Source: Flavobacterium cyclinae
GTDB lineage: Bacteria > Bacteroidota > Bacteroidia > Flavobacteriales > Flavobacteriaceae
Reading direction: 5' to 3'
NCBI RefSeq assembly: GCF_021172145.1
Contig: NZ_CP089095.1
Coordinates: 620,001-684,000 of the forward strand
Length of the DNA: 64,000 bases
Numbering within the stretch: the stretch's first letter is position 1; every line of letters begins with the position of its first letter. Position numbers and translations under genes: made by a program. Under the pieces are notes generated by a model, which was not told the origin of the DNA, ran no database searches, and was given only the letters and a program-made list of their open reading frames with translations. Positions 1 through 64,000 of the stretch are shown here, piece by piece.

Positions 1-94
1 TGATGTTGTTATTATCAATGAAATTAAAGCTAATTTCGTAGGAATTGATCAAGTTGCAAAACGAGTTTCAGCTTGTACATACGAAATACAATAA
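1..94 (+). CDS. gldM: GldM C-terminal fragment (gene enters from the left)
   Basis: An open frame from base 2 encodes the last 30 residues of a protein, ending ...VSACTYEIQ with TAA at 92-94, 40 bases before gldN. In Flavobacteriaceae gldM directly precedes gldN in the gldKLMN operon. GldM is an inner-membrane component of the gliding/type IX secretion motor whose C-terminus reaches into the periplasm. The assignment rests mainly on position and on a plausible C-terminal tail; the fragment is too short for domain evidence. Confidence 0.7.
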   Translation, partial: DVVIINEIKANFVGIDQVAKRVSACTYEIQ

Positions 95-134
95 TTTAAA
101 TTAATTTGAGTTTATATAATAAACCAAATAAAAA

Positions 135-1058
135 ATGAATAAAATGAATTGGAGAAATAGTATAGCAATTTTAGTATTTGTTTTTAGTACATCTACATTT
201 GCTCAATCAAACTTATTAAATGCTAAGACACCTGATCAAATCGGGAAAAAAACGGAAGCTGAATTAAGTGCAGATAATGACAAACCACTTCCATATGGTT
301 ATGTTCATGATAGAGATATCTTAATGGGTAAACGTATTTGGGAATTTATTGATCTCGATGAAAGAGTAAATTTCCCTTTATATTTCCCTGTTGAGGGTGA
401 TGTTATGTCTTCACCAGATAGAAGACCTTTATATAACGTTTTAATTAACGGAATTAAAGAAGGAACTATCACAGAGGTTTACGATTCTAGTTATTTTACA
501 ACTAAGAAAACTTTGAAAGATATTGAAGCTTCATTGTTTAAAGTTGATACAACTGACGTGGGTCGTGAGCAAATGAATGAGGATATTGATGCTTATAGAA
601 ATGGTACAAAAACCATTTCTGAAGAATATATCAGAAAAACGGAAATCCAACCTTATGATGTTAATGCATATAAAATCGTTGGATATTGGTATTTCGATAA
701 AAGACAAGGTGAATTAAAATACAGATTATTAGGTATTTGTCCTGTTGTTCCAGACGTTTATACTATGGACAACGTAGAAAAAGACTATATCGAATTATTC
801 TGGATTTATTTCCCATCTGCTAGAGATGTATTACATGGAGCTACAGCTTTCAATAATAGAAACTCTGCAATGCCTTTCACTTTTGATCATATGTTAAATG
901 CTCGTCGTTTTAGCGGAATGATTTATTTAGAAGAAAACGTATACGGTGATCGTAAAATTTCTGAATACATGAAAGAAAATGCACAAATGCAATTGTTAGA
1001 ATCTGATCGCGTTAAAGAAAAGATTCGTGACTTTGAACAAGATATGTGGAATTATTAA
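135..1058 (+). CDS. gldN: GldN, gliding motility / type IX secretion protein
   Basis: The 307-residue protein has an N-terminal signal peptide (hydrophobic to about residue 22, cleavage near FAQ). The body contains the features expected of GldN: a DRDILMGKRIWEFIDLDERVN stretch near residues 58-78 and a C-terminal region with paired aromatic motifs such as ELFWIYFPSARDVLHG. GldN is a periplasmic partner of GldK in the ring of the type IX secretion system and is needed for gliding and secretion. It follows gldM on the same strand and is closed by a strong hairpin terminator at 1081-1112, so it is the last gene of the gld operon. Confidence 0.93.
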   Translation: MNKMNWRNSIAILVFVFSTSTFAQSNLLNAKTPDQIGKKTEAELSADNDKPLPYGYVHDRDILMGKRIWEFIDLDERVNFPLYFPVEGDVMSSPDRRPLYNVLINGIKEGTITEVYDSSYFTTKKTLKDIEASLFKVDTTDVGREQMNEDIDAYRNGTKTISEEYIRKTEIQPYDVNAYKIVGYWYFDKRQGELKYRLLGICPVVPDVYTMDNVEKDYIELFWIYFPSARDVLHGATAFNNRNSAMPFTFDHMLNARRFSGMIYLEENVYGDRKISEYMKENAQMQLLESDRVKEKIRDFEQDMWNY

Positions 1059-1080
1059 TAGTATTTCTCCAATTTCATTT

Positions 1081-1112
1081 AAAAAACTCTTACCAAATGG
1101 TAAGAGTTTTTT
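1081..1112 (+). terminator. Intrinsic terminator after gldN
   Basis: An inverted repeat AAAAAACTCTTACC / GGTAAGAGTTTTTT with a 4-base loop ends in a T run, 23 bases after the gldN stop. It closes the gld operon just before the next gene starts at 1124. Confidence 0.9.
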
Positions 1113-1123
1113 AATTTTACACC

Positions 1124-2176
1124 ATGATAGATTATTTAATCGTAGGAAGTGGTTTAGCTGGAATTTCTTTTGCTGAAATTGCATTGCAAAACAATAAATC
1201 AATTTTGGTTTTTGATAATGATTCGCAACCTTCATCAAGAATTGCGGGTGGTTTGTATAATCCAGTTGTATTGAAACGTTTCAGTGAAGTTTGGAAAGCT
1301 AAAGAGCAATTAGAATTTGCTTTTCCACTATATCATAATATTCAAAAGAAACTAAATGTGGTTTTTGATTTTCAAATACCAATACTTAGAAAATTAGCTT
1401 CAATTGAAGAGCAGAATAATTGGTTTCAAGCTGCAGATAAACCAAATTTGGCTCCCTTTTTAGAATCTAAATTAGTTACAACTTCTTTCGAAAGTATTGC
1501 TTCTCCATTTCACTATGGTAAAGTAAATTATACTGGTTATTTAGAAATTTCAACTTTAATTGAAGCTTACACTAAATATTTACAAGTTCTAAATTGCTTT
1601 TCTAATGAAGGTTTTAACCATAATGAAATTGAATTTTTAGAAGACGGAATTCAGTATAAAAATTCAAAAGCCAAGCATATAATTTTTGCCGAAGGATTTG
1701 GTTTACATGCTAATCCATTTTTTAATGATTTGCCATTGGATGGGACTAAAGGTGAATTATTAATTATTAGTGCACCTGATTTAGAATTAGATGTTGTCAT
1801 TAAATCTAGTGTGTTTATTCTTCCAATTGGAAATGATTTGTACAAAGTGGGAGCTACTTATGACTGGATAGACAAAACAAATATTCCAACAGAACAAGGA
1901 AAACAAGAATTGGTTGAAAAACTAAAAGAAATTATTTCATGTGATTTTGAAATTGTTAAACATTTTGGAGGAGTTCGCCCAACAGTCAAAGACAGAAGAC
2001 CATTAGTAGGTACACATCCAACACACCCTCAATTACATGTTTTAAATGGCTTAGGGACTCGTGGTGTTATGCTAGGTCCTTATCTTGCAAACGAATTATT
2101 TCAACATATAGAAAATAATACACCGCTAGAGAAAGAAATAGATATTATTAGATGTTATAAAAAAAACCGAAACTGA
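1124..2176 (+). CDS. FAD-dependent oxidoreductase, DAO family
   Basis: The 350-residue protein starts with a Rossmann FAD-binding motif (IVGSGLAG, residues 6-13). Near the C-terminus it has GGVRPTVKDRRPLVG and NGLGTRGVMLGP, the FAD-closing part typical of D-amino-acid-oxidase-like (DAO, PF01266) enzymes. It lacks a signal peptide and should be cytoplasmic. The closest characterised relatives are glycine/D-amino acid oxidases and the oxidase part of MnmC, but the substrate cannot be read from the sequence. The gene is monocistronic, between two terminators. Confidence 0.8.
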   Translation: MIDYLIVGSGLAGISFAEIALQNNKSILVFDNDSQPSSRIAGGLYNPVVLKRFSEVWKAKEQLEFAFPLYHNIQKKLNVVFDFQIPILRKLASIEEQNNWFQAADKPNLAPFLESKLVTTSFESIASPFHYGKVNYTGYLEISTLIEAYTKYLQVLNCFSNEGFNHNEIEFLEDGIQYKNSKAKHIIFAEGFGLHANPFFNDLPLDGTKGELLIISAPDLELDVVIKSSVFILPIGNDLYKVGATYDWIDKTNIPTEQGKQELVEKLKEIISCDFEIVKHFGGVRPTVKDRRPLVGTHPTHPQLHVLNGLGTRGVMLGPYLANELFQHIENNTPLEKEIDIIRCYKKNRN

Positions 2177-2192
2177 GCTGTTTCGGTTTTTT
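2161..2192. terminator. Bidirectional terminator between convergent genes
   Basis: AAAAAACCGAAAC / GTTTCGGTTTTTTC form a stem with A and T runs on the two sides. The stop codon of the oxidoreductase lies in the loop, and the convergent DUF983 gene ends at 2194, so the hairpin can serve both strands. Confidence 0.88.
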
Positions 2193-2193
2193 C

Positions 2194-2610
2194 TTAACGT
2201 AATGTAGGTTTATTTTTCTCATCAATATGATCTTTCCAATCTTTGTCGTAACTAATAAACATGTTTACCCATATGTTTCTTGATAAACGCATGATAACTG
2301 GCATAAAAACAATTAATGTGGCTATGATAACTATGAAATTTGTTATAAGGCTTTTTTCTCCAACAAAGAAAAAGGTAATAATAAAAGCTGCAACACCAAA
2401 GGCAATTCCTAAAGCGTAACTCACATACATAGCACCATAAAAAAAGGAAGGTTCCATTTTATACTTGGTTCCACAATGGCTGCATTTTTCATGCATTTTG
2501 TAAACATTTAAAACATTATAGGGATTTTTGTCTAAATACATGCTTTCTTCATGGCAAGTTGGACAACTTCCTGTTAAAATACTATTTAATTTGGATCCTT
2601 TTTTTAACAT
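2194..2610 (-). CDS. DUF983 family membrane protein
   Basis: A 138-residue protein beginning MLKKGSKLNS. An in-frame TTG two codons upstream is less likely as the start. An N-terminal zinc-ribbon-like part has two CxxC pairs (CPTCHEES and CSHCGTKY), followed by two hydrophobic helices (about residues 55-80 and 85-108) and a short polar tail. This is the architecture of DUF983 proteins common in Bacteroidota and Alphaproteobacteria, whose role is not established. It is single-gene and divergent from the ABC-F gene. Confidence 0.8.
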   Translation of the reverse strand: MLKKGSKLNSILTGSCPTCHEESMYLDKNPYNVLNVYKMHEKCSHCGTKYKMEPSFFYGAMYVSYALGIAFGVAAFIITFFFVGEKSLITNFIVIIATLIVFMPVIMRLSRNIWVNMFISYDKDWKDHIDEKNKPTLR

Positions 2611-2627
2611 TTGCAAAAAATTTTACA

Positions 2628-2635
2628 CAAAGGTA
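2628..2635 (-). promoter_or_regulatory. -7 element for the DUF983 gene
   Basis: On the minus strand the sequence reads TACCTTTG, a perfect match to the Bacteroidota -7 consensus TAnnTTTG, 18 bases upstream of the start codon. No convincing -33 TTG sits at the usual spacing. Confidence 0.6.
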
Positions 2636-2677
2636 CAATAACTAACAATTCTATGTGTAACAATTGTAACAATCAAT

Positions 2678-4597
2678 ATGCTAAACATACATAATTTATC
2701 GGTTTCATTTGGTGGAACGTATCTTTTTGAAGAAGTAACTTTTAGACTTGGTTCTGGAGACAGAGTGGGACTTGTAGGAAAAAATGGTGCAGGAAAATCA
2801 ACTATGTTGAAAATGCTTGCGGGAGATTTTAAACCTGACAGCGGAACTATTGCTACAGAAAAAGAAGTAAAAATTGGTTTTCTTCGTCAAGATATTGATT
2901 TTGTAAAAGGAAGAACGGTTTTAGAGGAAGCGTATATGGCTTTCGAAGAAATCAAGCGTGCCGAATTCAGAATCGAAGAAATCAATCATCAATTAATAAC
3001 TAGAACCGATTATGAAAGTCAGGAATATTCTGATTTAATTGAGGAATTAAGTGATGTTACGCATCATTACGAAGTTCTTGGAGGATATAATTATGTGGGT
3101 GATACCGAGAAAATTTTGTTAGGTCTTGGATTCAAAAGGGAAGATTTCGATAATCAAACCGATACTTTTTCAGGTGGATGGAGAATGCGTATTGAATTAG
3201 CAAAATTGTTATTGCAATCGAACGATATTTTACTTTTGGATGAGCCTACCAACCACTTGGATATTGAAAGTATCATTTGGTTAGAAAGTTTTTTGAGAAA
3301 CTTTCCGGGAGTTGTTGTGATTGTCTCTCACGATAAAATGTTTTTGGATAATGTGACAAATCGTACCATTGAAATTTCATTAGGAAAAGCATACGATTTT
3401 AATAAACCGTATTCGGAATATTTAGTATTACGTCAAGAAATTCGCGAAAAGCAATTAGCAACTCAAAAAAATCAAGCTAAAAAAATTGAAGAAACCGAGA
3501 AATTAATTGAGAAATTCCGTGCCAAAGCATCTAAAGCATCAATGGCGCAATCCTTGATTAAAAAATTAGATAAAGTAGAACGAATTGAAGTGGATGAAGA
3601 TGATAATTCGGTGATGAATATTTCATTTCCTGTTTCCCAAACTCCTGGTCGTGTTGTTGTAGAAGCAGAACACGTGACAAAAGCTTATGGCGATAAAGTA
3701 ATTTTAAAAGATATTTCACTTTTAGTAGAACGTGGAAGTAAAGTCGCATTCGTTGGACAAAACGGTCAAGGGAAATCAACTTTTATGAAAGCGATTGTAA
3801 ATGAATTTGAATACGAAGGAACCATCAAACTTGGACACAATGTACAATTAGGTTACTTCGCTCAAAATCAAGCGGAGTATTTAGATGGTGAAAAAACATT
3901 GCTTGATACGATGTTGGAAGCTGCAACCGACACGAATCGTTCAAAAGTTCGTGATATGTTGGGAGCGTTTTTATTTCGAGGCGATGAAGTAGAGAAAAAA
4001 GTTAAAGTACTTTCGGGTGGCGAACGAAATCGTTTAGCACTTTGTAAATTGCTTTTACAGCCGATTAATGTCTTGGTAATGGACGAACCAACGAATCACT
4101 TAGATATTAAGTCTAAAAACGTTTTAAAAGCCGCTTTGCAACAGTTTGAAGGAACTTTGCTGTTAGTGTCTCACGATCGTGATTTCTTACAAGGAATGTC
4201 TAATATAGTTTACGAATTCAAAGATCAAAAGATTCGCGAATATTTAGGTGATATCAATTTCTTCTTAGAACAGAAAAACGCCATGAACATGCGCGAAATT
4301 GAGAAGAAAGATGTTGCAGTAAATACGCAAACTCAAACTAAAGCGGTAAAGAATATTTCTTACGAAGATCAAAAGAAAGCAAAAGCACTTCAAAATAAAT
4401 TAAGCAAGATTGAAAGCCAAATTCAGCAATTAGAAAAAGCCATTCAGGCAGATGATAAAGCTTTGGCTTCTAATTATGACAAACATATTGAAGATGCAAC
4501 ATTTTTTGCTGCTTATGAAAAGAAGAAAAAAGAATTGGATCAATTATTGGAAGATTGGGAAACGGTTCAATTAGAAATTGAAGAATTAAATAGTTAA
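2678..4597 (+). CDS. ABC-F family ATP-binding protein
   Basis: The 639-residue protein has two ABC ATPase domains and no membrane segment. Domain 1 has Walker A GKNGAGKST (about 34-42), signature FSGGWRMR and Walker B LLLDEPTNHLD. Domain 2 has GQNGQGKST, LSGGERNRLA and LVMDEPTNHLD. The linker between them (about residues 235-320) is charged and helical, and the C-terminus (about 560-639) is a predicted coiled coil as in Uup-type members. ABC-F proteins act on the ribosome (translation factors EttA/Uup/YheS or resistance proteins). The C-terminal coiled coil favours a Uup/YheS-like housekeeping role. It ends one base before the convergent GSCFA gene. Confidence 0.9.
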   Translation: MLNIHNLSVSFGGTYLFEEVTFRLGSGDRVGLVGKNGAGKSTMLKMLAGDFKPDSGTIATEKEVKIGFLRQDIDFVKGRTVLEEAYMAFEEIKRAEFRIEEINHQLITRTDYESQEYSDLIEELSDVTHHYEVLGGYNYVGDTEKILLGLGFKREDFDNQTDTFSGGWRMRIELAKLLLQSNDILLLDEPTNHLDIESIIWLESFLRNFPGVVVIVSHDKMFLDNVTNRTIEISLGKAYDFNKPYSEYLVLRQEIREKQLATQKNQAKKIEETEKLIEKFRAKASKASMAQSLIKKLDKVERIEVDEDDNSVMNISFPVSQTPGRVVVEAEHVTKAYGDKVILKDISLLVERGSKVAFVGQNGQGKSTFMKAIVNEFEYEGTIKLGHNVQLGYFAQNQAEYLDGEKTLLDTMLEAATDTNRSKVRDMLGAFLFRGDEVEKKVKVLSGGERNRLALCKLLLQPINVLVMDEPTNHLDIKSKNVLKAALQQFEGTLLLVSHDRDFLQGMSNIVYEFKDQKIREYLGDINFFLEQKNAMNMREIEKKDVAVNTQTQTKAVKNISYEDQKKAKALQNKLSKIESQIQQLEKAIQADDKALASNYDKHIEDATFFAAYEKKKKELDQLLEDWETVQLEIEELNS

Positions 4598-4598
4598 T

Positions 4599-5621
4599 CT
4601 AAAAAGATATAAATGGCAACTTTTTTTCGAGAGTTGTCATTTTTAATTTTAAGTTGTTTAAAAATTTTTGATGACTTTCTGTATTCGGATTAAACGGACG
4701 ATGTTGTAATCCTTTTTGAATCGCACTGATTTCATCCATTATTTCATAGACTGATTCTGAAATGTGATTTATTAAGAATTGTTCCCAAATATAATCGATA
4801 GCCGTTTGATTTGGATGTAACATATCTTCTGTATAAAAACGATAGTCGCGCAATTCATCTAACATGATTTCATATGCTGGAAAATAAGTGATGGATGATG
4901 AGTGATGGGTGATACGTGATAGCTTGTTGTTTTTTTGATTTTGATTTGTTGTCAGTTCGAGCGAAGTAGAGAAATTTTGATTAAATACTGAATGTATAGC
5001 CGCAATCAAATGTGCTTTACTCAAAGTGTTTTCCGTAAAACCATCTTTTATATGGCGTACAGGAGAAACTGTGAATATAAATTTACAATCAGGATTAACA
5101 GATTGCAATAAAGAAACAATGTTTTGTAAACTCTCTTCAATTTGATTAATAGATAGTAATTCTTTTACAAACTGCTTTTGCGGTACTTTATGACAATTGG
5201 CAACAATTTCATTGGATTCAATATTTCGATAAATCCACGATGTTCCTAAAGTGATAATGCAATGTTTTAAAGAACTAATTTGTTGATTTGTCAATTCTAA
5301 AATCGAATTCAAATTACTCAAAAAGATTTCTTTGTCAGGATTTGACCACTCAGAGTGTACCTCGAAACAATGCCATAAATCGTTATGAAAAAAAATATCT
5401 TTTTCGGTAAACTTATTATTTTCAACAATGCGACGAATTAATTTCTCTAAAGAAACCGCATTAAAAATAATTCCAAAAGGATTTGTTGTAGCTTGAAATT
5501 TAAAGAAATCAAATTTCATTCCCATATTTTCTGCAAAACAAGAACCTAATAATAAGATCTTTGAATCGTAATCGATTGGAAAAGCACTTTTTTCGACTTG
5601 TATTTTTGTTCTGAATTGCAA
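4599..5621 (-). CDS. GSCFA domain protein with an in-frame repetitive insertion
   Basis: The N-terminal part carries the family signature GSCFAENMG (about residues 27-35), and FYTEDMLHPNQTA lies near residue 265, as in GSCFA (PF08885) proteins related to SGNH/GDSL hydrolases. No characterised substrate is known. The apparent start is TTG, with no in-frame ATG upstream. Between KAHLIAAIHSVFN and YFPAYEIML the protein has about 28 low-complexity residues. They are encoded by 4887-4977 and include four degenerate 7-base repeats (see repeat entry), which look inserted without breaking the frame. The gene is convergent with the ABC-F gene. Confidence 0.85.
   Translation of the reverse strand: MQFRTKIQVEKSAFPIDYDSKILLLGSCFAENMGMKFDFFKFQATTNPFGIIFNAVSLEKLIRRIVENNKFTEKDIFFHNDLWHCFEVHSEWSNPDKEIFLSNLNSILELTNQQISSLKHCIITLGTSWIYRNIESNEIVANCHKVPQKQFVKELLSINQIEESLQNIVSLLQSVNPDCKFIFTVSPVRHIKDGFTENTLSKAHLIAAIHSVFNQNFSTSLELTTNQNQKNNKLSRITHHSSSITYFPAYEIMLDELRDYRFYTEDMLHPNQTAIDYIWEQFLINHISESVYEIMDEISAIQKGLQHRPFNPNTESHQKFLNNLKLKMTTLEKKLPFISF
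4887..4977. repeat. Repetitive insertion inside the GSCFA gene
   Basis: Bases 4891-4918 are four tandem degenerate heptamers (ATGGATG, ATGAGTG, ATGGGTG, ATACGTG). They are followed by a T-rich stretch and GTCAGTTCGAGCGAAGTAGA, a sequence type that resembles interspersed repeats between flavobacterial genes. Together they supply the extra residues in the protein. Repeat-family membership is from memory and should be checked against the genome. Confidence 0.5.
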
Positions 5622-5696
5622 TTGAATTGAGTTTTTGCCAAAATTAATTAATATTTTTTAATTCTGACTTTAAAGCTAATTTATCAATAACACGAA

Positions 5697-6308
5697 TTAT
5701 TTAATCATTTTAGCAATATCAACATTTAAAGTAATAATTGCGTTAAAAAATTTACTATTATCTCCATTATCTAATTTGAAAAATGGAGTTACTTCATATT
5801 CTAATTTTGTTTGAAGATCGAAGTACTTATAAATTCGCCATCCGAAACCTAATTGAGCGCCTAAGTTCAAGGTTTCAAAATGATGTTTAACATCTTCATT
5901 TTCTGAATCGGCATCAGCAATAACTGAAATTTTTGGGCCACCTATTAAATAGAATCCATCTCTGTAAGTTTCTCCGAAATCATATTTGAAATTAGCAGAG
6001 AAATCAACAAAATTCATGGTAATTAATTTGCTTTTGATGTCAAATAGAAAATCCTTATTGTAATAAATGGCATCAATTTTAACGCCCATATTTTTTGTGA
6101 AATTATATTCACCATAAACCCCAATTACAAACGAAGGTGATATATCTTCAGGAATGTAAGCGTTATCGGTGTTGTTATTGGCAATATTATAAAAATTTCC
6201 ACCCATTACAATTCCATAAGAAAATTGATTTGGCTTTTCAATAATTGCTTCTTGTGCAATTCCAACTGTAAATGCAAAGAATAAAAATATATATAGTAAA
6301 GATTTCAT
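5697..6308 (-). CDS. Outer-membrane beta-barrel protein (porin-like)
   Basis: The 203-residue protein has a signal peptide (about 1-18, ending VGIAQE) and a short eight-stranded-type barrel pattern: alternating hydrophobic strands with GVYGEYNF, VKIDAIYY, FKYDFGE and FGWRIYKYFDLQTKLEYEV. This is the OMP_b-brl family organisation common in Bacteroidota. It probably sits in the outer membrane; no ligand can be inferred. The gene is monocistronic. Confidence 0.75.
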   Translation of the reverse strand: MKSLLYIFLFFAFTVGIAQEAIIEKPNQFSYGIVMGGNFYNIANNNTDNAYIPEDISPSFVIGVYGEYNFTKNMGVKIDAIYYNKDFLFDIKSKLITMNFVDFSANFKYDFGETYRDGFYLIGGPKISVIADADSENEDVKHHFETLNLGAQLGFGWRIYKYFDLQTKLEYEVTPFFKLDNGDNSKFFNAIITLNVDIAKMIK

Positions 6309-6422
6309 AATTTATTGATTTTGTTCCTATTAAAGGTACGAAAAAAACCAGACTTATATTGTGAGAATTCTATTAATTTTTTGTTTATTTAGGGTAAATT
6401 AATAAGTGTAAACTTATAGGGA

Positions 6423-6698
6423 ATGATTGAAAAAGAATATTTAGAACCTAACGAAGGTTTTTCTCAAACAGTAGTTGTAAAAACCGGAAATTTTAAAACG
6501 ATTTATATTTCTGGACAAATCGGTGATGGCGACGATTTAGAAGCCCAAACCATTGCTACTTTTCAAAATTTAGAAAAGCAACTCACAAATTGCAATGCTA
6601 CTTTCAAAGACGTAGTAAAAATGAATACCTACATCGTAAATTTCAATCCCGAAGTGGATTTGCCTATTTTTAGAGAAGTAAGAAATGTCTTGTCCTGA
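6423..6698 (+). pseudogene. ridA-like gene truncated by an insertion sequence
   Basis: The first 89 residues match the RidA/YjgF (Rid) fold: PNEGFSQTVVVKTGNFKTIY, SGQIG, and KMNTYIVNF before the break. Rid proteins hydrolyse reactive enamine/imine intermediates and normally have about 125-130 residues. Here the frame runs into the IS element at 6691 and stops at 6698. The missing third contains the conserved Arg region, so the product is unlikely to work. The lost 3' part is not found on the other side of the IS. Confidence 0.8.
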
Positions 6699-6724
6699 AA
6701 AAAGTTGACTAAAAATCACATAAT

Positions 6725-7099
6725 ATGTCAACAAAAAAGAAAATTTCAAAAATTCCAACTGTCCCACAAATTTACAGCGAAGCATTTAAACGTCAAGTTG
6801 TAAGTGAATTTGAGAGGGGTTTATTTACAAAAGCAGAGCTTCGAAGACGTTACAATATTTTAGGTAGTAGTTGTATACCAAGATGGTTAAAAAAATATGG
6901 TAAATTTACCTATGAAGATAAATTAACTATTGGTCGTCCTATGAAAGATCCTCAACAACAGCGTATAAAAGAGCTAGAAGCTCAATTAGCGAAAAAAGAA
7001 GAAGAATTAAAAGTATTTAAACGATTTATTGAAATAGCTGAACGTGAACTTAAAATTGATATTGTAAAAAAGTCTGGTTCCAAGCAGTCGAAGAAATAA
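6725..7099 (+). CDS. IS3-family OrfA
   Basis: The 124-residue protein has a helix-turn-helix (about residues 15-50, AFKRQVVSEFERG ... LRRRYNI) and a C-terminal coiled coil (about 75-105). This is the DNA-binding and dimerisation part of an IS3-type transposase. Near the 3' end the sequence A AAA AAG (7066-7072) lies in the correct phase for -1 slippage. Ribosomes that slip would continue as KKVWFQAVEEIN... into orfB and make the OrfAB transposase. Confidence 0.9.
   Translation: MSTKKKISKIPTVPQIYSEAFKRQVVSEFERGLFTKAELRRRYNILGSSCIPRWLKKYGKFTYEDKLTIGRPMKDPQQQRIKELEAQLAKKEEELKVFKRFIEIAERELKIDIVKKSGSKQSKK
7066..7072 (+). promoter_or_regulatory. Programmed -1 frameshift site of the IS3 element
   Basis: The heptamer A_AAA_AAG is phased on orfA codons gtA AAA AAG. 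The -1 frame is open from here through the whole of orfB. This is the standard arrangement for making OrfAB in IS3-family elements. No stimulatory structure was worked out. Confidence 0.75.
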
Positions 7100-7113
7100 A
7101 TATAAATAGTTCA

Positions 7114-7992
7114 TTGACTATTTATGAGTTATGCGAACTGTTTGGATACACAAAACAAGCATTTTACAAGCGAAAGTCAAAGGTAAAAACACCTAAATAC
7201 AACTCAGAATTATTACGAAGTTTGGTAGTTACTATTCGTAAGCAATTACCCCGAACAGGTGGTAAAAAACTTCATGTAATGTTACAAGATGAATTTATAA
7301 AACACCATATATCAATTGGTCGGGATAATTTTTTAGATTTTTTAAAAGCAGAATATTTACAAGTTCCTAAAGCTCGAAGATATTACAAAACAACAAATTC
7401 AAGACATTGGATGAAACGCTATCCAAATTTAATTAGCAATTTAGTACTTAACAGACCTGAGCAGGTTTGGGTTGCTGATATAACATATTTACGAACAAAA
7501 GAGAAAACATATTATTTGCATTTACTCACTGATGCGTGTTCCAAGAAAATTGTAGGATATCAATTGTCAGATAATTTAATGAGCTCAACTACTGTAAAAG
7601 CTTTAGAAATGGCTTTGATTAAGAGGAAAACAAAAAATCAACTCATTCACCATTCTGATAGAGGTTTACAATACTGTAGTAAAGAGTATACCGAATTGTT
7701 AAAGAAAAACAATATTTTAATTAGTATGACGCAAGAATACGACCCATATGAAAATGCAGTGGCAGAAAGAGTAAATGGAATTTTAAAAGAAGAATTTGGT
7801 TTACATGAAATATTTGAAAACTATCAAAATTTAAACAAACAAGTTACACAGGCCATAACTTTATACAACAATTTTAGAATACATATGTCAATTAATATGA
7901 TAACTCCAAACCAAGCACATCAACAAAAAATAATACATTTAAAACAATGGAAAAAAATAAATCGTAACAGAATTAATTCTGTTACGATTTAA
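7114..7992 (+). CDS. IS3-family OrfB, DDE integrase-type transposase
   Basis: Catalytic residues of the rve domain are visible: D in VADITYL, D in HHSDRGLQYCS and E in NAVAERVNGILKEEFG, with the usual spacing (D-D-35-E type). An HTH_21-like region (LRSLVVTIRKQLP...GGKKLHVML) precedes the domain. A TTG at 7114 is the first possible independent start. More probably the region is translated as the second half of a frameshifted OrfAB protein. Confidence 0.9.
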   Translation: MTIYELCELFGYTKQAFYKRKSKVKTPKYNSELLRSLVVTIRKQLPRTGGKKLHVMLQDEFIKHHISIGRDNFLDFLKAEYLQVPKARRYYKTTNSRHWMKRYPNLISNLVLNRPEQVWVADITYLRTKEKTYYLHLLTDACSKKIVGYQLSDNLMSSTTVKALEMALIKRKTKNQLIHHSDRGLQYCSKEYTELLKKNNILISMTQEYDPYENAVAERVNGILKEEFGLHEIFENYQNLNKQVTQAITLYNNFRIHMSINMITPNQAHQQKIIHLKQWKKINRNRINSVTI

Positions 7993-8038
7993 CTATATTT
8001 GGATTATTAACGAGTCAACCTTTTTTAGGACAACTCAA

Positions 8039-8809
8039 TTAGTTATAGAAATACTGACTAATTGAATTGTAATCACTATTGTTAAAATCAATATATGTCT
8101 CTGTTGAAGGCATATTATTACCGTTGTAAGTATAAGTTGATCTTTCTTCAAGTGTGTTATCAATTGAAAAATCTAAAGAATTACCAACTATACCCGGATA
8201 ACCTCTTGTGTAAGATGGTGTCCCAATTACAATTTTGTTAAAACCTGTAACATTAGCAAAAGGACTTACTTTTAAATCAAATGTTGATTCTTCAACCCAG
8301 CTAATTTCAAAAGCTGTACCTGGGTCTTCAGTGATTTCTTTTTTGTATGGTTGGTTTCCGTTAAAATAAATTGTTCCAGATGCTATTGTTGTACTGTTTG
8401 CTATTGTAATAAAAGAAACAGTTCCATTTGAGTTGTACGTAAAGCTGTCAGTTTCTACATCTCCAAATTCATCTGTTCTGATTGATTTAATTAATCTGCC
8501 ATTAGAATCATACTCATATACAGTAACTTCTTCATAGCTATCTATACCATCATCAAAAAAATATTCTTCTTTTGTAATTAAATCTCCTGTATAAGTATAG
8601 ATGGTTTCATCTCTATCATCCAAATCAGAATATGTTCTTGTGATTTTACTTCCGTTATATTCAAATCGAATTGTTTCAACCGTTCCGTCGTCATAAGTTT
8701 CGATTATTTTTGTTAGTAATGTTCCTGAAGAGTTGTTTGAATCTTCATCGTTTGAACAAGAAGTTAAAGTAAGTGCAAGAGCACTAAAAAGGTAAAGTAG
8801 TTTTTTCAT
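8039..8809 (-). CDS. Hypothetical lipoprotein with YD-like repeats
   Basis: The 256-residue protein has a lipoprotein signal (LALTLTSCSND, Cys at 18). It then has repeated short beta units of the form Y-x-Y/N-x-x-G-x-(L/I)-x-x-x (TYTGDLITKE, YEYDSNGRLIKSI, FTYNSNGTVSFIT, TYNGNNMPSTE), resembling isolated RHS/YD-type repeats. A surface or periplasmic lipoprotein is likely; the function is unknown. The stop codon lies 6 bases from the IS end. The ending QYFYN looks natural, but loss of a short original tail cannot be excluded. Confidence 0.7.
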   Translation of the reverse strand: MKKLLYLFSALALTLTSCSNDEDSNNSSGTLLTKIIETYDDGTVETIRFEYNGSKITRTYSDLDDRDETIYTYTGDLITKEEYFFDDGIDSYEEVTVYEYDSNGRLIKSIRTDEFGDVETDSFTYNSNGTVSFITIANSTTIASGTIYFNGNQPYKKEITEDPGTAFEISWVEESTFDLKVSPFANVTGFNKIVIGTPSYTRGYPGIVGNSLDFSIDNTLEERSTYTYNGNNMPSTETYIDFNNSDYNSISQYFYN

Positions 8810-8819
8810 TTTTTGTTAG

Positions 8820-10253
8820 TTAATTATTAAATTTTAGAATTCTAAATTTATTGTTTTTGTTGTCTTCTTCAATTAAGAAAACCCCATTTTCTGTAATATT
8901 TGTTTTGTAATTTAGTTTTGTTGTTTTATTTTTTTTAAAAAAAGATTCAATGTTAGGATTGAAAAAAGTGCTAAATAGAGTTTCAATATTACCATTGTTT
9001 TTTCCGATTAAGGTTTCAGAATTAAAACCAGTTGGAAAAGAACCATTCTTAATGCCTTCTCTCATTAAATCATTAACTTTAAATTCGATTTTTTTTGATT
9101 TTATAATCTTACCATCTTTTTCGTTTAATGAGAATAAGTGAGCAAAGTTACTGTTGTTACTTTTACTAATTGCAAATCCTATTTGTCCGTTATTTAAATT
9201 GTAAAAATCAACTTGCATATGAAAACACAAAGAATTTTTATTAAAATCTTTAGTGTCTACAATTGTTTTTTCCATTTTCCAAATCAATTCTCCTTCAGAA
9301 TTAAATTTATGAATATAAAAACCGCCAAAAGTTGATTGATAAAAATCATTGTCTTTATCATTTGTATAAAGGCCATATATGTAAAATACATTGTTTTTTA
9401 AATCTGTATAGATATTTCCTGTTGCAGTAGAAGACATTTCGTGTCTGCTAGCCATACCTGTGTATGATATTGCATAAGCTCCAAAACCATTAAAAGAAGC
9501 TGTGAAGTATTTTTTGTCAAGTTTAATTTCTACGCTTTTTAATGAAAGTATTTCACCATTATAATCATATTTAACAATGTTGTATTTATCATTTGTTCTC
9601 TCTTTGTTTAATTCTTTGTTAACCATAAAAAAGAAGTTTTTATGATAACTTGAAAGGCCCCATTTAAGTACTTCTTGATTACTTTCTATTTTAGGAGTTT
9701 TAAATTCTGTTTTTTTAACATTCAAATTATTTAAATTTCTGAATAAGAAAATTGAGTTGTCACTTTTTTCATATTTACCTTTTTTGACTTCTATCATTTC
9801 TTTTCCAATAATGCATAAATTTTCATTTGAGATAAAGCTAGAGTTATGATCTATATCTTTTGGATAGAAAAAACTTTCGATTTTAGTATCAATTATTCTG
9901 CCATCAGGATAAAATATCTTTTTGTCATTTTCAGAAACTGCATATTTGCCATCTATAGAAACTCTTAAATCATAGTATATTGGAGAACTATACATTCCTC
10001 TTCCAAAAAAGCCAGGAAGTCCTTTGTAATTGGATTTAAAAGATTTTTCATAATTTAAATTTAATAAACTATCATAGCTTATAATTGTTAAATCTTTGCC
10101 TTCTTTACCCATAACAATAAAGGGTTGACCTTGTTTGGAAATTTTATATTGAAGAAGTTCTTCCCCTTTTTTTACATTAAAACTAATCGTTTTGTCTTGC
10201 GAATAAAACAAATTGATTGTTGATAAACATATTATAACAAAAGTCTTTTTCAT
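8820..10253 (-). CDS. Secreted hypothetical protein, 477 residues
   Basis: A signal peptide (about 1-18, TINLFYSQ) precedes a long beta-rich sequence with no recognised motif. The repeated pattern of short strands with F-N-S-E-G-E-L-I-W-like turns (for example HKFNSEGELIWKMEK) suggests a beta-propeller-like fold. It lies 10 bases upstream of the YD-repeat lipoprotein on the same strand and is probably co-transcribed with it. Function is unknown; no catalytic residues are apparent. Confidence 0.6.
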   Translation of the reverse strand: MKKTFVIICLSTINLFYSQDKTISFNVKKGEELLQYKISKQGQPFIVMGKEGKDLTIISYDSLLNLNYEKSFKSNYKGLPGFFGRGMYSSPIYYDLRVSIDGKYAVSENDKKIFYPDGRIIDTKIESFFYPKDIDHNSSFISNENLCIIGKEMIEVKKGKYEKSDNSIFLFRNLNNLNVKKTEFKTPKIESNQEVLKWGLSSYHKNFFFMVNKELNKERTNDKYNIVKYDYNGEILSLKSVEIKLDKKYFTASFNGFGAYAISYTGMASRHEMSSTATGNIYTDLKNNVFYIYGLYTNDKDNDFYQSTFGGFYIHKFNSEGELIWKMEKTIVDTKDFNKNSLCFHMQVDFYNLNNGQIGFAISKSNNSNFAHLFSLNEKDGKIIKSKKIEFKVNDLMREGIKNGSFPTGFNSETLIGKNNGNIETLFSTFFNPNIESFFKKNKTTKLNYKTNITENGVFLIEEDNKNNKFRILKFNN

Positions 10254-10286
10254 TTTTTGTTTTCTTTAATTTGTAGCTAATATAGA

Positions 10287-10324
10287 AAAAAACCTACAAA
10301 GATTTTGTCTCTAAGTAGGTTTTT
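10287..10324 (-). terminator. Terminator after alaS
   Basis: AAAAAACCTAC / GTAGGTTTTT form a stem around a 17-base loop, 26 bases beyond the alaS stop in the direction of transcription, with a T run on the minus strand. Confidence 0.75.
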
Positions 10325-10349
10325 AAATAATTTAGAATCTTTCTATTTT

Positions 10350-12986
10350 TTAATTTAGAAACTCAACAGCCTTCTCCAACGCTTCCTTAATTCCACCTAC
10401 ATTTTTCCCTTTTCCTGATGCAAAGAAAGGTTGTCCACCACCATTTCCATCGATTAATTTTCCTAATTCTCTGATGACGTTTCCAGCGTTTAACCCTTTT
10501 TCAGCAACCAATTCTTTTGAAATGTAGCAGTGAATATTTGGTGCATTATCTTCAATTGATGCTAAGAATACAAAAGCATTTGGTTTTGAAGTTCCGATAG
10601 CTTGCACTAAATCTTTTGTCGAACTCATTGATAAATCTACTTGTTTGGCTAAAAATTGAATACCATTGATTTCTTGGAAATCGGCAACTAGCGTATTCTT
10701 TAATCCTTCGATTTTTTCTTTTAGTAATTGCTCTACTAGTTTTTTCAATTTTGCATTGTCATCTTGTAATGAACCAACCGATTTTAAAACATCTTGCGGG
10801 TTTTTCAATACTTCTTTGATTTCTGCCAAAGTATTTTCCTGATTTTTATAGAAATCTTTTACAGCATCACCAGTAATCGCTTCAATACGACGAATTCCAG
10901 CAGCAACGGCTCCTTCTGAAACAATTTTGAAATGCCAAATATCAGCCGTGTTTTTCACGTGAATTCCACCACATAATTCTTTACTTTCGCCAAATTCAAT
11001 CATACGAACAGTATCGCCATATTTTTCTCCAAATAATGCCATCGCACCTTGTGCCATCGCTTGTTGGATTGGAATATTTCTATGTTCTACTAATTGCAAT
11101 TGCTCTTCGATTCTAGCATTTACATAAGCTTCTACTTGACGTAATTCTTCATCAGAAACTTTAGAAAAATGCGAGAAGTCGAAACGTAAGTAATTTGGGT
11201 TTACCAATGAGCCTTTTTGTTCCACATGCGTTCCTAAAATCGTTCTCAAGGCCAAATGCATCAAATGCGTAGCCGAGTGATTTTTAGAAGTCGAAGTTCT
11301 TAAATCAGTATTTACTTTTGCCACAAATCCGGCTTCTACATTTTCAGGAAGTTGTTTGGCAAAATGTAAGATTAAGTTATTTTCTTTTTTCGTATCGATA
11401 ATTTCGATGGTTTCGTTAGCCGAAACTAATGTTCCTTTATCTCCCACTTGTCCACCACCTTCTGGGTAAAACGGGGTGTTGTCTAAAACAATTTGGTACA
11501 AAACACCATCTTTTTTAGAATCTACTTTGCGGATTCTAGTGATTTTAACGTTGTTTTCCGTTTGGTCGTAACCAACGAATGTTTCTACATTTCCATCAAT
11601 TAAAACTTTCCAGTCGTCAGTCGTTACTTCAGAAGCGGCACGAGAACGCGCTTTTTGTTTTTGTAATTCGGTTTCGAATTCAGTTTCATTGAACGAATAG
11701 CCTTTTTCTTTTAAAATTAAAGCCGTTAAGTCTTTTGGGAAACCAAAAGTATCGTACAATTCGAATACTTTTTCTCCTGAAACCTCTTTTCCAGCTGTTT
11801 CAGCTACTACTTTATCTAATAATTGTAATCCTTGTTCTAAAGTTCTTAAGAAAGAAGCTTCTTCTTCGCGAATTACATTGGTAACCAATTGTTGTTGTGA
11901 TTTAATCTCAGGGAAAAATTCGCCCATTTGATTCGCTAAAACTTCCACCAATTTGTTGATGAAAGGTTCTTTCGTTCCTAAAAACGTAAATCCGTAACGA
12001 ATCGCACGGCGTAAAATTCTACGAATAACATAACCTGCTCCTGTGTTTGAAGGCAATTGCCCATCAGCAATAGCGAAAGCAACCGCACGAACATGATCCA
12101 CAATTACACGAATTGCAATGTTGGTTTTGTTTTGTTCTTCTGATATGTTTTTTACTTCGTTTGAAGTATATTTTAATCCTGTAATTTCTTCAACTTTAGC
12201 GATAAGCGGTGTGAAAACATCTGTATCGTAATTTGAAGTTACGTTTTGCATCGCCATACACAAACGCTCAAATCCCATTCCAGTATCCACGTGTTGTGCT
12301 GGTAATTTTTCTAACGAACCATCGGCTTTACGGTTGAATTCCATGAATACGTTATTCCAAATTTCCACTACTTGTGGATGATCAGCGTTTACTAAATCTC
12401 TTCCTGAAACAGTTGCAAGTTCTGCATCGGTTCTTAAATCGATATGAATTTCAGAACATGGACCACACGGACCTTGGTCGCCCATTTCCCAGAAGTTGTC
12501 TTTTTTATTTCCTAAAATAATTCGGTCTTCTGAAACGTATTGTTTCCAAATATCAAACGCTTCTTGGTCAAACGGAACATTCTCTGCTGGATTTCCTTCA
12601 AAAACAGAAACATACAAACGGTCTTTATCTAGCTTTAAAACTTCTGTAAGAAATTCCCAAGCCCAAGCCAATGCTTCTTTTTTGAAATAATCGCCAAAGG
12701 ACCAGTTACCTAACATTTCGAACATGGTGTGATGGTAAGTATCAAAACCTACATCTTCTAAATCATTGTGTTTTCCAGAAACACGAAGACATTTTTGCGT
12801 ATCGGCAATTCTAGGACTTTTTGGAGTTCCATTGCCTAAGAAAAATTCTTTGAATTGTGCCATACCCGAGTTGTTAAACATAAGGGTTGGGTCGTCTTTT
12901 AAAACGATTGGCGCAGAAGGAACAATTAAATGTCCTTTTGATTCAAAAAAGTTAAGGTATGCTTTACGAATGTCTTGCGATTTCAT
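10350..12986 (-). CDS. alaS: Alanyl-tRNA synthetase
   Basis: The 878-residue protein begins [14 protein letters not shown] (ATG at 12986; an upstream in-frame TTG is not needed) and has the usual full AlaRS length. A class II catalytic core (residues about 1-250) has [14 protein letters not shown] and [10 protein letters not shown]. The tRNA-recognition region is followed by the editing domain with [11 protein letters not shown] and the zinc-binding CGGIH, then the C-terminal DHHA1 domain with [12 protein letters not shown]. It charges tRNA-Ala in the cytoplasm and clears mischarged Ser/Gly. It is a single gene with its own terminator. Confidence 0.98.
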
Positions 12987-13129
12987 TATCAATAATTTAG
13001 TTCTGATTTTTACTGTTTATGATTGCTGGAAAACAAACCATTAGTTTTAAAAAACATTTCAACTAAAAAATAAAATAGCTTTAAAATGAAACATTTCTTA
13101 AATTTGTTCGTATAACCTATGTCAACCAA

Positions 13130-13137
13130 TAAATTTG
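13130..13137 (+). promoter_or_regulatory. Candidate -7 element for the M23 peptidase gene
   Basis: TAAATTTG matches TAnnTTTG perfectly, 25 bases upstream of the ATG at 13163. A second perfect copy lies at 13099-13106, so two start sites are possible. Confidence 0.45.
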
Positions 13138-13162
13138 GCACAAAAATAGTATATTTTCATTT

Positions 13163-14140
13163 ATGTCGAAGGTAAAATATTATTACGATTCAGAAAATTT
13201 AGCATATAAGCGCATTCTGCCTAAAAAGAGAAAGAAATTCGCCTACGTAATGCTGTTTTTATTGTCTTCGGCATTGTTTGGTTTTTTGAGTTTTGTACTG
13301 TTGATTAATACAAGTTATTTTGAAACACCAAAAGATAAAATTCAAGCCAGAGAAATTGAAGCATTGAAATTAAATTACACTGTGTTAAATAAAAAGTTGG
13401 ATTTAATGGACGATGTTTTAGAAGCAATTGAAAACAGAGACAATAATATTTACCGAATTTATTTTAATGCCACTCCCATTTCTGAAGAAGAGCGAAAAGC
13501 TGGATTTGGAGGTGTGAATCGATATAAAGATTTACAAGGTTTTAATAATTCTGATTTGATAGAAAACACGACTAGACGAGTAGATGTATTAACAAAAGAG
13601 TTAGTTATTCAATCGAAATCATTAGATGAAATTGTGGCTTTGGCAAAACAAAAAGAGAAGTTGTTAGCGGCAATTCCAGCTATACAACCTGTTAAAAATG
13701 AAGATTTAAAACAAATGGCGTCAGGTTTTGGTTATCGAAGCGACCCGTTTACTAAAATTAGAAAATTCCATTACGGAATGGATTTCACAGCAAGAACAGG
13801 AACGCCAATTTACGCTACAGGTGACGGTGTAGTATACAAAGCAGATGCTTCCTTATCAGGTTACGGAAATCATATTGAAATCAATCACGGTTTTGGTTAT
13901 AAAACCTTGTATGCGCATTTGAGTAAATACAAATGTCGTCCAGGTCAAAAAGTAAAACGTGGTGATATTATCGGTTATGTAGGAAGTACAGGAAGAAGTC
14001 AGGCACCACATTTGCATTATGAAGTTTTTAAAAATGGAGAGCGTGTAAATCCGCTGAATTTCTATTATGGAAGTATTTCGGCAAAAGAATATATAGAAAT
14101 TTCAAAATTAGCGAACCAAGAAAATCAATCGTTGGATTAA
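13163..14140 (+). CDS. M23 family metallopeptidase (membrane-anchored LytM-like)
   Basis: In this 325-residue protein a single N-terminal membrane helix (about 28-50) follows a basic cytoplasmic tail. A coiled-coil region (about 60-175) leads into a C-terminal peptidase M23 domain with the zinc/catalytic residues of HYGMDFTA (about 203) and HLHYEV (about 283), so the domain looks active. It probably hydrolyses peptidoglycan cross-bridges in the periplasm, as MepM/LytM-type enzymes do, and contributes to cell-wall growth or division. The MerR gene follows 60 bases downstream. Confidence 0.9.
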   Translation: MSKVKYYYDSENLAYKRILPKKRKKFAYVMLFLLSSALFGFLSFVLLINTSYFETPKDKIQAREIEALKLNYTVLNKKLDLMDDVLEAIENRDNNIYRIYFNATPISEEERKAGFGGVNRYKDLQGFNNSDLIENTTRRVDVLTKELVIQSKSLDEIVALAKQKEKLLAAIPAIQPVKNEDLKQMASGFGYRSDPFTKIRKFHYGMDFTARTGTPIYATGDGVVYKADASLSGYGNHIEINHGFGYKTLYAHLSKYKCRPGQKVKRGDIIGYVGSTGRSQAPHLHYEVFKNGERVNPLNFYYGSISAKEYIEISKLANQENQSLD

Positions 14141-14200
14141 CGATTTAAGATTGATGATTAACGATTTCAGAAGTTTTGAACTTGTAATTGAATTTGAAAA

Positions 14201-14533
14201 ATGCATTTAGAATTAACACCAAATAAAAGATATTATAGCATTGGCGAAATTGCTAAGGCTTTCAATGTTAATGCTTCTTTAATACGTTTTTGGGACAAAG
14301 AATTTGATATTCTAAAACCAAAGAAAAACGCCAAAGGAAATCGAATGTTTACACCTGAAGACGTGAAGAATTTACAACTGATATATCATTTGGTAAAAGA
14401 GCGCGGATTTACGTTAGAAGGAGCCAAAATGCATCTGAAAGAAGGTCAGAAAAAAACGCTTGATAAATTTGAAATCATAAGTAAATTAGAAACAATTAAA
14501 GCGCAATTAAACACAATTAAAAATCAACTTTAA
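14201..14533 (+). CDS. MerR family transcriptional regulator
   Basis: The 110-residue protein consists of a MerR winged helix-turn-helix (YYSIGEIAKAFNVNASLIRFWDKEF, about residues 11-35) and a short helix, without an effector-binding domain. No metal-binding Cys is present. Proteins of this size near M23 peptidases are widespread in Flavobacteriaceae; the targets are unknown. It lies between the M23 gene and the lemA operon and may be co-transcribed with either. Confidence 0.85.
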   Translation: MHLELTPNKRYYSIGEIAKAFNVNASLIRFWDKEFDILKPKKNAKGNRMFTPEDVKNLQLIYHLVKERGFTLEGAKMHLKEGQKKTLDKFEIISKLETIKAQLNTIKNQL

Positions 14534-14564
14534 ACAATAAACAAACTTTAAAAATTAAAAAAAA

Positions 14565-15170
14565 ATGATTAAAAAATTTTTACCTTATATGATAGGTGGT
14601 GGGTTATTATTAATCCTTGTATTTTGGTATATCAGTGTTAAAAATGGAGCTGTTACAGTAGACCAAGCTGTGAAAAAGGAATGGGGTAATGTAGAAACTT
14701 CATACCAAAGACGTAATGACTTAATTGGGAATTTGGTTAAAACAGTAAAAGGGGCAGCTGATTTTGAAAAAACTACCCTAGAAGCAGTTATTTCTGCAAG
14801 ATCTAAAGCTACTTCAGTAAATATTGATCCAACAAACATTACTCCAGAACAGTTTGAGCAATTTAATCAAGCTCAAAGTGGTGTTTCTTCTGCGTTGTCA
14901 AGATTATTGGTAACTGTAGAAAAATATCCAGAGTTACGAGCAAATGAGAATTTTAGAATGCTTCAAAATGAATTAACAAGTACAGAAAATCAGATTTTAA
15001 CAGCTAGAACTCGTTTTAATGAAGCTGTTGAAAAATATAATAATTATGTGTTAAAAATGCCAAGAAGTTTTATTTTGTCTGATTACAAAGAAAAAGCATT
15101 ATTTAAATCAGTTGCTGGTGCTGAAAAACCAGTTGACGTAGAATTTGACTTTAATAACGAGAAAAAATAA
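14565..15170 (+). CDS. lemA: LemA family protein
   Basis: The 201-residue protein has an N-terminal membrane helix (about 5-25) followed by the helical LemA domain: KKEWGNVETSYQRRNDLIGNL near residues 38-58 and LTSTENQILTARTRFNEAV near 126-145. LemA proteins are anchored with the bundle outside the cytoplasm; their role is poorly defined. The gene overlaps the next gene by one base (TAATG), and a TPM-domain protein follows twice, the standard lemA-tpm-tpm operon. Confidence 0.93.
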   Translation: MIKKFLPYMIGGGLLLILVFWYISVKNGAVTVDQAVKKEWGNVETSYQRRNDLIGNLVKTVKGAADFEKTTLEAVISARSKATSVNIDPTNITPEQFEQFNQAQSGVSSALSRLLVTVEKYPELRANENFRMLQNELTSTENQILTARTRFNEAVEKYNNYVLKMPRSFILSDYKEKALFKSVAGAEKPVDVEFDFNNEKK

Positions 15171-15607
15171 TGTCTAAAACAGAAGATTTCTTATCAAAAG
15201 CAGACGAACAAGAAATTGTTCAAGCGATTATTGAAGCGGAAAAAAACACTTCGGGAGAAATCAGAGTGCATTTAGAAGAACATACACAAAAATCACCTCT
15301 TGACCGAGCTCAGGAGGTTTTTTTTGAACTTAACATGCACGAAACTAAAGATAGAAACGGAGTGCTTTTTTATGTAGGAATTTCAGATAAAAAGTTTGCA
15401 ATTATTGGCGATCAAGGGATTAATAATGTAGTAGAAACTGATTTTTGGAATAGTACTAAAGATATTGTGATTGCCAATTTTAAAGAAGGAAATTTTAAAA
15501 GCGGTCTAATTGAAGGAATTAAAAGCGCAGGAGAACGTTTAAAAAAATATTTTCCGTATCAATCGGATGATACAAATGAATTGTCTAACGAAATTTCGAG
15601 AGGTTAA
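15170..15607 (+). CDS. TPM domain protein, cytoplasmic-type
   Basis: The 145-residue protein has a TPM_phosphatase fold (GEIRVHLEEHTQK, DRNGVLFYVGISDKKFAIIGD, FKEGNFKSGLIEGI) without a signal peptide or membrane segment. The N-terminal part resembles the core of the next gene product. Function is not established. It is translationally coupled to lemA (overlap of one base) and to the next gene (1-base gap). Confidence 0.85.
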   Translation: MSKTEDFLSKADEQEIVQAIIEAEKNTSGEIRVHLEEHTQKSPLDRAQEVFFELNMHETKDRNGVLFYVGISDKKFAIIGDQGINNVVETDFWNSTKDIVIANFKEGNFKSGLIEGIKSAGERLKKYFPYQSDDTNELSNEISRG

Positions 15608-15608
15608 A

Positions 15609-16370
15609 ATGAGAAAACTAATTTTACTAGTATTTTTCCTTTCTGGAATTTATGCTAATGCCCAATTCACTATTCCTAAGGTACCATCTTTTCAAACAAG
15701 TGTTTATGATTATGCTGATGTTTTAAATCCAGTTGAAGAAAAAGAATTAGAAAATAAATTAATTCGCTATTCAGATTCTACAACAACACAAATAGTTGTC
15801 ATAACTATTGATGATTTAAAAGGAGAATCTATTGGAATTTTGACTCCAAGATGGGCACACGAATGGGGAATTGGTCAAGAAAAAGAGGATAATGGAATTC
15901 TGATTTTACTCTCAAAGAACGATAGAGAAATTTGGATTGCTCCAGGATACGGAGTAGAAGACCGATTAACAGCTGGAATCAACGGAGAGCTTATCCGAAA
16001 TATCATTATTCCCGAATTCAAAGCTGGAAGTTATTACAACGGTTTAGACAAAGGTGCCGATGCGATTTTTGAAGTTTTAAAAGGCAAATACAAAGGTTCT
16101 AGAAAAGAGTCAAATAATCCATTGCCTTTTATTTTAATTGTAATTTTCATAATAATCTTGATTGTTTTGTCTTCAAGAGGAAGAAAAGGTGGCGGAAACT
16201 TTAGAGGAGGTGGAGGCTTAGATTTGGGTGATATCATCATTCTAAGTAGTCTTGGAAGAGGAAACGGAGGATTTGGTGGTGGAGGCTTTGGGGGCGGTTC
16301 ATCAGGAGGCTTTGGCGGTGGCTTTGGCGGTGGTGGTTTCTCTGGTGGTGGTGCTGGCGGAAGTTGGTAG
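15609..16370 (+). CDS. TPM domain membrane protein with Gly-rich tail
   Basis: The protein, about 253 residues from ATG 15609, has a signal peptide (ending IYANAQ), a TPM_phosphatase domain (about 30-155, with EKEDNGILILLSKNDREIWIA) and one membrane helix (about 172-190). A tail almost entirely of Gly, Phe and Ser ends GGAGGSW. This is the YgcG-like arrangement. The domain should lie in the periplasm. Some relatives have weak acid phosphatase activity; others are thought to help membrane-protein assembly. It is the third gene of the lemA operon. Confidence 0.88.
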   Translation: MRKLILLVFFLSGIYANAQFTIPKVPSFQTSVYDYADVLNPVEEKELENKLIRYSDSTTTQIVVITIDDLKGESIGILTPRWAHEWGIGQEKEDNGILILLSKNDREIWIAPGYGVEDRLTAGINGELIRNIIIPEFKAGSYYNGLDKGADAIFEVLKGKYKGSRKESNNPLPFILIVIFIIILIVLSSRGRKGGGNFRGGGGLDLGDIIILSSLGRGNGGFGGGGFGGGSSGGFGGGFGGGGFSGGGAGGSW

Positions 16371-16472
16371 TTTAAATTATTATTATCTACCTTGTCATTC
16401 CGATTAAAGAGGAATCTCCTACAAAGTAGGCTTACTTTGAGCACAGCGAAAATAAACTTGTACTTGAAAAAT

Positions 16473-16505
16473 AAAAAACTCGTTAGCTTTACTAACGAGT
16501 TTTTT
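16473..16505. terminator. Bidirectional terminator
   Basis: AAAAAACTCGTTAG / CTAACGAGTTTTTT with a 5-base loop lies between the convergent TPM gene and the TonB receptor gene. Confidence 0.88.
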
Positions 16506-16507
16506 AT

Positions 16508-19294
16508 TTAGTCCATGAAAATTATGCCATTGCTATCATTCTTTTTGCCTCCAAATTTTTCTAATTTATAAGTTAATGAAAACATTGCATATTGTTGTAA
16601 TACCATGTTTTCCATATCGGTAATAGCGGTTGGAGTTATCGTTCTAGTGGCACTAATATTTTGATTTAATACATCATACACTTTTACCTTAGCTAGTAGT
16701 TTGTCTTGGAAAAAATTATATCCTAAACTTAAATTCCATAAATAGAAATCTTTTTGGAAACCATCAGCAATATTTGAGTTATAATTATAACCAAAGTCAC
16801 TTCCGATAACTACTTTTTTTGGCCAATAACTCGTGATTTCTAACTTAGCACTGTGTTTGAAATTTTTAGTATTTTCAATAACGTAATTAGTAAAATCATT
16901 ATTAATGTAAGTGTAGCGATAAGACGGATTAATTGTTATCATTTCGTCAATTGACCAAGTCAGATTAACTCTCGGATTAAAAGTTAATCCTTTTGATTCA
17001 AATAATTCAGCATTAGTTAATCCTTGGTTGTAATCGTAACCCAGTTGCATTCCAAAACCATATTTAAAAGTTCGCTTTTCTTTCTTTAAAGATTTATTAT
17101 AATTAAATCCTATATAAGTATTGTAAGCTCGGTCTACGTTTTGGTAAGTTGTTGTGGCTTTAAAATCAGAATCATATGTTGTTGAAGCTACGATTTTATT
17201 TACATTGTAATCTCCACCTATGTAAGCATATAAACCACTTCGAGTAGCATAATCGTAATTATTAAAATTGGTATAAATAGAATAATTTTCATTTGGTTTT
17301 AAATCGGCATTTCCAATAATGGTATTTAATGGATTGCCTAAGTTTTGAAATGGTAAAATTTGATTGGCCGTTGGTAAATTTACTTCGTAAGAATAATAGC
17401 TATAAATTGATTTTGATTTGCCCAATGTAATACTAACATATCCATTCATTTTAGGATACATGTAGTTTTTGTTAACTGTTGTTTTATTCGATAAATAATC
17501 CGATTGATTATTGAAATTGATAATTTCAGTTCCCATAGAAATATTTCCTCTGATGTTTTTCTTGCGAATACTTACACCTACCATGGGTGTTACTGAAGAA
17601 GTAGATGAGATAATAGAATTAGAAAGTAAATCGTTAAAATCAGAATAGATATTTAATCCGTTATTAAAATCGTAAGTTGCTCTAGTGTCTGTGGATTTTT
17701 TGTATCTGTAAACGGCTTTGAAATTTAATGACAAAGAATCTTGTAATGGTTCATTATATCCCATTTCTGCTCTAAAACTATCGTTTTTAGATTCGTCTAA
17801 ACGTAATTGGTCACGAATATCACTAGAACTTCCCGATTGAAAAAAGGTAGTGGTTGTTTTGGTAACTAAATCCGATTCGTTTTTACTGTTTTCGTTATTG
17901 AAAGAAGCACTAATTCCTCTCCCTTTTTTCTTTAAACTTTTATAAAAATAAATATCGTTTCTAAATGAATTGTTTTGGCTAGCCCAATTATTATTCGTTG
18001 TATTTTCATTCAATGTTGCTCCAAATTCATCAAAAGTGTTATCAAATCCTGAGTTTTTATTTTTAATTTCATTTTTTGAAAAACTAGGATTCATATATAA
18101 CGTTGTTGTAGAATCAATTTTTATTTCAAAATCCATCGAAATATTATGTCCGTCAGTTGTAGATTTTGTTGTTGACTCAGCTAATGTGTTTGTGTTGCCA
18201 GTAGGTAATAAATTGATTCTATTGGTTCTGCTTTTATTGTTTGTTTCAGCATTTGAGTAATAGTAACTCCCGTTAGGATTGATTTTCTTTTTAGCCCACT
18301 CATCTGCGAAATTTACCCCAATCATATTTGATTGTGTTATTCCTGTAGAACCACCAAATTGCATTCCATTAATTCCAAAGCTTCCGTTATCGTTTACCCA
18401 AATAGAGCTATTTCTTCCTCCGCCCATGTTGTCAAAGATTTCATCCATTGAAAATCCAATTGAATTCACATTATTGGAAGAACCTAAAATACTTATTTTT
18501 TGCGTGTCTTTGAAATAATTAAAAAGCATGCTGGATTCATATCGATCATCAGTTCCATAACCTGCATTTACTTTTCCAAAAACACCTTTGTTTTTATCTT
18601 CTTGTATAGTAAGATTTATGGTTTTTTCATCAGAAGTTGCATTTTGACCTGATAATTCTTCTTCTTTAGTTTTGGTGTCAACTACTTGAACTTTGTCAAT
18701 TATCTCGGCAGGTAAATTTTGAGTTGCAATTTTTCCATCTTTGCCAAAGAAAGGCTTTCCGTTTACAAGAATATTATTAACTTCTTTTCCATTTACCGTT
18801 ATTTTTCCTTCTTCATCAATTTCAACACCAGGAAGTTGTTTAAGTAACGCTTCCACATTCGCATCAGGTCTAACTTTAAAAGAAGATGCATTAAATTCTA
18901 AGGTATCATTTTTTATGGTAACGGGTGGTGCTTCAGATTGAATAACAACTTCTTTTAAATCACTCACATTTTCTTCAAGTCTGATAGATCCAAAATCTTT
19001 ATCAGCAGTAATTTTTTCAATTTTTTCTGAATAATCCTTATAGCCGATATATGAAATTTTAAATAAAACTCCAGTTTCTATTTTTTTTGTTTTAAATGAA
19101 AAATTTCCATTCTTATCTGAAATTGTATAATCAATTAAAGTGGAATCAATTGCCGATTTTATGTAAATAGTTGCTGATTCAAGTGGAATAGAAGTGTTTT
19201 TGTCAATGATTTTTCCTTTTAACACAAAAGTGCTTTGGCTGTAACTAAAAATTGAAAATAGAAATACTGCAATGAAAGAAATTTTCTTACCCAT
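16508..19294 (-). CDS. TonB-dependent outer-membrane receptor-like protein
   Basis: The 928-residue protein has a signal peptide (about 1-19), a carboxypeptidase-D regulatory-like domain (about 24-110, VLKGKIIDKNTSIPLESATIYI), a plug domain (about 135-215, VEALLKQLPGVEIDEEGKITVNGK) and a long barrel (OMP_b-brl_3 type) that ends in an aromatic-rich strand. Members transport large or chelated nutrients across the outer membrane or act as outer-membrane barrel proteins without a known ligand. No SusD partner is adjacent, so it is unlikely to be a glycan system. Confidence 0.88.
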   Translation of the reverse strand: MGKKISFIAVFLFSIFSYSQSTFVLKGKIIDKNTSIPLESATIYIKSAIDSTLIDYTISDKNGNFSFKTKKIETGVLFKISYIGYKDYSEKIEKITADKDFGSIRLEENVSDLKEVVIQSEAPPVTIKNDTLEFNASSFKVRPDANVEALLKQLPGVEIDEEGKITVNGKEVNNILVNGKPFFGKDGKIATQNLPAEIIDKVQVVDTKTKEEELSGQNATSDEKTINLTIQEDKNKGVFGKVNAGYGTDDRYESSMLFNYFKDTQKISILGSSNNVNSIGFSMDEIFDNMGGGRNSSIWVNDNGSFGINGMQFGGSTGITQSNMIGVNFADEWAKKKINPNGSYYYSNAETNNKSRTNRINLLPTGNTNTLAESTTKSTTDGHNISMDFEIKIDSTTTLYMNPSFSKNEIKNKNSGFDNTFDEFGATLNENTTNNNWASQNNSFRNDIYFYKSLKKKGRGISASFNNENSKNESDLVTKTTTTFFQSGSSSDIRDQLRLDESKNDSFRAEMGYNEPLQDSLSLNFKAVYRYKKSTDTRATYDFNNGLNIYSDFNDLLSNSIISSTSSVTPMVGVSIRKKNIRGNISMGTEIINFNNQSDYLSNKTTVNKNYMYPKMNGYVSITLGKSKSIYSYYSYEVNLPTANQILPFQNLGNPLNTIIGNADLKPNENYSIYTNFNNYDYATRSGLYAYIGGDYNVNKIVASTTYDSDFKATTTYQNVDRAYNTYIGFNYNKSLKKEKRTFKYGFGMQLGYDYNQGLTNAELFESKGLTFNPRVNLTWSIDEMITINPSYRYTYINNDFTNYVIENTKNFKHSAKLEITSYWPKKVVIGSDFGYNYNSNIADGFQKDFYLWNLSLGYNFFQDKLLAKVKVYDVLNQNISATRTITPTAITDMENMVLQQYAMFSLTYKLEKFGGKKNDSNGIIFMD

Positions 19295-19391
19295 AAAAAT
19301 GAAATAGTTTTATTAAAATCTTATAAACCACGAATTACTATATTTATTGTGTAAATAAAAATTTTCTTACGAAAAATTTAACAATCTTAAT

Positions 19392-19420
19392 AAAAAACCG
19401 AAGCGTAAACTTCGGTTTTT
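19392..19420 (-). terminator. Terminator after der
   Basis: AAAAAACCGAAG / CTTCGGTTTTT around a 6-base loop lies just past the der stop at 19424, in its direction of transcription. Confidence 0.88.
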
Positions 19421-19423
19421 CAA

Positions 19424-20734
19424 CTATTTCTGTCTGAAATAAATATCAATTGGAACGCCACTAAAATTGTAGTTTTCTCTTAATTTGTTTTCAATAAAAC
19501 GTTTGTATGGGTCTTTAACATATTGTGGTAAATTCGCAAAAAACACAAACTGAGGTGTTGGTGTTGGCAACTGCATACAATATTTAATCTTGATGTATTT
19601 TCCTTTTAATGCTGGTGGTGGCGTTGCTTCTATAATTGGCAACATCAACTCGTTGAATTTTGAAGTCGAAATACGTTGTTTTCTGTTTTCAAAAACTTCC
19701 ACGGCAGTTTCTAATGCTTTTAATAAACGTTGTTTAGTTAAAGCGGAAACGAATAAAATCGGCACATCAGTAAAAGGAGCAATTTCTTCTCTAATTTTTC
19801 TTTCGTAATCACGAGTCGTCATGGTGTCTTTTTCAACCAAATCCCATTTGTTCACTAAGATTACAATTCCTTTACGGTTTTTTTCTGCCAACCAAAAAAT
19901 ACTTTGATCTTGCCCCTCAAATCCGCGAGTGGCATCGATAACTAATAAACATACATCACTGTGCTCAATTGCTCTTACCGAACGCATTACCGAGTAAAAT
20001 TCTAAATCTTCTTTTACTTTCGCTTTACGTCTAATTCCGGCAGTGTCAACTAAGTTGAACTCGAATCCAAAACGGTTGTATTTTGTGTCAATTGCATCAC
20101 GAGTTGTTCCTGCAATATCCGTTACTACAAATCTATCTTCACCAATTAAAGCATTGATGAATGATGATTTTCCAGCATTTGGTCTTCCCACTACACAAAA
20201 TCTTGGTAACGGATTTTCCTCTTCAACTGCGTCTGGTAATTCAGGTAAAACTTCTACAATTTTATCTAATAATTCTCCCGTTCCACTTCCGCTCATTCCC
20301 GAAATCGTGAAATAATCACCTAATCCTAAGTTGTAGAATTCCACCGCGTCTTTTTCACGCATGGCATTATCCACTTTATTTACAACTAAAATAACGGGTT
20401 TTTTAACTTTTCGAAGTAACTTAGCTACTTCATCATCCATTGGCGTAATGCCTTCCTCAACATCTACTACAAAAACAATAGCATCTGCTTCGTCAATAGC
20501 TAATTCTACTTGACGACGAATCTCTCCTTCAAAAATATCATCCGAACCTTTTACATAACCTCCGGTATCAATTACCGAAAACTCTTTTCCGTTCCACTCA
20601 CTTTTTCCATAATTTCTATCACGCGTAACACCGCTTACCGAGTCAACAATAGCTTCTCTTCGCTGAATTAAACGGTTAAAAAATGTGGATTTTCCAACAT
20701 TTGGTCTTCCTACAATGGCAACAATATTGTTCAT
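19424..20734 (-). CDS. der: GTPase Der (EngA), ribosome assembly
   Basis: The 436-residue protein starts at [16 protein letters not shown] (ATG 20734); a longer in-frame start is not needed. It has two tandem G domains. The first has [12 protein letters not shown] and NKVD. The second has [16 protein letters not shown] and NKWD. A C-terminal KH-like domain includes [20 protein letters not shown]. Der acts in late 50S ribosomal subunit assembly in the cytoplasm. It is monocistronic. Confidence 0.98.
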
Positions 20735-20975
20735 AATCTTATTTTGAATCGGCAAAAGTACGATTTTTTTTGGAGCTTTTTCCAGCTATCCATTACAACT
20801 CCACAATTTTACGTCTTTTTTTCTAAATTTATTGCAGCAGCTTCTAAGGTCGCTACCACAATAAAAAGAAAAAATAGGTGTAAAATTTGCGGGGTTTTCA
20901 TTGTTATCTGGGCTAGATTGAAAAATTTGTTCAACATTTGTTAAAAATTTATATATTCGCATAAATCCCAAGTGT

Positions 20976-21467
20976 ATGGAACCCGAAAAAAGCATCGCAC
21001 TTCGCCCCAGATTTGAAGTGGAATCAAAAAATAGTGTTGCGCAAATCTTAGAAAGAGCAAAACAACTAAAAACGGAACTTAAAGCTGATTACCAAATCAA
21101 AATCATAGACGAACATTTGTATTTCTATTTCAGTAAAGAAAAACGAAAATACTATTCGCCTTTCTTGCATTTGGAACTAGAAGCCAACGAAGGCAAAACC
21201 ACCGTAAAAGGCTTGTTTGGTCCAGAGCAATTGTTATGGACGCTTTTTATGTTTTTACATTTTATCATTGCAGGATTGTTTTTGGTTTTTGCTATGATGG
21301 CTTACACGCATTGGTCGCTAAAACAATCTACAATTCTAGATTTTAGTATTATGGGAATTATGGTGATTTTTTGGTTTTCGCTCTATTTTATGGCAAGATT
21401 AAACAGAGAACGCGGTGTGCCACAAATGCACGAATTAGAAGATTTAATGTATAAGGTTTTGGAATAA
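20976..21467 (+). CDS. Hypothetical membrane protein, 163 residues
   Basis: A cytoplasmic-looking N-terminal half (beta-rich, about 1-80, with a YYSPFLHLELE strand) is followed by two membrane helices (about 88-110 and 120-145). No known motif is recognised. It is closed by a perfect hairpin terminator. Base composition is like its neighbours, and the reading frame is well supported by codon use. Confidence 0.65.
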   Translation: MEPEKSIALRPRFEVESKNSVAQILERAKQLKTELKADYQIKIIDEHLYFYFSKEKRKYYSPFLHLELEANEGKTTVKGLFGPEQLLWTLFMFLHFIIAGLFLVFAMMAYTHWSLKQSTILDFSIMGIMVIFWFSLYFMARLNRERGVPQMHELEDLMYKVLE

Positions 21468-21501
21468 AAGATACCTGATGAATATTCATCAGGTATCTTT
21501 T
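21466..21501 (+). terminator. Perfect hairpin terminator
   Basis: A 15-base stem AAAAGATACCTGATG / CATCAGGTATCTTTT with a 6-base loop starts at the stop codon of the preceding gene and is followed by T-rich sequence. Confidence 0.9.
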
Positions 21502-21642
21502 ATCTTTCTTCTGCGGCTTGCTCTCAGTGGCGTCGCACCAACACCAAGCCATTACCAATATTACAAAACATTCCATTCAGCAGCGGATTTTCCGTAGAAA
21601 AATCCAGAAGTAGCTATTGAAGCAAACAGTGTTATGTACAGT

Positions 21643-22233
21643 TTATTTGATTTCAAATTGCTTCACCATCCAATGATTAGAATGATTAGTAATTAAATCA
21701 GTTTTTATAATTTCATCTTTAGAAATCAGAAAATTATATACTTTTAAAGGAATTGAATCTGGGTATTCTGTCAGACCTTCATTAAGAACTTTTACAGCTT
21801 CCTCATTTTGTCCACTTGTGTCCAAAGCTTCAAATTTATAGATGTAAATTAATACAGGTATTTTATTAAAAATATTTTTAAACTCATAAGCTATGTCCGT
21901 CATTAATTCTACTTGAAATTTTGTATTTGGTTTTTTACCAACAGCTGCCGTTTGACTTATGTGATTTTGGTATGCCATAAACATTAAAAGTAAATGTCTA
22001 TTTTTAGTTTTTCTATTTTGATATAGTTTATCAATTTTTTTTGGTATATCGGCATTTAATTCACCCAAATCAGATTGTAAAGCTTGTGCATAAAATTCAT
22101 CTAATAAATTGAAAATTGCTTTATCTTGATTATCGATCTTTGTTTCGCTTCGGAATTGATTTATACGTTCTTCATTAGGTTGAGAAAACAATTTGAATGA
22201 AATAAAGAAAATGATTATAATAAATTTTTTCAT
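21643..22233 (-). CDS. Secreted hypothetical protein, 196 residues
   Basis: A signal peptide (about 1-17, FISFKLFSQ) precedes an alpha-helical body with a tetratricopeptide-like C-terminal part (AVKVLNEGLTEYPDSIPLKVYNFL, about 147-170). No enzyme motif is seen. It lies 49 bases downstream of era on the same strand and could be co-transcribed with it. Confidence 0.6.
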   Translation of the reverse strand: MKKFIIIIFFISFKLFSQPNEERINQFRSETKIDNQDKAIFNLLDEFYAQALQSDLGELNADIPKKIDKLYQNRKTKNRHLLLMFMAYQNHISQTAAVGKKPNTKFQVELMTDIAYEFKNIFNKIPVLIYIYKFEALDTSGQNEEAVKVLNEGLTEYPDSIPLKVYNFLISKDEIIKTDLITNHSNHWMVKQFEIK

Positions 22234-22282
22234 TGTTTAATTTTAGATTCTAGTTTTGATTAAATTACACTTATCTATCATC

Positions 22283-23164
22283 TTATTTTTGGTTATACCC
22301 AAAACGTCTCAACTGACGTTCGTTATTTCTCCAATCTTTATTTACTTTAACGTAAGTTTCTAGATGAATTTGTTTTCCAAAGAATTTTTCTAAATCTTCA
22401 CGGGCTTGAATTCCAACTTTCTTCAAAGCAGCACCTTTATGTCCGATGATGATTCCTTTTTGCGTATCGCGTTCTACCATAATTACAGCACGAATTCTAA
22501 TAATGTTGTCATCTTCTTTGAATTCTTCCGTTTCAATTTCAACCGCATACGGAATTTCTTTATCGTAATTCAACAAGATTTTTTCACGAATAGTTTCATT
22601 CACAAAGAAACGCTCTGGTTTATCGGTTAAAGCATCTTTTGGGTAAAAGGGTGGCGATTGTGGTAATAATTCTATAATTCTGTCAAACACAACCTGAACA
22701 TTAAAGTTTTCTAACGCTGAAATCGGATAAATTTCGGCATTAGGGACTTTTTCTTTCCACAATTGCATTTGTTCTTCTAATTGTTCTTGATTCGATTTAT
22801 CAATTTTATTTAACAACAATAATACTGGAATCTTAGAGTGAATAATTTTATTGAAAAACGCTTCGTCTTTTAATTCTTTTTCGCCAATTTCTACCATGTA
22901 AATCAATACATCGGCATCTTCAAAAGCTGATTTTACAAAATCCATCATCGAACTTTGTAATTCATATGCTGGTTTGATAATTCCAGGGGTGTCTGAGAAT
23001 AAAACTTGAAAATCATCACCATTAACAATACCTAAAATACGGTGTCTTGTAGTTTGTGCTTTCGATGTAATAATAGAAAGACGCTCGCCTACAAACGCAT
23101 TCATAAGAGTTGATTTTCCTACATTCGGGTTACCAATTATGTTGACATAGCCTGCTTTATGCAT
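22283..23164 (-). CDS. era: GTPase Era
   Basis: The 293-residue protein has a G domain with GNPNVGKST (about 11-19), DTPG and NKID, followed by the C-terminal KH domain (EEFKEDDNIIRIRAVIMVERDTQKGIIIG, GHKGAALKKVGIQAREDLE). Era binds 16S rRNA and promotes 30S assembly. The start codon overlaps the end of a 36-residue upstream ORF whose first residues resemble those of Era, so translation may be coupled (see uORF). Confidence 0.98.
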   Translation of the reverse strand: MHKAGYVNIIGNPNVGKSTLMNAFVGERLSIITSKAQTTRHRILGIVNGDDFQVLFSDTPGIIKPAYELQSSMMDFVKSAFEDADVLIYMVEIGEKELKDEAFFNKIIHSKIPVLLLLNKIDKSNQEQLEEQMQLWKEKVPNAEIYPISALENFNVQVVFDRIIELLPQSPPFYPKDALTDKPERFFVNETIREKILLNYDKEIPYAVEIETEEFKEDDNIIRIRAVIMVERDTQKGIIIGHKGAALKKVGIQAREDLEKFFGKQIHLETYVKVNKDWRNNERQLRRFGYNQK

Positions 23165-23267
23165 GAGAATTATTTTTAAAGTGTAACATTTTTAACCGAA
23201 TGTCCACTGGACATTCTCCTCTTAATATCAAATCAATGATATTTACATAACCTGCTCTGTGCTCCAT
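23157..23267 (-). CDS. Upstream ORF overlapping era, with an Era-like N-terminus
   Basis: ATG at 23267 opens a 36-residue frame starting MEHRAGYVNII, against MHKAGYVNII at the start of Era, and it ends 8 bases inside era. The DNA of the two starts is also alike. It looks like a partial duplication of the era start that now forms a leader peptide frame. It contains a perfect palindrome (23198-23216). Whether it is translated is unknown. Confidence 0.4.
   Translation of the reverse strand: MEHRAGYVNIIDLILRGECPVDIRLKMLHFKNNSHA
23198..23216. repeat. Perfect palindrome in the era leader
   Basis: GAATGTCCA C TGGACATTC is a 9-1-9 inverted repeat, 34 bases upstream of the era start and inside the small upstream ORF. 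It could form an RNA hairpin or be a protein-binding site. Confidence 0.55.
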
Positions 23268-23286
23268 TTCAATAAATTTATGGGTA

Positions 23287-23294
23287 CAAAGGTA
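23287..23294 (-). promoter_or_regulatory. -7 element for era and its leader
   Basis: The minus strand reads TACCTTTG, a perfect TAnnTTTG, 20 bases ahead of the upstream ORF and about 123 bases ahead of the era start. The transcript would therefore carry the upstream ORF and palindrome. Confidence 0.6.
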
Positions 23295-23344
23295 GTGATA
23301 ACGCCTGAAATAGTGGAAAGAAAACATTATTTTTAAAAAAAGTC

Positions 23345-23374
23345 TTGTAATTTTAAATAAAGATTGTACCTTTG
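23345..23374 (+). promoter_or_regulatory. Promoter of the tRNA-Met gene
   Basis: TTG (23345-23347) and TACCTTTG (23367-23374) are separated by 19 bases. This is the -33/-7 arrangement known for Bacteroidota, and it ends 11 bases before the tRNA. Confidence 0.75.
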
Positions 23375-23385
23375 CACTCACAAAT

Positions 23386-23458
23386 CGCGGGATAGAGCAG
23401 TAGGCAGCTCGTCGGGCTCATAACCCGAAGGTCACAGGTTCGAGTCCTGTTCCCGCTA
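23386..23458 (+). tRNA. tRNA-Met (CAT), initiator type
   Basis: The 73-base cloverleaf has acceptor CGCGGGA / TCCCGCT, D stem GAGC/GCTC, anticodon stem-loop TCGGG-CTCATAA-CCCGA and T arm ACAGG-TTCGAGT-CCTGT. No CCA is encoded. Three consecutive G-C pairs in the anticodon stem, the unpaired first acceptor position (C1 against U72) and A11-U24 are initiator hallmarks, so this is probably tRNA-fMet. An integrase gene starts 70 bases downstream. Confidence 0.93.
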
Positions 23459-23492
23459 CTAAGTAGAAAAAAGTCCGCTAAGGCTTTAAAGT

Positions 23493-23525
23493 AAAAGGTT
23501 TTGAATACTTTTCAAAACCTTTTTT
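23493..23525 (+). terminator. Terminator after the tRNA
   Basis: AAAAGGTTTTGAA / TTCAAAACCTTTTTT with a 5-base loop and T run lies 35 bases after the tRNA and directly before the integrase start. Confidence 0.85.
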
Positions 23526-23527
23526 TT

Positions 23528-24082
23528 ATGTCCAAAATTCTTAGTATCTTACAAATCGTAAACGAAACCGTAAACGATTTTAACTTGAAGCCAAAACGAA
23601 ATTTTACCGAACCTAAAATCTATACCGGAGGTATTGAGATTAGCAAATGGTCCAAATATTCTAAAGCAGAACAACAAGAAGCTTTAGATAAAAACTGGTT
23701 TGTCTATTTTTCTTTTCGTAATTCTAAAACAGGTTTTTTAGAAAAACAACCCTTTATCAAAGGAGGAGTAAATCGCTATAAAACCAAAGAAGAGCGAATG
23801 GAAATCTTAGAAACCTATCGCCGAAATTTACTTCGAATCTTAAAAGAAGGCTACAACCCATATGACGAAAAAGGCACACAAAACGAAATTAAATCCGTAA
23901 AAGAAGCCTTTGCTTTCGCACTGGATATCAAAAAGAATATGATGACCGAGAATTCATTTATTCGTTTTAAATCCAGAATCAAACGTTTTGAAAAGTATTT
24001 AGAAGAAAAAGGATATTTATTTCGTTTTATAACTTCTGTGGAAAAATCTACAGTTGTAAATCGTCAGCAAAAAGTGGACTGA
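23528..24082 (+). pseudogene. Tyrosine-type integrase, N-terminal part, cut by an IS
   Basis: The frame from ATG 23528 (MSKILSILQIV) gives about 184 residues. They resemble the arm-binding and SAM-like N-terminal regions of flavobacterial tyrosine recombinases (NRYKTKEERMEILETYRRNLLRILKEGYNPYD, SFIRFKSRIKRFEKYLEEKG). The catalytic R-H-R-Y domain is missing because the gene runs into the IS at about 24070. The position beside a tRNA gene is typical for an integrated element. No second copy of the tRNA 3' end was found in the window, so the element is a remnant. Confidence 0.75.
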
Positions 24083-24133
24083 TTTAGATCAAAACTAAGA
24101 GAGTGTTTTCAAAATCTTTAAATTTGAATTATC

Positions 24134-24487
24134 ATGAAAACACCAAAGAAAAAAACAGCAGAAAATTTCATCAAAGACATTCGTAGAAACACACGAAGAA
24201 TCTTTAGTTCTGAACAGAAAATCCAAATCGTAATGGAAGCTTTACGAGCAGAAATGTCAGTTGCAGAATTGTGTCGTAAGTATTCCATTAATGAATCTCA
24301 GTTTTATAAGTGGAATAAAGAGTTTTTAGAAGCTGGTAAAAAGCGATTAGCAGGCGACATAACAAGAGAAGCCACGAGTGATGAAGTAGCAGAACTCAAG
24401 AGGGAAAACCAACGTTTAAAAGAAATGGTTGCGGATTTAGTATTACGCTATGATATCGTAAAAAAAAGCTTGGAAATGCTGGATTAA
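24134..24487 (+). CDS. IS3-family OrfA (second element)
   Basis: The 117-residue protein has an HTH (FSSEQKIQIVMEALRAEMSVAELCRKYSI, about 24-52) and a C-terminal coiled coil (VAELKRENQRLKEMVADLVLR). The run A_AAA_AAA at 24460-24466 is phased on its codons. The -1 frame from there is open (KKKLGNAGLTDKFKKY...) and continues into OrfB, so a frameshifted OrfAB is likely. Confidence 0.88.
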   Translation: MKTPKKKTAENFIKDIRRNTRRIFSSEQKIQIVMEALRAEMSVAELCRKYSINESQFYKWNKEFLEAGKKRLAGDITREATSDEVAELKRENQRLKEMVADLVLRYDIVKKSLEMLD

Positions 24488-24507
24488 CTGATAAATTCAA
24501 GAAGTAC

Positions 24508-25509
24508 ATGCGACTTACAGTATCCGAAAAACAAGAAATTATTCACATGGTTACTCGTTCAGAAATTGGCGTAAACCGAACACTTCGGGAGATTGGAATC
24601 AATAAAAGTACGTTTTACAATTGGTATCATGCTTACAGCGAAAATGGTGTTGAAGGTTTAATTCCAACTAAAAGAACATCAAACAGACAATGGAATAGCA
24701 TTCCACAAGAACAGAAGAATTTGGTTGTGAAATTAGCTTTAGATTATCCTGATTTATCCTCACGGGAATTAGCTTGTAAAATGACCGATGAACAGCAAAT
24801 ATTTCTATCAGAATCAAGTGTTTATCGAATTTTAAAAGCAAGAGGGTTAATTACAGCTCCAGCTCATATTTTCCTGAGTGCAGGCGATGAATTTACAGAT
24901 AAAACAGGCTTTGTTCATCAAATGTGGCAAACTGATTTTACGTACTTTAAAATCTTAGGATGGGGATGGTATTATCTGAGTACGGTTTTGGATGATTACA
25001 GCAGGTATATTGTGCACTGGGAACTTTGTTCTAATATGAAAGCCGATAATGTAAAAAGAACCGTTGATACCGCAATTCAAAAAGCAAAATTGATTACCAA
25101 ACAAAAACCAAAGTTACTATCTGATAATGGCTCGTGTTATATTGCAAGTGAACTAAAATCATATTTAAAAGACAATTATCAAATGGAACAAGTGCATGGT
25201 AGACCCAATCATCCGCAAACACAAGGAAAGATTGAAAGATACCATAGAACCACGAAAAATGTGGTAAAACTCGATAATTACTTCGCTCCAGAAGAATTAG
25301 AAGCTGCTTTGAAAAAGTTTGTTGAACGATACAATAATGAACGATATCATGAATCATTAAACAACTTAACACCTGCAGATATTTATTTTGGAAGAGGAGA
25401 AATGATATTAAAAGAAAGAGAAAAATTAAAGAAAATTGCAATTATTAATCGCAGAAATGAGTACCAAAAAATAAAATTAACAACAAATAATAAAAACATT
25501 TATCTTTGA
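24508..25509 (+). CDS. IS3-family OrfB, DDE transposase (second element)
   Basis: The 333-residue protein has an N-terminal HTH (GVNRTLREIGINKSTFYNWY, about 22-41) and an rve catalytic domain with D in WQTDFTYF, D in LLSDNGSCY and E in TQGKIERYHR, with normal spacing. It appears intact. It is different from the 6.7-kb transposase. Confidence 0.9.
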   Translation: MRLTVSEKQEIIHMVTRSEIGVNRTLREIGINKSTFYNWYHAYSENGVEGLIPTKRTSNRQWNSIPQEQKNLVVKLALDYPDLSSRELACKMTDEQQIFLSESSVYRILKARGLITAPAHIFLSAGDEFTDKTGFVHQMWQTDFTYFKILGWGWYYLSTVLDDYSRYIVHWELCSNMKADNVKRTVDTAIQKAKLITKQKPKLLSDNGSCYIASELKSYLKDNYQMEQVHGRPNHPQTQGKIERYHRTTKNVVKLDNYFAPEELEAALKKFVERYNNERYHESLNNLTPADIYFGRGEMILKEREKLKKIAIINRRNEYQKIKLTTNNKNIYL

Positions 25510-25671
25510 ATTATTAACTAAATACTCTCTTAGGAAAAGTCCACTTTAGTTTGAAGACATACAGTTGTTCATTTAGGTCTGTTTGTAGATTTATTATTTT
25601 TTGATTCAAAGTCTTAAAATATTTAAAGATATAGTTTTAATAATTTGATGAGTTCCTAATCGAATAAATAT

Positions 25672-26514
25672 TTATATTTTATAAAGTTCCTTAACTTCAT
25701 TCAGAATTTTTACTATTCTATCAGATGTAATCTGCATTTTTTCTAATACAATTTTATTTTCATAAAGTTCTTTAACTAAAATTATATCTTTAGAAATAAG
25801 AGTTGTTTTTTCGTCTTTTGAAAGATTTATTAAAGTAGTAATTGGATAAAGATCAAATGAATCAATATTGTCTTTAATTCCGTTATTTAACGGATAATCC
25901 CAACTAAGTAAAGTTAAACCAACGCATTTCGCATAATTTATTGCATCAATAGTAAACCTGGTATTAGTAACCAACCAGCCTTGTTTGAGATATGTAGTGT
26001 TTTTAGAATTAGTATTCCACTGTTTTTGGATGTCTAAAAATCTTGAATTAATGTATAAAGGAATTTTTACATTACTAACTGCATTAGCGTCAGAATGAAA
26101 TTTGCATTCAATTGCATAAACGCTTCCTTCTTTTTCAGCTAAAACATCTATTTCGTGGGTAACGCATTCGCCATATAAAATTACACTGACAGAGGTTTTA
26201 AATCCTTTTTCTCTCAATAATGCTGCAACTAATCTTTCAAAAGGATAACCTGTAGGACCTAAATCAAAAATGGCACGTTTTAGACTATATCGAGAAGCAG
26301 ATGTTCTGTTTGATTTTTTTAAATAAGCAAACACTTTTTTATATATTTCATTTGAAGAAATACCATCATAAATTTCAGTTTGTATTTTTGAAATAATGTT
26401 TTCAATTTCTTCTTCAGATGCACCACTACGTAGTAGTGAATGTTCTAATTTTTGAGTTGAAAATGGTTCAACATCAAAAGAATTCTTTTTAATAAAAATT
26501 GGTTTTTGTTTCAT
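25672..26514 (-). CDS. ATP-cone plus Mrr-like restriction-endonuclease-fold protein
   Basis: Residues about 6-90 resemble an ATP-cone (KLEHSLLRSGASEEEIENII ... SNRTSASRYSLKRAI), normally an allosteric nucleotide-binding module. About 95-175 form a PD-(D/E)xK nuclease-like core: FERLVAALLREKGF, HEIDVLAEKEG and the catalytic-type AIECKFH. A helical C-terminal part follows (about 175-280). It has no methylase or helicase partner here, so a classical restriction system is unlikely. Possible roles are DNA repair or defence against foreign DNA. It lies next to the integrase remnant. Confidence 0.75.
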   Translation of the reverse strand: MKQKPIFIKKNSFDVEPFSTQKLEHSLLRSGASEEEIENIISKIQTEIYDGISSNEIYKKVFAYLKKSNRTSASRYSLKRAIFDLGPTGYPFERLVAALLREKGFKTSVSVILYGECVTHEIDVLAEKEGSVYAIECKFHSDANAVSNVKIPLYINSRFLDIQKQWNTNSKNTTYLKQGWLVTNTRFTIDAINYAKCVGLTLLSWDYPLNNGIKDNIDSFDLYPITTLINLSKDEKTTLISKDIILVKELYENKIVLEKMQITSDRIVKILNEVKELYKI

Positions 26515-26524
26515 AATTAAAATA

Positions 26525-27427
26525 TTAAAAACGTAAAGTTTCTGTCATTATACCAAATCTAATTGAACTGATTTGATGTTGAAAATAAATATTATAATAA
26601 TCCATACCATGATAGAATTGAACAAAAAAGCCAATATCTTCTAAGAATTTTGGGTGATAATAGAGAATTAGACTGGCATTTAATCTTTTGGCGTCAAAAT
26701 AGTTCCAATTATTAAAATTATCTAACATTATTGTCGTTTCAGCTTTAATTGAGAAGTTTGCTATTTGTTTTTCGTTTGGAAGTGGATTTGTTTTCATAGG
26801 AAGTTTATAAGCTAAAAAGGTATTGTGCCATCGCAATCCGCTATATTGACCATTAAGTTCCTCTAACATCCAACTCTTTGGGTGGATTTCAAATGAGCTT
26901 TTTATAAATTTGAAAGCTTTCAAGTTTTGACTATATGATGATTTTAAAAATCCAAGTTCTATATAATTAGTTGCAAAGTTTCCTGATTGTAAATTGATAT
27001 CTCCATTTTCGGTATAGAAATTTCCGTTTTGACCATTCGAATGATGTGCAATTTTACCAAAAAGTGTTAATTTATTGGCTGATTCTTTATGTCCTGTTAG
27101 AAAATAAAATGCTATTTGAGGAATATAACTGGGTGTTTTTACTGGATATGAATATTCATCAAACATTCTTATAATGATTTGAGAGGTAAGTACTGCCATT
27201 AATCTTGAATCTTTACGTTCTCGAATTTTAAAATTAGGACTAACATTTGCTTCAAATAGTAAGGGTTCTAAATTACCAATATCAAAAGGAAATGTAACAT
27301 AACTTTCTCCTTGGTTAACTTGTGCTATTTTATCTAAAGATAGAATTGCTGTTGTATCTACTTTAGTTTGAGCTGAAGTTATGGTCGTTATTACAATAAT
27401 AAAAACTAATACTATATTCTTTTTCAT
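26525..27427 (-). CDS. Outer-membrane barrel protein, possibly phospholipase A1-like
   Basis: In this 300-residue protein a signal peptide (about 1-19, TSAQ) is followed by beta-barrel strands. The segment GKIAHHSNGQNG recalls the active-site HxSN region of outer-membrane phospholipase A, and the C-terminal strands (FVQFYHGMDYYNIYF) fit such a barrel. The relation is weak and based on a short motif. Alternatively it is a barrel protein of unknown role. It is 10 bases upstream of the Mrr-like gene on the same strand and probably co-transcribed. Confidence 0.5.
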   Translation of the reverse strand: MKKNIVLVFIIVITTITSAQTKVDTTAILSLDKIAQVNQGESYVTFPFDIGNLEPLLFEANVSPNFKIRERKDSRLMAVLTSQIIIRMFDEYSYPVKTPSYIPQIAFYFLTGHKESANKLTLFGKIAHHSNGQNGNFYTENGDINLQSGNFATNYIELGFLKSSYSQNLKAFKFIKSSFEIHPKSWMLEELNGQYSGLRWHNTFLAYKLPMKTNPLPNEKQIANFSIKAETTIMLDNFNNWNYFDAKRLNASLILYYHPKFLEDIGFFVQFYHGMDYYNIYFQHQISSIRFGIMTETLRF

Positions 27428-27531
27428 ATTTTATTGCTAATTCGTCTATATTTTCAGATATTTTACAAGAAAGAAAATAATATTTTTCTACATTTTAGTA
27501 TTAATTAAAAAAGACATAGACAAGAATTGTT

Positions 27532-28260
27532 TTAATTTTCTAAAAACCACCATTTTGGTTTATATTGTTTATTTACTAACCCAAATTTTTTGATTGCATG
27601 CGTTTCAAGATGTGTAATTAAATCAGGAATAGAATCAGTTACAAAAAGGAGCTTCATATCTTCTGGACTGATGCTTTCATTTTCAAGCATAATTTTAATA
27701 TGATGACAAAGTTCTTTATGATAATCTGAATCAAAAATAATTATCGGAAAGTTTTTAATTACTTTAGTTTGTATCAATGTAAGTGCTTCAAATAATTCAT
27801 CTAAAGTACCAACTCCACCTGGCATTACTACAAAGGCATACGAATATTTTATCAGAACAACTTTACGAACAAAAAAATAAGGAATATCTATCCATTTATG
27901 TAAATATGGATTTGGTTTTTGCTCTCTTGGCAATACAATATTACAACCAACAGAATAACCATCATTTTCAAATGCTCCTTTATTTGCGGCTTCCATTATT
28001 CCTGGTCCGCCACCTGTCATTATTGTAAAACCTAATTTAGAAATTTCTGCACCAATTTTTTCTGCGTTTTTATAATGTTCTGATTCTGGTGTAAATCGAG
28101 CCGAACCAAAAATAGTTACGCATGGACCAAGGAAATGTAATTTTCTAAATGCTCTTATAAAATTAATTTGAACCCTAAATGTGAATATTAGCTCTTTAAA
28201 TCTCGATAGCGGACCTCGAAAGAATAAAGATTCATTCGTAACTAATTTATTACCATTCAT
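27532..28260 (-). CDS. LOG family (TIGR00730) Rossmann-fold protein
   Basis: The 242-residue protein contains GGGPGIMEAANKGA and PGGVGTLDELFE, the two nucleotide-binding and catalytic motifs of LOG/YvdD phosphoribohydrolases that release the base from nucleoside 5'-monophosphates (cytokinin-type or AMP). The protein lacks a signal and should be cytoplasmic. It is close to the efflux operon (28 bases) on the same strand but is probably independent in function. Confidence 0.85.
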   Translation of the reverse strand: MNGNKLVTNESLFFRGPLSRFKELIFTFRVQINFIRAFRKLHFLGPCVTIFGSARFTPESEHYKNAEKIGAEISKLGFTIMTGGGPGIMEAANKGAFENDGYSVGCNIVLPREQKPNPYLHKWIDIPYFFVRKVVLIKYSYAFVVMPGGVGTLDELFEALTLIQTKVIKNFPIIIFDSDYHKELCHHIKIMLENESISPEDMKLLFVTDSIPDLITHLETHAIKKFGLVNKQYKPKWWFLEN

Positions 28261-28288
28261 TTTTAATACTTTTTAAAAACTTAAACTT

Positions 28289-29410
28289 CTAATTTGATTT
28301 TTTATAACTCCAAACCGCCATGCCGTTTACAAATACTGCAAATCCGGTAACAATTAATAGATTTGGTAATACTTCATAAAATCCAGATCCTTTTAGTAGA
28401 ACCATTCTTATGAACTCTACAAAATATCGAATAGGGTTTAACAATGTTAAGCTTTGTGCCCATTTTGGCATACTTTCGATAGGTGTAAATAAACCACTCA
28501 TTAATATGAAAATTACTATAAAGAACCAAGCAATAAACATAGCTTGTTGTTGGGTTTCGGTATGATTAGATATGTATAGTCCGAATCCTAAAATTAATAG
28601 CAAATACACTGATGTGAAACCATAAACAAGGAAAATATTGCCTAGCATGGGAACATTAAAAACAACTTTAGCTATAAGCAAACCAACAGTCAGAATCACT
28701 AAGCCAAGTACCCAAAATGGAAATAATTTTCCAACTATAAACTGATATTTTTTTATTGGTGTTACATTAATTTGCTCCAATGTACCTAACTCTTTTTCTC
28801 TAACTATATTCATTGATGATAGAAATAAAGTAAGCATAGTAACCAATAAAACCAAGATACCTGGAACCATAAAGGTTTTGTAGTTTAAGGTTTTGTTGTA
28901 CCAAAAAGACGGTATAACTATAATATTTTGAGGTATTTCTTTGTTTCCTGAAAAATAGCTCGACTGCATTTGAATATTTTGACTGTATGTATTTATAATT
29001 TGTGTTACATATACATTTTCAACACCTGCTGTTGCAGCATCTATAGCATTAATACTTACTGAAATACTTGTTTTTTGGTCTTTTTGAAGGTCACGATTGA
29101 AGTGAATTGGAATATTTACAATAATGTCGGTTTTTCCTTTTTGCATTTCTTGGATAGCTTCTTTTTCAGAAAAATAAGGTTCTGTAACTTTAAAATAGGT
29201 TGAGGATTTAAAAGCATTTATTAAATCTCTTGATTCCCGACTTTGGTCATTGTCAACAAAGGTTATTGCAATATTTTTAACATCGAATGTAGCTGCATTT
29301 GACAAAATTAATAATTGCAAAATGGGTAATATAAATATAAGTTGAAGCATGCTTTTATCTCTAAAAATTTGCTTGAATTCTTTTTGTATGATGAATAATA
29401 TTGTTTTCAT
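28289..29410 (-). CDS. ABC-2 type transporter permease (distal)
   Basis: The 373-residue protein has one N-terminal helix (about 20-40), a large periplasmic part (about 45-175) and five C-terminal helices with the ABC-2 motif REKELGTLEQINVTPIKKYQ (about 203-222). This is a YbhR/YhhJ-like topology. With the neighbouring permease and the two ATPases it should form the inner-membrane pump of the efflux operon. It is the last gene of the leftward operon. Confidence 0.9.
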   Translation of the reverse strand: MKTILFIIQKEFKQIFRDKSMLQLIFILPILQLLILSNAATFDVKNIAITFVDNDQSRESRDLINAFKSSTYFKVTEPYFSEKEAIQEMQKGKTDIIVNIPIHFNRDLQKDQKTSISVSINAIDAATAGVENVYVTQIINTYSQNIQMQSSYFSGNKEIPQNIIVIPSFWYNKTLNYKTFMVPGILVLLVTMLTLFLSSMNIVREKELGTLEQINVTPIKKYQFIVGKLFPFWVLGLVILTVGLLIAKVVFNVPMLGNIFLVYGFTSVYLLLILGFGLYISNHTETQQQAMFIAWFFIVIFILMSGLFTPIESMPKWAQSLTLLNPIRYFVEFIRMVLLKGSGFYEVLPNLLIVTGFAVFVNGMAVWSYKKSN

Positions 29411-29464
29411 AATTTATTTTTATATCCCAATGATTGTTTTTAAACCTTTACAGTAATACTATTC

Positions 29465-30571
29465 TTACTCTAGTCTAATTTTATATTTTTTGATGCTCAA
29501 TGTTATAAAAAACACAGTCATCCCTATTAATATAAGGGTTTCTTTCCATATATATTGAATTCCGACTCCCTTGAGCATAATGGCTTTTACAATAATAATG
29601 AACCATTTTGCAGGTATGATGTTACTGATTACTTGCATGGGTAAAGGCATACTATTTATAGGAAATATAAATCCTGATAGAATAATTACTGGTAGCATCA
29701 AACCCATTAATGATAACATCATTGCGGTTTGTTGAGAATTAGAAACGGTAGAAATTAATATCCCCAATGAAAGAGCAGAAATGATAAATAATATACTTTC
29801 AAAAGCTAACAAAAAGATGCTTCCATTTATAGGCATTTTGAACACAAAATAGCCTAATGTTAATATTACTATTGCATTGATAATGGAAAGAAAAATATAA
29901 GGAAATACTTTTCCAATAATTACTTGAAATGGTTTTAATGGAGAAACTAAAAGAATTTCCATAGTGCCTAATTCTTTTTCTCGTGTGATAGAAATAGAGG
30001 TCATCATAGCTGAAACAAGCATTAGAATAACGGTCATTACACCCGGAACAAAATTAAAAACACTTTTGAGTTCAGGATTATAAAACATTCTCGATTGTAC
30101 TTCAACCTTTACCTGATTACTATTGGATTGTTTTTTTTGCGATTGATAATTTTGTATAATTGCTGAGGTATAATTTGCTATTGTGTTGGCAACATTAGGT
30201 TCGGTCGCATCGGTAATTGCTTGAACTACTGCTACTTTTTTGGTTTCTAGATTTTTACTAAAATTTGGTTCGAAAATAAGAACTGCCTTGATTTTTCCTT
30301 TTTTAAATTCTGATTCTATGTCGCTTTCTTTTTCAATTTGGTTTTCAACATTAAAATAGGGTGATGCTTTTATTTTATAGATAATTTTTTGTGTTTCTAT
30401 ATCATTTGATTTGTCTAAAATGGCAATGTCAACATTGTTAATTTCATTTGTTATGGCAAAACCAAACAATAAAATTTGGGCAATCGGCATACCAAACAGA
30501 ATAAACAAAGAACGTTTATCTCTGAAAATATGGTAGAATTCTTTTTTTACAAATCCGATAAATCTTTTCAT
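29465..30571 (-). CDS. ABC-2 type transporter permease (proximal)
   Basis: The 368-residue protein has the same layout as the next permease: N-terminal helix, periplasmic domain, then five helices and the motif REKELGTMEILLVSPLKPFQ. It is the YbhS-like partner, and the two permeases probably form a heterodimer. It lies between the ATPase genes and the second permease gene. Confidence 0.9.
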   Translation of the reverse strand: MKRFIGFVKKEFYHIFRDKRSLFILFGMPIAQILLFGFAITNEINNVDIAILDKSNDIETQKIIYKIKASPYFNVENQIEKESDIESEFKKGKIKAVLIFEPNFSKNLETKKVAVVQAITDATEPNVANTIANYTSAIIQNYQSQKKQSNSNQVKVEVQSRMFYNPELKSVFNFVPGVMTVILMLVSAMMTSISITREKELGTMEILLVSPLKPFQVIIGKVFPYIFLSIINAIVILTLGYFVFKMPINGSIFLLAFESILFIISALSLGILISTVSNSQQTAMMLSLMGLMLPVIILSGFIFPINSMPLPMQVISNIIPAKWFIIIVKAIMLKGVGIQYIWKETLILIGMTVFFITLSIKKYKIRLE

Positions 30572-30616
30572 TTGTTTTTTGTTTCTAGTTTAAGTTTCAA
30601 GTGTTGTAGTGATTTA

Positions 30617-31351
30617 TTATTCTATATTCCTTGCTAATTTTAAAAAAACATCATTCATAGAATCTACTTTGAATTGTTGTTTTAAATTTTTTGGGGTGTC
30701 TAAAGCTTCAATAGAGCCGTCAACCATAATAGAAACACGGTCACAATATTCTGCTTCATCCATGTAATGTGTGGTTACAAAAATGGTAGTACCTTTATAA
30801 GCTTGTGTATAAATCATTTCCCAAAATTGTCTTCGGGTTATTGGGTCAACGCCTCCTGTTGGCTCATCGAGAAAAACAATTTTTGGCTCGTGCAGTAATG
30901 CAACTGAAAACGACAATTTTTGTTTCCAACCCAATGGTAACGAACCTACTAAATTATTTGCTACTTCTTGAAGTTCTAATTCTTCTATTAATTGTGCGAT
31001 TTTTTGTTTGATTTGTATTCTTGATAATCCATAAATTCCACCAAAAAAAGTAATGTTTTCTTTAATAGTTAAATCATCATACATTGAGAACTTTTGGCTC
31101 ATATAACCAATACTTTTTTTTACCATATCGGCTTGTGAGTGAACATCAAAACCTGCAACATTGGCTTCACCTGAAGTAGGATTTGAAATTCCAATCAACA
31201 TTTTCATAGCTGTTGTTTTTCCTGCTCCATTGGCGCCTAGAAACCCAAAAATTTCTCCTTTATAAACATCAAATGAAATGCCTTTTACTGCAGTAAAATG
31301 ACCAAACTCTTTCGTTAAATTTTTTACAGATATTATTTTTTCTCTTTCCAT
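30617..31351 (-). CDS. ABC transporter ATP-binding protein
   Basis: The 244-residue protein contains Walker A GANGAGKTTAMK (about 38-49), signature SLPLGWKQKLSFSVALLHEP (with PLGWKQ replacing the canonical LSGGQ, as in many ABC-2 export ATPases) and Walker B IVFLDEPTGGVDP. It supplies one ATPase of the pair that powers the efflux permeases; in E. coli YbhF the two are fused into one chain. Confidence 0.92.
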   Translation of the reverse strand: MEREKIISVKNLTKEFGHFTAVKGISFDVYKGEIFGFLGANGAGKTTAMKMLIGISNPTSGEANVAGFDVHSQADMVKKSIGYMSQKFSMYDDLTIKENITFFGGIYGLSRIQIKQKIAQLIEELELQEVANNLVGSLPLGWKQKLSFSVALLHEPKIVFLDEPTGGVDPITRRQFWEMIYTQAYKGTTIFVTTHYMDEAEYCDRVSIMVDGSIEALDTPKNLKQQFKVDSMNDVFLKLARNIE

Positions 31352-31359
31352 TTTTTTGT

Positions 31360-32256
31360 TTATAAGTCCATGAAAACATCTTCAATGGTTATTGTAGCAG
31401 GTTTAATAATTATATCCGTATGATTTTTATTTTTCAAATAGGTTTGTAAATCGTTTGGATTGAAAGTTGCATTTTTATCTATGTAATGTACAAACTCACC
31501 AAAAGCATAAACACTGTATTGATTAGGATAATTTTTTAAATCGTGAATCAATCCGTGTGTGTTTTTTGCTTGTACATCATAAATTACTTTTTCGTAGTTG
31601 TTAATGATATTTTCAGGTGTATCTATTTTTAAAATTTTGCCTTTTTGAATTAATGCAATTCTATCGCAAAGAGAAGCTTCATCCATATAGGGTGTTGAAA
31701 CTAATATTGTAATGCCTTTTTGTTGCAATCTTTTTAGCATTATCCAAAATTCTTTTCGAGAAACGGGATCAACTCCTGTAGTTGGTTCGTCAAGAAATAA
31801 TACTTTTGGAGCATGAATTAACGCACAACATAATGCTAATTTTTGTTTCATTCCGCCCGATAGAGCACCTGCTCTTCTGTTTTTGAATGGTTCAATTTGA
31901 ATGTATATGTCTTTAATTAAATCATAATTTTCCTCAATTGTGGTTCCGAAAATAGTGGCAAAAAAATGTAAGTTTTCTTCAACAGTTAAATCTTGATATA
32001 GCGAGAATTTTCCTGGCATATAGCCAACAGAGTTTCTGATTTCTTTGAGTTGTTTGACTACATCATATCCAGCGACTTCTGCACTTCCTTCATTAGCAAC
32101 TAAAAGCGTAGTTAGTATTCTGAAAATAGTTGTTTTCCCTGCACCATCAGGTCCAATTAAACCAAATAATTCTCCCTCATTTACATTAAAAGTAATGTTT
32201 TCGACTGCTTTTAACTTTTTGTAAGATTTTGATATGTTGTTTACTGCAATACTCAT
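31360..32256 (-). CDS. ABC transporter ATP-binding protein (canonical LSGG)
   Basis: The 298-residue protein has Walker A GPDGAGKTT (about 36-44), signature ALSGGMKQKLALCCALIHAP and Walker B VLFLDEPTTGVDPVSRKE, with a C-terminal extension (about 215-298). It overlaps the upstream cupin gene by one base. It forms a heterodimeric ATPase pair with the next gene product. Confidence 0.92.
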   Translation of the reverse strand: MSIAVNNISKSYKKLKAVENITFNVNEGELFGLIGPDGAGKTTIFRILTTLLVANEGSAEVAGYDVVKQLKEIRNSVGYMPGKFSLYQDLTVEENLHFFATIFGTTIEENYDLIKDIYIQIEPFKNRRAGALSGGMKQKLALCCALIHAPKVLFLDEPTTGVDPVSRKEFWIMLKRLQQKGITILVSTPYMDEASLCDRIALIQKGKILKIDTPENIINNYEKVIYDVQAKNTHGLIHDLKNYPNQYSVYAFGEFVHYIDKNATFNPNDLQTYLKNKNHTDIIIKPATITIEDVFMDL

Positions 32257-32543
32257 TATTTCATCAATAAGAAATTACTTTCATCGATTGCTTTTACAGC
32301 GTGTTTTACATTTTCTTCAATCATTACATAAGTGCCTGAATTGAGATTAACGACTGTTCCTTTATCATCAGTAAAAACAGCATTTCCTGAAATGCAAACT
32401 AACAATGCAGGTATTTTTGAAACGTGCTCTTTAAGTGTTTCACCTTTTGCTATTTGCAATGAAATTACTTTAGCGTCTTTTGGTTCAAATAATAATTGTG
32501 TTTGAACGGGTTTATTTTCGGTATGTAAGTTTTTTAAAATCAT
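32256..32543 (-). CDS. Small cupin-like protein
   Basis: The 95-residue single beta-barrel protein (KDAKVISLQIAKGETLKEHVSKIPALLVCISGNA ... GTYVMIEENVKHAVKA) has the cupin pattern, but only some of the metal-binding His residues are present (H at about 39 and 81). It could bind a small ligand and act as an accessory factor of the efflux operon. It overlaps the lipoprotein gene by 4 bases (ATGA), so translation is coupled. Confidence 0.65.
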   Translation of the reverse strand: MILKNLHTENKPVQTQLLFEPKDAKVISLQIAKGETLKEHVSKIPALLVCISGNAVFTDDKGTVVNLNSGTYVMIEENVKHAVKAIDESNFLLMK

Positions 32544-32980
32544 TGGAAATATTGATTAAATGTTTTAAACGAATTTTGAATTTCTGTAAACTGATTTGCT
32601 GATTTTTCTTTAGAAAACGAATCGACTAACTCTATATATGGAACTAACCATTTGTGAAGTTCGTCATGAGCTTGTCCTTTCATGGTACAATTTGATGTTA
32701 GTATATCAATATTTGTCTTTAATTTATTAGCTAATAATGAATAATTTGTGCTTTTTTCTTGGTCAAAATGGACTACATCTTTTTCCATATTACGAATGTG
32801 TATCATCATATTATCATCTACCTTCCATTTTTCACCATTGTTTAATTGAATTGTTTCGCTTTCAGAATGTTGGTGTTCTTCAGTTTTAATTTCAGTAGTT
32901 TTTTCTTCTTTTGATTTCGTGTTACAAGAGAAAATGAGTAATACAACTGTAGCTAAAAAGGCAATTTTTATTTTTAACAT
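32540..32980 (-). CDS. Hypothetical lipoprotein of the efflux operon
   Basis: The 146-residue protein has a lipobox (LLIFSCNTK, Cys at 19) and a charged His-rich linker (EEHQHSESE). A helical C-terminal part contains a Cys-Met pair (NCTMKGQAHDELHKWL, about 95-111), which could bind metal or form a small helical bundle. No family is recognised with confidence. Its place between the cupin and HlyD genes suggests a periplasmic accessory or sensor role. Confidence 0.6.
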   Translation of the reverse strand: MLKIKIAFLATVVLLIFSCNTKSKEEKTTEIKTEEHQHSESETIQLNNGEKWKVDDNMMIHIRNMEKDVVHFDQEKSTNYSLLANKLKTNIDILTSNCTMKGQAHDELHKWLVPYIELVDSFSKEKSANQFTEIQNSFKTFNQYFQ

Positions 32981-32997
32981 TTCTTGTAATTTTTTAA

Positions 32998-33879
32998 TTA
33001 ATATTTAATCCACATTTCTGCTGGCATTCCGATTTTTAGTCTGCCATCATTTTTTACTTTTACCTTTACGGCATAAACGAGATTTACTCGTTCTTCTTTT
33101 GTTTGAATAATTTTAGGAGTAAACTCTGCCGAAGATGCAATCCATGAAATATTTCCTTGATATGATTTCATATCTTTTTCAGCATCAATTTTTACCGATA
33201 CATTTTGTCCAACTTTTATTTTTGACAACTGTGTTTCGCTTACATAGATTCGCAAAGTCATTTCAGAAATATCAGCTATCTTGTATAGTGGTTTTCCAAA
33301 TGCTGTTATTTCGCCTGGTTCAGCATACTTAGTTAAAACAGTTCCATTAATAGGATTAATAATTTTACTTTTTGCTATTTGGTCATTGATTTTAGCAATT
33401 TGTACATCTATGGATTTTAAGTCATTTAAAATAGGTGCGTTTTGAGTTCCGACACTTTTTATTTGCTCTTCGATAACTTTTACCTTTCCTTCAATTTCAT
33501 CTACTTGTCGTTTAGTTGCAGCATTTTCAGAATACATATTACGGATTCGGTTTTTCTCTAATTTAGCTGTTTTTAAGTGTTCATTTAAGACGCTTTTTTG
33601 CGATATTACATTTGCGGATTTTGACGATATGGTGCTTTTAGAGGCAATTAATTGTTGTTTCGCAAAATGTAATTGTAATGTATCAACTAATCCTACTTGT
33701 AATTGAGATTTTAATTCATCTCCTTCTTCGACTTTTAAAAACTCTATTTTACCGTTAGCTTCTGAAGAAATAGTTATTTCAGTTGCTTCAAAATTCCCAT
33801 AACCGTCAGCTTTGTCGTTATTTTTGTTACAAGAAATTAGCCCTATCGTTGCTAAAATTATTATGCTTATTTTTTTCAT
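32998..33879 (-). CDS. HlyD-family membrane fusion protein
   Basis: The 293-residue protein has a lipoprotein signal (IGLISCNKN, Cys about 17), split biotinyl-lipoyl halves around a coiled-coil hairpin (KLEKNRIRNMYSENAATKRQVDEIEGKV) and a C-terminal beta-barrel (LRIYVSETQLSKIKVGQNVSVKID). It resembles YbhG. It should bridge the ABC-2 permease complex to the TolC-like outer-membrane channel. Confidence 0.9.
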   Translation of the reverse strand: MKKISIIILATIGLISCNKNNDKADGYGNFEATEITISSEANGKIEFLKVEEGDELKSQLQVGLVDTLQLHFAKQQLIASKSTISSKSANVISQKSVLNEHLKTAKLEKNRIRNMYSENAATKRQVDEIEGKVKVIEEQIKSVGTQNAPILNDLKSIDVQIAKINDQIAKSKIINPINGTVLTKYAEPGEITAFGKPLYKIADISEMTLRIYVSETQLSKIKVGQNVSVKIDAEKDMKSYQGNISWIASSAEFTPKIIQTKEERVNLVYAVKVKVKNDGRLKIGMPAEMWIKY

Positions 33880-33904
33880 TTTTTTAAATTTTTCGGGTAC
33901 TATT

Positions 33905-35155
33905 TTATTTTCCTTTAATTATTTCGTAATTTGATTTAGCAGCTGCTAATTGAACTTCATGCGTTTTCAAAATATTTTTTGCTTCAAATAAATTGGTTAA
34001 TTCTATAAGATATTCAGACGATGTTATCACACCATTTTTTAATTGAGCATCTGAGGATTTAATAACTTTTTCACGTATTTGAATTATTTCGGTATCAGAA
34101 AGCAGCAGTTGTTCTAATTTTTTAATTTCAAAATCTTGCTCTTCTAATTGTATTTTGTTATTTAATTCAAATGTTTCTTTCTCAGATGTTACTATTTCTT
34201 TAGATATATCCAATGCTTTTTTATCTATTTTGGTTTTGCCCCAATCAAAAATATTCCAATTCGCTTTTAGGCCAACAACATAAAATGGTTGAAAAGAATT
34301 GTCTAACATGTTTAATCCAGGATTACCATAACCCGCTTGACCAAAAGCATTTATTTTTGGAAGATTTGATTTAGATAGTACACTTTTCGAGAACTCTAAT
34401 TGCTGATTTTGTAAATCATAAAAAGCAATTTCAGGTCTTGTTATATTAGTGCTATTTGGATATGATACTGGTTGTATTAAAGTTGTTTCGGCATCAATAT
34501 CTGAAAAAGTTAATTCTGATAGGTTATTTAATAATTTGATGTTTTCAAATTTAATTTCGGTTAATTGCTGGTTTATTTTAATAATTTCTGCTTCTAAAAC
34601 CTGTTCTGATGATGGAAGAATTGCTCCAAATTTGACTCCCGATTTCACTTCCTTAACTTTGGAAATTAATAACTCTTTTTTTGAAGATAGTAGTGCTTTT
34701 TTTTCTTGAAGTAACAAAATAGAAAAGAAATATTGACTGATTCGAGTTTTTATTTGGTATAAACTAACTTCTATTAGTTGTTGTTGTGTTTTGGTTTGTG
34801 CCTCTTTTAATTTTGCATTTGCATCAATTATTCCACCATTGTACACTAATTGATTTACATCTAAAGTTGCTCTATATTGATCTTTATTTAAAGATTGAAC
34901 CCCTGGAAGTGAAGTAGGTAATCCAATCACATCAGATTGATAAGTTGCTTGTGCGTTTACATCGATTTTTGGTAATTTTCCTTTGCTTAATGCGTCAATT
35001 TCATAACTTGATTTCTGTTCTAATAAACCTGTTTGTTTTGATAAAGGATAATTTTTTGTAGCTAATGAGTAACAATCTTCCAAGGTTAAAGTCTGTTGTG
35101 CATTTGCATATATTGATATAAACAATACTATCAGTATGATTAACTTAATTTTCAT
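33905..35155 (-). CDS. TolC-like outer-membrane efflux protein
   Basis: The 416-residue protein has a signal peptide (about 1-19, YANAQ) and two outer-membrane efflux (OEP) repeats with long helices (QQTLTLEDCYSLATKNYPLSK at the start, EAQTKTQQQLIEVSL). This is the classical TolC family organisation. It forms the outer-membrane exit of the efflux system and follows tetR by 3 bases. Confidence 0.93.
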   Translation of the reverse strand: MKIKLIILIVLFISIYANAQQTLTLEDCYSLATKNYPLSKQTGLLEQKSSYEIDALSKGKLPKIDVNAQATYQSDVIGLPTSLPGVQSLNKDQYRATLDVNQLVYNGGIIDANAKLKEAQTKTQQQLIEVSLYQIKTRISQYFFSILLLQEKKALLSSKKELLISKVKEVKSGVKFGAILPSSEQVLEAEIIKINQQLTEIKFENIKLLNNLSELTFSDIDAETTLIQPVSYPNSTNITRPEIAFYDLQNQQLEFSKSVLSKSNLPKINAFGQAGYGNPGLNMLDNSFQPFYVVGLKANWNIFDWGKTKIDKKALDISKEIVTSEKETFELNNKIQLEEQDFEIKKLEQLLLSDTEIIQIREKVIKSSDAQLKNGVITSSEYLIELTNLFEAKNILKTHEVQLAAAKSNYEIIKGK

Positions 35156-35158
35156 AAT

Positions 35159-35770
35159 TTATATTTTTATTGAATTAATGATAAACTCAGCCACTTCCGT
35201 TTTTCTATTTTCTAGTATTTTATTGTAGCTTTCTTTATCCACATTAACAAGCGCCATCAATAGCGGTTCTCCGATAAAAGGAAAAATATTTAAAGAGATA
35301 ATATTGATAAATAACTGTTCGGCTTCGATTGGTTTAATAATTCCTTGATTTATAGCATCACTTACTTGAAGTTTAAATTTTTCAATGGAAGGAAAATTTT
35401 TTTCAGAGCGAAGCTTTTGAACAAATTCTGGGTTTTTATTTAATTCTTGTATTACAAAATTTGGTAAATAGGGATGTTTGATTACAAACGAAACATAATT
35501 TTCAGTGAACTTTCGTATTTTTTCAAATAAGTCACTATCATCATTTAACACTTTATTTAATTGTGGTGCTAAAAGCGAAAAAGCACTTTTGAAAACAGCT
35601 TCAAATAATAATTGTTTGCTTCTATAATAATAATGCAATAATGCTTTATTAATTTTTGCTTTATCTGCTATTTCTTGCATTCTTGCACCTGCCATTCCTT
35701 TTTGCTGAAAGATTTCTTTTGCAGCTATTAATATTTCAGTTTCAGTATTTTCAGTTTTAATTTTATCCAT
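35159..35770 (-). CDS. TetR family transcriptional regulator
   Basis: The 203-residue protein has the TetR HTH (about 10-55, AAKEIFQQKGMAGARMQEIADKAKINKALLHYYYRSKQ) and a helical ligand-binding C-terminal domain. It heads the efflux operon, so it probably represses the whole operon through the palindrome upstream of its start. The set TetR-HlyD-ATPase-ABC2-ABC2 resembles the E. coli cecR-ybhGFSR system, with an extra TolC-like gene. Confidence 0.92.
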   Translation of the reverse strand: MDKIKTENTETEILIAAKEIFQQKGMAGARMQEIADKAKINKALLHYYYRSKQLLFEAVFKSAFSLLAPQLNKVLNDDSDLFEKIRKFTENYVSFVIKHPYLPNFVIQELNKNPEFVQKLRSEKNFPSIEKFKLQVSDAINQGIIKPIEAEQLFINIISLNIFPFIGEPLLMALVNVDKESYNKILENRKTEVAEFIINSIKI

Positions 35771-35788
35771 ATTGTTTAATTATATAGT

Positions 35789-35804
35789 TTAACCATTTGG
35801 TTAA
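35789..35804. promoter_or_regulatory. Candidate TetR operator
   Basis: TTAACCA TT TGGTTAA is a perfect 7-2-7 palindrome, 18 bases upstream of the tetR start codon, well placed for autoregulation of the efflux operon. It is the only such palindrome between tetR and nirK besides the nirK sites. Confidence 0.75.
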
Positions 35805-35867
35805 CAAATGTAATTATTTTTTTTTAGAATAATCTTTTTTAATATTTTTTTAACTTTTTTATTAAAC

Positions 35868-35911
35868 ATGATTTTTATCATATTAAAGGATGTTTTTGTC
35901 CTTTAATTTTG
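35868..35911 (+). promoter_or_regulatory. nirK promoter: FNR-type box, second palindrome and -7 element
   Basis: An FNR/CRP-type box ATGAT-TTTT-ATCAT lies at 35868-35881 (centre 35874.5). A perfect -7 element TAATTTTG lies at 35904-35911 (centre 35907.5), 33 bases away, so the box would sit near -41.5, the class II activation position. Between them 35885-35904 hold an 8-4-8 near-palindrome AAAGGATG-TTTT-TGTCCTTT that also occurs at ric, norC and narK. The first palindrome fits an NO- or oxygen-responsive activator (FNR/DNR family). The second may bind another regulator. Confidence 0.75.
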
Positions 35912-35975
35912 ACCTATAAAATGATAGTAACGAAACTATTATTGAAACCAATATTTAAAACTAATTTTTTCTACC

Positions 35976-37445
35976 ATGAGTAATTTTATTAAAAAAGTTC
36001 TTGTATTGTGTGTAGCTTGTGCAGCAAGTATTGCATGTAAACAGAACGGTGACTCAACAACCAACTATGCCGATATTTCTGTTGGTGATGAAATGATTGC
36101 AGAATTAACAGCGCCTCCATTTGTTCCCAAACCTGTTGGAGATCGTCCTGCTAAAAAATTAATTGTAAACATGGAAATTAAAGAAATCGAAGGTGAAATG
36201 GCCGACGGTGTTAAGTATGTTTACTGGACTTTTGGAGGTAGTGTTCCAGGAAGTTTTATTAGAACTAGAGTAGGTGATGAAGTAGAATTTACTTTAAAAA
36301 ATCACCCAGACAACAAATTGCCTCACAACATCGATTTACACGCAGTTACAGGGCCAGGTGGTGGAGCAGCTTCTTCATTAGTAGCACCTGGGCATGAAAA
36401 AACATTCAATTTTAAATGTATTAATCCAGGATTATACGTATACCACTGTGCTACAGCACCTGTAGGGATGCACATTGCAAACGGAATGTACGGTTTAATT
36501 TTGGTGGAACCAGAAGGTGGTTTACCTCCAGTTGATAAAGAATACTACGTAATGCAAGGGGATTTCTATACGAAAGGAAAGTACGGAGAACCTGGAATGC
36601 AACCTTTCGATATGACAAAAGCTGTTGATGAGCACGCGGATTATGTTGTATTTAATGGTAAAGTTGGGGCTTTAACAGGTGAAAAAGCTTTAACGGCTAA
36701 AGTAGGAGAAACAGTTAGAATTTATATGGGTAACGGTGGACCAAATTTAGTTTCTTCCTTCCACGTTATTGGAGAAATTTTCGACAAGGTACACATTGAA
36801 GGTGGAGACATGATCAACAAAAACGTACAAACAACTTTAATTCCTGCTGGAGGTTCTGCAATTGTAGAGTTTAAAGTTGACGTTCCAGGAACATTTATTT
36901 TAGTAGACCACTCTATCTTCAGAGCATTTAATAAAGGTGCATTAGGGATGTTAAAAGTAGAAGGTGCTGAGAATGCTAAAATTTATTCTGGTACTACACA
37001 AGAAGGAATTTATCACCCAGAAGGAGGAACTATTCAAAACATGCCGAAAACAGGTAATGGAAAAGAAATTGTAGTTAACAAAACCTTAGACCAACAGATT
37101 ATAGATGGTAAAAATGTTTATGGAAGAACTTGTTTTGCTTGTCACCAATCAGAAGGTCAAGGAATACCTGGAGCTTTCCCTCCATTAGCTAAATCTGATT
37201 TCTTAAATGCTGATCCAAATAGAGCTATCAATGCGGTTCTTCACGGATTAAGTGGTGAAATCACTGTAAATGGTAAAAAATACAATTCGGTAATGACCAG
37301 TCAAAACCTTACAGATCAAGAAATTTCAGATGTTTTAACTTATGTATACAACAGTTGGGGAAACAACAAAACCAAAGTAACTCCAGAAATGGTTAAAACA
37401 CAAAGAGCAAAACCAGCTCCAAAAGCAAAAGATATGCACGAATAA
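35976..37445 (+). CDS. nirK: Copper nitrite reductase with C-terminal cytochrome c domain
   Basis: The 489-residue protein has a lipoprotein-type signal (ASIACKQ, Cys 21) and two cupredoxin domains. Type 1 copper ligands are H117, C158, H166 and M171. Type 2 ligands are H122, H157 and H312, with the catalytic His in SSFHVIG (H263). After a linker (about 345-370), a cytochrome c domain (about 372-480) has CFACH (386-390) and a Met in YNSVMTSQ. It reduces nitrite to NO in the periplasm; the fused heme probably delivers electrons directly to the type 1 copper. It leads the gene cluster behind an FNR-type promoter. Confidence 0.96.
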
Positions 37446-37472
37446 TAATCAAATAAATAGAGTAAATATAAA

Positions 37473-37897
37473 ATGAAAAAAATAGTATTGAGTGCCATCG
37501 CACTTATCGTACCGGAACTTTAATCAGTTTTAAATTACCAACAACCAAAACATCTGAAGTAGTTGCATTTCAAGATGGAAATAAAGGAAAAGCAATTTAT
37601 AACAAAACTTGTGTGGCTTGTCATCAGGCAAATGGGCAAGGAATTCCAAATGCATTTCCTCCTTTAGCCAAATCCGATTACTTAAATAAAGATGTAAATA
37701 GAGCTATTAAAGTGGTATTAAACGGATTAAACGGACCTATTACTGTTAATGGAAAAAAATACAATAGTGCTATGACAAGTCAGGGATTAAGCGACCAACA
37801 AGTGGCGGATGTACTGACTTATGTTTACAGCAGTTGGGGAAATAACAATACAAAAGTTACTCCAGCTATGGTAAAAGCACAAAGAGGTAAAAAATAA
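37473..37897 (+). pseudogene. c-type cytochrome, frameshifted near the N-terminus
   Basis: ATG at 37473 begins MKKIVLSAIALIV and stops at 37521-37523. The frame with one extra base at about 37510 continues TGTLISFKLPTTK and then a complete cytochrome c (CVACHQANGQG; Met in YNSAMTSQ) to 37897, about 141 residues in total. The domain is a near copy of the nirK C-terminal domain (shared [28 protein letters not shown]). A one-base deletion in an electron-donor cytochrome for NirK is the simplest reading; a sequencing error would look the same. Confidence 0.8.
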
Positions 37898-37937
37898 TAA
37901 TAAACCCTAAAAAAACTGAAGAATGGAAGCTCAATTT

Positions 37938-38708
37938 ATGAAACGATTTCACTACTGCCTAATTTTATTATCTTGGGTTTCCATTTCTTTTTCTCAGGTA
38001 CCCAAAGATATGGTAACCATTGGAGCAGGGAGTTACGTTCCGTTATATGGAACTACTGATAAGAAACCAGTGTTCATCAAATCCTTTTTGTTAGATGTAT
38101 ATCCGGTTACGAATAAGGAATATTTAGAATTTTTGAAAAAAAATCCGAATTACAGAAAATCAAAAATCAAACGCCTTTTTGCTAATACAACTTATTTATC
38201 AGAGTGGAGTGGTGATTTAAGTTTCGGACAATTAAATGCAAATGCACCTGTAACTAATATTTCTTGGTTTGCTGCGAAAGAATATTGCGAATGTCAAGGT
38301 AAAAGATTAGCCACTTTAGATGAATGGGAATATGTAGCTATGGCTGATGAGAAACGAAAAGACGCTCGTTCAAGAGAAGAATTCAACAAATACATCTTGA
38401 GTTGGTACGAAAAAAACAAAACCTATAACAATTCCGTAGGGAAAACATTCAAAAATTATTGGGGCGTTTACGATATGCACGGATTAGTTTGGGAATGGAC
38501 TTTCGATTTCAACAGCATTTTTTTATCAGGAGAATCTAGAAAAGATAAAGACACCGATAAAGATTTGTTCTGCGGAAGCGGTTCTGTCAACGCCACCGAT
38601 TTAATGAATTACGCCGCTTTTATGCGCTATGCTTTCAGAGGCAGTATAAAAGCAAACTACACTACAAAAAATTTAGGTTTCCGATGTGCCAAAAACATCG
38701 CTAATTGA
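37938..38708 (+). CDS. nirV: NirV-like SUMF1/FGE-domain protein
   Basis: The protein of about 256 residues from MKRFHYCL has a signal peptide (ISFSQ). The body is the formylglycine-generating-enzyme (SUMF1) fold: KSFLLDVYPVTNKEYLEFL, PVTNISWFAAKEYC, GKRLATLDEWEYVAM, GVYDMHGLVWEWT and FRGS. NirV, a protein of this fold, is encoded next to nirK in several denitrifiers, and its precise role is open. The start 15 bases upstream (MEAQF) is also possible. It directly follows the cytochrome. Confidence 0.85.
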   Translation: MKRFHYCLILLSWVSISFSQVPKDMVTIGAGSYVPLYGTTDKKPVFIKSFLLDVYPVTNKEYLEFLKKNPNYRKSKIKRLFANTTYLSEWSGDLSFGQLNANAPVTNISWFAAKEYCECQGKRLATLDEWEYVAMADEKRKDARSREEFNKYILSWYEKNKTYNNSVGKTFKNYWGVYDMHGLVWEWTFDFNSIFLSGESRKDKDTDKDLFCGSGSVNATDLMNYAAFMRYAFRGSIKANYTTKNLGFRCAKNIAN

Positions 38709-38826
38709 GTTTTCAATTAAAAAATTGAGTCATGAAATCGCCACAAATTCTTCTTTTGCGTAAGCAAAAATCATTATGAAAAAAGGCGATAACATATGTT
38801 ACCAATAATAAATATAATTTCAACAT

Positions 38827-39420
38827 ATGAAAAAGATAATTTTATTCGTAATTGCTTCCCTTTTATTAATCGGATGCAATTTAAAAGAAGATAAACAAGA
38901 TATAAAAGATAAACCCATAACCGATTTATCAATTTATAATTTACCTGAAAAATGGACCAATCAAGACGGAAAAGATATTGAACTAAAAGAATTGAGAGGA
39001 AAAGTTCTTGTTATGGTGATGATTTACACTTCTTGCAAAGCCGCTTGTCCAAGATTAGTTGCCGATATGCGAAATATTGAAGAACGAATTCCCGAAGAAT
39101 ACAAAGACAAAGTACAATTGGTTTTAGTAAGTATTGATCCAACTGTGGATACTCCAAAACGATTAAAAGATTTCTCTATCGAAAATAAAATGACTGGAGA
39201 TCAATGGGTTTTCTTGCGTTCAAATGAAGAAAACACCAGAGAATTCGCAGCAGTTCTAGCCGTAAATTATAAAAAAATATCTCCGATAGATTTCTCTCAT
39301 TCCAATATCATCAGTGTATTTAATGCAGAAGGGGAATTGGCATTCCAACAAGAAGGCTTAGGAGTTAGTTACGACAAAACGGTTTCAAAAATCAAAGAAG
39401 AAGCGGCTAAAATAGAGTAG
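38827..39420 (+). CDS. SCO1/SenC family copper chaperone
   Basis: The 197-residue protein has a lipobox (LLIGCNLK, Cys about 17) and a thioredoxin-like domain with the copper-binding YTSCKAACPRLV (CxxxC) and the His of IDFSHSNI. SCO proteins deliver copper to cytochrome oxidase Cu-A. Here the neighbourhood suggests copper supply for NirK (or NosZ elsewhere). It is anchored in the periplasm. Confidence 0.9.
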   Translation: MKKIILFVIASLLLIGCNLKEDKQDIKDKPITDLSIYNLPEKWTNQDGKDIELKELRGKVLVMVMIYTSCKAACPRLVADMRNIEERIPEEYKDKVQLVLVSIDPTVDTPKRLKDFSIENKMTGDQWVFLRSNEENTREFAAVLAVNYKKISPIDFSHSNIISVFNAEGELAFQQEGLGVSYDKTVSKIKEEAAKIE

Positions 39421-39446
39421 TGGCTTCCCCAAAAAATCAATAAAAC

Positions 39447-40724
39447 ATGAAACTTCAAAATAAAATGCTAGTTGCAGTTGCTTTTGCAATTTCAACTGTA
39501 GGTTCTTTTGCTCAAGAGTTAGAAGTCAACCTACAAATACGACCTCGATTTGAATACCGAAACGGGTTCAAAGAACTAATGAAAGATGATTTTTATCCCA
39601 CTTCGTTTGTTTCCCAACGTTCAAGAATGAACTTTTTCTACAAACAAGAAAAAATGAAAGCCAATGTTTCGTTTCAAAACGTTAGAGTTTGGGGCGATGT
39701 GGCCACAACTTCTCCTTCTGATAAAAACGGAGTAGCGTTATTCGAATCTTGGATTTCGTATGATTTCAATACGAATTGGACCGCTAAATTTGGTCGACAA
39801 GTGCTTTCTTATGACAATCAAAGAATTCTAGGTGGAATCGATTGGCTCCAACAAGGACAAAGTCACGATGCTGTTTTGGTTACAAACAAGAAAAATGGCT
39901 ACCAATTGGATTTCGGAGCAGCGTTAAATAATAATAACGAAGCTCTTTATGAATCTGCTTATGTGACGAACTATAAAAACATGCAGTTCATTTGGTTCAA
40001 CCAAAAATTTTCAAAGCTTAGTTTGAGCTTTTTAGCATTGAATAATGGTTATCAATATGAAAATTTGGTAGAAAATAAATTCCAAGTTGCCTATTTGCAA
40101 ACCATCGGAACTTATGGAAAATGGGATGCTTCTAAATTCTATGGCGATTTCGGTTTGTATGTACAAATGGGTGAAGCTGCTGTTACAAATGATAAAGTTG
40201 ATGTTGGTGCGTATTATGCTGGATTTAATTTAGGATATAAATTCTCTTCTCCATTTAAAGCCGAATTAGGTTTCGAATATTTATCTGGAAAAGATCAAAA
40301 TGATACCGATACTAAAGTAAAATCATTCACACCTTTATTTGGAACCAATCACGGATTCAATGGTTTAATGGATTATTTCTATGTAGGAAATCATAAAAAT
40401 TCGGTTGGATTACAAGATTTTTACACGAAATTCATTTACGACAAAAACAAATGGCAAGTAACGTTTGCGCCACACCTTTTTTACAGTGCTGCATCGGTTT
40501 ACAACATGACTACTTTAGAGGAACAAGATAGTTATTTAGGTACAGAAATCGATTTAACAGCAACTTATAAATTAGATAAAAACTTTGTAATATCGGGTGG
40601 TATTTCCAAAATGTTTGCCAGCGATACAATGGAAATATTAAAAGGTGGAAATAACAACAATTGTAACAATTGGGCATGGGTAATGGTTTCATTTAATCCG
40701 CAATTGTTTACTTACAAAAAATAG
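39447..40724 (+). CDS. Outer-membrane barrel protein (alginate-export-like)
   Basis: The 425-residue protein has a signal peptide (about 1-22, GSFAQ) and a long barrel. It has RPRFEYRNGFKELMK and SQRSRMNFFYKQEKMKANVSFQNVRVWG near the N-terminus and repeated aromatic strand ends, like alginate_exp-domain porins. It probably serves as an outer-membrane channel for small solutes. Its place in the nir/nor cluster suggests nitrate/nitrite passage, but this is an inference. Terminator 40755-40787 follows. Confidence 0.75.
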   Translation: MKLQNKMLVAVAFAISTVGSFAQELEVNLQIRPRFEYRNGFKELMKDDFYPTSFVSQRSRMNFFYKQEKMKANVSFQNVRVWGDVATTSPSDKNGVALFESWISYDFNTNWTAKFGRQVLSYDNQRILGGIDWLQQGQSHDAVLVTNKKNGYQLDFGAALNNNNEALYESAYVTNYKNMQFIWFNQKFSKLSLSFLALNNGYQYENLVENKFQVAYLQTIGTYGKWDASKFYGDFGLYVQMGEAAVTNDKVDVGAYYAGFNLGYKFSSPFKAELGFEYLSGKDQNDTDTKVKSFTPLFGTNHGFNGLMDYFYVGNHKNSVGLQDFYTKFIYDKNKWQVTFAPHLFYSAASVYNMTTLEEQDSYLGTEIDLTATYKLDKNFVISGGISKMFASDTMEILKGGNNNNCNNWAWVMVSFNPQLFTYKK

Positions 40725-40754
40725 ATTAATTATAAATGGGTTATTTTTAATTAA

Positions 40755-40787
40755 AAAAGGACTGCTAATTATTTTAGCAGTCCTTTT
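40755..40787 (+). terminator. Terminator after the outer-membrane channel gene
   Basis: AAAAGGACTGCTAA / TTAGCAGTCCTTTT with a 5-base loop. It ends the nirK-side operon and also faces the convergent ric gene. Confidence 0.88.
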
Positions 40788-40844
40788 ACTTTAAAAAGAG
40801 TCGCTCTGTTTAGCAAAACGACTCCGTTTAAAGAACCTAATTAA

Positions 40845-41567
40845 CTAATAAAACTTATCTTGTAAAACAATGGCACTTGGAAACAAAATATTATTTTCTA
40901 AATGAATGTGCGCATGTAAATCCGCTTCAAATTCTTGTAACATTTGATAGGTTACTTTGTAAGTGTTGCAAGCATCTGCTGGTGGCGTGTAGTTGTTTGA
41001 TAATTCTACAATTTTTTCAAATCGTTCACCTTCATTTTCATGTTCTTCCATCATCATCGCAATTGGATTAGCAACAGAACCAAATCCAGGATTGTTGATA
41101 GGTGTGTTATTTCGATTAGCCTCTACCATTTTTTTGATAAACGGAAACAGAATTAACTCTTCTTTTTTCATGTGTTGGGTTAATTCGTCGGCGCTTCTTT
41201 TGAATAATTTTTTAATTTCAAAAAGTTCTGGATGTTGAGCGCCATGTACTTGTTCCAACTTAATTAAAAACGATACCAATTGCGGAATTTTTTCTTCCAC
41301 ATAACGATGGTGTTTTTTCTCAATATAATCAATCAATAAATCCAATTCCCAAGATTTAAAATCGATTCCTTGATTGTTGTTGTTTGCCGTAACACGTTCT
41401 AATTCGTCTAAAAGCGCATATTTATCAATGCCTTTTTTTGCACATACTTCATCGATTGTTCGGTTTCCTTTACAACAAAAATCGATACCTAGTTGACTGA
41501 AAACACCTGCAGTTCTATAATCATCTGCTACTATGTTTCCCACTGTTTTGTTTGAATCTATTACCAT
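40845..41567 (-). CDS. ric: Iron-sulfur cluster repair di-iron protein (Ric/ScdA/YtfE)
   Basis: The 240-residue protein has an N-terminal ScdA_N (DUF542) part with GIDFCCKGNRTIDEVC (about 28-43) and a hemerythrin domain (about 80-235) with His/Glu ligands in HHRYVEEK, HGAQHPEL, HMKKEELILFPFI, EHENEGERF and HAHIHLENNILFP. Ric repairs Fe-S clusters damaged by NO. It is divergent from norC and shares one FNR-type box with it. Confidence 0.95.
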   Translation of the reverse strand: MVIDSNKTVGNIVADDYRTAGVFSQLGIDFCCKGNRTIDEVCAKKGIDKYALLDELERVTANNNNQGIDFKSWELDLLIDYIEKKHHRYVEEKIPQLVSFLIKLEQVHGAQHPELFEIKKLFKRSADELTQHMKKEELILFPFIKKMVEANRNNTPINNPGFGSVANPIAMMMEEHENEGERFEKIVELSNNYTPPADACNTYKVTYQMLQEFEADLHAHIHLENNILFPSAIVLQDKFY

Positions 41568-41586
41568 AATACTGTATTGTTTAAAT

Positions 41587-41606
41587 AAAAGACAAATTTA
41601 TCCTTA
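41587..41606. promoter_or_regulatory. Second palindrome and -7 element of the ric promoter
   Basis: On the minus strand, TAAGGATA-AATT-TGTCTTTT follows the AAAGGAYR-N4-YRTCCTTT pattern with few mismatches. It overlaps the perfect -7 element TAAATTTG (41593-41600), a position where a bound protein would block polymerase. Confidence 0.6.
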
Positions 41607-41622
41607 ATTTAATTTTCATAGT

Positions 41623-41636
41623 ATGATTTGAATCAT
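41623..41636. promoter_or_regulatory. Shared FNR-type box between ric and norC
   Basis: ATGAT-TTGA-ATCAT, centre 41629.5. The ric -7 element TAAATTTG (minus strand, centre 41596.5) is 33 bases to the left. A TTATTTTG (7 of 8 to TAnnTTTG, centre 41662.5) is exactly 33 bases to the right on the plus strand. One activator dimer can thus sit at about -41.5 for both promoters. Confidence 0.78.
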
Positions 41637-41658
41637 AACGAATGTTTTTTTTTGGCAG

Positions 41659-41695
41659 TTATTTTGTACTTAATTAAAGGATAAAAATATCCTTT
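41659..41695 (+). promoter_or_regulatory. norC promoter -7 element and downstream palindrome
   Basis: TTATTTTG at 41659-41666 is the -7 element positioned by the FNR-type box. The perfect 20-base palindrome AAAGGATA-AAAA-TATCCTTT at 41676-41695 lies downstream of the predicted start (about 41671), between it and the norC ATG at 41721. That is a repressor or roadblock position. Confidence 0.65.
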
Positions 41696-41720
41696 ATAAT
41701 TTCTAACTAATATCTAAAAT

Positions 41721-42152
41721 ATGTTATCAAAATCACAAGCACGAGCATTTTTTTTAGGTGGAACTGTAGTAACCTTTTTAGTCTTTATCGGCTTAACTAT
41801 TTACTCGTTCATGCCTAAAAATGATCAAACTTATCATGATAAGATTGATGCAAAAGTTATTCGAGGAAAGGAACTTTGGGAATCGAATAATTGTATGGGT
41901 TGTCATACCATACTTGGGGAAGGAGGCTACTATGCTCCAGAACTTACTAAAGTAATCGAAAGAAGAGGAGAAGGTTATGTAAAAGCTGTTTTACAATCGC
42001 CAGTTCCTTGGGGACCAAAAGGCAGAAAAATGGTAAAATACGAAATGAACGATGCCGATGCCGAAGCCATGATTGCTTACTTCAAGTGGATTGGAAACAT
42101 TGATTTGAATGGGTTTGAGCGCGTGGTTTCCCCTTTAGCTAAAGAAGAATAA
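41721..42152 (+). CDS. norC: Nitric oxide reductase, cytochrome c subunit
   Basis: The 143-residue protein has one N-terminal membrane anchor (about 9-30) and a periplasmic cytochrome c with CMGCHTILGEGGYYAPEL (heme motif about 58-62). The distal Met is in the region of KMVKYEMND. NorC passes electrons to NorB in the cNOR complex that reduces NO to N2O. It is the first gene of norCBQD. Confidence 0.95.
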   Translation: MLSKSQARAFFLGGTVVTFLVFIGLTIYSFMPKNDQTYHDKIDAKVIRGKELWESNNCMGCHTILGEGGYYAPELTKVIERRGEGYVKAVLQSPVPWGPKGRKMVKYEMNDADAEAMIAYFKWIGNIDLNGFERVVSPLAKEE

Positions 42153-42168
42153 TCCAAAATTTAGTATC

Positions 42169-43503
42169 ATGAAATATAAATCACAAAAAGTAGCGTATTG
42201 GTTCTTTGGATTATGCATGTTATTATTTGCATTACAAATTATCTATGGTTTTATTATGGGCTTTGCCCGAATTGGAATGGATGGTCTTCACGATTTTATT
42301 CCGTTCAACACAGCAAGAGCTGTTCACACAAATTTATTAGTAGTTTGGTTGTTAACAGGTTTTATGGGAGCCGCTTATTACATTATCCCTGAAGAAGCTC
42401 AAAGGGAGTTGATAAGTGTAAAATGGGCTTACGTTCAGTTAATATCATTAGCCGTTGTAGGTGTAATGGCTATTGTAGGTTATCATTTTAATATTTGGGA
42501 AGGACGTAAATTCCTTGAAATTCCGAGAGAATTAGACTTTTTAGTTGTCGTAAATGTGTTGTTATTTCTAGGATTAATTTTAGGAACACTCTTTAAAGCA
42601 GAAAGGAGAACAACAACTTCGCTTGTATTATCAATGGGATTACTTTTTGCAGCCTTATTATACTTACCAGGTATGATTTGGTTCGATAGTCAAGTAACCG
42701 ATTCATTCTTCCGTTGGTGGGTAGTTCACTTATGGGTTGAAGGAGTATGGGAACTAATCATGGGAGGTATTTTATCATATTTACTAATAAAACTTACAGG
42801 AGTAGATCGCGAAGTAATCGAAAAATGGTTATATGTAATTGTTGGTTTGACATTTTTATCAGGTTTATTAGGTACAGGTCACCACTATTATTATATCGGA
42901 GTAAATAAAATTTGGTTAATTGTAGGTGGAATTTTCTCTGCATTAGAACCGTTAGCTTTCTTGGCAATGGCATTATTTGCAGTATATATGTATAGAAAAG
43001 GTGAAAAATCGCATCCAAATAAAATTGCATTGTTCTGGACAATCGGAGCATCTATCGTTTCATTCATCGGTGCTGGATTGTTAGGATTTGCACATACTTT
43101 ACCTCAAACAAATATTTATACACACGGAACATTAGTAACAGCAATGCACGGACATTATGCTTTCTGGGGGGCTTACGCAATGATTGTTTTAGCAATTATA
43201 AGTTATGCATTGCCTAATATAACCGGAAGAAAATTATACGACAGTACAAGAGGTCATATGGCGTTTTGGTTGTCAAATATTGGAATGCTTGGAATGACCG
43301 TAGCTTTTGGTGTTGCTGGTGTAGCTCAAGTGTACATGGAACGTAAAATGAAAATGGATTTTATGGACGTACAAAACGAAATTAGTATTCACTTTGTAGT
43401 ATTATTACTTTGTGCTACATTATTTACAACAGGAATTACTTTATATATTTTAGAGTTTATTAAGTATGGTAAGCCTACTGATGAAGCTCTAATAAAAGAA
43501 TAG
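42169..43503 (+). CDS. norB: Nitric oxide reductase, catalytic subunit
   Basis: The 444-residue protein with 12 membrane helices is a heme-copper oxidase superfamily member. Conserved regions include RAVHTNLLVVWLL (His ligand of low-spin heme b, about 51), HLWVEGVWELIMGG (FeB site His and Glu) and GTGHHYYYIG (FeB His pair), plus the heme ligand region AMHGHYAFWGAY. Its length suits cNorB, not the quinol-dependent qNor, and agrees with the adjacent norC. Confidence 0.97.
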   Translation: MKYKSQKVAYWFFGLCMLLFALQIIYGFIMGFARIGMDGLHDFIPFNTARAVHTNLLVVWLLTGFMGAAYYIIPEEAQRELISVKWAYVQLISLAVVGVMAIVGYHFNIWEGRKFLEIPRELDFLVVVNVLLFLGLILGTLFKAERRTTTSLVLSMGLLFAALLYLPGMIWFDSQVTDSFFRWWVVHLWVEGVWELIMGGILSYLLIKLTGVDREVIEKWLYVIVGLTFLSGLLGTGHHYYYIGVNKIWLIVGGIFSALEPLAFLAMALFAVYMYRKGEKSHPNKIALFWTIGASIVSFIGAGLLGFAHTLPQTNIYTHGTLVTAMHGHYAFWGAYAMIVLAIISYALPNITGRKLYDSTRGHMAFWLSNIGMLGMTVAFGVAGVAQVYMERKMKMDFMDVQNEISIHFVVLLLCATLFTTGITLYILEFIKYGKPTDEALIKE

Positions 43504-43545
43504 GTTTGTTTTTAATCTTTGATTAGTGTTTAATTACTAACCCTG

Positions 43546-43596
43546 CCGAAACCAATTGTTCAGAGTTGTCATTTTCGCTTTTGGTTTCGGTTTTTT
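43546..43596 (+). terminator. Hairpin with T run between norB and norQ
   Basis: CCGAAACCAA / TTGGTTTCGG with a 25-base loop, followed by TTTTTT, lies 10 bases before the norQ ATG (43607). It may lower expression of norQ and the downstream genes relative to norCB. Confidence 0.6.
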
Positions 43597-43606
43597 CAAA
43601 AAAGTT

Positions 43607-44392
43607 ATGATAACAACAGAAAAAAAAATATTTTACAAGGCAGTTGGTCAAGAAATAGAAGTGTTTAATCAAATTAATCAACTGCAATTACCTCTTTTGT
43701 TAAAAGGGCCAACAGGTTCTGGTAAGTCTCGTTTTATCGAATATATGGCTAATGAGTTAAACAAAAAATTAGTTACGGTAAGTTGTCACGAAGAAACTTC
43801 TGCAACCGATTTAATAGGACGTTTCATTATTAAAGGTGCCGAAACTATTTGGATTGATGGTCCATTGTCTATAGCTGTAAAAAATGGTTATATTTTATAT
43901 TTAGATGAGGTTGCCGAAGCACGTCCGGATGTCATAGTAGCCATTCACTCTTTAACCGATCATAGAAGGGAACTTTTTATTGATAAATTAGGTGAAACCA
44001 TTAAGGCGCATTCTGATTTTCTACTAGTAGCCTCTTTCAATCCAGGTTATCAAAAAGGATTCAAAGAGTTAAAACCTTCCACGCGTCAACGTTTTGTTGC
44101 TCTTTCATTCGATTATCCAAATCCAAAAATTGAAGCAGAAATTTTAGTAAACGAAACGGGAATTCAACACGATATTGCTCAAAAGTTAGTCGCAATCGGA
44201 ACTAAAATCAGAAATCTTACCGAATTAGGTTTAACCGAAACCGTTTCTACTCGATTATTAGTTGATGCCGCTAAGCTAATCAATAATGGTTTACCAAAAA
44301 GATTAGCAGTACATGTTGCGGTTGTTGAGCCTTTAACAGATGAACAAGAAACTATACAAGCATTAAACGATTTGTGTGATTTAATGATTTAA
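43607..44392 (+). CDS. norQ: MoxR-type AAA+ ATPase NorQ
   Basis: The protein of about 261 residues from ATG 43607 (MITTEKKIFYKAVGQE) has Walker A GPTGSGKSR, Walker B ILYLDEVAEA and sensor region LLVASFNPGYQKG of MoxR ATPases. NorQ with NorD activates NorCB, probably by inserting or remodelling the FeB site. The longer in-frame start would overlap the hairpin and is less likely. Confidence 0.93.
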   Translation: MITTEKKIFYKAVGQEIEVFNQINQLQLPLLLKGPTGSGKSRFIEYMANELNKKLVTVSCHEETSATDLIGRFIIKGAETIWIDGPLSIAVKNGYILYLDEVAEARPDVIVAIHSLTDHRRELFIDKLGETIKAHSDFLLVASFNPGYQKGFKELKPSTRQRFVALSFDYPNPKIEAEILVNETGIQHDIAQKLVAIGTKIRNLTELGLTETVSTRLLVDAAKLINNGLPKRLAVHVAVVEPLTDEQETIQALNDLCDLMI

Positions 44393-44402
44393 AGAAGCAA
44401 AA

Positions 44403-46169
44403 ATGGGGTTTGAATTAGATGAAATAATTTATAAAAAAGTACTCAAATACTTTAAAAATAAACGACTGAATGATGCAGAAATTCTATGCTGTCAAATTAA
44501 CTTGTCCGATATTAAACCAAGATTAACTCTTTTTGCAAGAGCTATTTGCGGTGCTCCAATCGAAATTTTTCCTGCTGAAAGAGAAGGTGGTTACAAAAAC
44601 AAAAACTTTTTCTTACCCATTAATTGTTCGCTGTTTCCAACTAAGGAAGAAAATTTAAAATTCTATTTTTTTAGAACCGTTTATTTAAGCATTCAAAAAC
44701 AACTGAATTTGAATTGGGACAATCAAGACAATTCACAACTGCTTTCTTTAGAAAAAGCAGCAGAAACGGCTCCTTTGGTTCTGGAAAAAATGTTTCAAGA
44801 TTATCCATCAATGCAAGAGTTTTATTTTGATGCGGTGCCAAAATTACCCATTAATAAAAAATATCAAACCAATGATTATTCTTGGTTGTATGGTAAATGG
44901 ATGAAAAACACACCAGAAGTTGAAAACGAAAATGCCTTACATAATTTTGATGACAATACTAAGAAAATTCAAAATAACGTCGTAGCCAAAACCACACTTC
45001 ATGCCAAAGCAGTTGAAGAAATCGAATCGCTTACGATTGACAAAAAACAACAAGAAGATTACGTATTAATGCACAGTTTCGAGAAAATTGAAACCGCAGA
45101 AGAATTTAACGGAAATTGGCGCGATTTTGATGGTGCCGATGATTTAGAACAACATCAAGAAGCCTTGGAAGAAATGAACATGCGATTCACCGTTCGTGTG
45201 GATGATATGGTGCATTCTGTGTATCAAGCAGATTTTGTTGAAAATACATCTATTGCCGAAAGTGCTGAGGTCGATGAAAAAGGCTTTCATTTAAAATACG
45301 ACGAATGGGATTTCAAAAAACGAAATTACTTAACTAATTTCTGTAAAGTATATCCGAAAACCCAACTCAAAACCCACGCAACTTATTATAAAAATACGAT
45401 GGCGAAGTACAAAACCACTTTAAATGGTTTACGAAAAATGCTTACCAGCGTGAATAATAAAATGCAACAACAACGAAGACAATTACAAGGTGACGCTTTC
45501 GATTTAGACGCGTTAACCGATTTATATACCAACATTCATTCTGGAAAATCGCCAGACGAACGCATTTATTTATCGCAAAGAAAGAAAAACAAAGACATTG
45601 CGATTTTAGTTTTGTTAGATATTAGTCTTTCAAGTGATGGTTATGCCGCAGGAAATCGTGTGATTGATGTAGAAAAAGAAGTTTCCATTTTATTTGGCGA
45701 AATTCTGCATGAGTTCGACATCGATTTTGCGATTGATGGATTTTATTCCAAAACCAGAAATTTCACGACTTATTTGACTTTGAAAGATTTCAATGAAAGT
45801 TGGAACAAAGCCAAACATAAAATTGGAGCTGTTGAACCTAATGGCTACACCCGAATTGGTCCAGCTTTACGTCACGCTGGAGCAAGAATGGATCAATTGG
45901 ATGCCAAAAACAAATGGATTATCGTGCTTTCCGATGGAAAACCAAACGATTACGATAAATACGAAGGACAACACGGAATTCAAGACATCAAACAAGCGTT
46001 GCGAGAATTGAATGAACGAAAAATCAATTCGTATGCTTTAGCCATCGAAGCGCAAGCCAAATATTATTTACCGCAAATGTTCGGTCAAAATCATTATCAA
46101 ATATTAACGTCTCCTGAAGCTTTACTAAAATCATTGGTAAAACTTTATGAGAAAATTAAACATCAATAA
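44403..46169 (+). CDS. norD: NorD, von Willebrand factor A domain protein
   Basis: The 588-residue protein has a helical N-terminal part (about 1-390) and a C-terminal vWA domain (about 395-585) with the MIDAS motif DISLSSD and a later metal-binding region LSDGKPNDYD. It is the partner of NorQ, required for active nitric oxide reductase. It lies 10 bases after norQ and ends one base before the next start codon. Confidence 0.92.
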   Translation: MGFELDEIIYKKVLKYFKNKRLNDAEILCCQINLSDIKPRLTLFARAICGAPIEIFPAEREGGYKNKNFFLPINCSLFPTKEENLKFYFFRTVYLSIQKQLNLNWDNQDNSQLLSLEKAAETAPLVLEKMFQDYPSMQEFYFDAVPKLPINKKYQTNDYSWLYGKWMKNTPEVENENALHNFDDNTKKIQNNVVAKTTLHAKAVEEIESLTIDKKQQEDYVLMHSFEKIETAEEFNGNWRDFDGADDLEQHQEALEEMNMRFTVRVDDMVHSVYQADFVENTSIAESAEVDEKGFHLKYDEWDFKKRNYLTNFCKVYPKTQLKTHATYYKNTMAKYKTTLNGLRKMLTSVNNKMQQQRRQLQGDAFDLDALTDLYTNIHSGKSPDERIYLSQRKKNKDIAILVLLDISLSSDGYAAGNRVIDVEKEVSILFGEILHEFDIDFAIDGFYSKTRNFTTYLTLKDFNESWNKAKHKIGAVEPNGYTRIGPALRHAGARMDQLDAKNKWIIVLSDGKPNDYDKYEGQHGIQDIKQALRELNERKINSYALAIEAQAKYYLPQMFGQNHYQILTSPEALLKSLVKLYEKIKHQ

Positions 46170-46170
46170 A

Positions 46171-47142
46171 ATGTCAACATCAGAAACACATGCAAACGTG
46201 ATTGAAGGACATCCCATCCATACTTATTTCGTAGAAACCGATTTGATTCATCAATTATTGGAAGAATTAAATACTATCAATCCAAAAGAAGAATTTCAGA
46301 AATTTTACAATGTTTTCAATCATCTTGCAACCGTTGAACGACGTTTTGAACGAAAAGAAAATCAATTATTTCCGTTTTTAGAACAAAAAGGTTGGACAGG
46401 ACCATCTCGCAATATGTGGTCGTTTCATGATACGATTAGAGAAATGTTTCGCATTGTTAGAAAAAATTTGGAAGATCAAGATTTCACTTCTGCCAAGCAC
46501 AATACCAATTTAATCTCTCAAAATTTATATCGATTATTAGAAGTAGAAGAAAACATGTTGTTTCCAAATGCTTTAGAAATGCTATCCGATGAAGATTGGA
46601 TTAAAATGCGAAAAGGAGAAGATGAAATTGGTTGGATGTTATCAGAAGCGCCACCAAAATTTCCAAAAGAATCCGAATACATTCATCCTTCTCAAGATAC
46701 AGAACACAGAACCGATGTGGTTTTCAACGAAAATGCAGCACATTATGATGAAGGTTACATGACGGTTGAACAAGTAAACTTACTGTTTAAAACCTTACCA
46801 ATCGATTTAACTTATGTAGATGAAAACGATAAAGTTATTTTCTACAACCGTGGTGAAGAACGTGTGTTTCCTAGAAGTGCTGGAATCATTGGTAGAGAAG
46901 TTCGTTTTTGTCATCCGCCCAAAAGTGTGGATACCGTTTTGCAAATTTTAGAAGCATTTAGAAAAGGCGAACAAAACGAAGCTTCTTTCTGGATTAACTA
47001 TAAAGAACGCCTGATTTACATTCGCTATTTCGCTGTTAGAGATGCTCAAAAACGTTATAAAGGTGTAATCGAAATGTCGCAAGATATTACTGATATCAAA
47101 CAAATTAACGGTGAAAAACGATTATTAGAATGGAGTAATTGA
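46171..47142 (+). CDS. Hemerythrin (HHE) plus PAS domain protein
   Basis: The protein of about 323 residues from ATG 46171 (MSTSETHAN) has a hemerythrin domain (about 8-150) with HPIHTYFVE, ERRFERKENQLFPFLEQ, HDTIREM and EEENMLFPNA ligands. It is followed by a PAS-like domain (about 200-320) with VNLLFKTLPIDLTYVDENDKVIFYN, the DUF438-type pattern. A di-iron sensor of NO or oxygen coupled to a PAS module is likely, but no output domain is attached. It is co-transcribed with norD. Confidence 0.85.
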   Translation: MSTSETHANVIEGHPIHTYFVETDLIHQLLEELNTINPKEEFQKFYNVFNHLATVERRFERKENQLFPFLEQKGWTGPSRNMWSFHDTIREMFRIVRKNLEDQDFTSAKHNTNLISQNLYRLLEVEENMLFPNALEMLSDEDWIKMRKGEDEIGWMLSEAPPKFPKESEYIHPSQDTEHRTDVVFNENAAHYDEGYMTVEQVNLLFKTLPIDLTYVDENDKVIFYNRGEERVFPRSAGIIGREVRFCHPPKSVDTVLQILEAFRKGEQNEASFWINYKERLIYIRYFAVRDAQKRYKGVIEMSQDITDIKQINGEKRLLEWSN

Positions 47143-47154
47143 TTCAAAAAAGTT

Positions 47155-47817
47155 ATGAAAATCATAGGAACTATTTTATTCAGCATTTTTATTCTTTTTA
47201 TTTTTTCTTGTGAAACTGTAGAGCATCATCATATGCCAAAAACAGCAGATGAGGCATTAAAAGAATTAATGGAAGGAAATGAACGGTACGTAAATAATAT
47301 ACTCATACATCATGATTTTATTGATGAAGCACATCATTCAGAAAAAGACCAACATCCGCACACTTTTGTGTTGTCTTGTATTGATTCTCGTGTACCACCT
47401 GAAATTGTTTTTGACCAAGGAATTGGAAATTTATTTGTAGCACGTGTAGCGGGAAACATAGAAGATCCAAACATTTTAGGAAGTATGGAATATGCCGTTC
47501 AAGTAAAAGGAACCAAATTGTTGGTGGTGTTAGGACATTCCAATTGTGGTGCAGTTCAAGGCGCAATTGATAATGTGAATTTAGGACATTTAACACAATT
47601 AACCAATCAAATCAAAGTGGCATTTAGTAATCATAGAACCTATCCGTTACCCGAACATTTATCAAATGAAACAGGTCGATTGAACGTGCTTTCCACCATA
47701 GATCACATTCTCTCATCGAGCAAAATTATTAGAGATTTGGTCCATCAAAAGAAAATAAAAATAGTAGGAGCATTTTACGATTTACACACAGGTAAAGTTG
47801 AATTATTACAATCATGA
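47155..47817 (+). CDS. Exported beta-class carbonic anhydrase (lipoprotein)
   Basis: The 220-residue protein has the zinc ligands of beta-carbonic anhydrase: CIDSR, GHSNC (His and second Cys), with EIVFDQGIGNLFVARVAGN between. A lipobox is at FIFSCETVEHHH (Cys 19), so the enzyme should be periplasmic. The His-rich segment after it may bind metal. It overlaps the next gene by 4 bases (ATGA). Confidence 0.9.
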   Translation: MKIIGTILFSIFILFIFSCETVEHHHMPKTADEALKELMEGNERYVNNILIHHDFIDEAHHSEKDQHPHTFVLSCIDSRVPPEIVFDQGIGNLFVARVAGNIEDPNILGSMEYAVQVKGTKLLVVLGHSNCGAVQGAIDNVNLGHLTQLTNQIKVAFSNHRTYPLPEHLSNETGRLNVLSTIDHILSSSKIIRDLVHQKKIKIVGAFYDLHTGKVELLQS

Positions 47818-48383
47818 ACAATACAAAATCAATATACTATCCGCCAGGAGGCATTTTAATTTGGATCATTATTTATTTGGAACTCATCACTTTCGGAATG
47901 GCGATTTTAGCATTAGCCTATTACGGTTCGGAAGAGCGTGAATTGTTTCACAGCAGTAGCTTAAAATTGAATAAAACAATAGGAACTATAAACACAATTT
48001 TGTTGTTAACTAGTGGTTTTTTTGTAGCCAAAGGGATTCATTTTTTTAAAGCTGCTAACATCAAAAAGACATTGTTTTATTTCAATTGGGCAATTGTAGG
48101 AGGTCTTGGATTTTTAGTTTTAAAATCATTTGAATATTACGAAAAATTAGAAGCCGGATTGCACATGGATTACAATTCGTTTTTTAGATTTTATTGGTTA
48201 TTAACGGGTTTTCATTTTATACATGTTTTGGTGGGATTGGTAATTTTATTAGTCATTACATTTTCCATCAGAAAAAAACAAACCGAAGCATCCTTTGAAG
48301 ATATCGAAGCAAGCGCCAGTTTTTGGCACATGTGCGATTTAATTTGGTTGCTTTTATTCCCAGTACTTTATTTACTTTTTTAA
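47814..48383 (+). CDS. norE: NorE-like cytochrome c oxidase subunit III family protein
   Basis: The 189-residue protein has five predicted membrane helices. The heme-copper oxidase subunit III motifs YPPGGILIW, FHFIHVLVGLVILLV and SFWHMCDLIWLLLFP are present. NorE-type proteins accompany nitric oxide reductase and modestly stimulate its activity. Confidence 0.85.
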   Translation: MNNTKSIYYPPGGILIWIIIYLELITFGMAILALAYYGSEERELFHSSSLKLNKTIGTINTILLLTSGFFVAKGIHFFKAANIKKTLFYFNWAIVGGLGFLVLKSFEYYEKLEAGLHMDYNSFFRFYWLLTGFHFIHVLVGLVILLVITFSIRKKQTEASFEDIEASASFWHMCDLIWLLLFPVLYLLF

Positions 48384-48393
48384 ATGTTAGATT

Positions 48394-48633
48394 ATGCGAG
48401 ACACTATTTCTTCTACGTTTGTTTTGTTGTTGGCACTGACTATAATCGCTGCTTTTTTAGCATTAAATGTAAGTGCAGAAATTATGGCAATAACGGTTGT
48501 GACTTTAGCTTTAATTAAGTTTTGGTTAGTAGCTTTTCAGTTTATGGAATTAAAAAAAGCGCATTCTTTTTGGAAATATTTGATATTAGGTTTTGGTGGT
48601 TTAATGGGAATTATTTTAATGATTTTGCTCTAA
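48394..48633 (+). CDS. norF: NorF-like small membrane protein (COX IV family)
   Basis: The 79-residue protein has three predicted helices and the pattern FWLVAFQFMELKKAHSFWK seen in prokaryotic cytochrome oxidase subunit IV/NorF proteins. It follows norE by 10 bases and is the last gene of the nor operon. Confidence 0.75.
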   Translation: MRDTISSTFVLLLALTIIAAFLALNVSAEIMAITVVTLALIKFWLVAFQFMELKKAHSFWKYLILGFGGLMGIILMILL

Positions 48634-48724
48634 TTAATTTTATTAAAATTTGGAGTTGATTAATTATCTATGCTTAGTTATTTGAATTTTAAAAATTATA
48701 TTTTTATTCTACTAAATACTATGT

Positions 48725-48732
48725 TACTTTTG
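48725..48732 (+). promoter_or_regulatory. -7 element of the Moco operon
   Basis: TACTTTTG matches TAnnTTTG perfectly, 25 bases ahead of the moeA ATG at 48758. No FNR-type box lies 33 bases upstream, unlike the nir/nor promoters. Confidence 0.6.
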
Positions 48733-48757
48733 TCGTATAAGATTAAATACATCCATT

Positions 48758-49921
48758 ATGATAACTGTTGTTGAAGCATTGAATATTTTAAACAACATCT
48801 CAATTCGTAAGAGTGAAATTACGTTGCCACTTCATTTAGTAAATAATTATATTTTATCACAAGATGTTTTTTCGCCAATTAACATGCCTCCATTTAGACA
48901 ATCTGCAATGGATGGTTTTGCTATCCAAACAGATGAAAATAATAGCTATAAAATAATTGGAGAAATTAAAGCAGGAGACACTGAAAATATTAAATTAAGT
49001 AAAGGTCAGTCGGTTAAAATATTTACAGGAGCTAAAGTTCCAGATGATGCTAATGCGGTTATTCAAATTGAAAAATGTTCGGTAAATGAGTCTATTCTCA
49101 CTATAGAAATAGAACCTAAGATTAACCAAAATATTAGACCAATTGGCGAGCAAATTTTTATAAATGATATTGCACTGTCTAAAGACACACTTTTAAATCC
49201 AGCAGCTATAGGTTTTTTAGCAGGATTAGGAATTACAGAAGTTAAGGTGTACAAAAAACCGTCTGTAGGAATTATTGTAACAGGAAATGAATTAATTGAA
49301 CCAGGGATTCCTTTGCCAGATGGTAAAATTTATGAAAGTAACGGTATAATGTTGCAAATGGCACTTTCTGAGTTAACTTCTGAAATACAAGTCTATAAAG
49401 TTTTTGATGAATATCAAGCAACAAAACAAGTAATAGAGAATGCTATTGCTATTCATGATGTTGTACTTATATCTGGTGGAATTTCAGTAGGGGATTACGA
49501 TTTTGTTTACGACTCATTGCAGGTAATTGGGGTACAAACCCTTTTTTATAAAGTCAATCAAAAACCTGGTAAGCCATTGTTTGCAGGTACTTTTAATGAT
49601 AAAGTTATTTTAGCTCTTCCAGGAAATCCTGCAGCAAGTTTAACTTGTTTTTATATTTATGTACATCCAATTCTAAAAAAAATAGCTGGAAATTCAAAGA
49701 CGACTTCAACAGCAATAAAAGAATTATCTCATGATTTTGTAGTAGATAATCCACGAAGTCAGTTCCTAAAAGCTAATTATTTAGATGCTACAGTTTCAGT
49801 TTTATCTCACCAACAATCTTCTATGCTAAACACTTTTGCGCTTGCAAATTGCTTGATTTACCTTCCTGAAGGAAACTATGAACTAAAAAAAGGTTCAAAA
49901 GTTGATATTTATCATATTTAG
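48758..49921 (+). CDS. moeA: Molybdopterin molybdotransferase
   Basis: The 387-residue protein has MoeA domains: N-terminal PPFRQSAMDGFAIQT, the catalytic MPT-binding fold with VGIIVTGNELIEPG, ISGGISVGDYDF and ALPGNPAASLTCFY, and a C-terminal beta domain. It inserts molybdate into adenylylated molybdopterin. It is the first gene of the molybdenum-cofactor set. Confidence 0.95.
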   Translation: MITVVEALNILNNISIRKSEITLPLHLVNNYILSQDVFSPINMPPFRQSAMDGFAIQTDENNSYKIIGEIKAGDTENIKLSKGQSVKIFTGAKVPDDANAVIQIEKCSVNESILTIEIEPKINQNIRPIGEQIFINDIALSKDTLLNPAAIGFLAGLGITEVKVYKKPSVGIIVTGNELIEPGIPLPDGKIYESNGIMLQMALSELTSEIQVYKVFDEYQATKQVIENAIAIHDVVLISGGISVGDYDFVYDSLQVIGVQTLFYKVNQKPGKPLFAGTFNDKVILALPGNPAASLTCFYIYVHPILKKIAGNSKTTSTAIKELSHDFVVDNPRSQFLKANYLDATVSVLSHQQSSMLNTFALANCLIYLPEGNYELKKGSKVDIYHI

Positions 49922-49932
49922 GATCTTCAGTT

Positions 49933-49962
49933 TTTCGTTATATTTGTTAAAGTATAACGAAA
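49933..49962. promoter_or_regulatory. ModE-type operator overlapping a -7 element
   Basis: A perfect inverted repeat TTTCGTTATA / TATAACGAAA lies at 49933-49942 and 49953-49962 with 10 bases between. It closely resembles the E. coli ModE operator of modABC (CGTTATAT ... ATAACG). A perfect -7 element TATATTTG lies inside it (49939-49946), so binding would block transcription of the following genes. Confidence 0.8.
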
Positions 49963-49972
49963 TAAGTTTATT

Positions 49973-50305
49973 TTGAAAATCAAAAGTAAAATTTGGATAG
50001 AGTCTAATAATGGAATTCTTTTAAGTGATGGGCGTGTGCAACTCCTTAAAATGATTGATGAAACAGGTTCTTTAAATAAAGCTTCAAAAGCGTTAAATAT
50101 TTCATATCAAAAAGCTTGGCGCTTGCTAGATGAAGTAAATAAAACTACAAATCAGCCTTTAATTGAAACAAAAATTGGAGGAACAAAAGGTGGAGGAACG
50201 GTTTTAACACCTTATGGAAAATCACTTATTATTGTTTTTGATACAATAAATAAAGATTGCTGGGAATTTTTAGATAAACAATTAAAAAAGCATTCTTTAT
50301 GTTAG
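49973..50305 (+). CDS. ModE-type winged-helix regulator without molybdate-binding domain
   Basis: The 110-residue protein (start TTG) consists only of the ModE N-terminal domain: SDGRVQLLKMIDETGSLNKASKALNISYQKAWRLLDEVN and GGTKGGGTVLTPYGKSL. The TOBE/molbindin domain of E. coli ModE is missing, so how molybdate is sensed is unclear. It probably binds the ModE-like palindrome 11 bases upstream of its own start. Confidence 0.85.
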   Translation: MKIKSKIWIESNNGILLSDGRVQLLKMIDETGSLNKASKALNISYQKAWRLLDEVNKTTNQPLIETKIGGTKGGGTVLTPYGKSLIIVFDTINKDCWEFLDKQLKKHSLC

Positions 50306-51045
50306 GAACTGAAATTTTAAGTTCACCTTTATTATTTTTACTATTACCAATAGTTGCTTTTTTATATGCTAGTGTAGGACACGGTGGAGCAAGTGGTTAT
50401 TTGGCTTTAATGAGCTTATTTGCTTTTCCAATTACGTTTATGAAGCCAACAGCTTTACTCTTAAATATTTTAGTTTCTGGAATTTCATTCTACTTTTATT
50501 ATAGAGAGAAAAATTTTAAATGGAACTTATTTTATCCATTTGTTATAACATCAATTCCGTTCTCTTTTCTAGGAGGATTTTTATCAGTAGATACTAAAAT
50601 TTATAAAATAATATTAGGAATTTTTTTAGTTTTTGCGGTATTTAGATTGTTAGGTTTTTTTGGAAAGGAAAAAACAACACTAAAAGAAATTAACATTCCA
50701 TTTGCCTTGCTAATTGGAGCTATAATTGGGTTTTTATCGGGCTTAATTGGTATTGGAGGTGGAATTGTTTTGAGCCCTATTTTACTAATATTAGGCTGGG
50801 CAAACATGAAACAAACCGCTGCTGTATCTGCATTATTTATATTTGTAAATTCAATTTCGGGAATTGTTGGTTTTCTATCTAAAGGTAGTGAAATTCCAAC
50901 CTCCTCATCTCTTTTAATAGGGATTGTATTTGTAGGAGGTTTTTTTGGAGCCTATTATGGGAGTAAAAAATTCAACACTTTAGTATTACGAAATGTGTTA
51001 GCCATAGTTTTAGGAATTGCAATACTTAAATTATATACCATCTAA
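50299..51045 (+). CDS. TSUP (TauE/SafE) family permease
   Basis: The 248-residue protein has about eight membrane helices and the family pattern GLIGIGGGIVLSPILLILGWANMKQTAAVSALFIFVNS (two-repeat fold). Other members move sulfite, sulfoacetate or related anions. It overlaps the modE-like gene by 7 bases and mobA by one base. Since no modABC is in the window, transport of an oxyanion such as molybdate or a sulfur compound for cofactor synthesis is conceivable. Confidence 0.85.
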   Translation: MLGTEILSSPLLFLLLPIVAFLYASVGHGGASGYLALMSLFAFPITFMKPTALLLNILVSGISFYFYYREKNFKWNLFYPFVITSIPFSFLGGFLSVDTKIYKIILGIFLVFAVFRLLGFFGKEKTTLKEINIPFALLIGAIIGFLSGLIGIGGGIVLSPILLILGWANMKQTAAVSALFIFVNSISGIVGFLSKGSEIPTSSSLLIGIVFVGGFFGAYYGSKKFNTLVLRNVLAIVLGIAILKLYTI

Positions 51046-51611
51046 TGAGTGAAGTTTCAGCATACATATTAGCAGGTGGAAGAAGTTCTCGAATGGGTTC
51101 AGATAAAGGAATGTTGCTTTTAAATGAAACCGTTTTTATTGCTCATATAGTAAAAGCTTTACAAGAAGCTTCTATTCAAAATATTTCGATTGTATCTACA
51201 AATATGGCTTATGATTTTTTAAATTGTAATCGAATCGAAGATGTATATAAAGATAAAGGTCCTGTTGGCGGAATTTTTACCGCTTTATCGCATTCGAAAA
51301 CAGAACAAAACATTATTTTAAGCGTAGATATTCCATTAATTTCTGCTGATGTTATAAAATGGTTACTTACTAATATCGATAAAGAGAAACAAATAACACA
51401 AGTAAAAGTAGTAGACAAAACCAGCCCTTTAATAGCTGTTTATAATAAAAGTGTAGTATCAATTTTTGAAGAGAATTTAAAAAAAGAACAATTAAAACTG
51501 AGAATGATAGTGGATGAAATTCAGCATCAAACTATTGAAGTTCCTGAAAAATGGTGTACTTTATTACAAAATATCAACACAAAAGAAGATTATAAAAATT
51601 TAATAAAATGA
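51045..51611 (+). CDS. mobA: Molybdenum cofactor guanylyltransferase
   Basis: The 188-residue protein has the nucleotidyltransferase motif LAGGRSSRMGSDKG (about 9-22) and ILSVDIPLIS. It adds GMP to Moco to form the bis-MGD cofactor used by DMSO-reductase-family enzymes. This matches the downstream nitrate reductase catalytic subunit. Confidence 0.92.
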   Translation: MSEVSAYILAGGRSSRMGSDKGMLLLNETVFIAHIVKALQEASIQNISIVSTNMAYDFLNCNRIEDVYKDKGPVGGIFTALSHSKTEQNIILSVDIPLISADVIKWLLTNIDKEKQITQVKVVDKTSPLIAVYNKSVVSIFEENLKKEQLKLRMIVDEIQHQTIEVPEKWCTLLQNINTKEDYKNLIK

Positions 51612-51850
51612 CAGTGAAAATAAAATATTTCGGACTTATTGCTGATATCACCAAAAGAAACGAAGAACTATTTTCTTTGTCAGAATCAGTAATAACAACT
51701 GAAGAATTGATTTCGGATTTATATAAAATATATACCGAATTAAAAAATACATCCTTTGTAATTGCAGTTAATAAATCAATTGTAACTAGTGATTTAAAAT
51801 TAAATAATAACGACATTATAGCCTTATTGCCTCCTTTTGCAGGCGGATAA
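51608..51850 (+). CDS. moaD: Molybdopterin synthase small subunit
   Basis: The 80-residue ubiquitin-like protein ends in the diagnostic double glycine (LLPPFAGG), which carries the sulfur as a thiocarboxylate. It overlaps mobA by 4 bases. Confidence 0.92.
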   Translation: MTVKIKYFGLIADITKRNEELFSLSESVITTEELISDLYKIYTELKNTSFVIAVNKSIVTSDLKLNNNDIIALLPPFAGG

Positions 51851-51855
51851 AAAAA

Positions 51856-52923
51856 ATGGAACATTCAAAACGATATTCACGACAACTGGATCTTTCAGAA
51901 ATTGGGAGTCTTGGTCAGCAAAAATTACGAAACGCAAAAGTGTTAGTTATTGGTGCTGGTGGTTTAGGCTGTCCAGTTTTACAAATACTTGCAGCTGCTG
52001 GAGTTGGAACTTTAGGTATTGTGGATGGTGATGTTGTAGATGAAACAAATTTGCACCGACAATTATTGTATACTTTTGATGATTGTGGAGAAAATAAAGT
52101 AAATGCCGCAGCAAATGCTATTCATAAAATTAATTTTGAAATTAAAACGAATGTTTATCCTGATTTTGTAAATGAAAGTAACATTGCATTTATAACAAAA
52201 GATTATGATATTATTGTAGATTGTACCGATTCTATTGCAACACGTTATTTAATTAATGACATTTCGGTTTACATGAATAAACCTATGGTTTACGCTTCAA
52301 TTCATAAATTTGAAGGTCAAATAAGTGTATTTAATTTTCAAAATGGTCCTTCGTATCGTTGTCTATTTCCTGAAAAAGAAATTGGAAATATTCCCAATTG
52401 TGTTACAACCGGTGTTTTAGGGGTTTTGCCAAATACACTTGGAATGTTGCAAGCTACCGAAGTGTTGAAAATAATTTTAGGAATAGGTTCTATTCTTTCG
52501 GGAAGATTACTAATTTACAATGCATTAGAGTTATCGTTTAACGAAATGGAATTTGTGAAAAATAAAACACAATTAGAAATTGGAATTGAAAAAGGAAAAC
52601 AATTGTCTCAAAATAAAAAACAGAATTACGAGTTGGACAAAACTGCATTTTTAGAAAAATGTACCAACGAAAATTATATTATTATCGATTTAAGAGAGGT
52701 TCATGAACTCCCTAAATTAAAATACAAATCAATTCAAAATATTCCTTTTTCAGAAATTGAAAAACATCAAAATCAATTAGTAAAAAGTCAAAACATAGTC
52801 TTTTTTTGTCAAAGTGGCATACGCAGTAAAAAAGCAGTTGAACTATTGGTAAATAATGGTTATACAAACATTTATCATTTACAAAACGGAATTCAATCAT
52901 TACATTTAGAAACAACAACATAA
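51856..52923 (+). CDS. moeB: MoeB-type adenylyltransferase with rhodanese domain
   Basis: The 355-residue protein has a ThiF/E1-like domain (about 1-245, VLVIGAGGLGCPVLQILAAAGVGTLGIVDGDVV; FPEKEIGNIPNC) and a C-terminal rhodanese domain (about 262-350) with active Cys in FFCQSGIRSKKAV. It activates the MoaD C-terminus and transfers sulfur. Confidence 0.93.
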   Translation: MEHSKRYSRQLDLSEIGSLGQQKLRNAKVLVIGAGGLGCPVLQILAAAGVGTLGIVDGDVVDETNLHRQLLYTFDDCGENKVNAAANAIHKINFEIKTNVYPDFVNESNIAFITKDYDIIVDCTDSIATRYLINDISVYMNKPMVYASIHKFEGQISVFNFQNGPSYRCLFPEKEIGNIPNCVTTGVLGVLPNTLGMLQATEVLKIILGIGSILSGRLLIYNALELSFNEMEFVKNKTQLEIGIEKGKQLSQNKKQNYELDKTAFLEKCTNENYIIIDLREVHELPKLKYKSIQNIPFSEIEKHQNQLVKSQNIVFFCQSGIRSKKAVELLVNNGYTNIYHLQNGIQSLHLETTT

Positions 52924-52925
52924 AT

Positions 52926-53369
52926 ATGGAAACAAAACCAATTAAAAAATCATTCGTTCAAGGTCCAATTTCTGCTGATTTTATTGGGAATTCAATTGCA
53001 AAACACCAAACAAAAACAAGTATTGGAGCACATAATATCTTTTTAGGGCAAGTTCGCGCCGATGAAATTGATGGAAAAACTGTTGTTGCGATTGACTATT
53101 CAGCTTATGAAGAAATGGCTGAACAAAAATTTCATGAAATTCGTGAAGCTGCATTTGAAAAATACGATTTAACATGTTTGCATATTTACCATAGTTTAGG
53201 ACTAGTAAAAGCAGGTGAAATTTGCTTATTTGTATTTGTTTCGGCACCTAGAAGAAAAGTGGTTTATGATGCATTAAATTTTTTGGTTGAAGAAATAAAA
53301 GAAAAAGTAGCCATTTTTGGTAAAGAACTATTTGAAGATGAAACCTATACTTGGAAAAAAAATCAATAA
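52926..53369 (+). CDS. moaE: Molybdopterin synthase catalytic subunit
   Basis: The 147-residue protein has MoaE residues GAHNIFLGQVRADEIDGKTV (about 35-54), IYHSLGLVKAGEICLFVFVSAPRRK and the C-terminal catalytic region KEKVAIFGKELFEDETYTWKKN. With MoaD it converts cPMP to molybdopterin. Confidence 0.94.
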   Translation: METKPIKKSFVQGPISADFIGNSIAKHQTKTSIGAHNIFLGQVRADEIDGKTVVAIDYSAYEEMAEQKFHEIREAAFEKYDLTCLHIYHSLGLVKAGEICLFVFVSAPRRKVVYDALNFLVEEIKEKVAIFGKELFEDETYTWKKNQ

Positions 53370-53371
53370 CT

Positions 53372-54289
53372 ATGGTTGATATAACACATAAAATAAACAC
53401 AAAAAGAGAAGCTGTTGCACAAGCAATTGTGAAAGTAGGAAGTTTAAAGACTATAGAAGCTATTCAAAATAAAACGGTTCCTAAAGGAGATGTAATTGAA
53501 GTTTCTAAAGTTGCTGGATTGTTTGCTGTAAAAAATACTTCTAATGCCATTCCAGATTGTCATCCATTGCCTATTGAATTCACTGCTGTTCATCATTATA
53601 TTCAAGATGATTGCATATATATAGAAGTTTCGGTTAAAACCATTTACAAAACAGGTGTAGAGGTAGAGGCTATGCATGGCGCTTCTATTGTTGCTTTAAC
53701 CATGTACGATATGTTAAAACCAATCGATAAAAATGTAGAAATTTCTAGTGTCAAGTTATTACATAAAAAAGGAGGTAAATCAGATTTTGGTAAAAATGAA
53801 AATCTAAATTTAAATGTAGCCGTTGTTGTCAGTTCCGATAGCGTTTCTAGTGGAAAAAAAGAAGATAAAGCTGGAAAAATAATAGGTTCAAAATTAAACA
53901 CATTAGGTCTTGATGTTTCAGATTATATTATTGTTCCAGATGAAATTGAAACGTTACAAAATACGTTATTACAATTTTGTGCAGCCCAAAAGGATTTAAT
54001 TATTATAACTGGAGGAACCGGATTGTCGCCAAGAGATACCACTCCAGAAGCTATAATTCCGTTATTAGACAGAAGAATTCCAGGTATTGAAGAAGCTATT
54101 CGTTCTTATGGGCAAGACAGAACACCTTACGCCATGCTTTCCAGAAGTGTAGTTGGATTTAAAGGTGATACTTTAATAATGGCACTTCCAGGATCTACAA
54201 GCGGTGCTTCAGAATCTATAGATGCGGTATTTCCATCTGTATTACATTTATTTAAGATAATCAAAGGATTTAATCATGACAAAAAATAA
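53372..54289 (+). CDS. moaCB: MoaC-MoaB/MogA fusion protein
   Basis: The protein of about 305 residues from ATG 53372 has an N-terminal MoaC (about 1-150) with KNTSNAIPDCHPLPIEF and VEVEAMHGASIVALTMYDMLK. The C-terminal MoaB/MogA domain (about 155-305) has VVVSSDSVSSGKKEDKAGK, TGGTGLSPRDTTPEA and LPGSTSGASESIDAVFP. It combines cPMP synthase and molybdopterin adenylyltransferase; such fusions occur in Bacteroidota. It overlaps moaA by 14 bases. Confidence 0.93.
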   Translation: MVDITHKINTKREAVAQAIVKVGSLKTIEAIQNKTVPKGDVIEVSKVAGLFAVKNTSNAIPDCHPLPIEFTAVHHYIQDDCIYIEVSVKTIYKTGVEVEAMHGASIVALTMYDMLKPIDKNVEISSVKLLHKKGGKSDFGKNENLNLNVAVVVSSDSVSSGKKEDKAGKIIGSKLNTLGLDVSDYIIVPDEIETLQNTLLQFCAAQKDLIIITGGTGLSPRDTTPEAIIPLLDRRIPGIEEAIRSYGQDRTPYAMLSRSVVGFKGDTLIMALPGSTSGASESIDAVFPSVLHLFKIIKGFNHDKK

Positions 54290-55280
54290 GGTTTTAATAG
54301 ATTCTCACGGTAGAAACCACAATTATCTTCGAATTTCAATTACAGAAAATTGCAATCTAAGATGTACTTATTGTATGCCTGCCGAAGGAATTCAATTAAC
54401 TCCTAAGAAACACTTGATGTCTGCCGATGAAATTATTGAAATAGCTTCAACTTTTGTTTCTCTTGGTGTAACAAAAATCCGCTTAACAGGTGGAGAGCCA
54501 TTGGTACGTAAAGACGCGAAAGAAATTCTTCTGCGCCTTTCAAAATTAGAAACTGAATTGACTTTAACAACTAATGGATTATTTGTACATGATTATATTA
54601 CAGTTTTTAAAGAAGCTGGCATCAAAGCACTAAATGTTAGTATAGATACGTTACAAAAAGATAAATTTGCTCAAATTACACGTCGTGATGAGTTTGATAA
54701 ATTAGATGAAAATATTCGATTGTTATTAGCCGAAGGATTTATTGTTAAATTAAACGTTGTTTTAATAAAAGGATTTAACGAAAATGAGATTTTAGATTTT
54801 ATTGATTTAACGAAAGATAAAAATCTTCAAATTCGTTTCATAGAATTTATGCCATTTGATGGTAATAATTGGGATAAGTCTAAATTAGTTAGTCAAGCTG
54901 AAATTTTACATACAATTCAGGAACTACATGCTAAAGAAGCTATTGAAAGATTAATAGATAAGCCAAATGATACCGCAAGAAACTATAAAATTAAAAACTA
55001 TTGCGGTAGTTTTGCAATTATAAGTTCTGTGACCAATCCTTTTTGCAATACTTGTAATAGAATTAGATTAACTGCAGATGGAAAATTAAAGAACTGTTTG
55101 TTTTCTAATTCGGAAACCTCACTTTTAGAAGCCTTACGAAATGGAGATTCAATACTTCCTTTAATTGAAAAAAATATTTATTCAAAAAAAGGAATTCGTG
55201 CTGGCTTAGACGACCAAAATGCATTTGAAAACCCATTAGTTTTTAATAAAAACCGAAGTATGATTGCTATTGGTGGTTAG
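54276..55280 (+). CDS. moaA: GTP 3',8-cyclase MoaA (radical SAM)
   Basis: The 334-residue protein has the radical SAM motif CNLRCTYCMPAEG (about 26-38), LTGGEPLVRKD, and the C-terminal second cluster CNTCNRIRLTADGKLKNCLFS. It ends in IAIGG with the required terminal double glycine. It makes the first intermediate of Moco. It is the last gene of the Moco operon. Confidence 0.97.
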   Translation: MTKNKVLIDSHGRNHNYLRISITENCNLRCTYCMPAEGIQLTPKKHLMSADEIIEIASTFVSLGVTKIRLTGGEPLVRKDAKEILLRLSKLETELTLTTNGLFVHDYITVFKEAGIKALNVSIDTLQKDKFAQITRRDEFDKLDENIRLLLAEGFIVKLNVVLIKGFNENEILDFIDLTKDKNLQIRFIEFMPFDGNNWDKSKLVSQAEILHTIQELHAKEAIERLIDKPNDTARNYKIKNYCGSFAIISSVTNPFCNTCNRIRLTADGKLKNCLFSNSETSLLEALRNGDSILPLIEKNIYSKKGIRAGLDDQNAFENPLVFNKNRSMIAIGG

Positions 55281-55307
55281 TATTATTGGTTTTTTAAATG
55301 AAATTAT

Positions 55308-55351
55308 ATGATATTTGTCATATAGGGACATTATTGTCTTTTATACTTTTA
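55308..55351 (+). promoter_or_regulatory. narK promoter: FNR-type box, second palindrome and -7 element
   Basis: ATGAT-ATTT-GTCAT at 55308-55321 (centre 55314.5) has one mismatch to the repeat seen at nirK. TAGGGACA-TTAT-TGTCTTTT at 55323-55342 matches the second palindrome pattern. TACTTTTA at 55344-55351 (7 of 8 to TAnnTTTG; centre 55347.5) is again 33 bases from the box centre. The predicted start is about 55356, giving a leader of about 19 bases before ATG 55375. Confidence 0.7.
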
Positions 55352-55374
55352 CACAAGAATTAAAATGTAAGTTT

Positions 55375-56850
55375 ATGAGCAGTTTGTCACAATCTCACAA
55401 AATATTATTTTTAAATACTTTAGCTTTTACTATTTGTTTCGCTTGTTGGACATTAAATGGCGTCTTGGTAACTTACTTGGTAGATAAAGGAATATTTAAT
55501 TTTAGTGTTGTTGAAATAGGTTGGTTACTAGGAATTCCAATACTATCAGGTGCTATATTTAGATTGCCTGTAGGTATATTAACTGACAAATATGGTGGTA
55601 AAGTCGTGTTCTCATTTTTATTAATTTTATGTGCTATTCCGCTATTCCTATTAACATTTGCAAACTCTTTTTGGTCATTTGCTATTTTGAGTTTTCTTTT
55701 TGGATTAGTTGGAACTAGTTTTGCAGTTGGAATTGGTTACACTTCTGTTTGGTACCCAAAAGAGTGGCAAGGTAGAGCTTTAGGTATTTTCGGAATGGGA
55801 AATGCAGGAGCTGCAATTACTACTTTTATTGCACCCACACTTTTAAATAAATTCTCAGAGACTGACCCTGAAAATGGATGGAAAACATTGCCAATTATTT
55901 ATGGAATTACTTTATTACTTATAGGATTGTTGTTCGTATTCTTTGCAAAAAATAAAAAAGTTGAAGCCTCTGGAAAAACAATTTCTCAATTGTTATTACC
56001 CTTAAAAAATAAAAGAGTTTGGCGTTTTGGTGTTTACTACTTTTTAGTTTTTGGTTGCTTTGTTGCTTATTCACAATGGTTGTTACCTAACTTTATGAAT
56101 GTATATAGCACTTCGTTAGTAATGGGCGGAATGTTTGCTACTATGTTTAGTTTACCATCCGGAGTTATTAGAGCGTTTGGAGGCTATTTATCTGATAAGT
56201 TTGGAGCTAGAAAAGTTATGTACTGGGTATTAGGTTCTTCTGTTATAATAAGTTTTTTATTAATGTTTCCAAAAATGGAAATTATAACTGCTGGTCCCGG
56301 AGTATTGTCTGCTAAAAATGGAATTGTTTCTGAAATAAAAGGTTCACATATTGTTATAGATACAAAAGAATATGATATAAATATTAAAGATGTAACTGAC
56401 GAAAAAGAAAGCAATATCTTACCCGTTAGCTCTTCTTGGCAAGAGATTGTTGTAAAACAAAATCAAGAAGTAAAGAAGAAAGAATTATTAGCAAAAGGAA
56501 TAACCCAAATCAAATTCAGTGCGAATATGTGGGTGTATTTAATTTTAGTCATTTTAATAGGAATTGCTTGGGGTATTGGTAAAGCAGCTGTTTACAAACA
56601 CATTCCTGAATATTTTCCAAACGAAGTAGGAGTAGTTGGTGGAATGGTAGGCTTAATTGGTGGTTTAGGAGGTTTCTTTGGTCCCATCATTTTTGGATAT
56701 TTATTAAGCTCTACTGGATTATGGACAAGTTCTTGGATATTTATTTTTGTAATATCGCTAGCCTGTCTGATTTGGATGCACAATACCATTATTAGAATTT
56801 TAAGAATAAAATCTCCAGAATTTTCAAGAGATATAGAACACGATCATTAA
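55375..56850 (+). CDS. narK1: NarK-type nitrate/nitrite transporter with soluble insert (first copy)
   Basis: The protein of about 491 residues from ATG 55375 belongs to the MFS NNP family: FRLPVGILTDKYGGKVVF and GMGNAGAAITTFIAPT (NS signature) in the first half, GGMVGLIGGLGGFFGPIIFG in the second. About 80 residues (about 300-382) form an inserted soluble domain between helices, with a hairpin and VKQNQEVKKKELLAKG reminiscent of a lipoyl-like barrel-sandwich fold. It imports nitrate or exchanges it with nitrite. The start upstream of this ATG is not supported. Confidence 0.88.
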   Translation: MSSLSQSHKILFLNTLAFTICFACWTLNGVLVTYLVDKGIFNFSVVEIGWLLGIPILSGAIFRLPVGILTDKYGGKVVFSFLLILCAIPLFLLTFANSFWSFAILSFLFGLVGTSFAVGIGYTSVWYPKEWQGRALGIFGMGNAGAAITTFIAPTLLNKFSETDPENGWKTLPIIYGITLLLIGLLFVFFAKNKKVEASGKTISQLLLPLKNKRVWRFGVYYFLVFGCFVAYSQWLLPNFMNVYSTSLVMGGMFATMFSLPSGVIRAFGGYLSDKFGARKVMYWVLGSSVIISFLLMFPKMEIITAGPGVLSAKNGIVSEIKGSHIVIDTKEYDINIKDVTDEKESNILPVSSSWQEIVVKQNQEVKKKELLAKGITQIKFSANMWVYLILVILIGIAWGIGKAAVYKHIPEYFPNEVGVVGGMVGLIGGLGGFFGPIIFGYLLSSTGLWTSSWIFIFVISLACLIWMHNTIIRILRIKSPEFSRDIEHDH

Positions 56851-56889
56851 TAAAACAAACTAATTTATATTAAACATAAAACAATTACT

Positions 56890-58482
56890 ATGGGAACTTG
56901 GCTAGAAAAATGGGAACCAGAAGAAGATAATTTTTGGAACCAAACAGGAAGTAAAATAGCATGGAAAACATTAACAATAACAACATTGTCGTTAATTTTG
57001 TCATTTGCGTCATGGTTTATGATGAGCGTTATTGTGGTAAAATTACCAGGTTTAGGTTTTAGTTTCGATAAAGATCAATTATTTTGGTTAGCCGCAATTC
57101 CAGGATTAGCTGCGGGTATTTTAAGAATAGTACATACGTTTATATTACCTATTTTCGGAACAAGACATGTAGTTGCATTTTCAACATTAATAAAATTAAT
57201 CCCAGTTGTAGGAATTGGGTTTGCAGTTATGAATCCTACTACACCATTTTGGGTGTTTATGATTTTAGCTTTTACTACTGGCTTTGGTGGAGGCGATTTT
57301 TCTTCATTTATGCCAAGTACTAATATGTTCTTTCCAAAACGATTAAAAGGAACAGCACTTGGTGTTCAAGCAGGTATTGGAAATTTTGGTGTTTCTTTAG
57401 CGCAATTTGTAACTCCAATGGTTTTAAGTATCGCTTTATATGGAGCACCTTCTATGTTTACAAGTATAGATGCAAAAGAAGCGAAAGCAATTGTTGCTAG
57501 AACTACAGTAGAACAACAAGTTGCAATTTTTGAAAAAATCGAAGATAAAAAGCAAACAGCAATGCTTTCAAACGTGAAACCTAAAGTAATGGATTCTGTT
57601 AAAGCCGCTATTAGTTCAACTGATAATGTAAAAGTATTTGCTGCACTACCTTTAAAAGCTAGAGCAAAAATTATTGCTAATTCAAATCCTAAATTAGCTG
57701 AAAAAATATTAAACCAATTAGAACCAGACAATAAAGCCGTAACCAATAAAGAAATTTATATTCAATCGGCTGCATTTTGGTACATTCCATTATTAATTTT
57801 ACTTTCAATAATTAGTTGGTTTTATTTAAGAAGTATCCCTATGAAGGCTTCTATAAAAGAACAAATGGATATTTTTAGTAACAAACACACTTGGTTTTGT
57901 ACCGTAACTTATGTTATGACTTTTGGAACATTTGCTGGATTATCAGCAGCTTTTCCATTAATGATTAAATTCTTATATGGCGATTTTCCAAATGCTCCAG
58001 ATCCGTTAGCTTATGCTTTTTATGGTCCACTTATTGGTTCAGCAAGTAGAGTTGTTTTCGGATTTGTGGCTGACAAAGTAGGAGGAGCTATTTTAACTAC
58101 TATTACAGGTATTGGTATTTTAACAGGAGCAATAATTTTAGTAACTCAAGGATTGGTAGCGCCAACTAGTATGGACCAATTCCCAATGTTTGTAACAATT
58201 ATTTTGTTGATGTTTTTGTTTACTGGAATTGGAAATGCTGGCACCTTTAGACAATATCCAATTATATTTTCTGAAAATCAAAGACAAGCTGCTGGAGTTA
58301 TTGGATGGACAGCCGCAATTGCAGCCTTTGGACCTTTTATTTTTTCTAAATTAATTGGAAATAATATTAGTTCAAATGGAGGAGCAAACCAATTCTTTAT
58401 AGGCTTAATTATTTTCACTATATTAGCTACAGTTATTAATTGGTATTATTATAATAGAAAAGGTTGTGAAAGACCTAGTTAA
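56890..58482 (+). CDS. narK2: NarK-type nitrate/nitrite transporter with helical insert (second copy)
   Basis: The 530-residue protein has MFS NNP motifs: GIGNFGVSLAQFVTPM (NS signature) and GNAGTFRQYPIIFSENQRQAAGVIGW. A helical, charged insert of about 100 residues (about 192-292; IDAKEAKAIVARTTVEQQV ... NQLEPDNKA) lies between membrane helices, unlike the beta-type insert in the first copy. The pair may differ in direction or substrate (nitrate/H+ symport and nitrate/nitrite antiport). It is co-transcribed with the reductase genes. Confidence 0.87.
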   Translation: MGTWLEKWEPEEDNFWNQTGSKIAWKTLTITTLSLILSFASWFMMSVIVVKLPGLGFSFDKDQLFWLAAIPGLAAGILRIVHTFILPIFGTRHVVAFSTLIKLIPVVGIGFAVMNPTTPFWVFMILAFTTGFGGGDFSSFMPSTNMFFPKRLKGTALGVQAGIGNFGVSLAQFVTPMVLSIALYGAPSMFTSIDAKEAKAIVARTTVEQQVAIFEKIEDKKQTAMLSNVKPKVMDSVKAAISSTDNVKVFAALPLKARAKIIANSNPKLAEKILNQLEPDNKAVTNKEIYIQSAAFWYIPLLILLSIISWFYLRSIPMKASIKEQMDIFSNKHTWFCTVTYVMTFGTFAGLSAAFPLMIKFLYGDFPNAPDPLAYAFYGPLIGSASRVVFGFVADKVGGAILTTITGIGILTGAIILVTQGLVAPTSMDQFPMFVTIILLMFLFTGIGNAGTFRQYPIIFSENQRQAAGVIGWTAAIAAFGPFIFSKLIGNNISSNGGANQFFIGLIIFTILATVINWYYYNRKGCERPS

Positions 58483-58505
58483 TGATTAATTAGAAAAAAA
58501 GAGTC

Positions 58506-59549
58506 ATGAATTATAACGTTAGAGCACTACTTTCTGCAACTTTTGCTTCGGTTTTAATGGTTGTATTAGTTTTTTTTGGTTCTAGAAATTTGCAAAATTT
58601 CGATGCTGCCTTAATTACTTATTTGTTTGGTACTGTATTTGCATTTTTTGGAATCGTATACAGAACAACTGTTTGGTTACAAAGACCTCCAACGTGGATG
58701 TATTTTAAACGAGGAATTCATTTTTTATTTACAGGAAAAGTTTTTTCTCATTTAGTTTTTGTCTCCAAAGAAGTGGTAGGTAATATTGCTTTACAAAAAT
58801 TTATTTATCCAAGAGGAAAGTACCGTTGGTTAGCTCATTTTCTAATCGCTATAGGATGTACTTCGGCTTTTTTAATCACGATTCCTCTAACTTTTGGATG
58901 GATACATTTCACTTTAGCACCCAATTCTATAGAACTTTACGAAGCCCATGTTTTTGGTTTTCATATGTTCTCATTTAAACTAGGCTCAATAATAGCTTTT
59001 TTAACTTTTCATGCTTTAAATTGGTCTTCTTGGTTTGTTATCTTGGGCTCTTTATACTATTTAAGAAGACGTTTAACAAATCCTGGTTTAATAGCAACCC
59101 AAACTTTTGATGGAGATTTATTGCCATTAATTTTATTAATTGCTATTTCTGCTACGGGTCTTGGTCTTACCTATTCTTATCAATTTATGAAAGGCTTTGC
59201 TTTTGACTTTTTAGCAGTTTTACATGCAGTAACCGTTATTTTGTTTTTAATTTGGATTCCTTTCGGTAAATTTTTCCATATTATACAAAGACCTGCGCAA
59301 ATTGGAGCTCACATCTATAAAATTGAAGGAAAAAAACTAAAAGGAATGGCAGTTTGTCCTCATACAGGTAAAGAATTCACTACGCAATTGCATGTAGACG
59401 ATTTAAAAATTGTAACACGAAAATTAGGGTTCGACTTTTCTCAACAAGACGGAGGTTCGCATTTAGATTTAAGTCCAGAAGGGAAGCGTTCAAGAATTGC
59501 TCAAGCACATTTAAATGCTCGAAAAGATGGAGGCAATTTATTTGGTTAA
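58506..59549 (+). CDS. Cytochrome b-type membrane subunit (NarI/HdrE-like)
   Basis: The 347-residue protein has about seven membrane helices with His residues at helix positions able to bind heme b (AHFLIAIG; YEAHVFGFHMFSF; FHALNW; VLHAVTV; GKFFHIIQRP). The C-terminus (about 260-347) is soluble and cytoplasmic. It resembles NarI/HdrE membrane subunits in position and pattern but I cannot assign it firmly. Its place directly ahead of the molybdenum subunit suggests it links the quinone pool to the reductase. Confidence 0.7.
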   Translation: MNYNVRALLSATFASVLMVVLVFFGSRNLQNFDAALITYLFGTVFAFFGIVYRTTVWLQRPPTWMYFKRGIHFLFTGKVFSHLVFVSKEVVGNIALQKFIYPRGKYRWLAHFLIAIGCTSAFLITIPLTFGWIHFTLAPNSIELYEAHVFGFHMFSFKLGSIIAFLTFHALNWSSWFVILGSLYYLRRRLTNPGLIATQTFDGDLLPLILLIAISATGLGLTYSYQFMKGFAFDFLAVLHAVTVILFLIWIPFGKFFHIIQRPAQIGAHIYKIEGKKLKGMAVCPHTGKEFTTQLHVDDLKIVTRKLGFDFSQQDGGSHLDLSPEGKRSRIAQAHLNARKDGGNLFG

Positions 59550-59566
59550 TTTAATATAAGAACAAA

Positions 59567-61783
59567 ATGGCAAAATTACCAGTTTCAATAGATAAAATTA
59601 TAGAACAATTTGGACCTAGTTTAAACTATGCTCCTAAAGATGGATTTACAGGTAGAGACGAACCAGATGAAGTTGTAAATACACATTGTTGCTTTTGCGG
59701 TATGCAATGTGGAATTAAATTATTAGTAAAAGAAAATAAAGTTGTAGGATTCGATCCATGGATGGAATTTCCTTTTAACGAGGGAAGATTGTGTCCAAAA
59801 GGGGTGCAACGTTATTTACAAAATAATCACCCTGATAGAATTTTAAATCCACTTCAACGAGTAGAAGGTAAAGGTTTTGAACCTATTTCTTGGGATAGTG
59901 CGATGGATAAAACTATCACAGAAATTAAAAGAATTCAAGAAAAATATGGAAAAGACGCCTTTTCCATGTTGTCTGGAGTTTCTTTAACTAACGAAAAAAG
60001 TTACTTAGTAGGCAAGTTTGCACGTGTAGCATTAAAAACCAAAAACCTGGACTATAATGGTCGTTTGTGTATGGTAAGTGCTGGAGCAGGAAATAAAAAA
60101 GCTTTTGGATTAGATAGAGCATCTAATAATTATTCGGATTTAGAGTATGCTGAGGTTATTATTGTCGCAGGTGCAAATATTAGTGAAACATTCCCAACAT
60201 TAACACATTGGATTTGGAAAGCAAGAGATAGAGGTGCTAAACTAATTGTTATAGACCCACGTGTTATTCCTCTAGCTCGTACGGCTGATATTCATTTAGA
60301 TGTGAAACCAGGAACCGATTCTGCTTTGTATGGTGCTATGCTAAAATATTTAGTTGATAATGACATGTTAGATCATGATTTTATTGATAATTATACTTCA
60401 GGTTTTCAAGATACAATAGACGCAGTTAAAGATTATACGCTTGAATGGGCTGAGGAAATAACCGGTATTCAAAAAGAAAAAATAAAAGCAGCAGCTGAAT
60501 TATGGGGAAAAGCCAAAACATCATTCTTATTACACGCTCGTGGAATTGAACATCATTCAAAAGGTGTAGATAACGTTTTAGGCTGTATAAATTTAGTATT
60601 AGCTACAGGAAGAATAGGAAAACCTTATTGCGGATACGGAACTATTACAGGTCAAGGAAACGGACAAGGAGGAAGAGAACATGGTCATAAGTGTGATCAA
60701 TTACCAGGTAACCGTGATATTGAAAACCCAGAACACAGAAAATATATTTCAGAAGTTTGGGGAATTGATGAAAAGGATTTGCCAGGAAAAGGACTTTCAG
60801 CCTACGAAATTATTGAGGCGATTCATCGTGGAGAAATAAAGGGGCTTTTGTCAATTTGTTTTAATCCATTAGTCTCTTTACCTAACAGTAATTATGTTAG
60901 AGAAGCATTAGAAAAATTAGAATATTACGTATGTATTGATTTCTTTTTAAATGAAACAGCAAGACATGCCGATATTATATTGGCAGGTTCATTACAAGAA
61001 GAAGAAGAAGGAACTACAACTTCTGCTGAAGGTAGAGTTATTAGAATTAGACAAGCAGTAACTCCTCCAGGAGATGCAAGAACAGATACTTCTATTATAC
61101 TTGAATTAGCAGAAAGATTAGGTGTAAAAGATAAATTTACCTATGATAATAGTGAAACAATTTTTAATGAATTGAGAGTAGCTTCTAAAGGAGGAACAGC
61201 TGATTATTACGGTATTACTTATAAGAGAATCGAAGACAACATGGGTGTTTTTTGGCCATGTCCTTCCGAAGATCATCCAGGAACACCACGTTTATGGGAA
61301 GATAAAAAATTCAAAACACCCGACGGGAAAGCACATTTTAATCCAGCCCCTTATAAATTACCAGGAGAAGTTACAGATGAAGCATATCCAATTACTTTAA
61401 CCACAGGTCGCGTAGTATCACAATATTTAAGTGGAACACAAACTAGACGTATAGGAAAATTAGTTGATCAATTTCCAGAACCTTTATTAGAAATTCATCC
61501 GGAAATGGCTGAAAAATATAACATAAAACAAAGAGAATTAGTTAAGGTTTCTACCCGTCGTGGAGAAGGTATTTTTCCAGCTAATATTGTTGAAACGATT
61601 AGGAAAGACACCGTTTTTATACCGTATCATTGGCCAGGTCAAAAATCAGCAAATTTATTAACACCAGGGACTCTAGACCCTATTTCTAAAATACCAGAAT
61701 TTAAAGTGTCTGCATGTAAATTAGAGCCATTAAATGAAATTGCTCCACTTGGTACAGAATCAAAAGCCTACGCAAGCATTTAA
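59567..61783 (+). CDS. Molybdopterin nitrate reductase catalytic subunit (NarB/NasA/NapA-like)
   Basis: The 738-residue protein belongs to the bis-MGD DMSO reductase family. An N-terminal [4Fe-4S] motif [13 protein letters not shown] ... GRLCPKG (about 42-78) is followed by the Mo-ligand Cys in [18 protein letters not shown] (about 166-183), as in Nap/Nas-type nitrate reductases; NarG has Asp. There is no Tat signal, so it is cytoplasmic. It lacks the C-terminal BFD [2Fe-2S] domain of NasA. With the cytochrome b-like, ferredoxin and Rieske subunits it should form a membrane-linked nitrate reductase. Confidence 0.88.
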
Positions 61784-61800
61784 TTTATTAAAAAAATACT

Positions 61801-62373
61801 ATGAGTAATTATACCACATTTAATAGAAACGAAGAGTTTTTTGTAGATATGCAACGTTGCATAGGATGTAAAGCTTGTGAAATGGCATGTGCAGAATGTG
61901 AAACGAATGGTCATGACTCTATGATACATGTAAATTACGTGGAGCGTTCTACTACTATTCAAACTACTGTTCAAGTTTGTATGCATTGTGAAGATCCTGT
62001 ATGTGCAAATGTTTGCCCCGCCGATGCTATTTCAAAAGATGAATTTGGTATAGTTCATACTGCAAATACTGAACGTTGCATTGGATGTTCCAATTGTGTT
62101 ATGGCATGTCCGTTTGGAGTTCCTAAGAAAATTGAAGAGTATGATTTAATGATGAAATGTACTATGTGTTATGATAGAACAAGCGTTGGAAAAAAACCAA
62201 TGTGTGCTACAGTATGCCCAAGCGGCGCTTTGTTTTACGGTACTAAAGAAGAAATTAAAGAAATGAGACCAAACAGTTCACCAGTGAATACATTTGTATT
62301 TGGAAAAGAAGTAGTGAATACAAAAGTGAATATAATGATGCCAAAAGGTAGTACCGAATTAATTATTTATTAA
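61801..62373 (+). CDS. Four-cluster ferredoxin-type electron transfer subunit
   Basis: The 190-residue protein has four [4Fe-4S] cluster Cys groups: [37 protein letters not shown] and CTMCYDR...CATVCP. This is the DmsB/NrfC/NarH-like layout. It should pass electrons from the membrane subunit to the molybdenum subunit. It has no Tat signal, in agreement with a cytoplasmic side. Confidence 0.93.
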
Positions 62374-62383
62374 TGAATTTATC

Positions 62384-62893
62384 ATGTCAAAAGAAAATAA
62401 TTTAGATAAAAATTGGAAAAAAGATTTTCCAATCCAAAAACAAGAAGCAGCTCAAGTTAGTAGAAGAGATTTTGCAAAGTTTTTAACTCTAGTATCAGGT
62501 GGATTAATGGTAGGTAGTGGTTTAGTTGCAGCAAAATCTTATTTATTACCTAAAGAGGAAGTAGAAGGAGAACATTTTGTTTGTGATATAAAAGATATCC
62601 CTGTTGGCGGAACAAAAGCATTTTTAATTAAAGGAAGTACTATTCCTTATATTTTAATCCATTTAGAGGATGGTAGTTTTACTGCATATGAACAAAAATG
62701 TACACATTTATCATGTGCGGTTTATTATAAACCTGGTTCTGGTCAAATAATTTGTCCGTGTCATGAAGGTCACTTTGATGCTAAAACAGGTGATGTTTTA
62801 GCAGGACCACCTCCAAGACCCTTACCACGTTTAGATGTGTTAGTAAAAGAACAAGCTATCTTTGTAAAAGCTCATGAAAATTCAATTGGTTAA
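62384..62893 (+). CDS. Rieske [2Fe-2S] protein with Tat-type anchor
   Basis: The 169-residue protein has an N-terminal Tat motif SRRDFAKFLTL (about 25-35) and a hydrophobic anchor (about 35-50), then a Rieske domain with CTHLSC (about 106-111) and CPCHEGHFD. The cluster would be on the periplasmic side. A Rieske subunit next to a cytoplasmic molybdenum nitrate reductase is unusual. It may draw electrons from quinol together with the cytochrome b-like subunit. Confidence 0.9.
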   Translation: MSKENNLDKNWKKDFPIQKQEAAQVSRRDFAKFLTLVSGGLMVGSGLVAAKSYLLPKEEVEGEHFVCDIKDIPVGGTKAFLIKGSTIPYILIHLEDGSFTAYEQKCTHLSCAVYYKPGSGQIICPCHEGHFDAKTGDVLAGPPPRPLPRLDVLVKEQAIFVKAHENSIG

Positions 62894-62911
62894 TCTTAAT
62901 AAATAAAGCCC

Positions 62912-63157
62912 ATGAGTACTTTTAGACAAGGACAGAATAGTGCCAATACAAGAAAACTAAATGCTGTATTATCTACCATAATTTTTATATTAATACTTAA
63001 TGTTACTATTCAAATTTGGTTATTATACGCTGCATTAAATAATGCTTTAGATAATAACAAAGAGATTTTAATTCCAGCTTTTATTGCATCGGCTATATTA
63101 TTTGCAATTGGAGTAGGTTTACTCTATTATCTCCCTATTGGCAATAACAAAAAATAA
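62912..63157 (+). CDS. Small two-helix membrane protein of the nitrate reductase operon
   Basis: The 81-residue protein has two membrane helices (about 18-42 and 52-72). It has no recognised family. It follows the Rieske gene by 18 bases and ends the operon. A role in assembly or anchoring of the complex is inferred from position only. Confidence 0.7.
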   Translation: MSTFRQGQNSANTRKLNAVLSTIIFILILNVTIQIWLLYAALNNALDNNKEILIPAFIASAILFAIGVGLLYYLPIGNNKK

Positions 63158-63177
63158 TATCTTACTTTTTTTAATTT

Positions 63178-63212
63178 AAAAACTTTTGAAAATTCTGTAT
63201 TCAAAAGTTTTT
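63178..63212 (+). terminator. Terminator of the nitrate reductase operon
   Basis: AAAAACTTTTGAA / TTCAAAAGTTTTT with a 9-base loop and T run, 20 bases after the last stop. Confidence 0.85.
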
Positions 63213-63268
63213 TTTATTTTAAATTATTGATTTGTAGTTAATAAATAAAAAGTAAGGTTTTGAGAACT

Positions 63269-63312
63269 ATGATTTTAATCATGTTTTAATCGTTTTAATT
63301 GTGTTTCATTTG
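63269..63312 (+). promoter_or_regulatory. FNR-type promoter of the right-edge gene
   Basis: ATGAT-TTTA-ATCAT at 63269-63282 (centre 63275.5) and TTCATTTG at 63305-63312 (7 of 8 to TAnnTTTG, centre 63308.5) are 33 bases apart, the same geometry as at nirK, ric, norC and narK. The second palindrome type is not present here. Confidence 0.7.
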
Positions 63313-63370
63313 TCACTATTTATTTTGCTAAGAGAATAAGTAGAACGCAAAAATTAACCAAGAAAACAAT

Positions 63371-64000
63371 ATGACTTTACAAAAAAACGTACACACTTTT
63401 CACATTCCTGTTATGGGATTGGCTTTCACTATTGATAGTCCAGTGCGAGTGGCACAATACGGAATTGATTCTGTAATCTCTATCATGGATGACGATTTGA
63501 TTGAAAAAATGACCGCTTTTTATGCCGAAAAATTCAAGCAACCGTATGAAGAAATTTCGCAAAAAGTAGAAGATTTTAGAGCCAAAAGAATTACCAATTA
63601 TTTGAATTTACTCGATACAGTTGTCACTCAAAAATTCGAAAGTTTCAAATCGGAATTGATTGAAAAAAGAACGCAATTAGAAGATTTTATCGCCATTTTG
63701 CCAACAACTTCCGAATTAAAAATCAAATTAGAACATTTAATCGAATCAGGAAAAAACAATATAATGGAATTGAAAACGATTCTTGACCATCATTTTGCAC
63801 CAGGTAGTATCGATGTGAATATCATGACAAAACTTGATAAAGATAATTTTAGTGATGAAGAACAATTGCCCGTAATTTATAACGATGCGCATGCAGCTTT
63901 AAGAGGTTTTGTAAACAGTACCACAAATTCATCGGTAGTTTTTTCTGCTGGAATGAATCCGAGATTGTACAGTTATATGGAAAATTTTGATGCTTTTTAT
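63371..64000 (+). CDS. Unidentified protein, 5' part (runs off the right edge)
   Basis: ATG at 63371 opens a frame of 210 codons that reaches the window end without a stop. The start reads HIPVMGLAFTIDSPVRVAQYGI, followed by a helical region. The first strands recall the beginning of FMN-type TIM barrels (IMP dehydrogenase/nitronate monooxygenase/glutamate synthase), but this is only an impression. No signal peptide. An FNR-type box in the promoter links it to the denitrification regulon. Confidence 0.7.
   Translation, partial: MTLQKNVHTFHIPVMGLAFTIDSPVRVAQYGIDSVISIMDDDLIEKMTAFYAEKFKQPYEEISQKVEDFRAKRITNYLNLLDTVVTQKFESFKSELIEKRTQLEDFIAILPTTSELKIKLEHLIESGKNNIMELKTILDHHFAPGSIDVNIMTKLDKDNFSDEEQLPVIYNDAHAALRGFVNSTTNSSVVFSAGMNPRLYSYMENFDAFY

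Follow-up and report, generated by a model that had tools for sequence, protein, structure and literature searches.

A NasC-lineage nitrate reductase gene set with NarI-like and Rieske partners, probably dissimilatory, in Flavobacterium cyclinae

Five adjoining genes of Flavobacterium cyclinae probably encode a dissimilatory menaquinol:nitrate oxidoreductase, in which a NasC-type molybdenum subunit is combined with a cytochrome b of the NarI type and a Rieske protein of low potential. They occupy positions 58506-63157 on the plus strand of the window (the whole 64,000-nucleotide stretch of DNA that was analysed), with intergenic gaps of 10-18 bases in the ORF listing, and all five ORFs were recovered at the coordinates and on the strand that an earlier note on this DNA had given. 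Searches of an open-licence, non-preprint literature yielded no description of the five-gene set and no mention of DUF6755.

The operon and its genomic setting

The features of the locus, in order along the window, are the following.

35976..43503, plus strand: stretch of denitrification genes (from ORFs; other ORFs in between)
48758..55280, plus strand: block resembling molybdenum cofactor biosynthesis genes (from ORFs and translations)
55375..56850, plus strand: NarK-type nitrate/nitrite transporter 1 (491 aa from ATG; alternative TTG start at 55315 possible)
56890..58482, plus strand: NarK-type nitrate/nitrite transporter 2 (MgtE_N-like stretch at residues 190-277)
58506..59549, plus strand: NarI-like membrane subunit (347 aa; putative heme-b ligands H111, H169, H240, H258)
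59567..61783, plus strand: catalytic Mo-bisPGD subunit of the NasC lineage (738 aa; PF00384, PF01568, PF04879)
61801..62373, plus strand: four-cluster ferredoxin (190 aa; 16 cluster cysteines; PF13247)
62384..62893, plus strand: Rieske [2Fe-2S] protein (169 aa; twin-arginine N-terminal anchor; PF00355)
62912..63157, plus strand: DUF6755 two-helix membrane protein (81 aa; PF20540, 47.3 bits)
63178..63212, plus strand: terminator-like hairpin 3' of the DUF6755 gene (13-bp stem, T-rich tail)

The hairpin folds with -9.9 kcal/mol (z -3.6), a stability reached by none of 200 shuffles, and being AT-rich it is absent from the list of the consensus terminator scan, which requires G-C pairs and which, with this hairpin excluded, found 7 terminator-like sites in the window against 4.7 expected. 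Promoter-like sites numbered 21 in the window against 38.3 expected, and the 17 FNR/CRP-like matches, against 19.5 expected, give no signal. The viral fold library returned nothing at E <= 0.001.

Two NarK genes are present, as the earlier note had claimed, but they lie at 55375-58482, outside the range of 58506-63157 that it gave. Their products score 200 bits (5.9e-59) and 262 bits (7.1e-78) against TIGR00886, both below the cut-off of 311.7, and the MgtE_N-like stretch of the second one reaches 31.0 bits on PF03448, above the cut-off of 25.9. The second gene ends 23 bases before the start of the NarI-like gene. Of 79 loci, 75 have NarK encoded upstream of the cytochrome, and two NarK::cytochrome fusions (P0223 and P0226) were found, which tie the transporter to the NarI-like subunit. 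Further upstream are genes that we take, from their sequences, to be MoeA-like (48758-49921) and MoaA-like (54276-55280), as well as a presumed NirK-like gene whose product has a C-terminal CxxCH (35976-37445) and presumed NorC-like (41721-42152) and NorB-like (42169-43503) genes, all on the plus strand; homologues of nirK and norC adjoin the operon at locus L139 too.

Wherever at least 4.5 kb of sequence was available after the cytochrome gene, which was so in 74 of 80 loci, the four remaining genes come behind it (74 of 74; the other 6 loci were too short for this check), and the association of the five genes is far beyond chance. The set is common to flavobacteria and Deinococcus, where it is present as a unit on the two plasmids read, with no nir or nor genes annotated in the 19 kb read around the plasmid sets. 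Among 395 sampled genomes of the phylum, DUF6755 occurs in 8, exactly those carrying this reductase, and their reductases score 838-875 bits on the NasC model, while the next match scores 556.5 bits. By blastp, DUF6755 was above threshold in 75 of 84 loci; the Deinococcus DUF6755 proteins fell below it, although they are annotated in the records and Pfam recognises the one tested. A match of 28% identity was seen in genome G228 (locus L009), and in the records the five genes are annotated piecemeal, as unrelated proteins.

Lineage and role of the catalytic subunit

The catalytic subunit has an N-terminal Fe4S4 domain and had been described in the earlier note as carrying a cysteine molybdenum-ligand pattern and no Tat signal, and both points hold in every row examined: the predicted ligand Cys168, in the motif RLC(168)M, is kept in 78/78 rows (77 of the 84 loci, 7 being too short, plus the window), and RRx[F/L] is absent from the first 45 residues in all 78; over the same stretch, the window's protein has no twin arginine at all. 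Catalysis would take place in the cytoplasm, given that a Tat motif is lacking and that NarK is encoded next door and, in the fusions, joined to the cytochrome. The 738-residue protein scores 852.8 bits on the NasC model NF047855, below the equivalog cut-off of 1100, which none of the 395 genomes of the phylum passes; the same protein scores 625 bits on the formate dehydrogenase model and 291 bits on the NapA model, and E. coli NarG matches it at 53 bits, compared with 485 bits for the best solved chain. In a tree of 34 rows, which did not include AioA (L098, dropped beforehand), B. subtilis NasC, cyanobacterial NarB or NarG, the 13 proteins of the system form a single clade (SH-aLRT 100), nested in a group, also with SH-aLRT 100, with the assimilatory NasC of Paenibacillus and Mycobacterium, whose genes both adjoin nirB, and apart from the NapA row. 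The subunit is neither NarG-like nor NapA-like, in agreement with the earlier proposal of a set distinct from Nar and Nap.

Grouping with a non-nitrate enzyme had been named in advance as the outcome that would speak against a nitrate reductase, and an oxidoreductase for formate, arsenite or a similar substrate is indeed hinted at by the best solved-structure relatives, which are formate dehydrogenases. The active site, however, is Cys-Met and not Cys-His (RLCM, as in NasA, against R(V/L)CH in the three formate dehydrogenases compared), the NasC score exceeds that of formate dehydrogenase, and in the tree the subunit falls among nitrate reductases, away from the formate dehydrogenases, so that the outcome named in advance did not arise. 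A formate dehydrogenase identity was rejected on the active site and the tree, and with NarK so regularly upstream another substrate is extremely unlikely. A NasC enzyme that makes nitrite for biosynthesis and has merely gained membrane partners would fit the lineage of the subunit, and the literature treats NasC enzymes as assimilatory (PMC7331816). Against it, PF01077 (NIR_SIR, the assimilatory nitrite reductase family) has no match in the one genome searched, with 11 of 14 controls positive, so that no known protein is left for the cytoplasmic step from nitrite to ammonium. Moreover, 4 of the 8 genomes with the system have a separate NasC ORF of ~1,180 residues, and in the 3 of these 4 that were read a NirB-like segment comes next on the same strand, within that ORF's length. 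The assimilatory reading was rejected on these two grounds and, since the operon encodes a NarI-like subunit and lies within a nirK-/norCB-like island, it is regarded as very unlikely. A dissimilatory role is also in line with the window's catalytic subunit being the only PF00384 match of this one-contig genome. Flavobacterium columnare ATCC 49512 is reported to grow better anaerobically when nitrate is present, and the authors hold a 'soluble cytoplasmic nitrate reductase' responsible for its reduction (PMC5395568).

The membrane and electron-transfer partners

The multi-helix protein with several histidines, previously suggested to be cytochrome b-like, resembles NarI by fold, by profile and by PDB profile search: its fold is nearest to NarI and EtfD, and the 347-residue profile finds NarI in the PDB at E 0.018. 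With the single sequence, the PDB search gave no match up to E 10, and Pfam gave no match and hence none to a bc-type cytochrome b family. H111, H240 and H258 are present in 102/102 aligned homologues and H169 in 92/102. H240 and H258 align with H187 and H205 of NarI, which are heme ligands of that protein (PMC5338063, PMC11327836). The NarI ligand set of H56, H66, H187 and H205 is not fully matched: H111 would be the counterpart of H56, judging from its helix position, but that of H66, ten positions after H111, is Ala in 101/102 homologues, and the near-invariant histidine of the 347-residue protein sits on a different helix from H66. Heme binding and the pairing of the hemes are predicted. 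Many records annotate this type of cytochrome as 'MFS transporter'.

The ferredoxin keeps its 16-cysteine pattern in 78/78 rows, and the window protein has no twin arginine in its first 45 residues, as had been noted; its best NCBIfam model is that of DmsB (TIGR02951, 105.6 bits, below the cut-off of 214.1), and its nearest solved chain is 1kqf_B, the beta subunit of formate dehydrogenase-N. The Rieske protein does carry the Tat motif noted earlier, SRRDFA in the window and RRxF in 78/78 rows. It is of bc type, with both extra cysteines and the cluster motif CTHLSC...CPCHEGHF, its profile (A3) is nearest to cytochrome b6f/bc1 Rieske chains, and it is the sole PF00355 match of the genome. The earlier note's claim that a Rieske partner is absent from assimilatory Nas does not hold in general, given that Paracoccus NasC is served by the Rieske-type protein NasG/NirD (PMC3475470); the window's protein is of a different kind, being of bc type and bearing a twin-arginine signal. 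The small protein was likewise correctly seen to have two helices, as the 81-residue DUF6755 protein contains two hydrophobic ones.

Proposed mechanism and comparison with known systems

We infer that the proteins form a complex with quinol as donor and that electrons flow inward with the participation of the Rieske protein. Nitrate would be imported via NarK and reduced to nitrite by the cytoplasmic molybdenum subunit, which the ferredoxin, with its four predicted [4Fe-4S] clusters, would link to the membrane NarI-like cytochrome b. If NarK ends inside, the NarK::cytochrome fusions would put the N-terminus of the cytochrome inside and give the NarI-like part the topology of NarI. Quinol would be oxidized on the outer face, between the distal heme (H169 and H240) and the Tat-exported low-potential Rieske protein, with electrons passing inward through the proximal heme (H111 and H258) and protons released outside, so that a proton-motive force would be made. 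DUF6755 would be a small structural membrane subunit, and nitrite exported via NarK would become the substrate of periplasmic nitrite and NO reductases. That the Rieske protein takes one quinol electron and hands it inward is a tentative proposal, for which we would put the chances below even.

Two machines could instead share one operon: NasC would reduce nitrate with the ferredoxin, and a second assembly, made up of the Rieske protein and the NarI-like cytochrome, would oxidise quinol in place of bc1 and feed periplasmic NirK and cNor; the Rieske protein is the only one of its family in the genome and, on our reading of the genes, the island's nitrite and NO reductases need periplasmic electrons. 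This arrangement is improbable, as the cytochrome resembles NarI and not a bc1 cytochrome b, no c-type cytochrome is found within the five genes, an NrfD-family protein elsewhere could be part of an alternative complex III, and the Deinococcus plasmid sets lack annotated nir or nor neighbours. The last point also weighs against a Q-cycle-like bifurcation, in which the denitrification enzymes of the periplasm would receive one quinol electron by way of the Rieske protein, and nitrate in the cytoplasm the other by way of heme b. Such a scheme would suit the nirK-/norCB-like genes of the island and the presence of a twin-arginine Rieske protein beside a NarI-like cytochrome whose distal heme site is rebuilt. 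The Ser and Tyr of Rieske motifs raise the redox potential, but the motif here, CPCHxGxF, has neither, and this Rieske protein would thus be a poor donor to NirK; moreover, by established redox chemistry nitrate can accept both electrons, which makes a split unnecessary and bifurcation unlikely.

The preferred menaquinol:nitrate oxidoreductase shares with E. coli NarGHI a molybdenum subunit, a four-cluster ferredoxin and a NarI-type cytochrome b with matching H240/H258, NarK partners and an active site predicted in the cytoplasm. It differs in its NasC-type catalytic subunit of 738 residues with a Cys ligand, whereas NarG has ~1,250 residues and an Asp ligand, in its ferredoxin of 190 residues with all 16 cysteines, one of which is replaced by Trp in NarH, in the position of the distal heme ligand, and in the added Rieske and DUF6755 proteins, and no NarJ was recognised. 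The chances that it stands as a class of its own among respiratory nitrate reductases, alongside Nar and Nap, are slightly below even; in that case an assimilatory-type NasC enzyme would have been recruited into a quinol-oxidising membrane complex whose NarI-type cytochrome is rebuilt and whose quinol site includes a Rieske protein. This Rieske protein would share in the oxidation of quinol and might split the two electrons, and we know of no other NarI-type enzyme in which this occurs; the class would be spread across several phyla, hidden by misleading gene names. Surveys of nitrate respiration based on narG or napA would overlook the set or score it as assimilation. The set would explain how denitrification starts in a flavobacterium whose sole PF00384 enzyme is a NasC-like protein, and it poses the bioenergetic question of the role of a Rieske protein beside a NarI-type cytochrome.

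Unlike Nap, the set has no Tat-exported catalytic subunit of the NapA lineage. With NasC/NasA it has in common the NasC lineage and the active site, but the NasC/NasA genes read sit with nirB or nirBD, in place of which NarI-like, ferredoxin, Rieske and DUF6755 partners are found here. The haloarchaeal Nar operon narBC-narGH of Haloferax mediterranei likewise encodes a Rieske protein together with a cytochrome b, identified as the product of narC, and a Q-cycle has been proposed for it (PMC2483277); the catalytic subunit there is NarG, whereas the subunits here are NasC-type and NarI-type. The Nap locus of Caldithrix abyssi similarly carries Rieske and cytochrome b genes, but its NapA works in the periplasm, with NapM or NapGH as the presumed electron donor, and its cytochrome b is described as bc1-like (PMC5317091). 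As in complex iron-sulfur molybdoenzymes (CISM), catalytic, four-cluster and membrane-anchor genes occur together here; in its gene content the set is a NasC-lineage exception to a 2020 phylogeny, which states that members of the NasC/AioA/NapA clade are never associated with canonical four-cluster or anchor subunits (PMC7331816). Finally, the bc-type Rieske protein is shared with bc1/b6f complexes, whereas the membrane cytochrome is nearest to NarI and EtfD and not to a bc-type cytochrome b.

The gene set and its genomic setting

The five-gene set examined here is a real, conserved and unnamed type of nitrate reductase, most likely a respiratory one; its lineage, gene set and dissimilatory setting are well supported, while its biochemistry is what we infer. 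The genes lie on the + strand where the earlier note had placed them, with intergenic gaps of 10-18 bases, in a host genome of one 3.02 Mb contig rated 100% complete. The features of the region are:

35976-37445, + strand: NirK-like copper nitrite reductase
55375-56850: NarK1, NarK-type transporter
56890-58482: NarK2, NarK-type transporter
58506-63157, + strand: the five genes in order, encoding a NarI-like cytochrome (347 aa; 58506-59549), the catalytic subunit (738 aa), a ferredoxin (190 aa), a Rieske protein (169 aa) and a DUF6755 protein (81 aa)
63178-63212: hairpin

Ahead of the set lie genes for two NarK-type transporters, the second of which stops 23 bases short of the cytochrome gene; they match TIGR00886 at 5.9e-59 and 7.1e-78, both below the curated cut-off. 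Behind the last gene, the hairpin has a 13-bp stem and a T-rich tail (-9.9 kcal/mol; none of 200 shuffled sequences folded as stably). Further upstream on the same strand are ORFs that, judged by their sequence, look like molybdenum-cofactor genes and NirK-, NorC- and NorB-type denitrification genes. In the C-terminal part of the NirK-like protein, residue 386 marks a CxxCH motif of the cytochrome c kind. Residues 190-277 of NarK2 match MgtE_N (31.0 bits, cut-off 25.9), which is unusual in a nitrate transporter, and NarK1 has a long polar insertion between helices at residues 307-375.

Genome-wide, PF00384 matches a single protein, the catalytic subunit, and no other candidate for a nitrate reductase was found; PF00355, the Rieske family, likewise matches only the Rieske protein of the set. 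The sulfite/nitrite reductase family PF01077 has no match in this genome (11 of 14 control genomes matched), so we see no route of the NirB or NirA type that would take nitrite to ammonium, and a sulfite reductase is perhaps missing as well. With a single PF00384 match, a canonical complex I NuoG may also be absent. One NrfD-family protein encoded elsewhere may be part of an alternative complex III.

Lineage of the catalytic subunit

The catalytic subunit contains the three domains of a Mo-bisPGD enzyme (Pfam). Among NCBIfam models it scores best with NasC (852.8 bits, cut-off 1100), followed by formate dehydrogenase (625) and NapA (291); among solved structures, formate dehydrogenases come first (485 bits), before Desulfovibrio-type NapA (348) and E. 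coli NarG (53). Its Mo-ligand motif, RLCM, is kept in all 78 members compared (the window and 77 of 84 homologous loci) and is shared with NasA sequences, whereas the three formate dehydrogenases compared have R(V/L)CH.

In a quick maximum-likelihood tree of 34 sequences, computed without bootstrap, with long branches flagged, and comprising neither AioA (dropped) nor B. subtilis NasC, NarB and NarG, all 13 system members form a single clade (SH-aLRT 100), nested in a 100-supported group with NasC-type enzymes and a Deinococcus nasA. The other sequences of this group, from Paenibacillus, Mycobacterium, Streptantibioticus, Arthrobacter and the Deinococcus nasA, are held together at 82, and the large NasC from other genomes in the phylum makes up the other group, together with NapA and proteobacterial NasA. 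In Paenibacillus, Mycobacterium and Deinococcus grandis the gene is adjoined by nirB or nirBD; for Streptantibioticus and Arthrobacter the stretches are without annotated genes.

Passages of a 2020 phylogeny of the family describe members of the NasC/AioA/NapA clade as having no canonical four-cluster or membrane-anchor subunits, and NasA and NasC as exclusively assimilatory (PMC7331816); an excerpt of a 2023 phylogeny likewise places NasC under assimilatory enzymes (PMC10100899). Rieske partners are mentioned in parts of other reports: Rieske and cytochrome b genes adjoin narGH in haloarchaea (PMC2483277) and nap in Caldithrix (PMC5317091), Paracoccus NasC is accompanied by the Rieske-type NasG, and in Bacillus a gene for a Rieske-type protein is linked to some nasC genes (PMC3475470). 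None of these, as there described, is the five-gene set, of which no description was found in the open-licence literature, preprints and most subscription papers being outside that scope. In F. columnare ATCC 49512, according to passages of one report, nitrate improved anaerobic growth, extracellular nitrite was not detected, and nitrate reduction was ascribed to a "soluble cytoplasmic nitrate reductase" (PMC5395568); if this strain has the five-gene set, its enzyme should be membrane-bound.

Partner subunits and a possible electron path

All four of the ferredoxin's four-Cys motifs are complete in each of the 78 sequences, whereas NarH has, in the alignment, a Trp in one cluster motif. The Rieske protein keeps CxHxxC and CPCHxGxF, with both extra cysteines, as well as RRxF near its N-terminus (each 78/78), and its profile is nearest to the b6f and bc1 Rieske chains. 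In bc1 Rieske proteins, a Ser and a Tyr raise the cluster potential; Gly and Phe stand at these positions here in 20 of 20 aligned sequences, so a low potential is expected, which would suit menaquinol, the flavobacterial quinone. The DUF6755 protein has two hydrophobic helices.

The closest named match of the cytochrome subunit is from F. oreochromis (86%), with five protein clusters (86-97%) ranking above it; this places the host in Flavobacterium, presumably in the columnare group. F. johnsoniae is among the species with a homologue of this subunit (79%). A zinc-ribbon-like CxxC...CxxC tail at residues 284-326 occurs in 80 of 102 homologues; the other 22, comprising the window's protein and its nearer relatives, keep only its first Cys. 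In two homologues, P0223 (560 aa) and P0226 (571 aa), both from contigs shorter than 4.3 kb, a NarK-type transporter, at least its C-terminal part, is joined to the whole cytochrome subunit, which ties transporter and reductase together. Since the C-terminus of NarK is inside, the N-terminus of the cytochrome fused behind it would be cytoplasmic, and the NarI-like part would then take the topology of NarI. Such fusions are, we suspect, why NCBI names the cytochrome subunit "MFS transporter". Shorter natural NarK-cytochrome fusions are also seen (P0195, P0224, P0239).

The set is most likely a quinol:nitrate oxidoreductase variant of unusual origin with an unexplained Rieske part. Nitrate would be imported via NarK and reduced in the cytoplasm by the NasC-type subunit, and menaquinol would be oxidised at the outer face, releasing protons outside and passing electrons through heme b and the ferredoxin to the NasC-type subunit. 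The Rieske protein would sit outside, at the quinol site, where it may take one quinol electron and return it to the heme chain, a role we put at somewhat under even chances; a true split of the two quinol electrons is improbable, and the remaining probability falls to other roles, assembly included.

Conservation and spread

A scan with the cytochrome subunit, one genome per species, gave at least 535 relatives among 593 stretches, from which we retained the 80 best; nearly all of these are from Flavobacterium (F. denitrificans DSM 15936, L070, and two Ignavibacteria MAGs are included), so the count says little about distant relatives. Among these best 80 of at least 535, the other four genes follow downstream on the same strand, in the window's order, at all 74 loci with at least 4.5 kb, and NarK lies within 4.5 kb upstream at 75 of the 79 loci with enough sequence (exceptions L030, L063, L065 and L083); a nirK homologue is found at 13 of 73 loci and moeA or moaA at 41 of 65. 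In five Flavobacterium assemblies the operon occurs in two copies (L016/L037, L026/L044, L031/L043, L027/L062 and L028/L071), one following only a narK1-type gene and the other following narK2.

In a phylum sample of 395 genomes, the window's included, 56 match the NasC model at 1e-80 or better, eight of them at 838-875 bits and the next at 556.5, and DUF6755 occurs in the same eight only. Four of these eight (G021, G170, G202 and G316) have a second NasC ORF of ~1,180 aa, the length of which includes a NirB-like segment in the three genomes whose surroundings were read. At three loci of other flavobacteria (L141, L142 and L145), a nitrate reductase of ~1,180 aa has a NirB-like flavoprotein part behind its NasC part.

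Outside the phylum, homologues of the cytochrome are listed for Armatimonadota, actinobacteria and Pantanalinema. Four plasmids of Deinococcus have matches to the cytochrome (39-40%) and to the catalytic subunit (61-63%); in the two that were read, the order of the five genes is unchanged and NarK comes after them. Both of these plasmids (L091 and L092) are large; a small conserved ORF immediately precedes the set, and the protein encoded downstream of it combines GAF, Trans_reg_C and BTAD domains (domains tested in L092).
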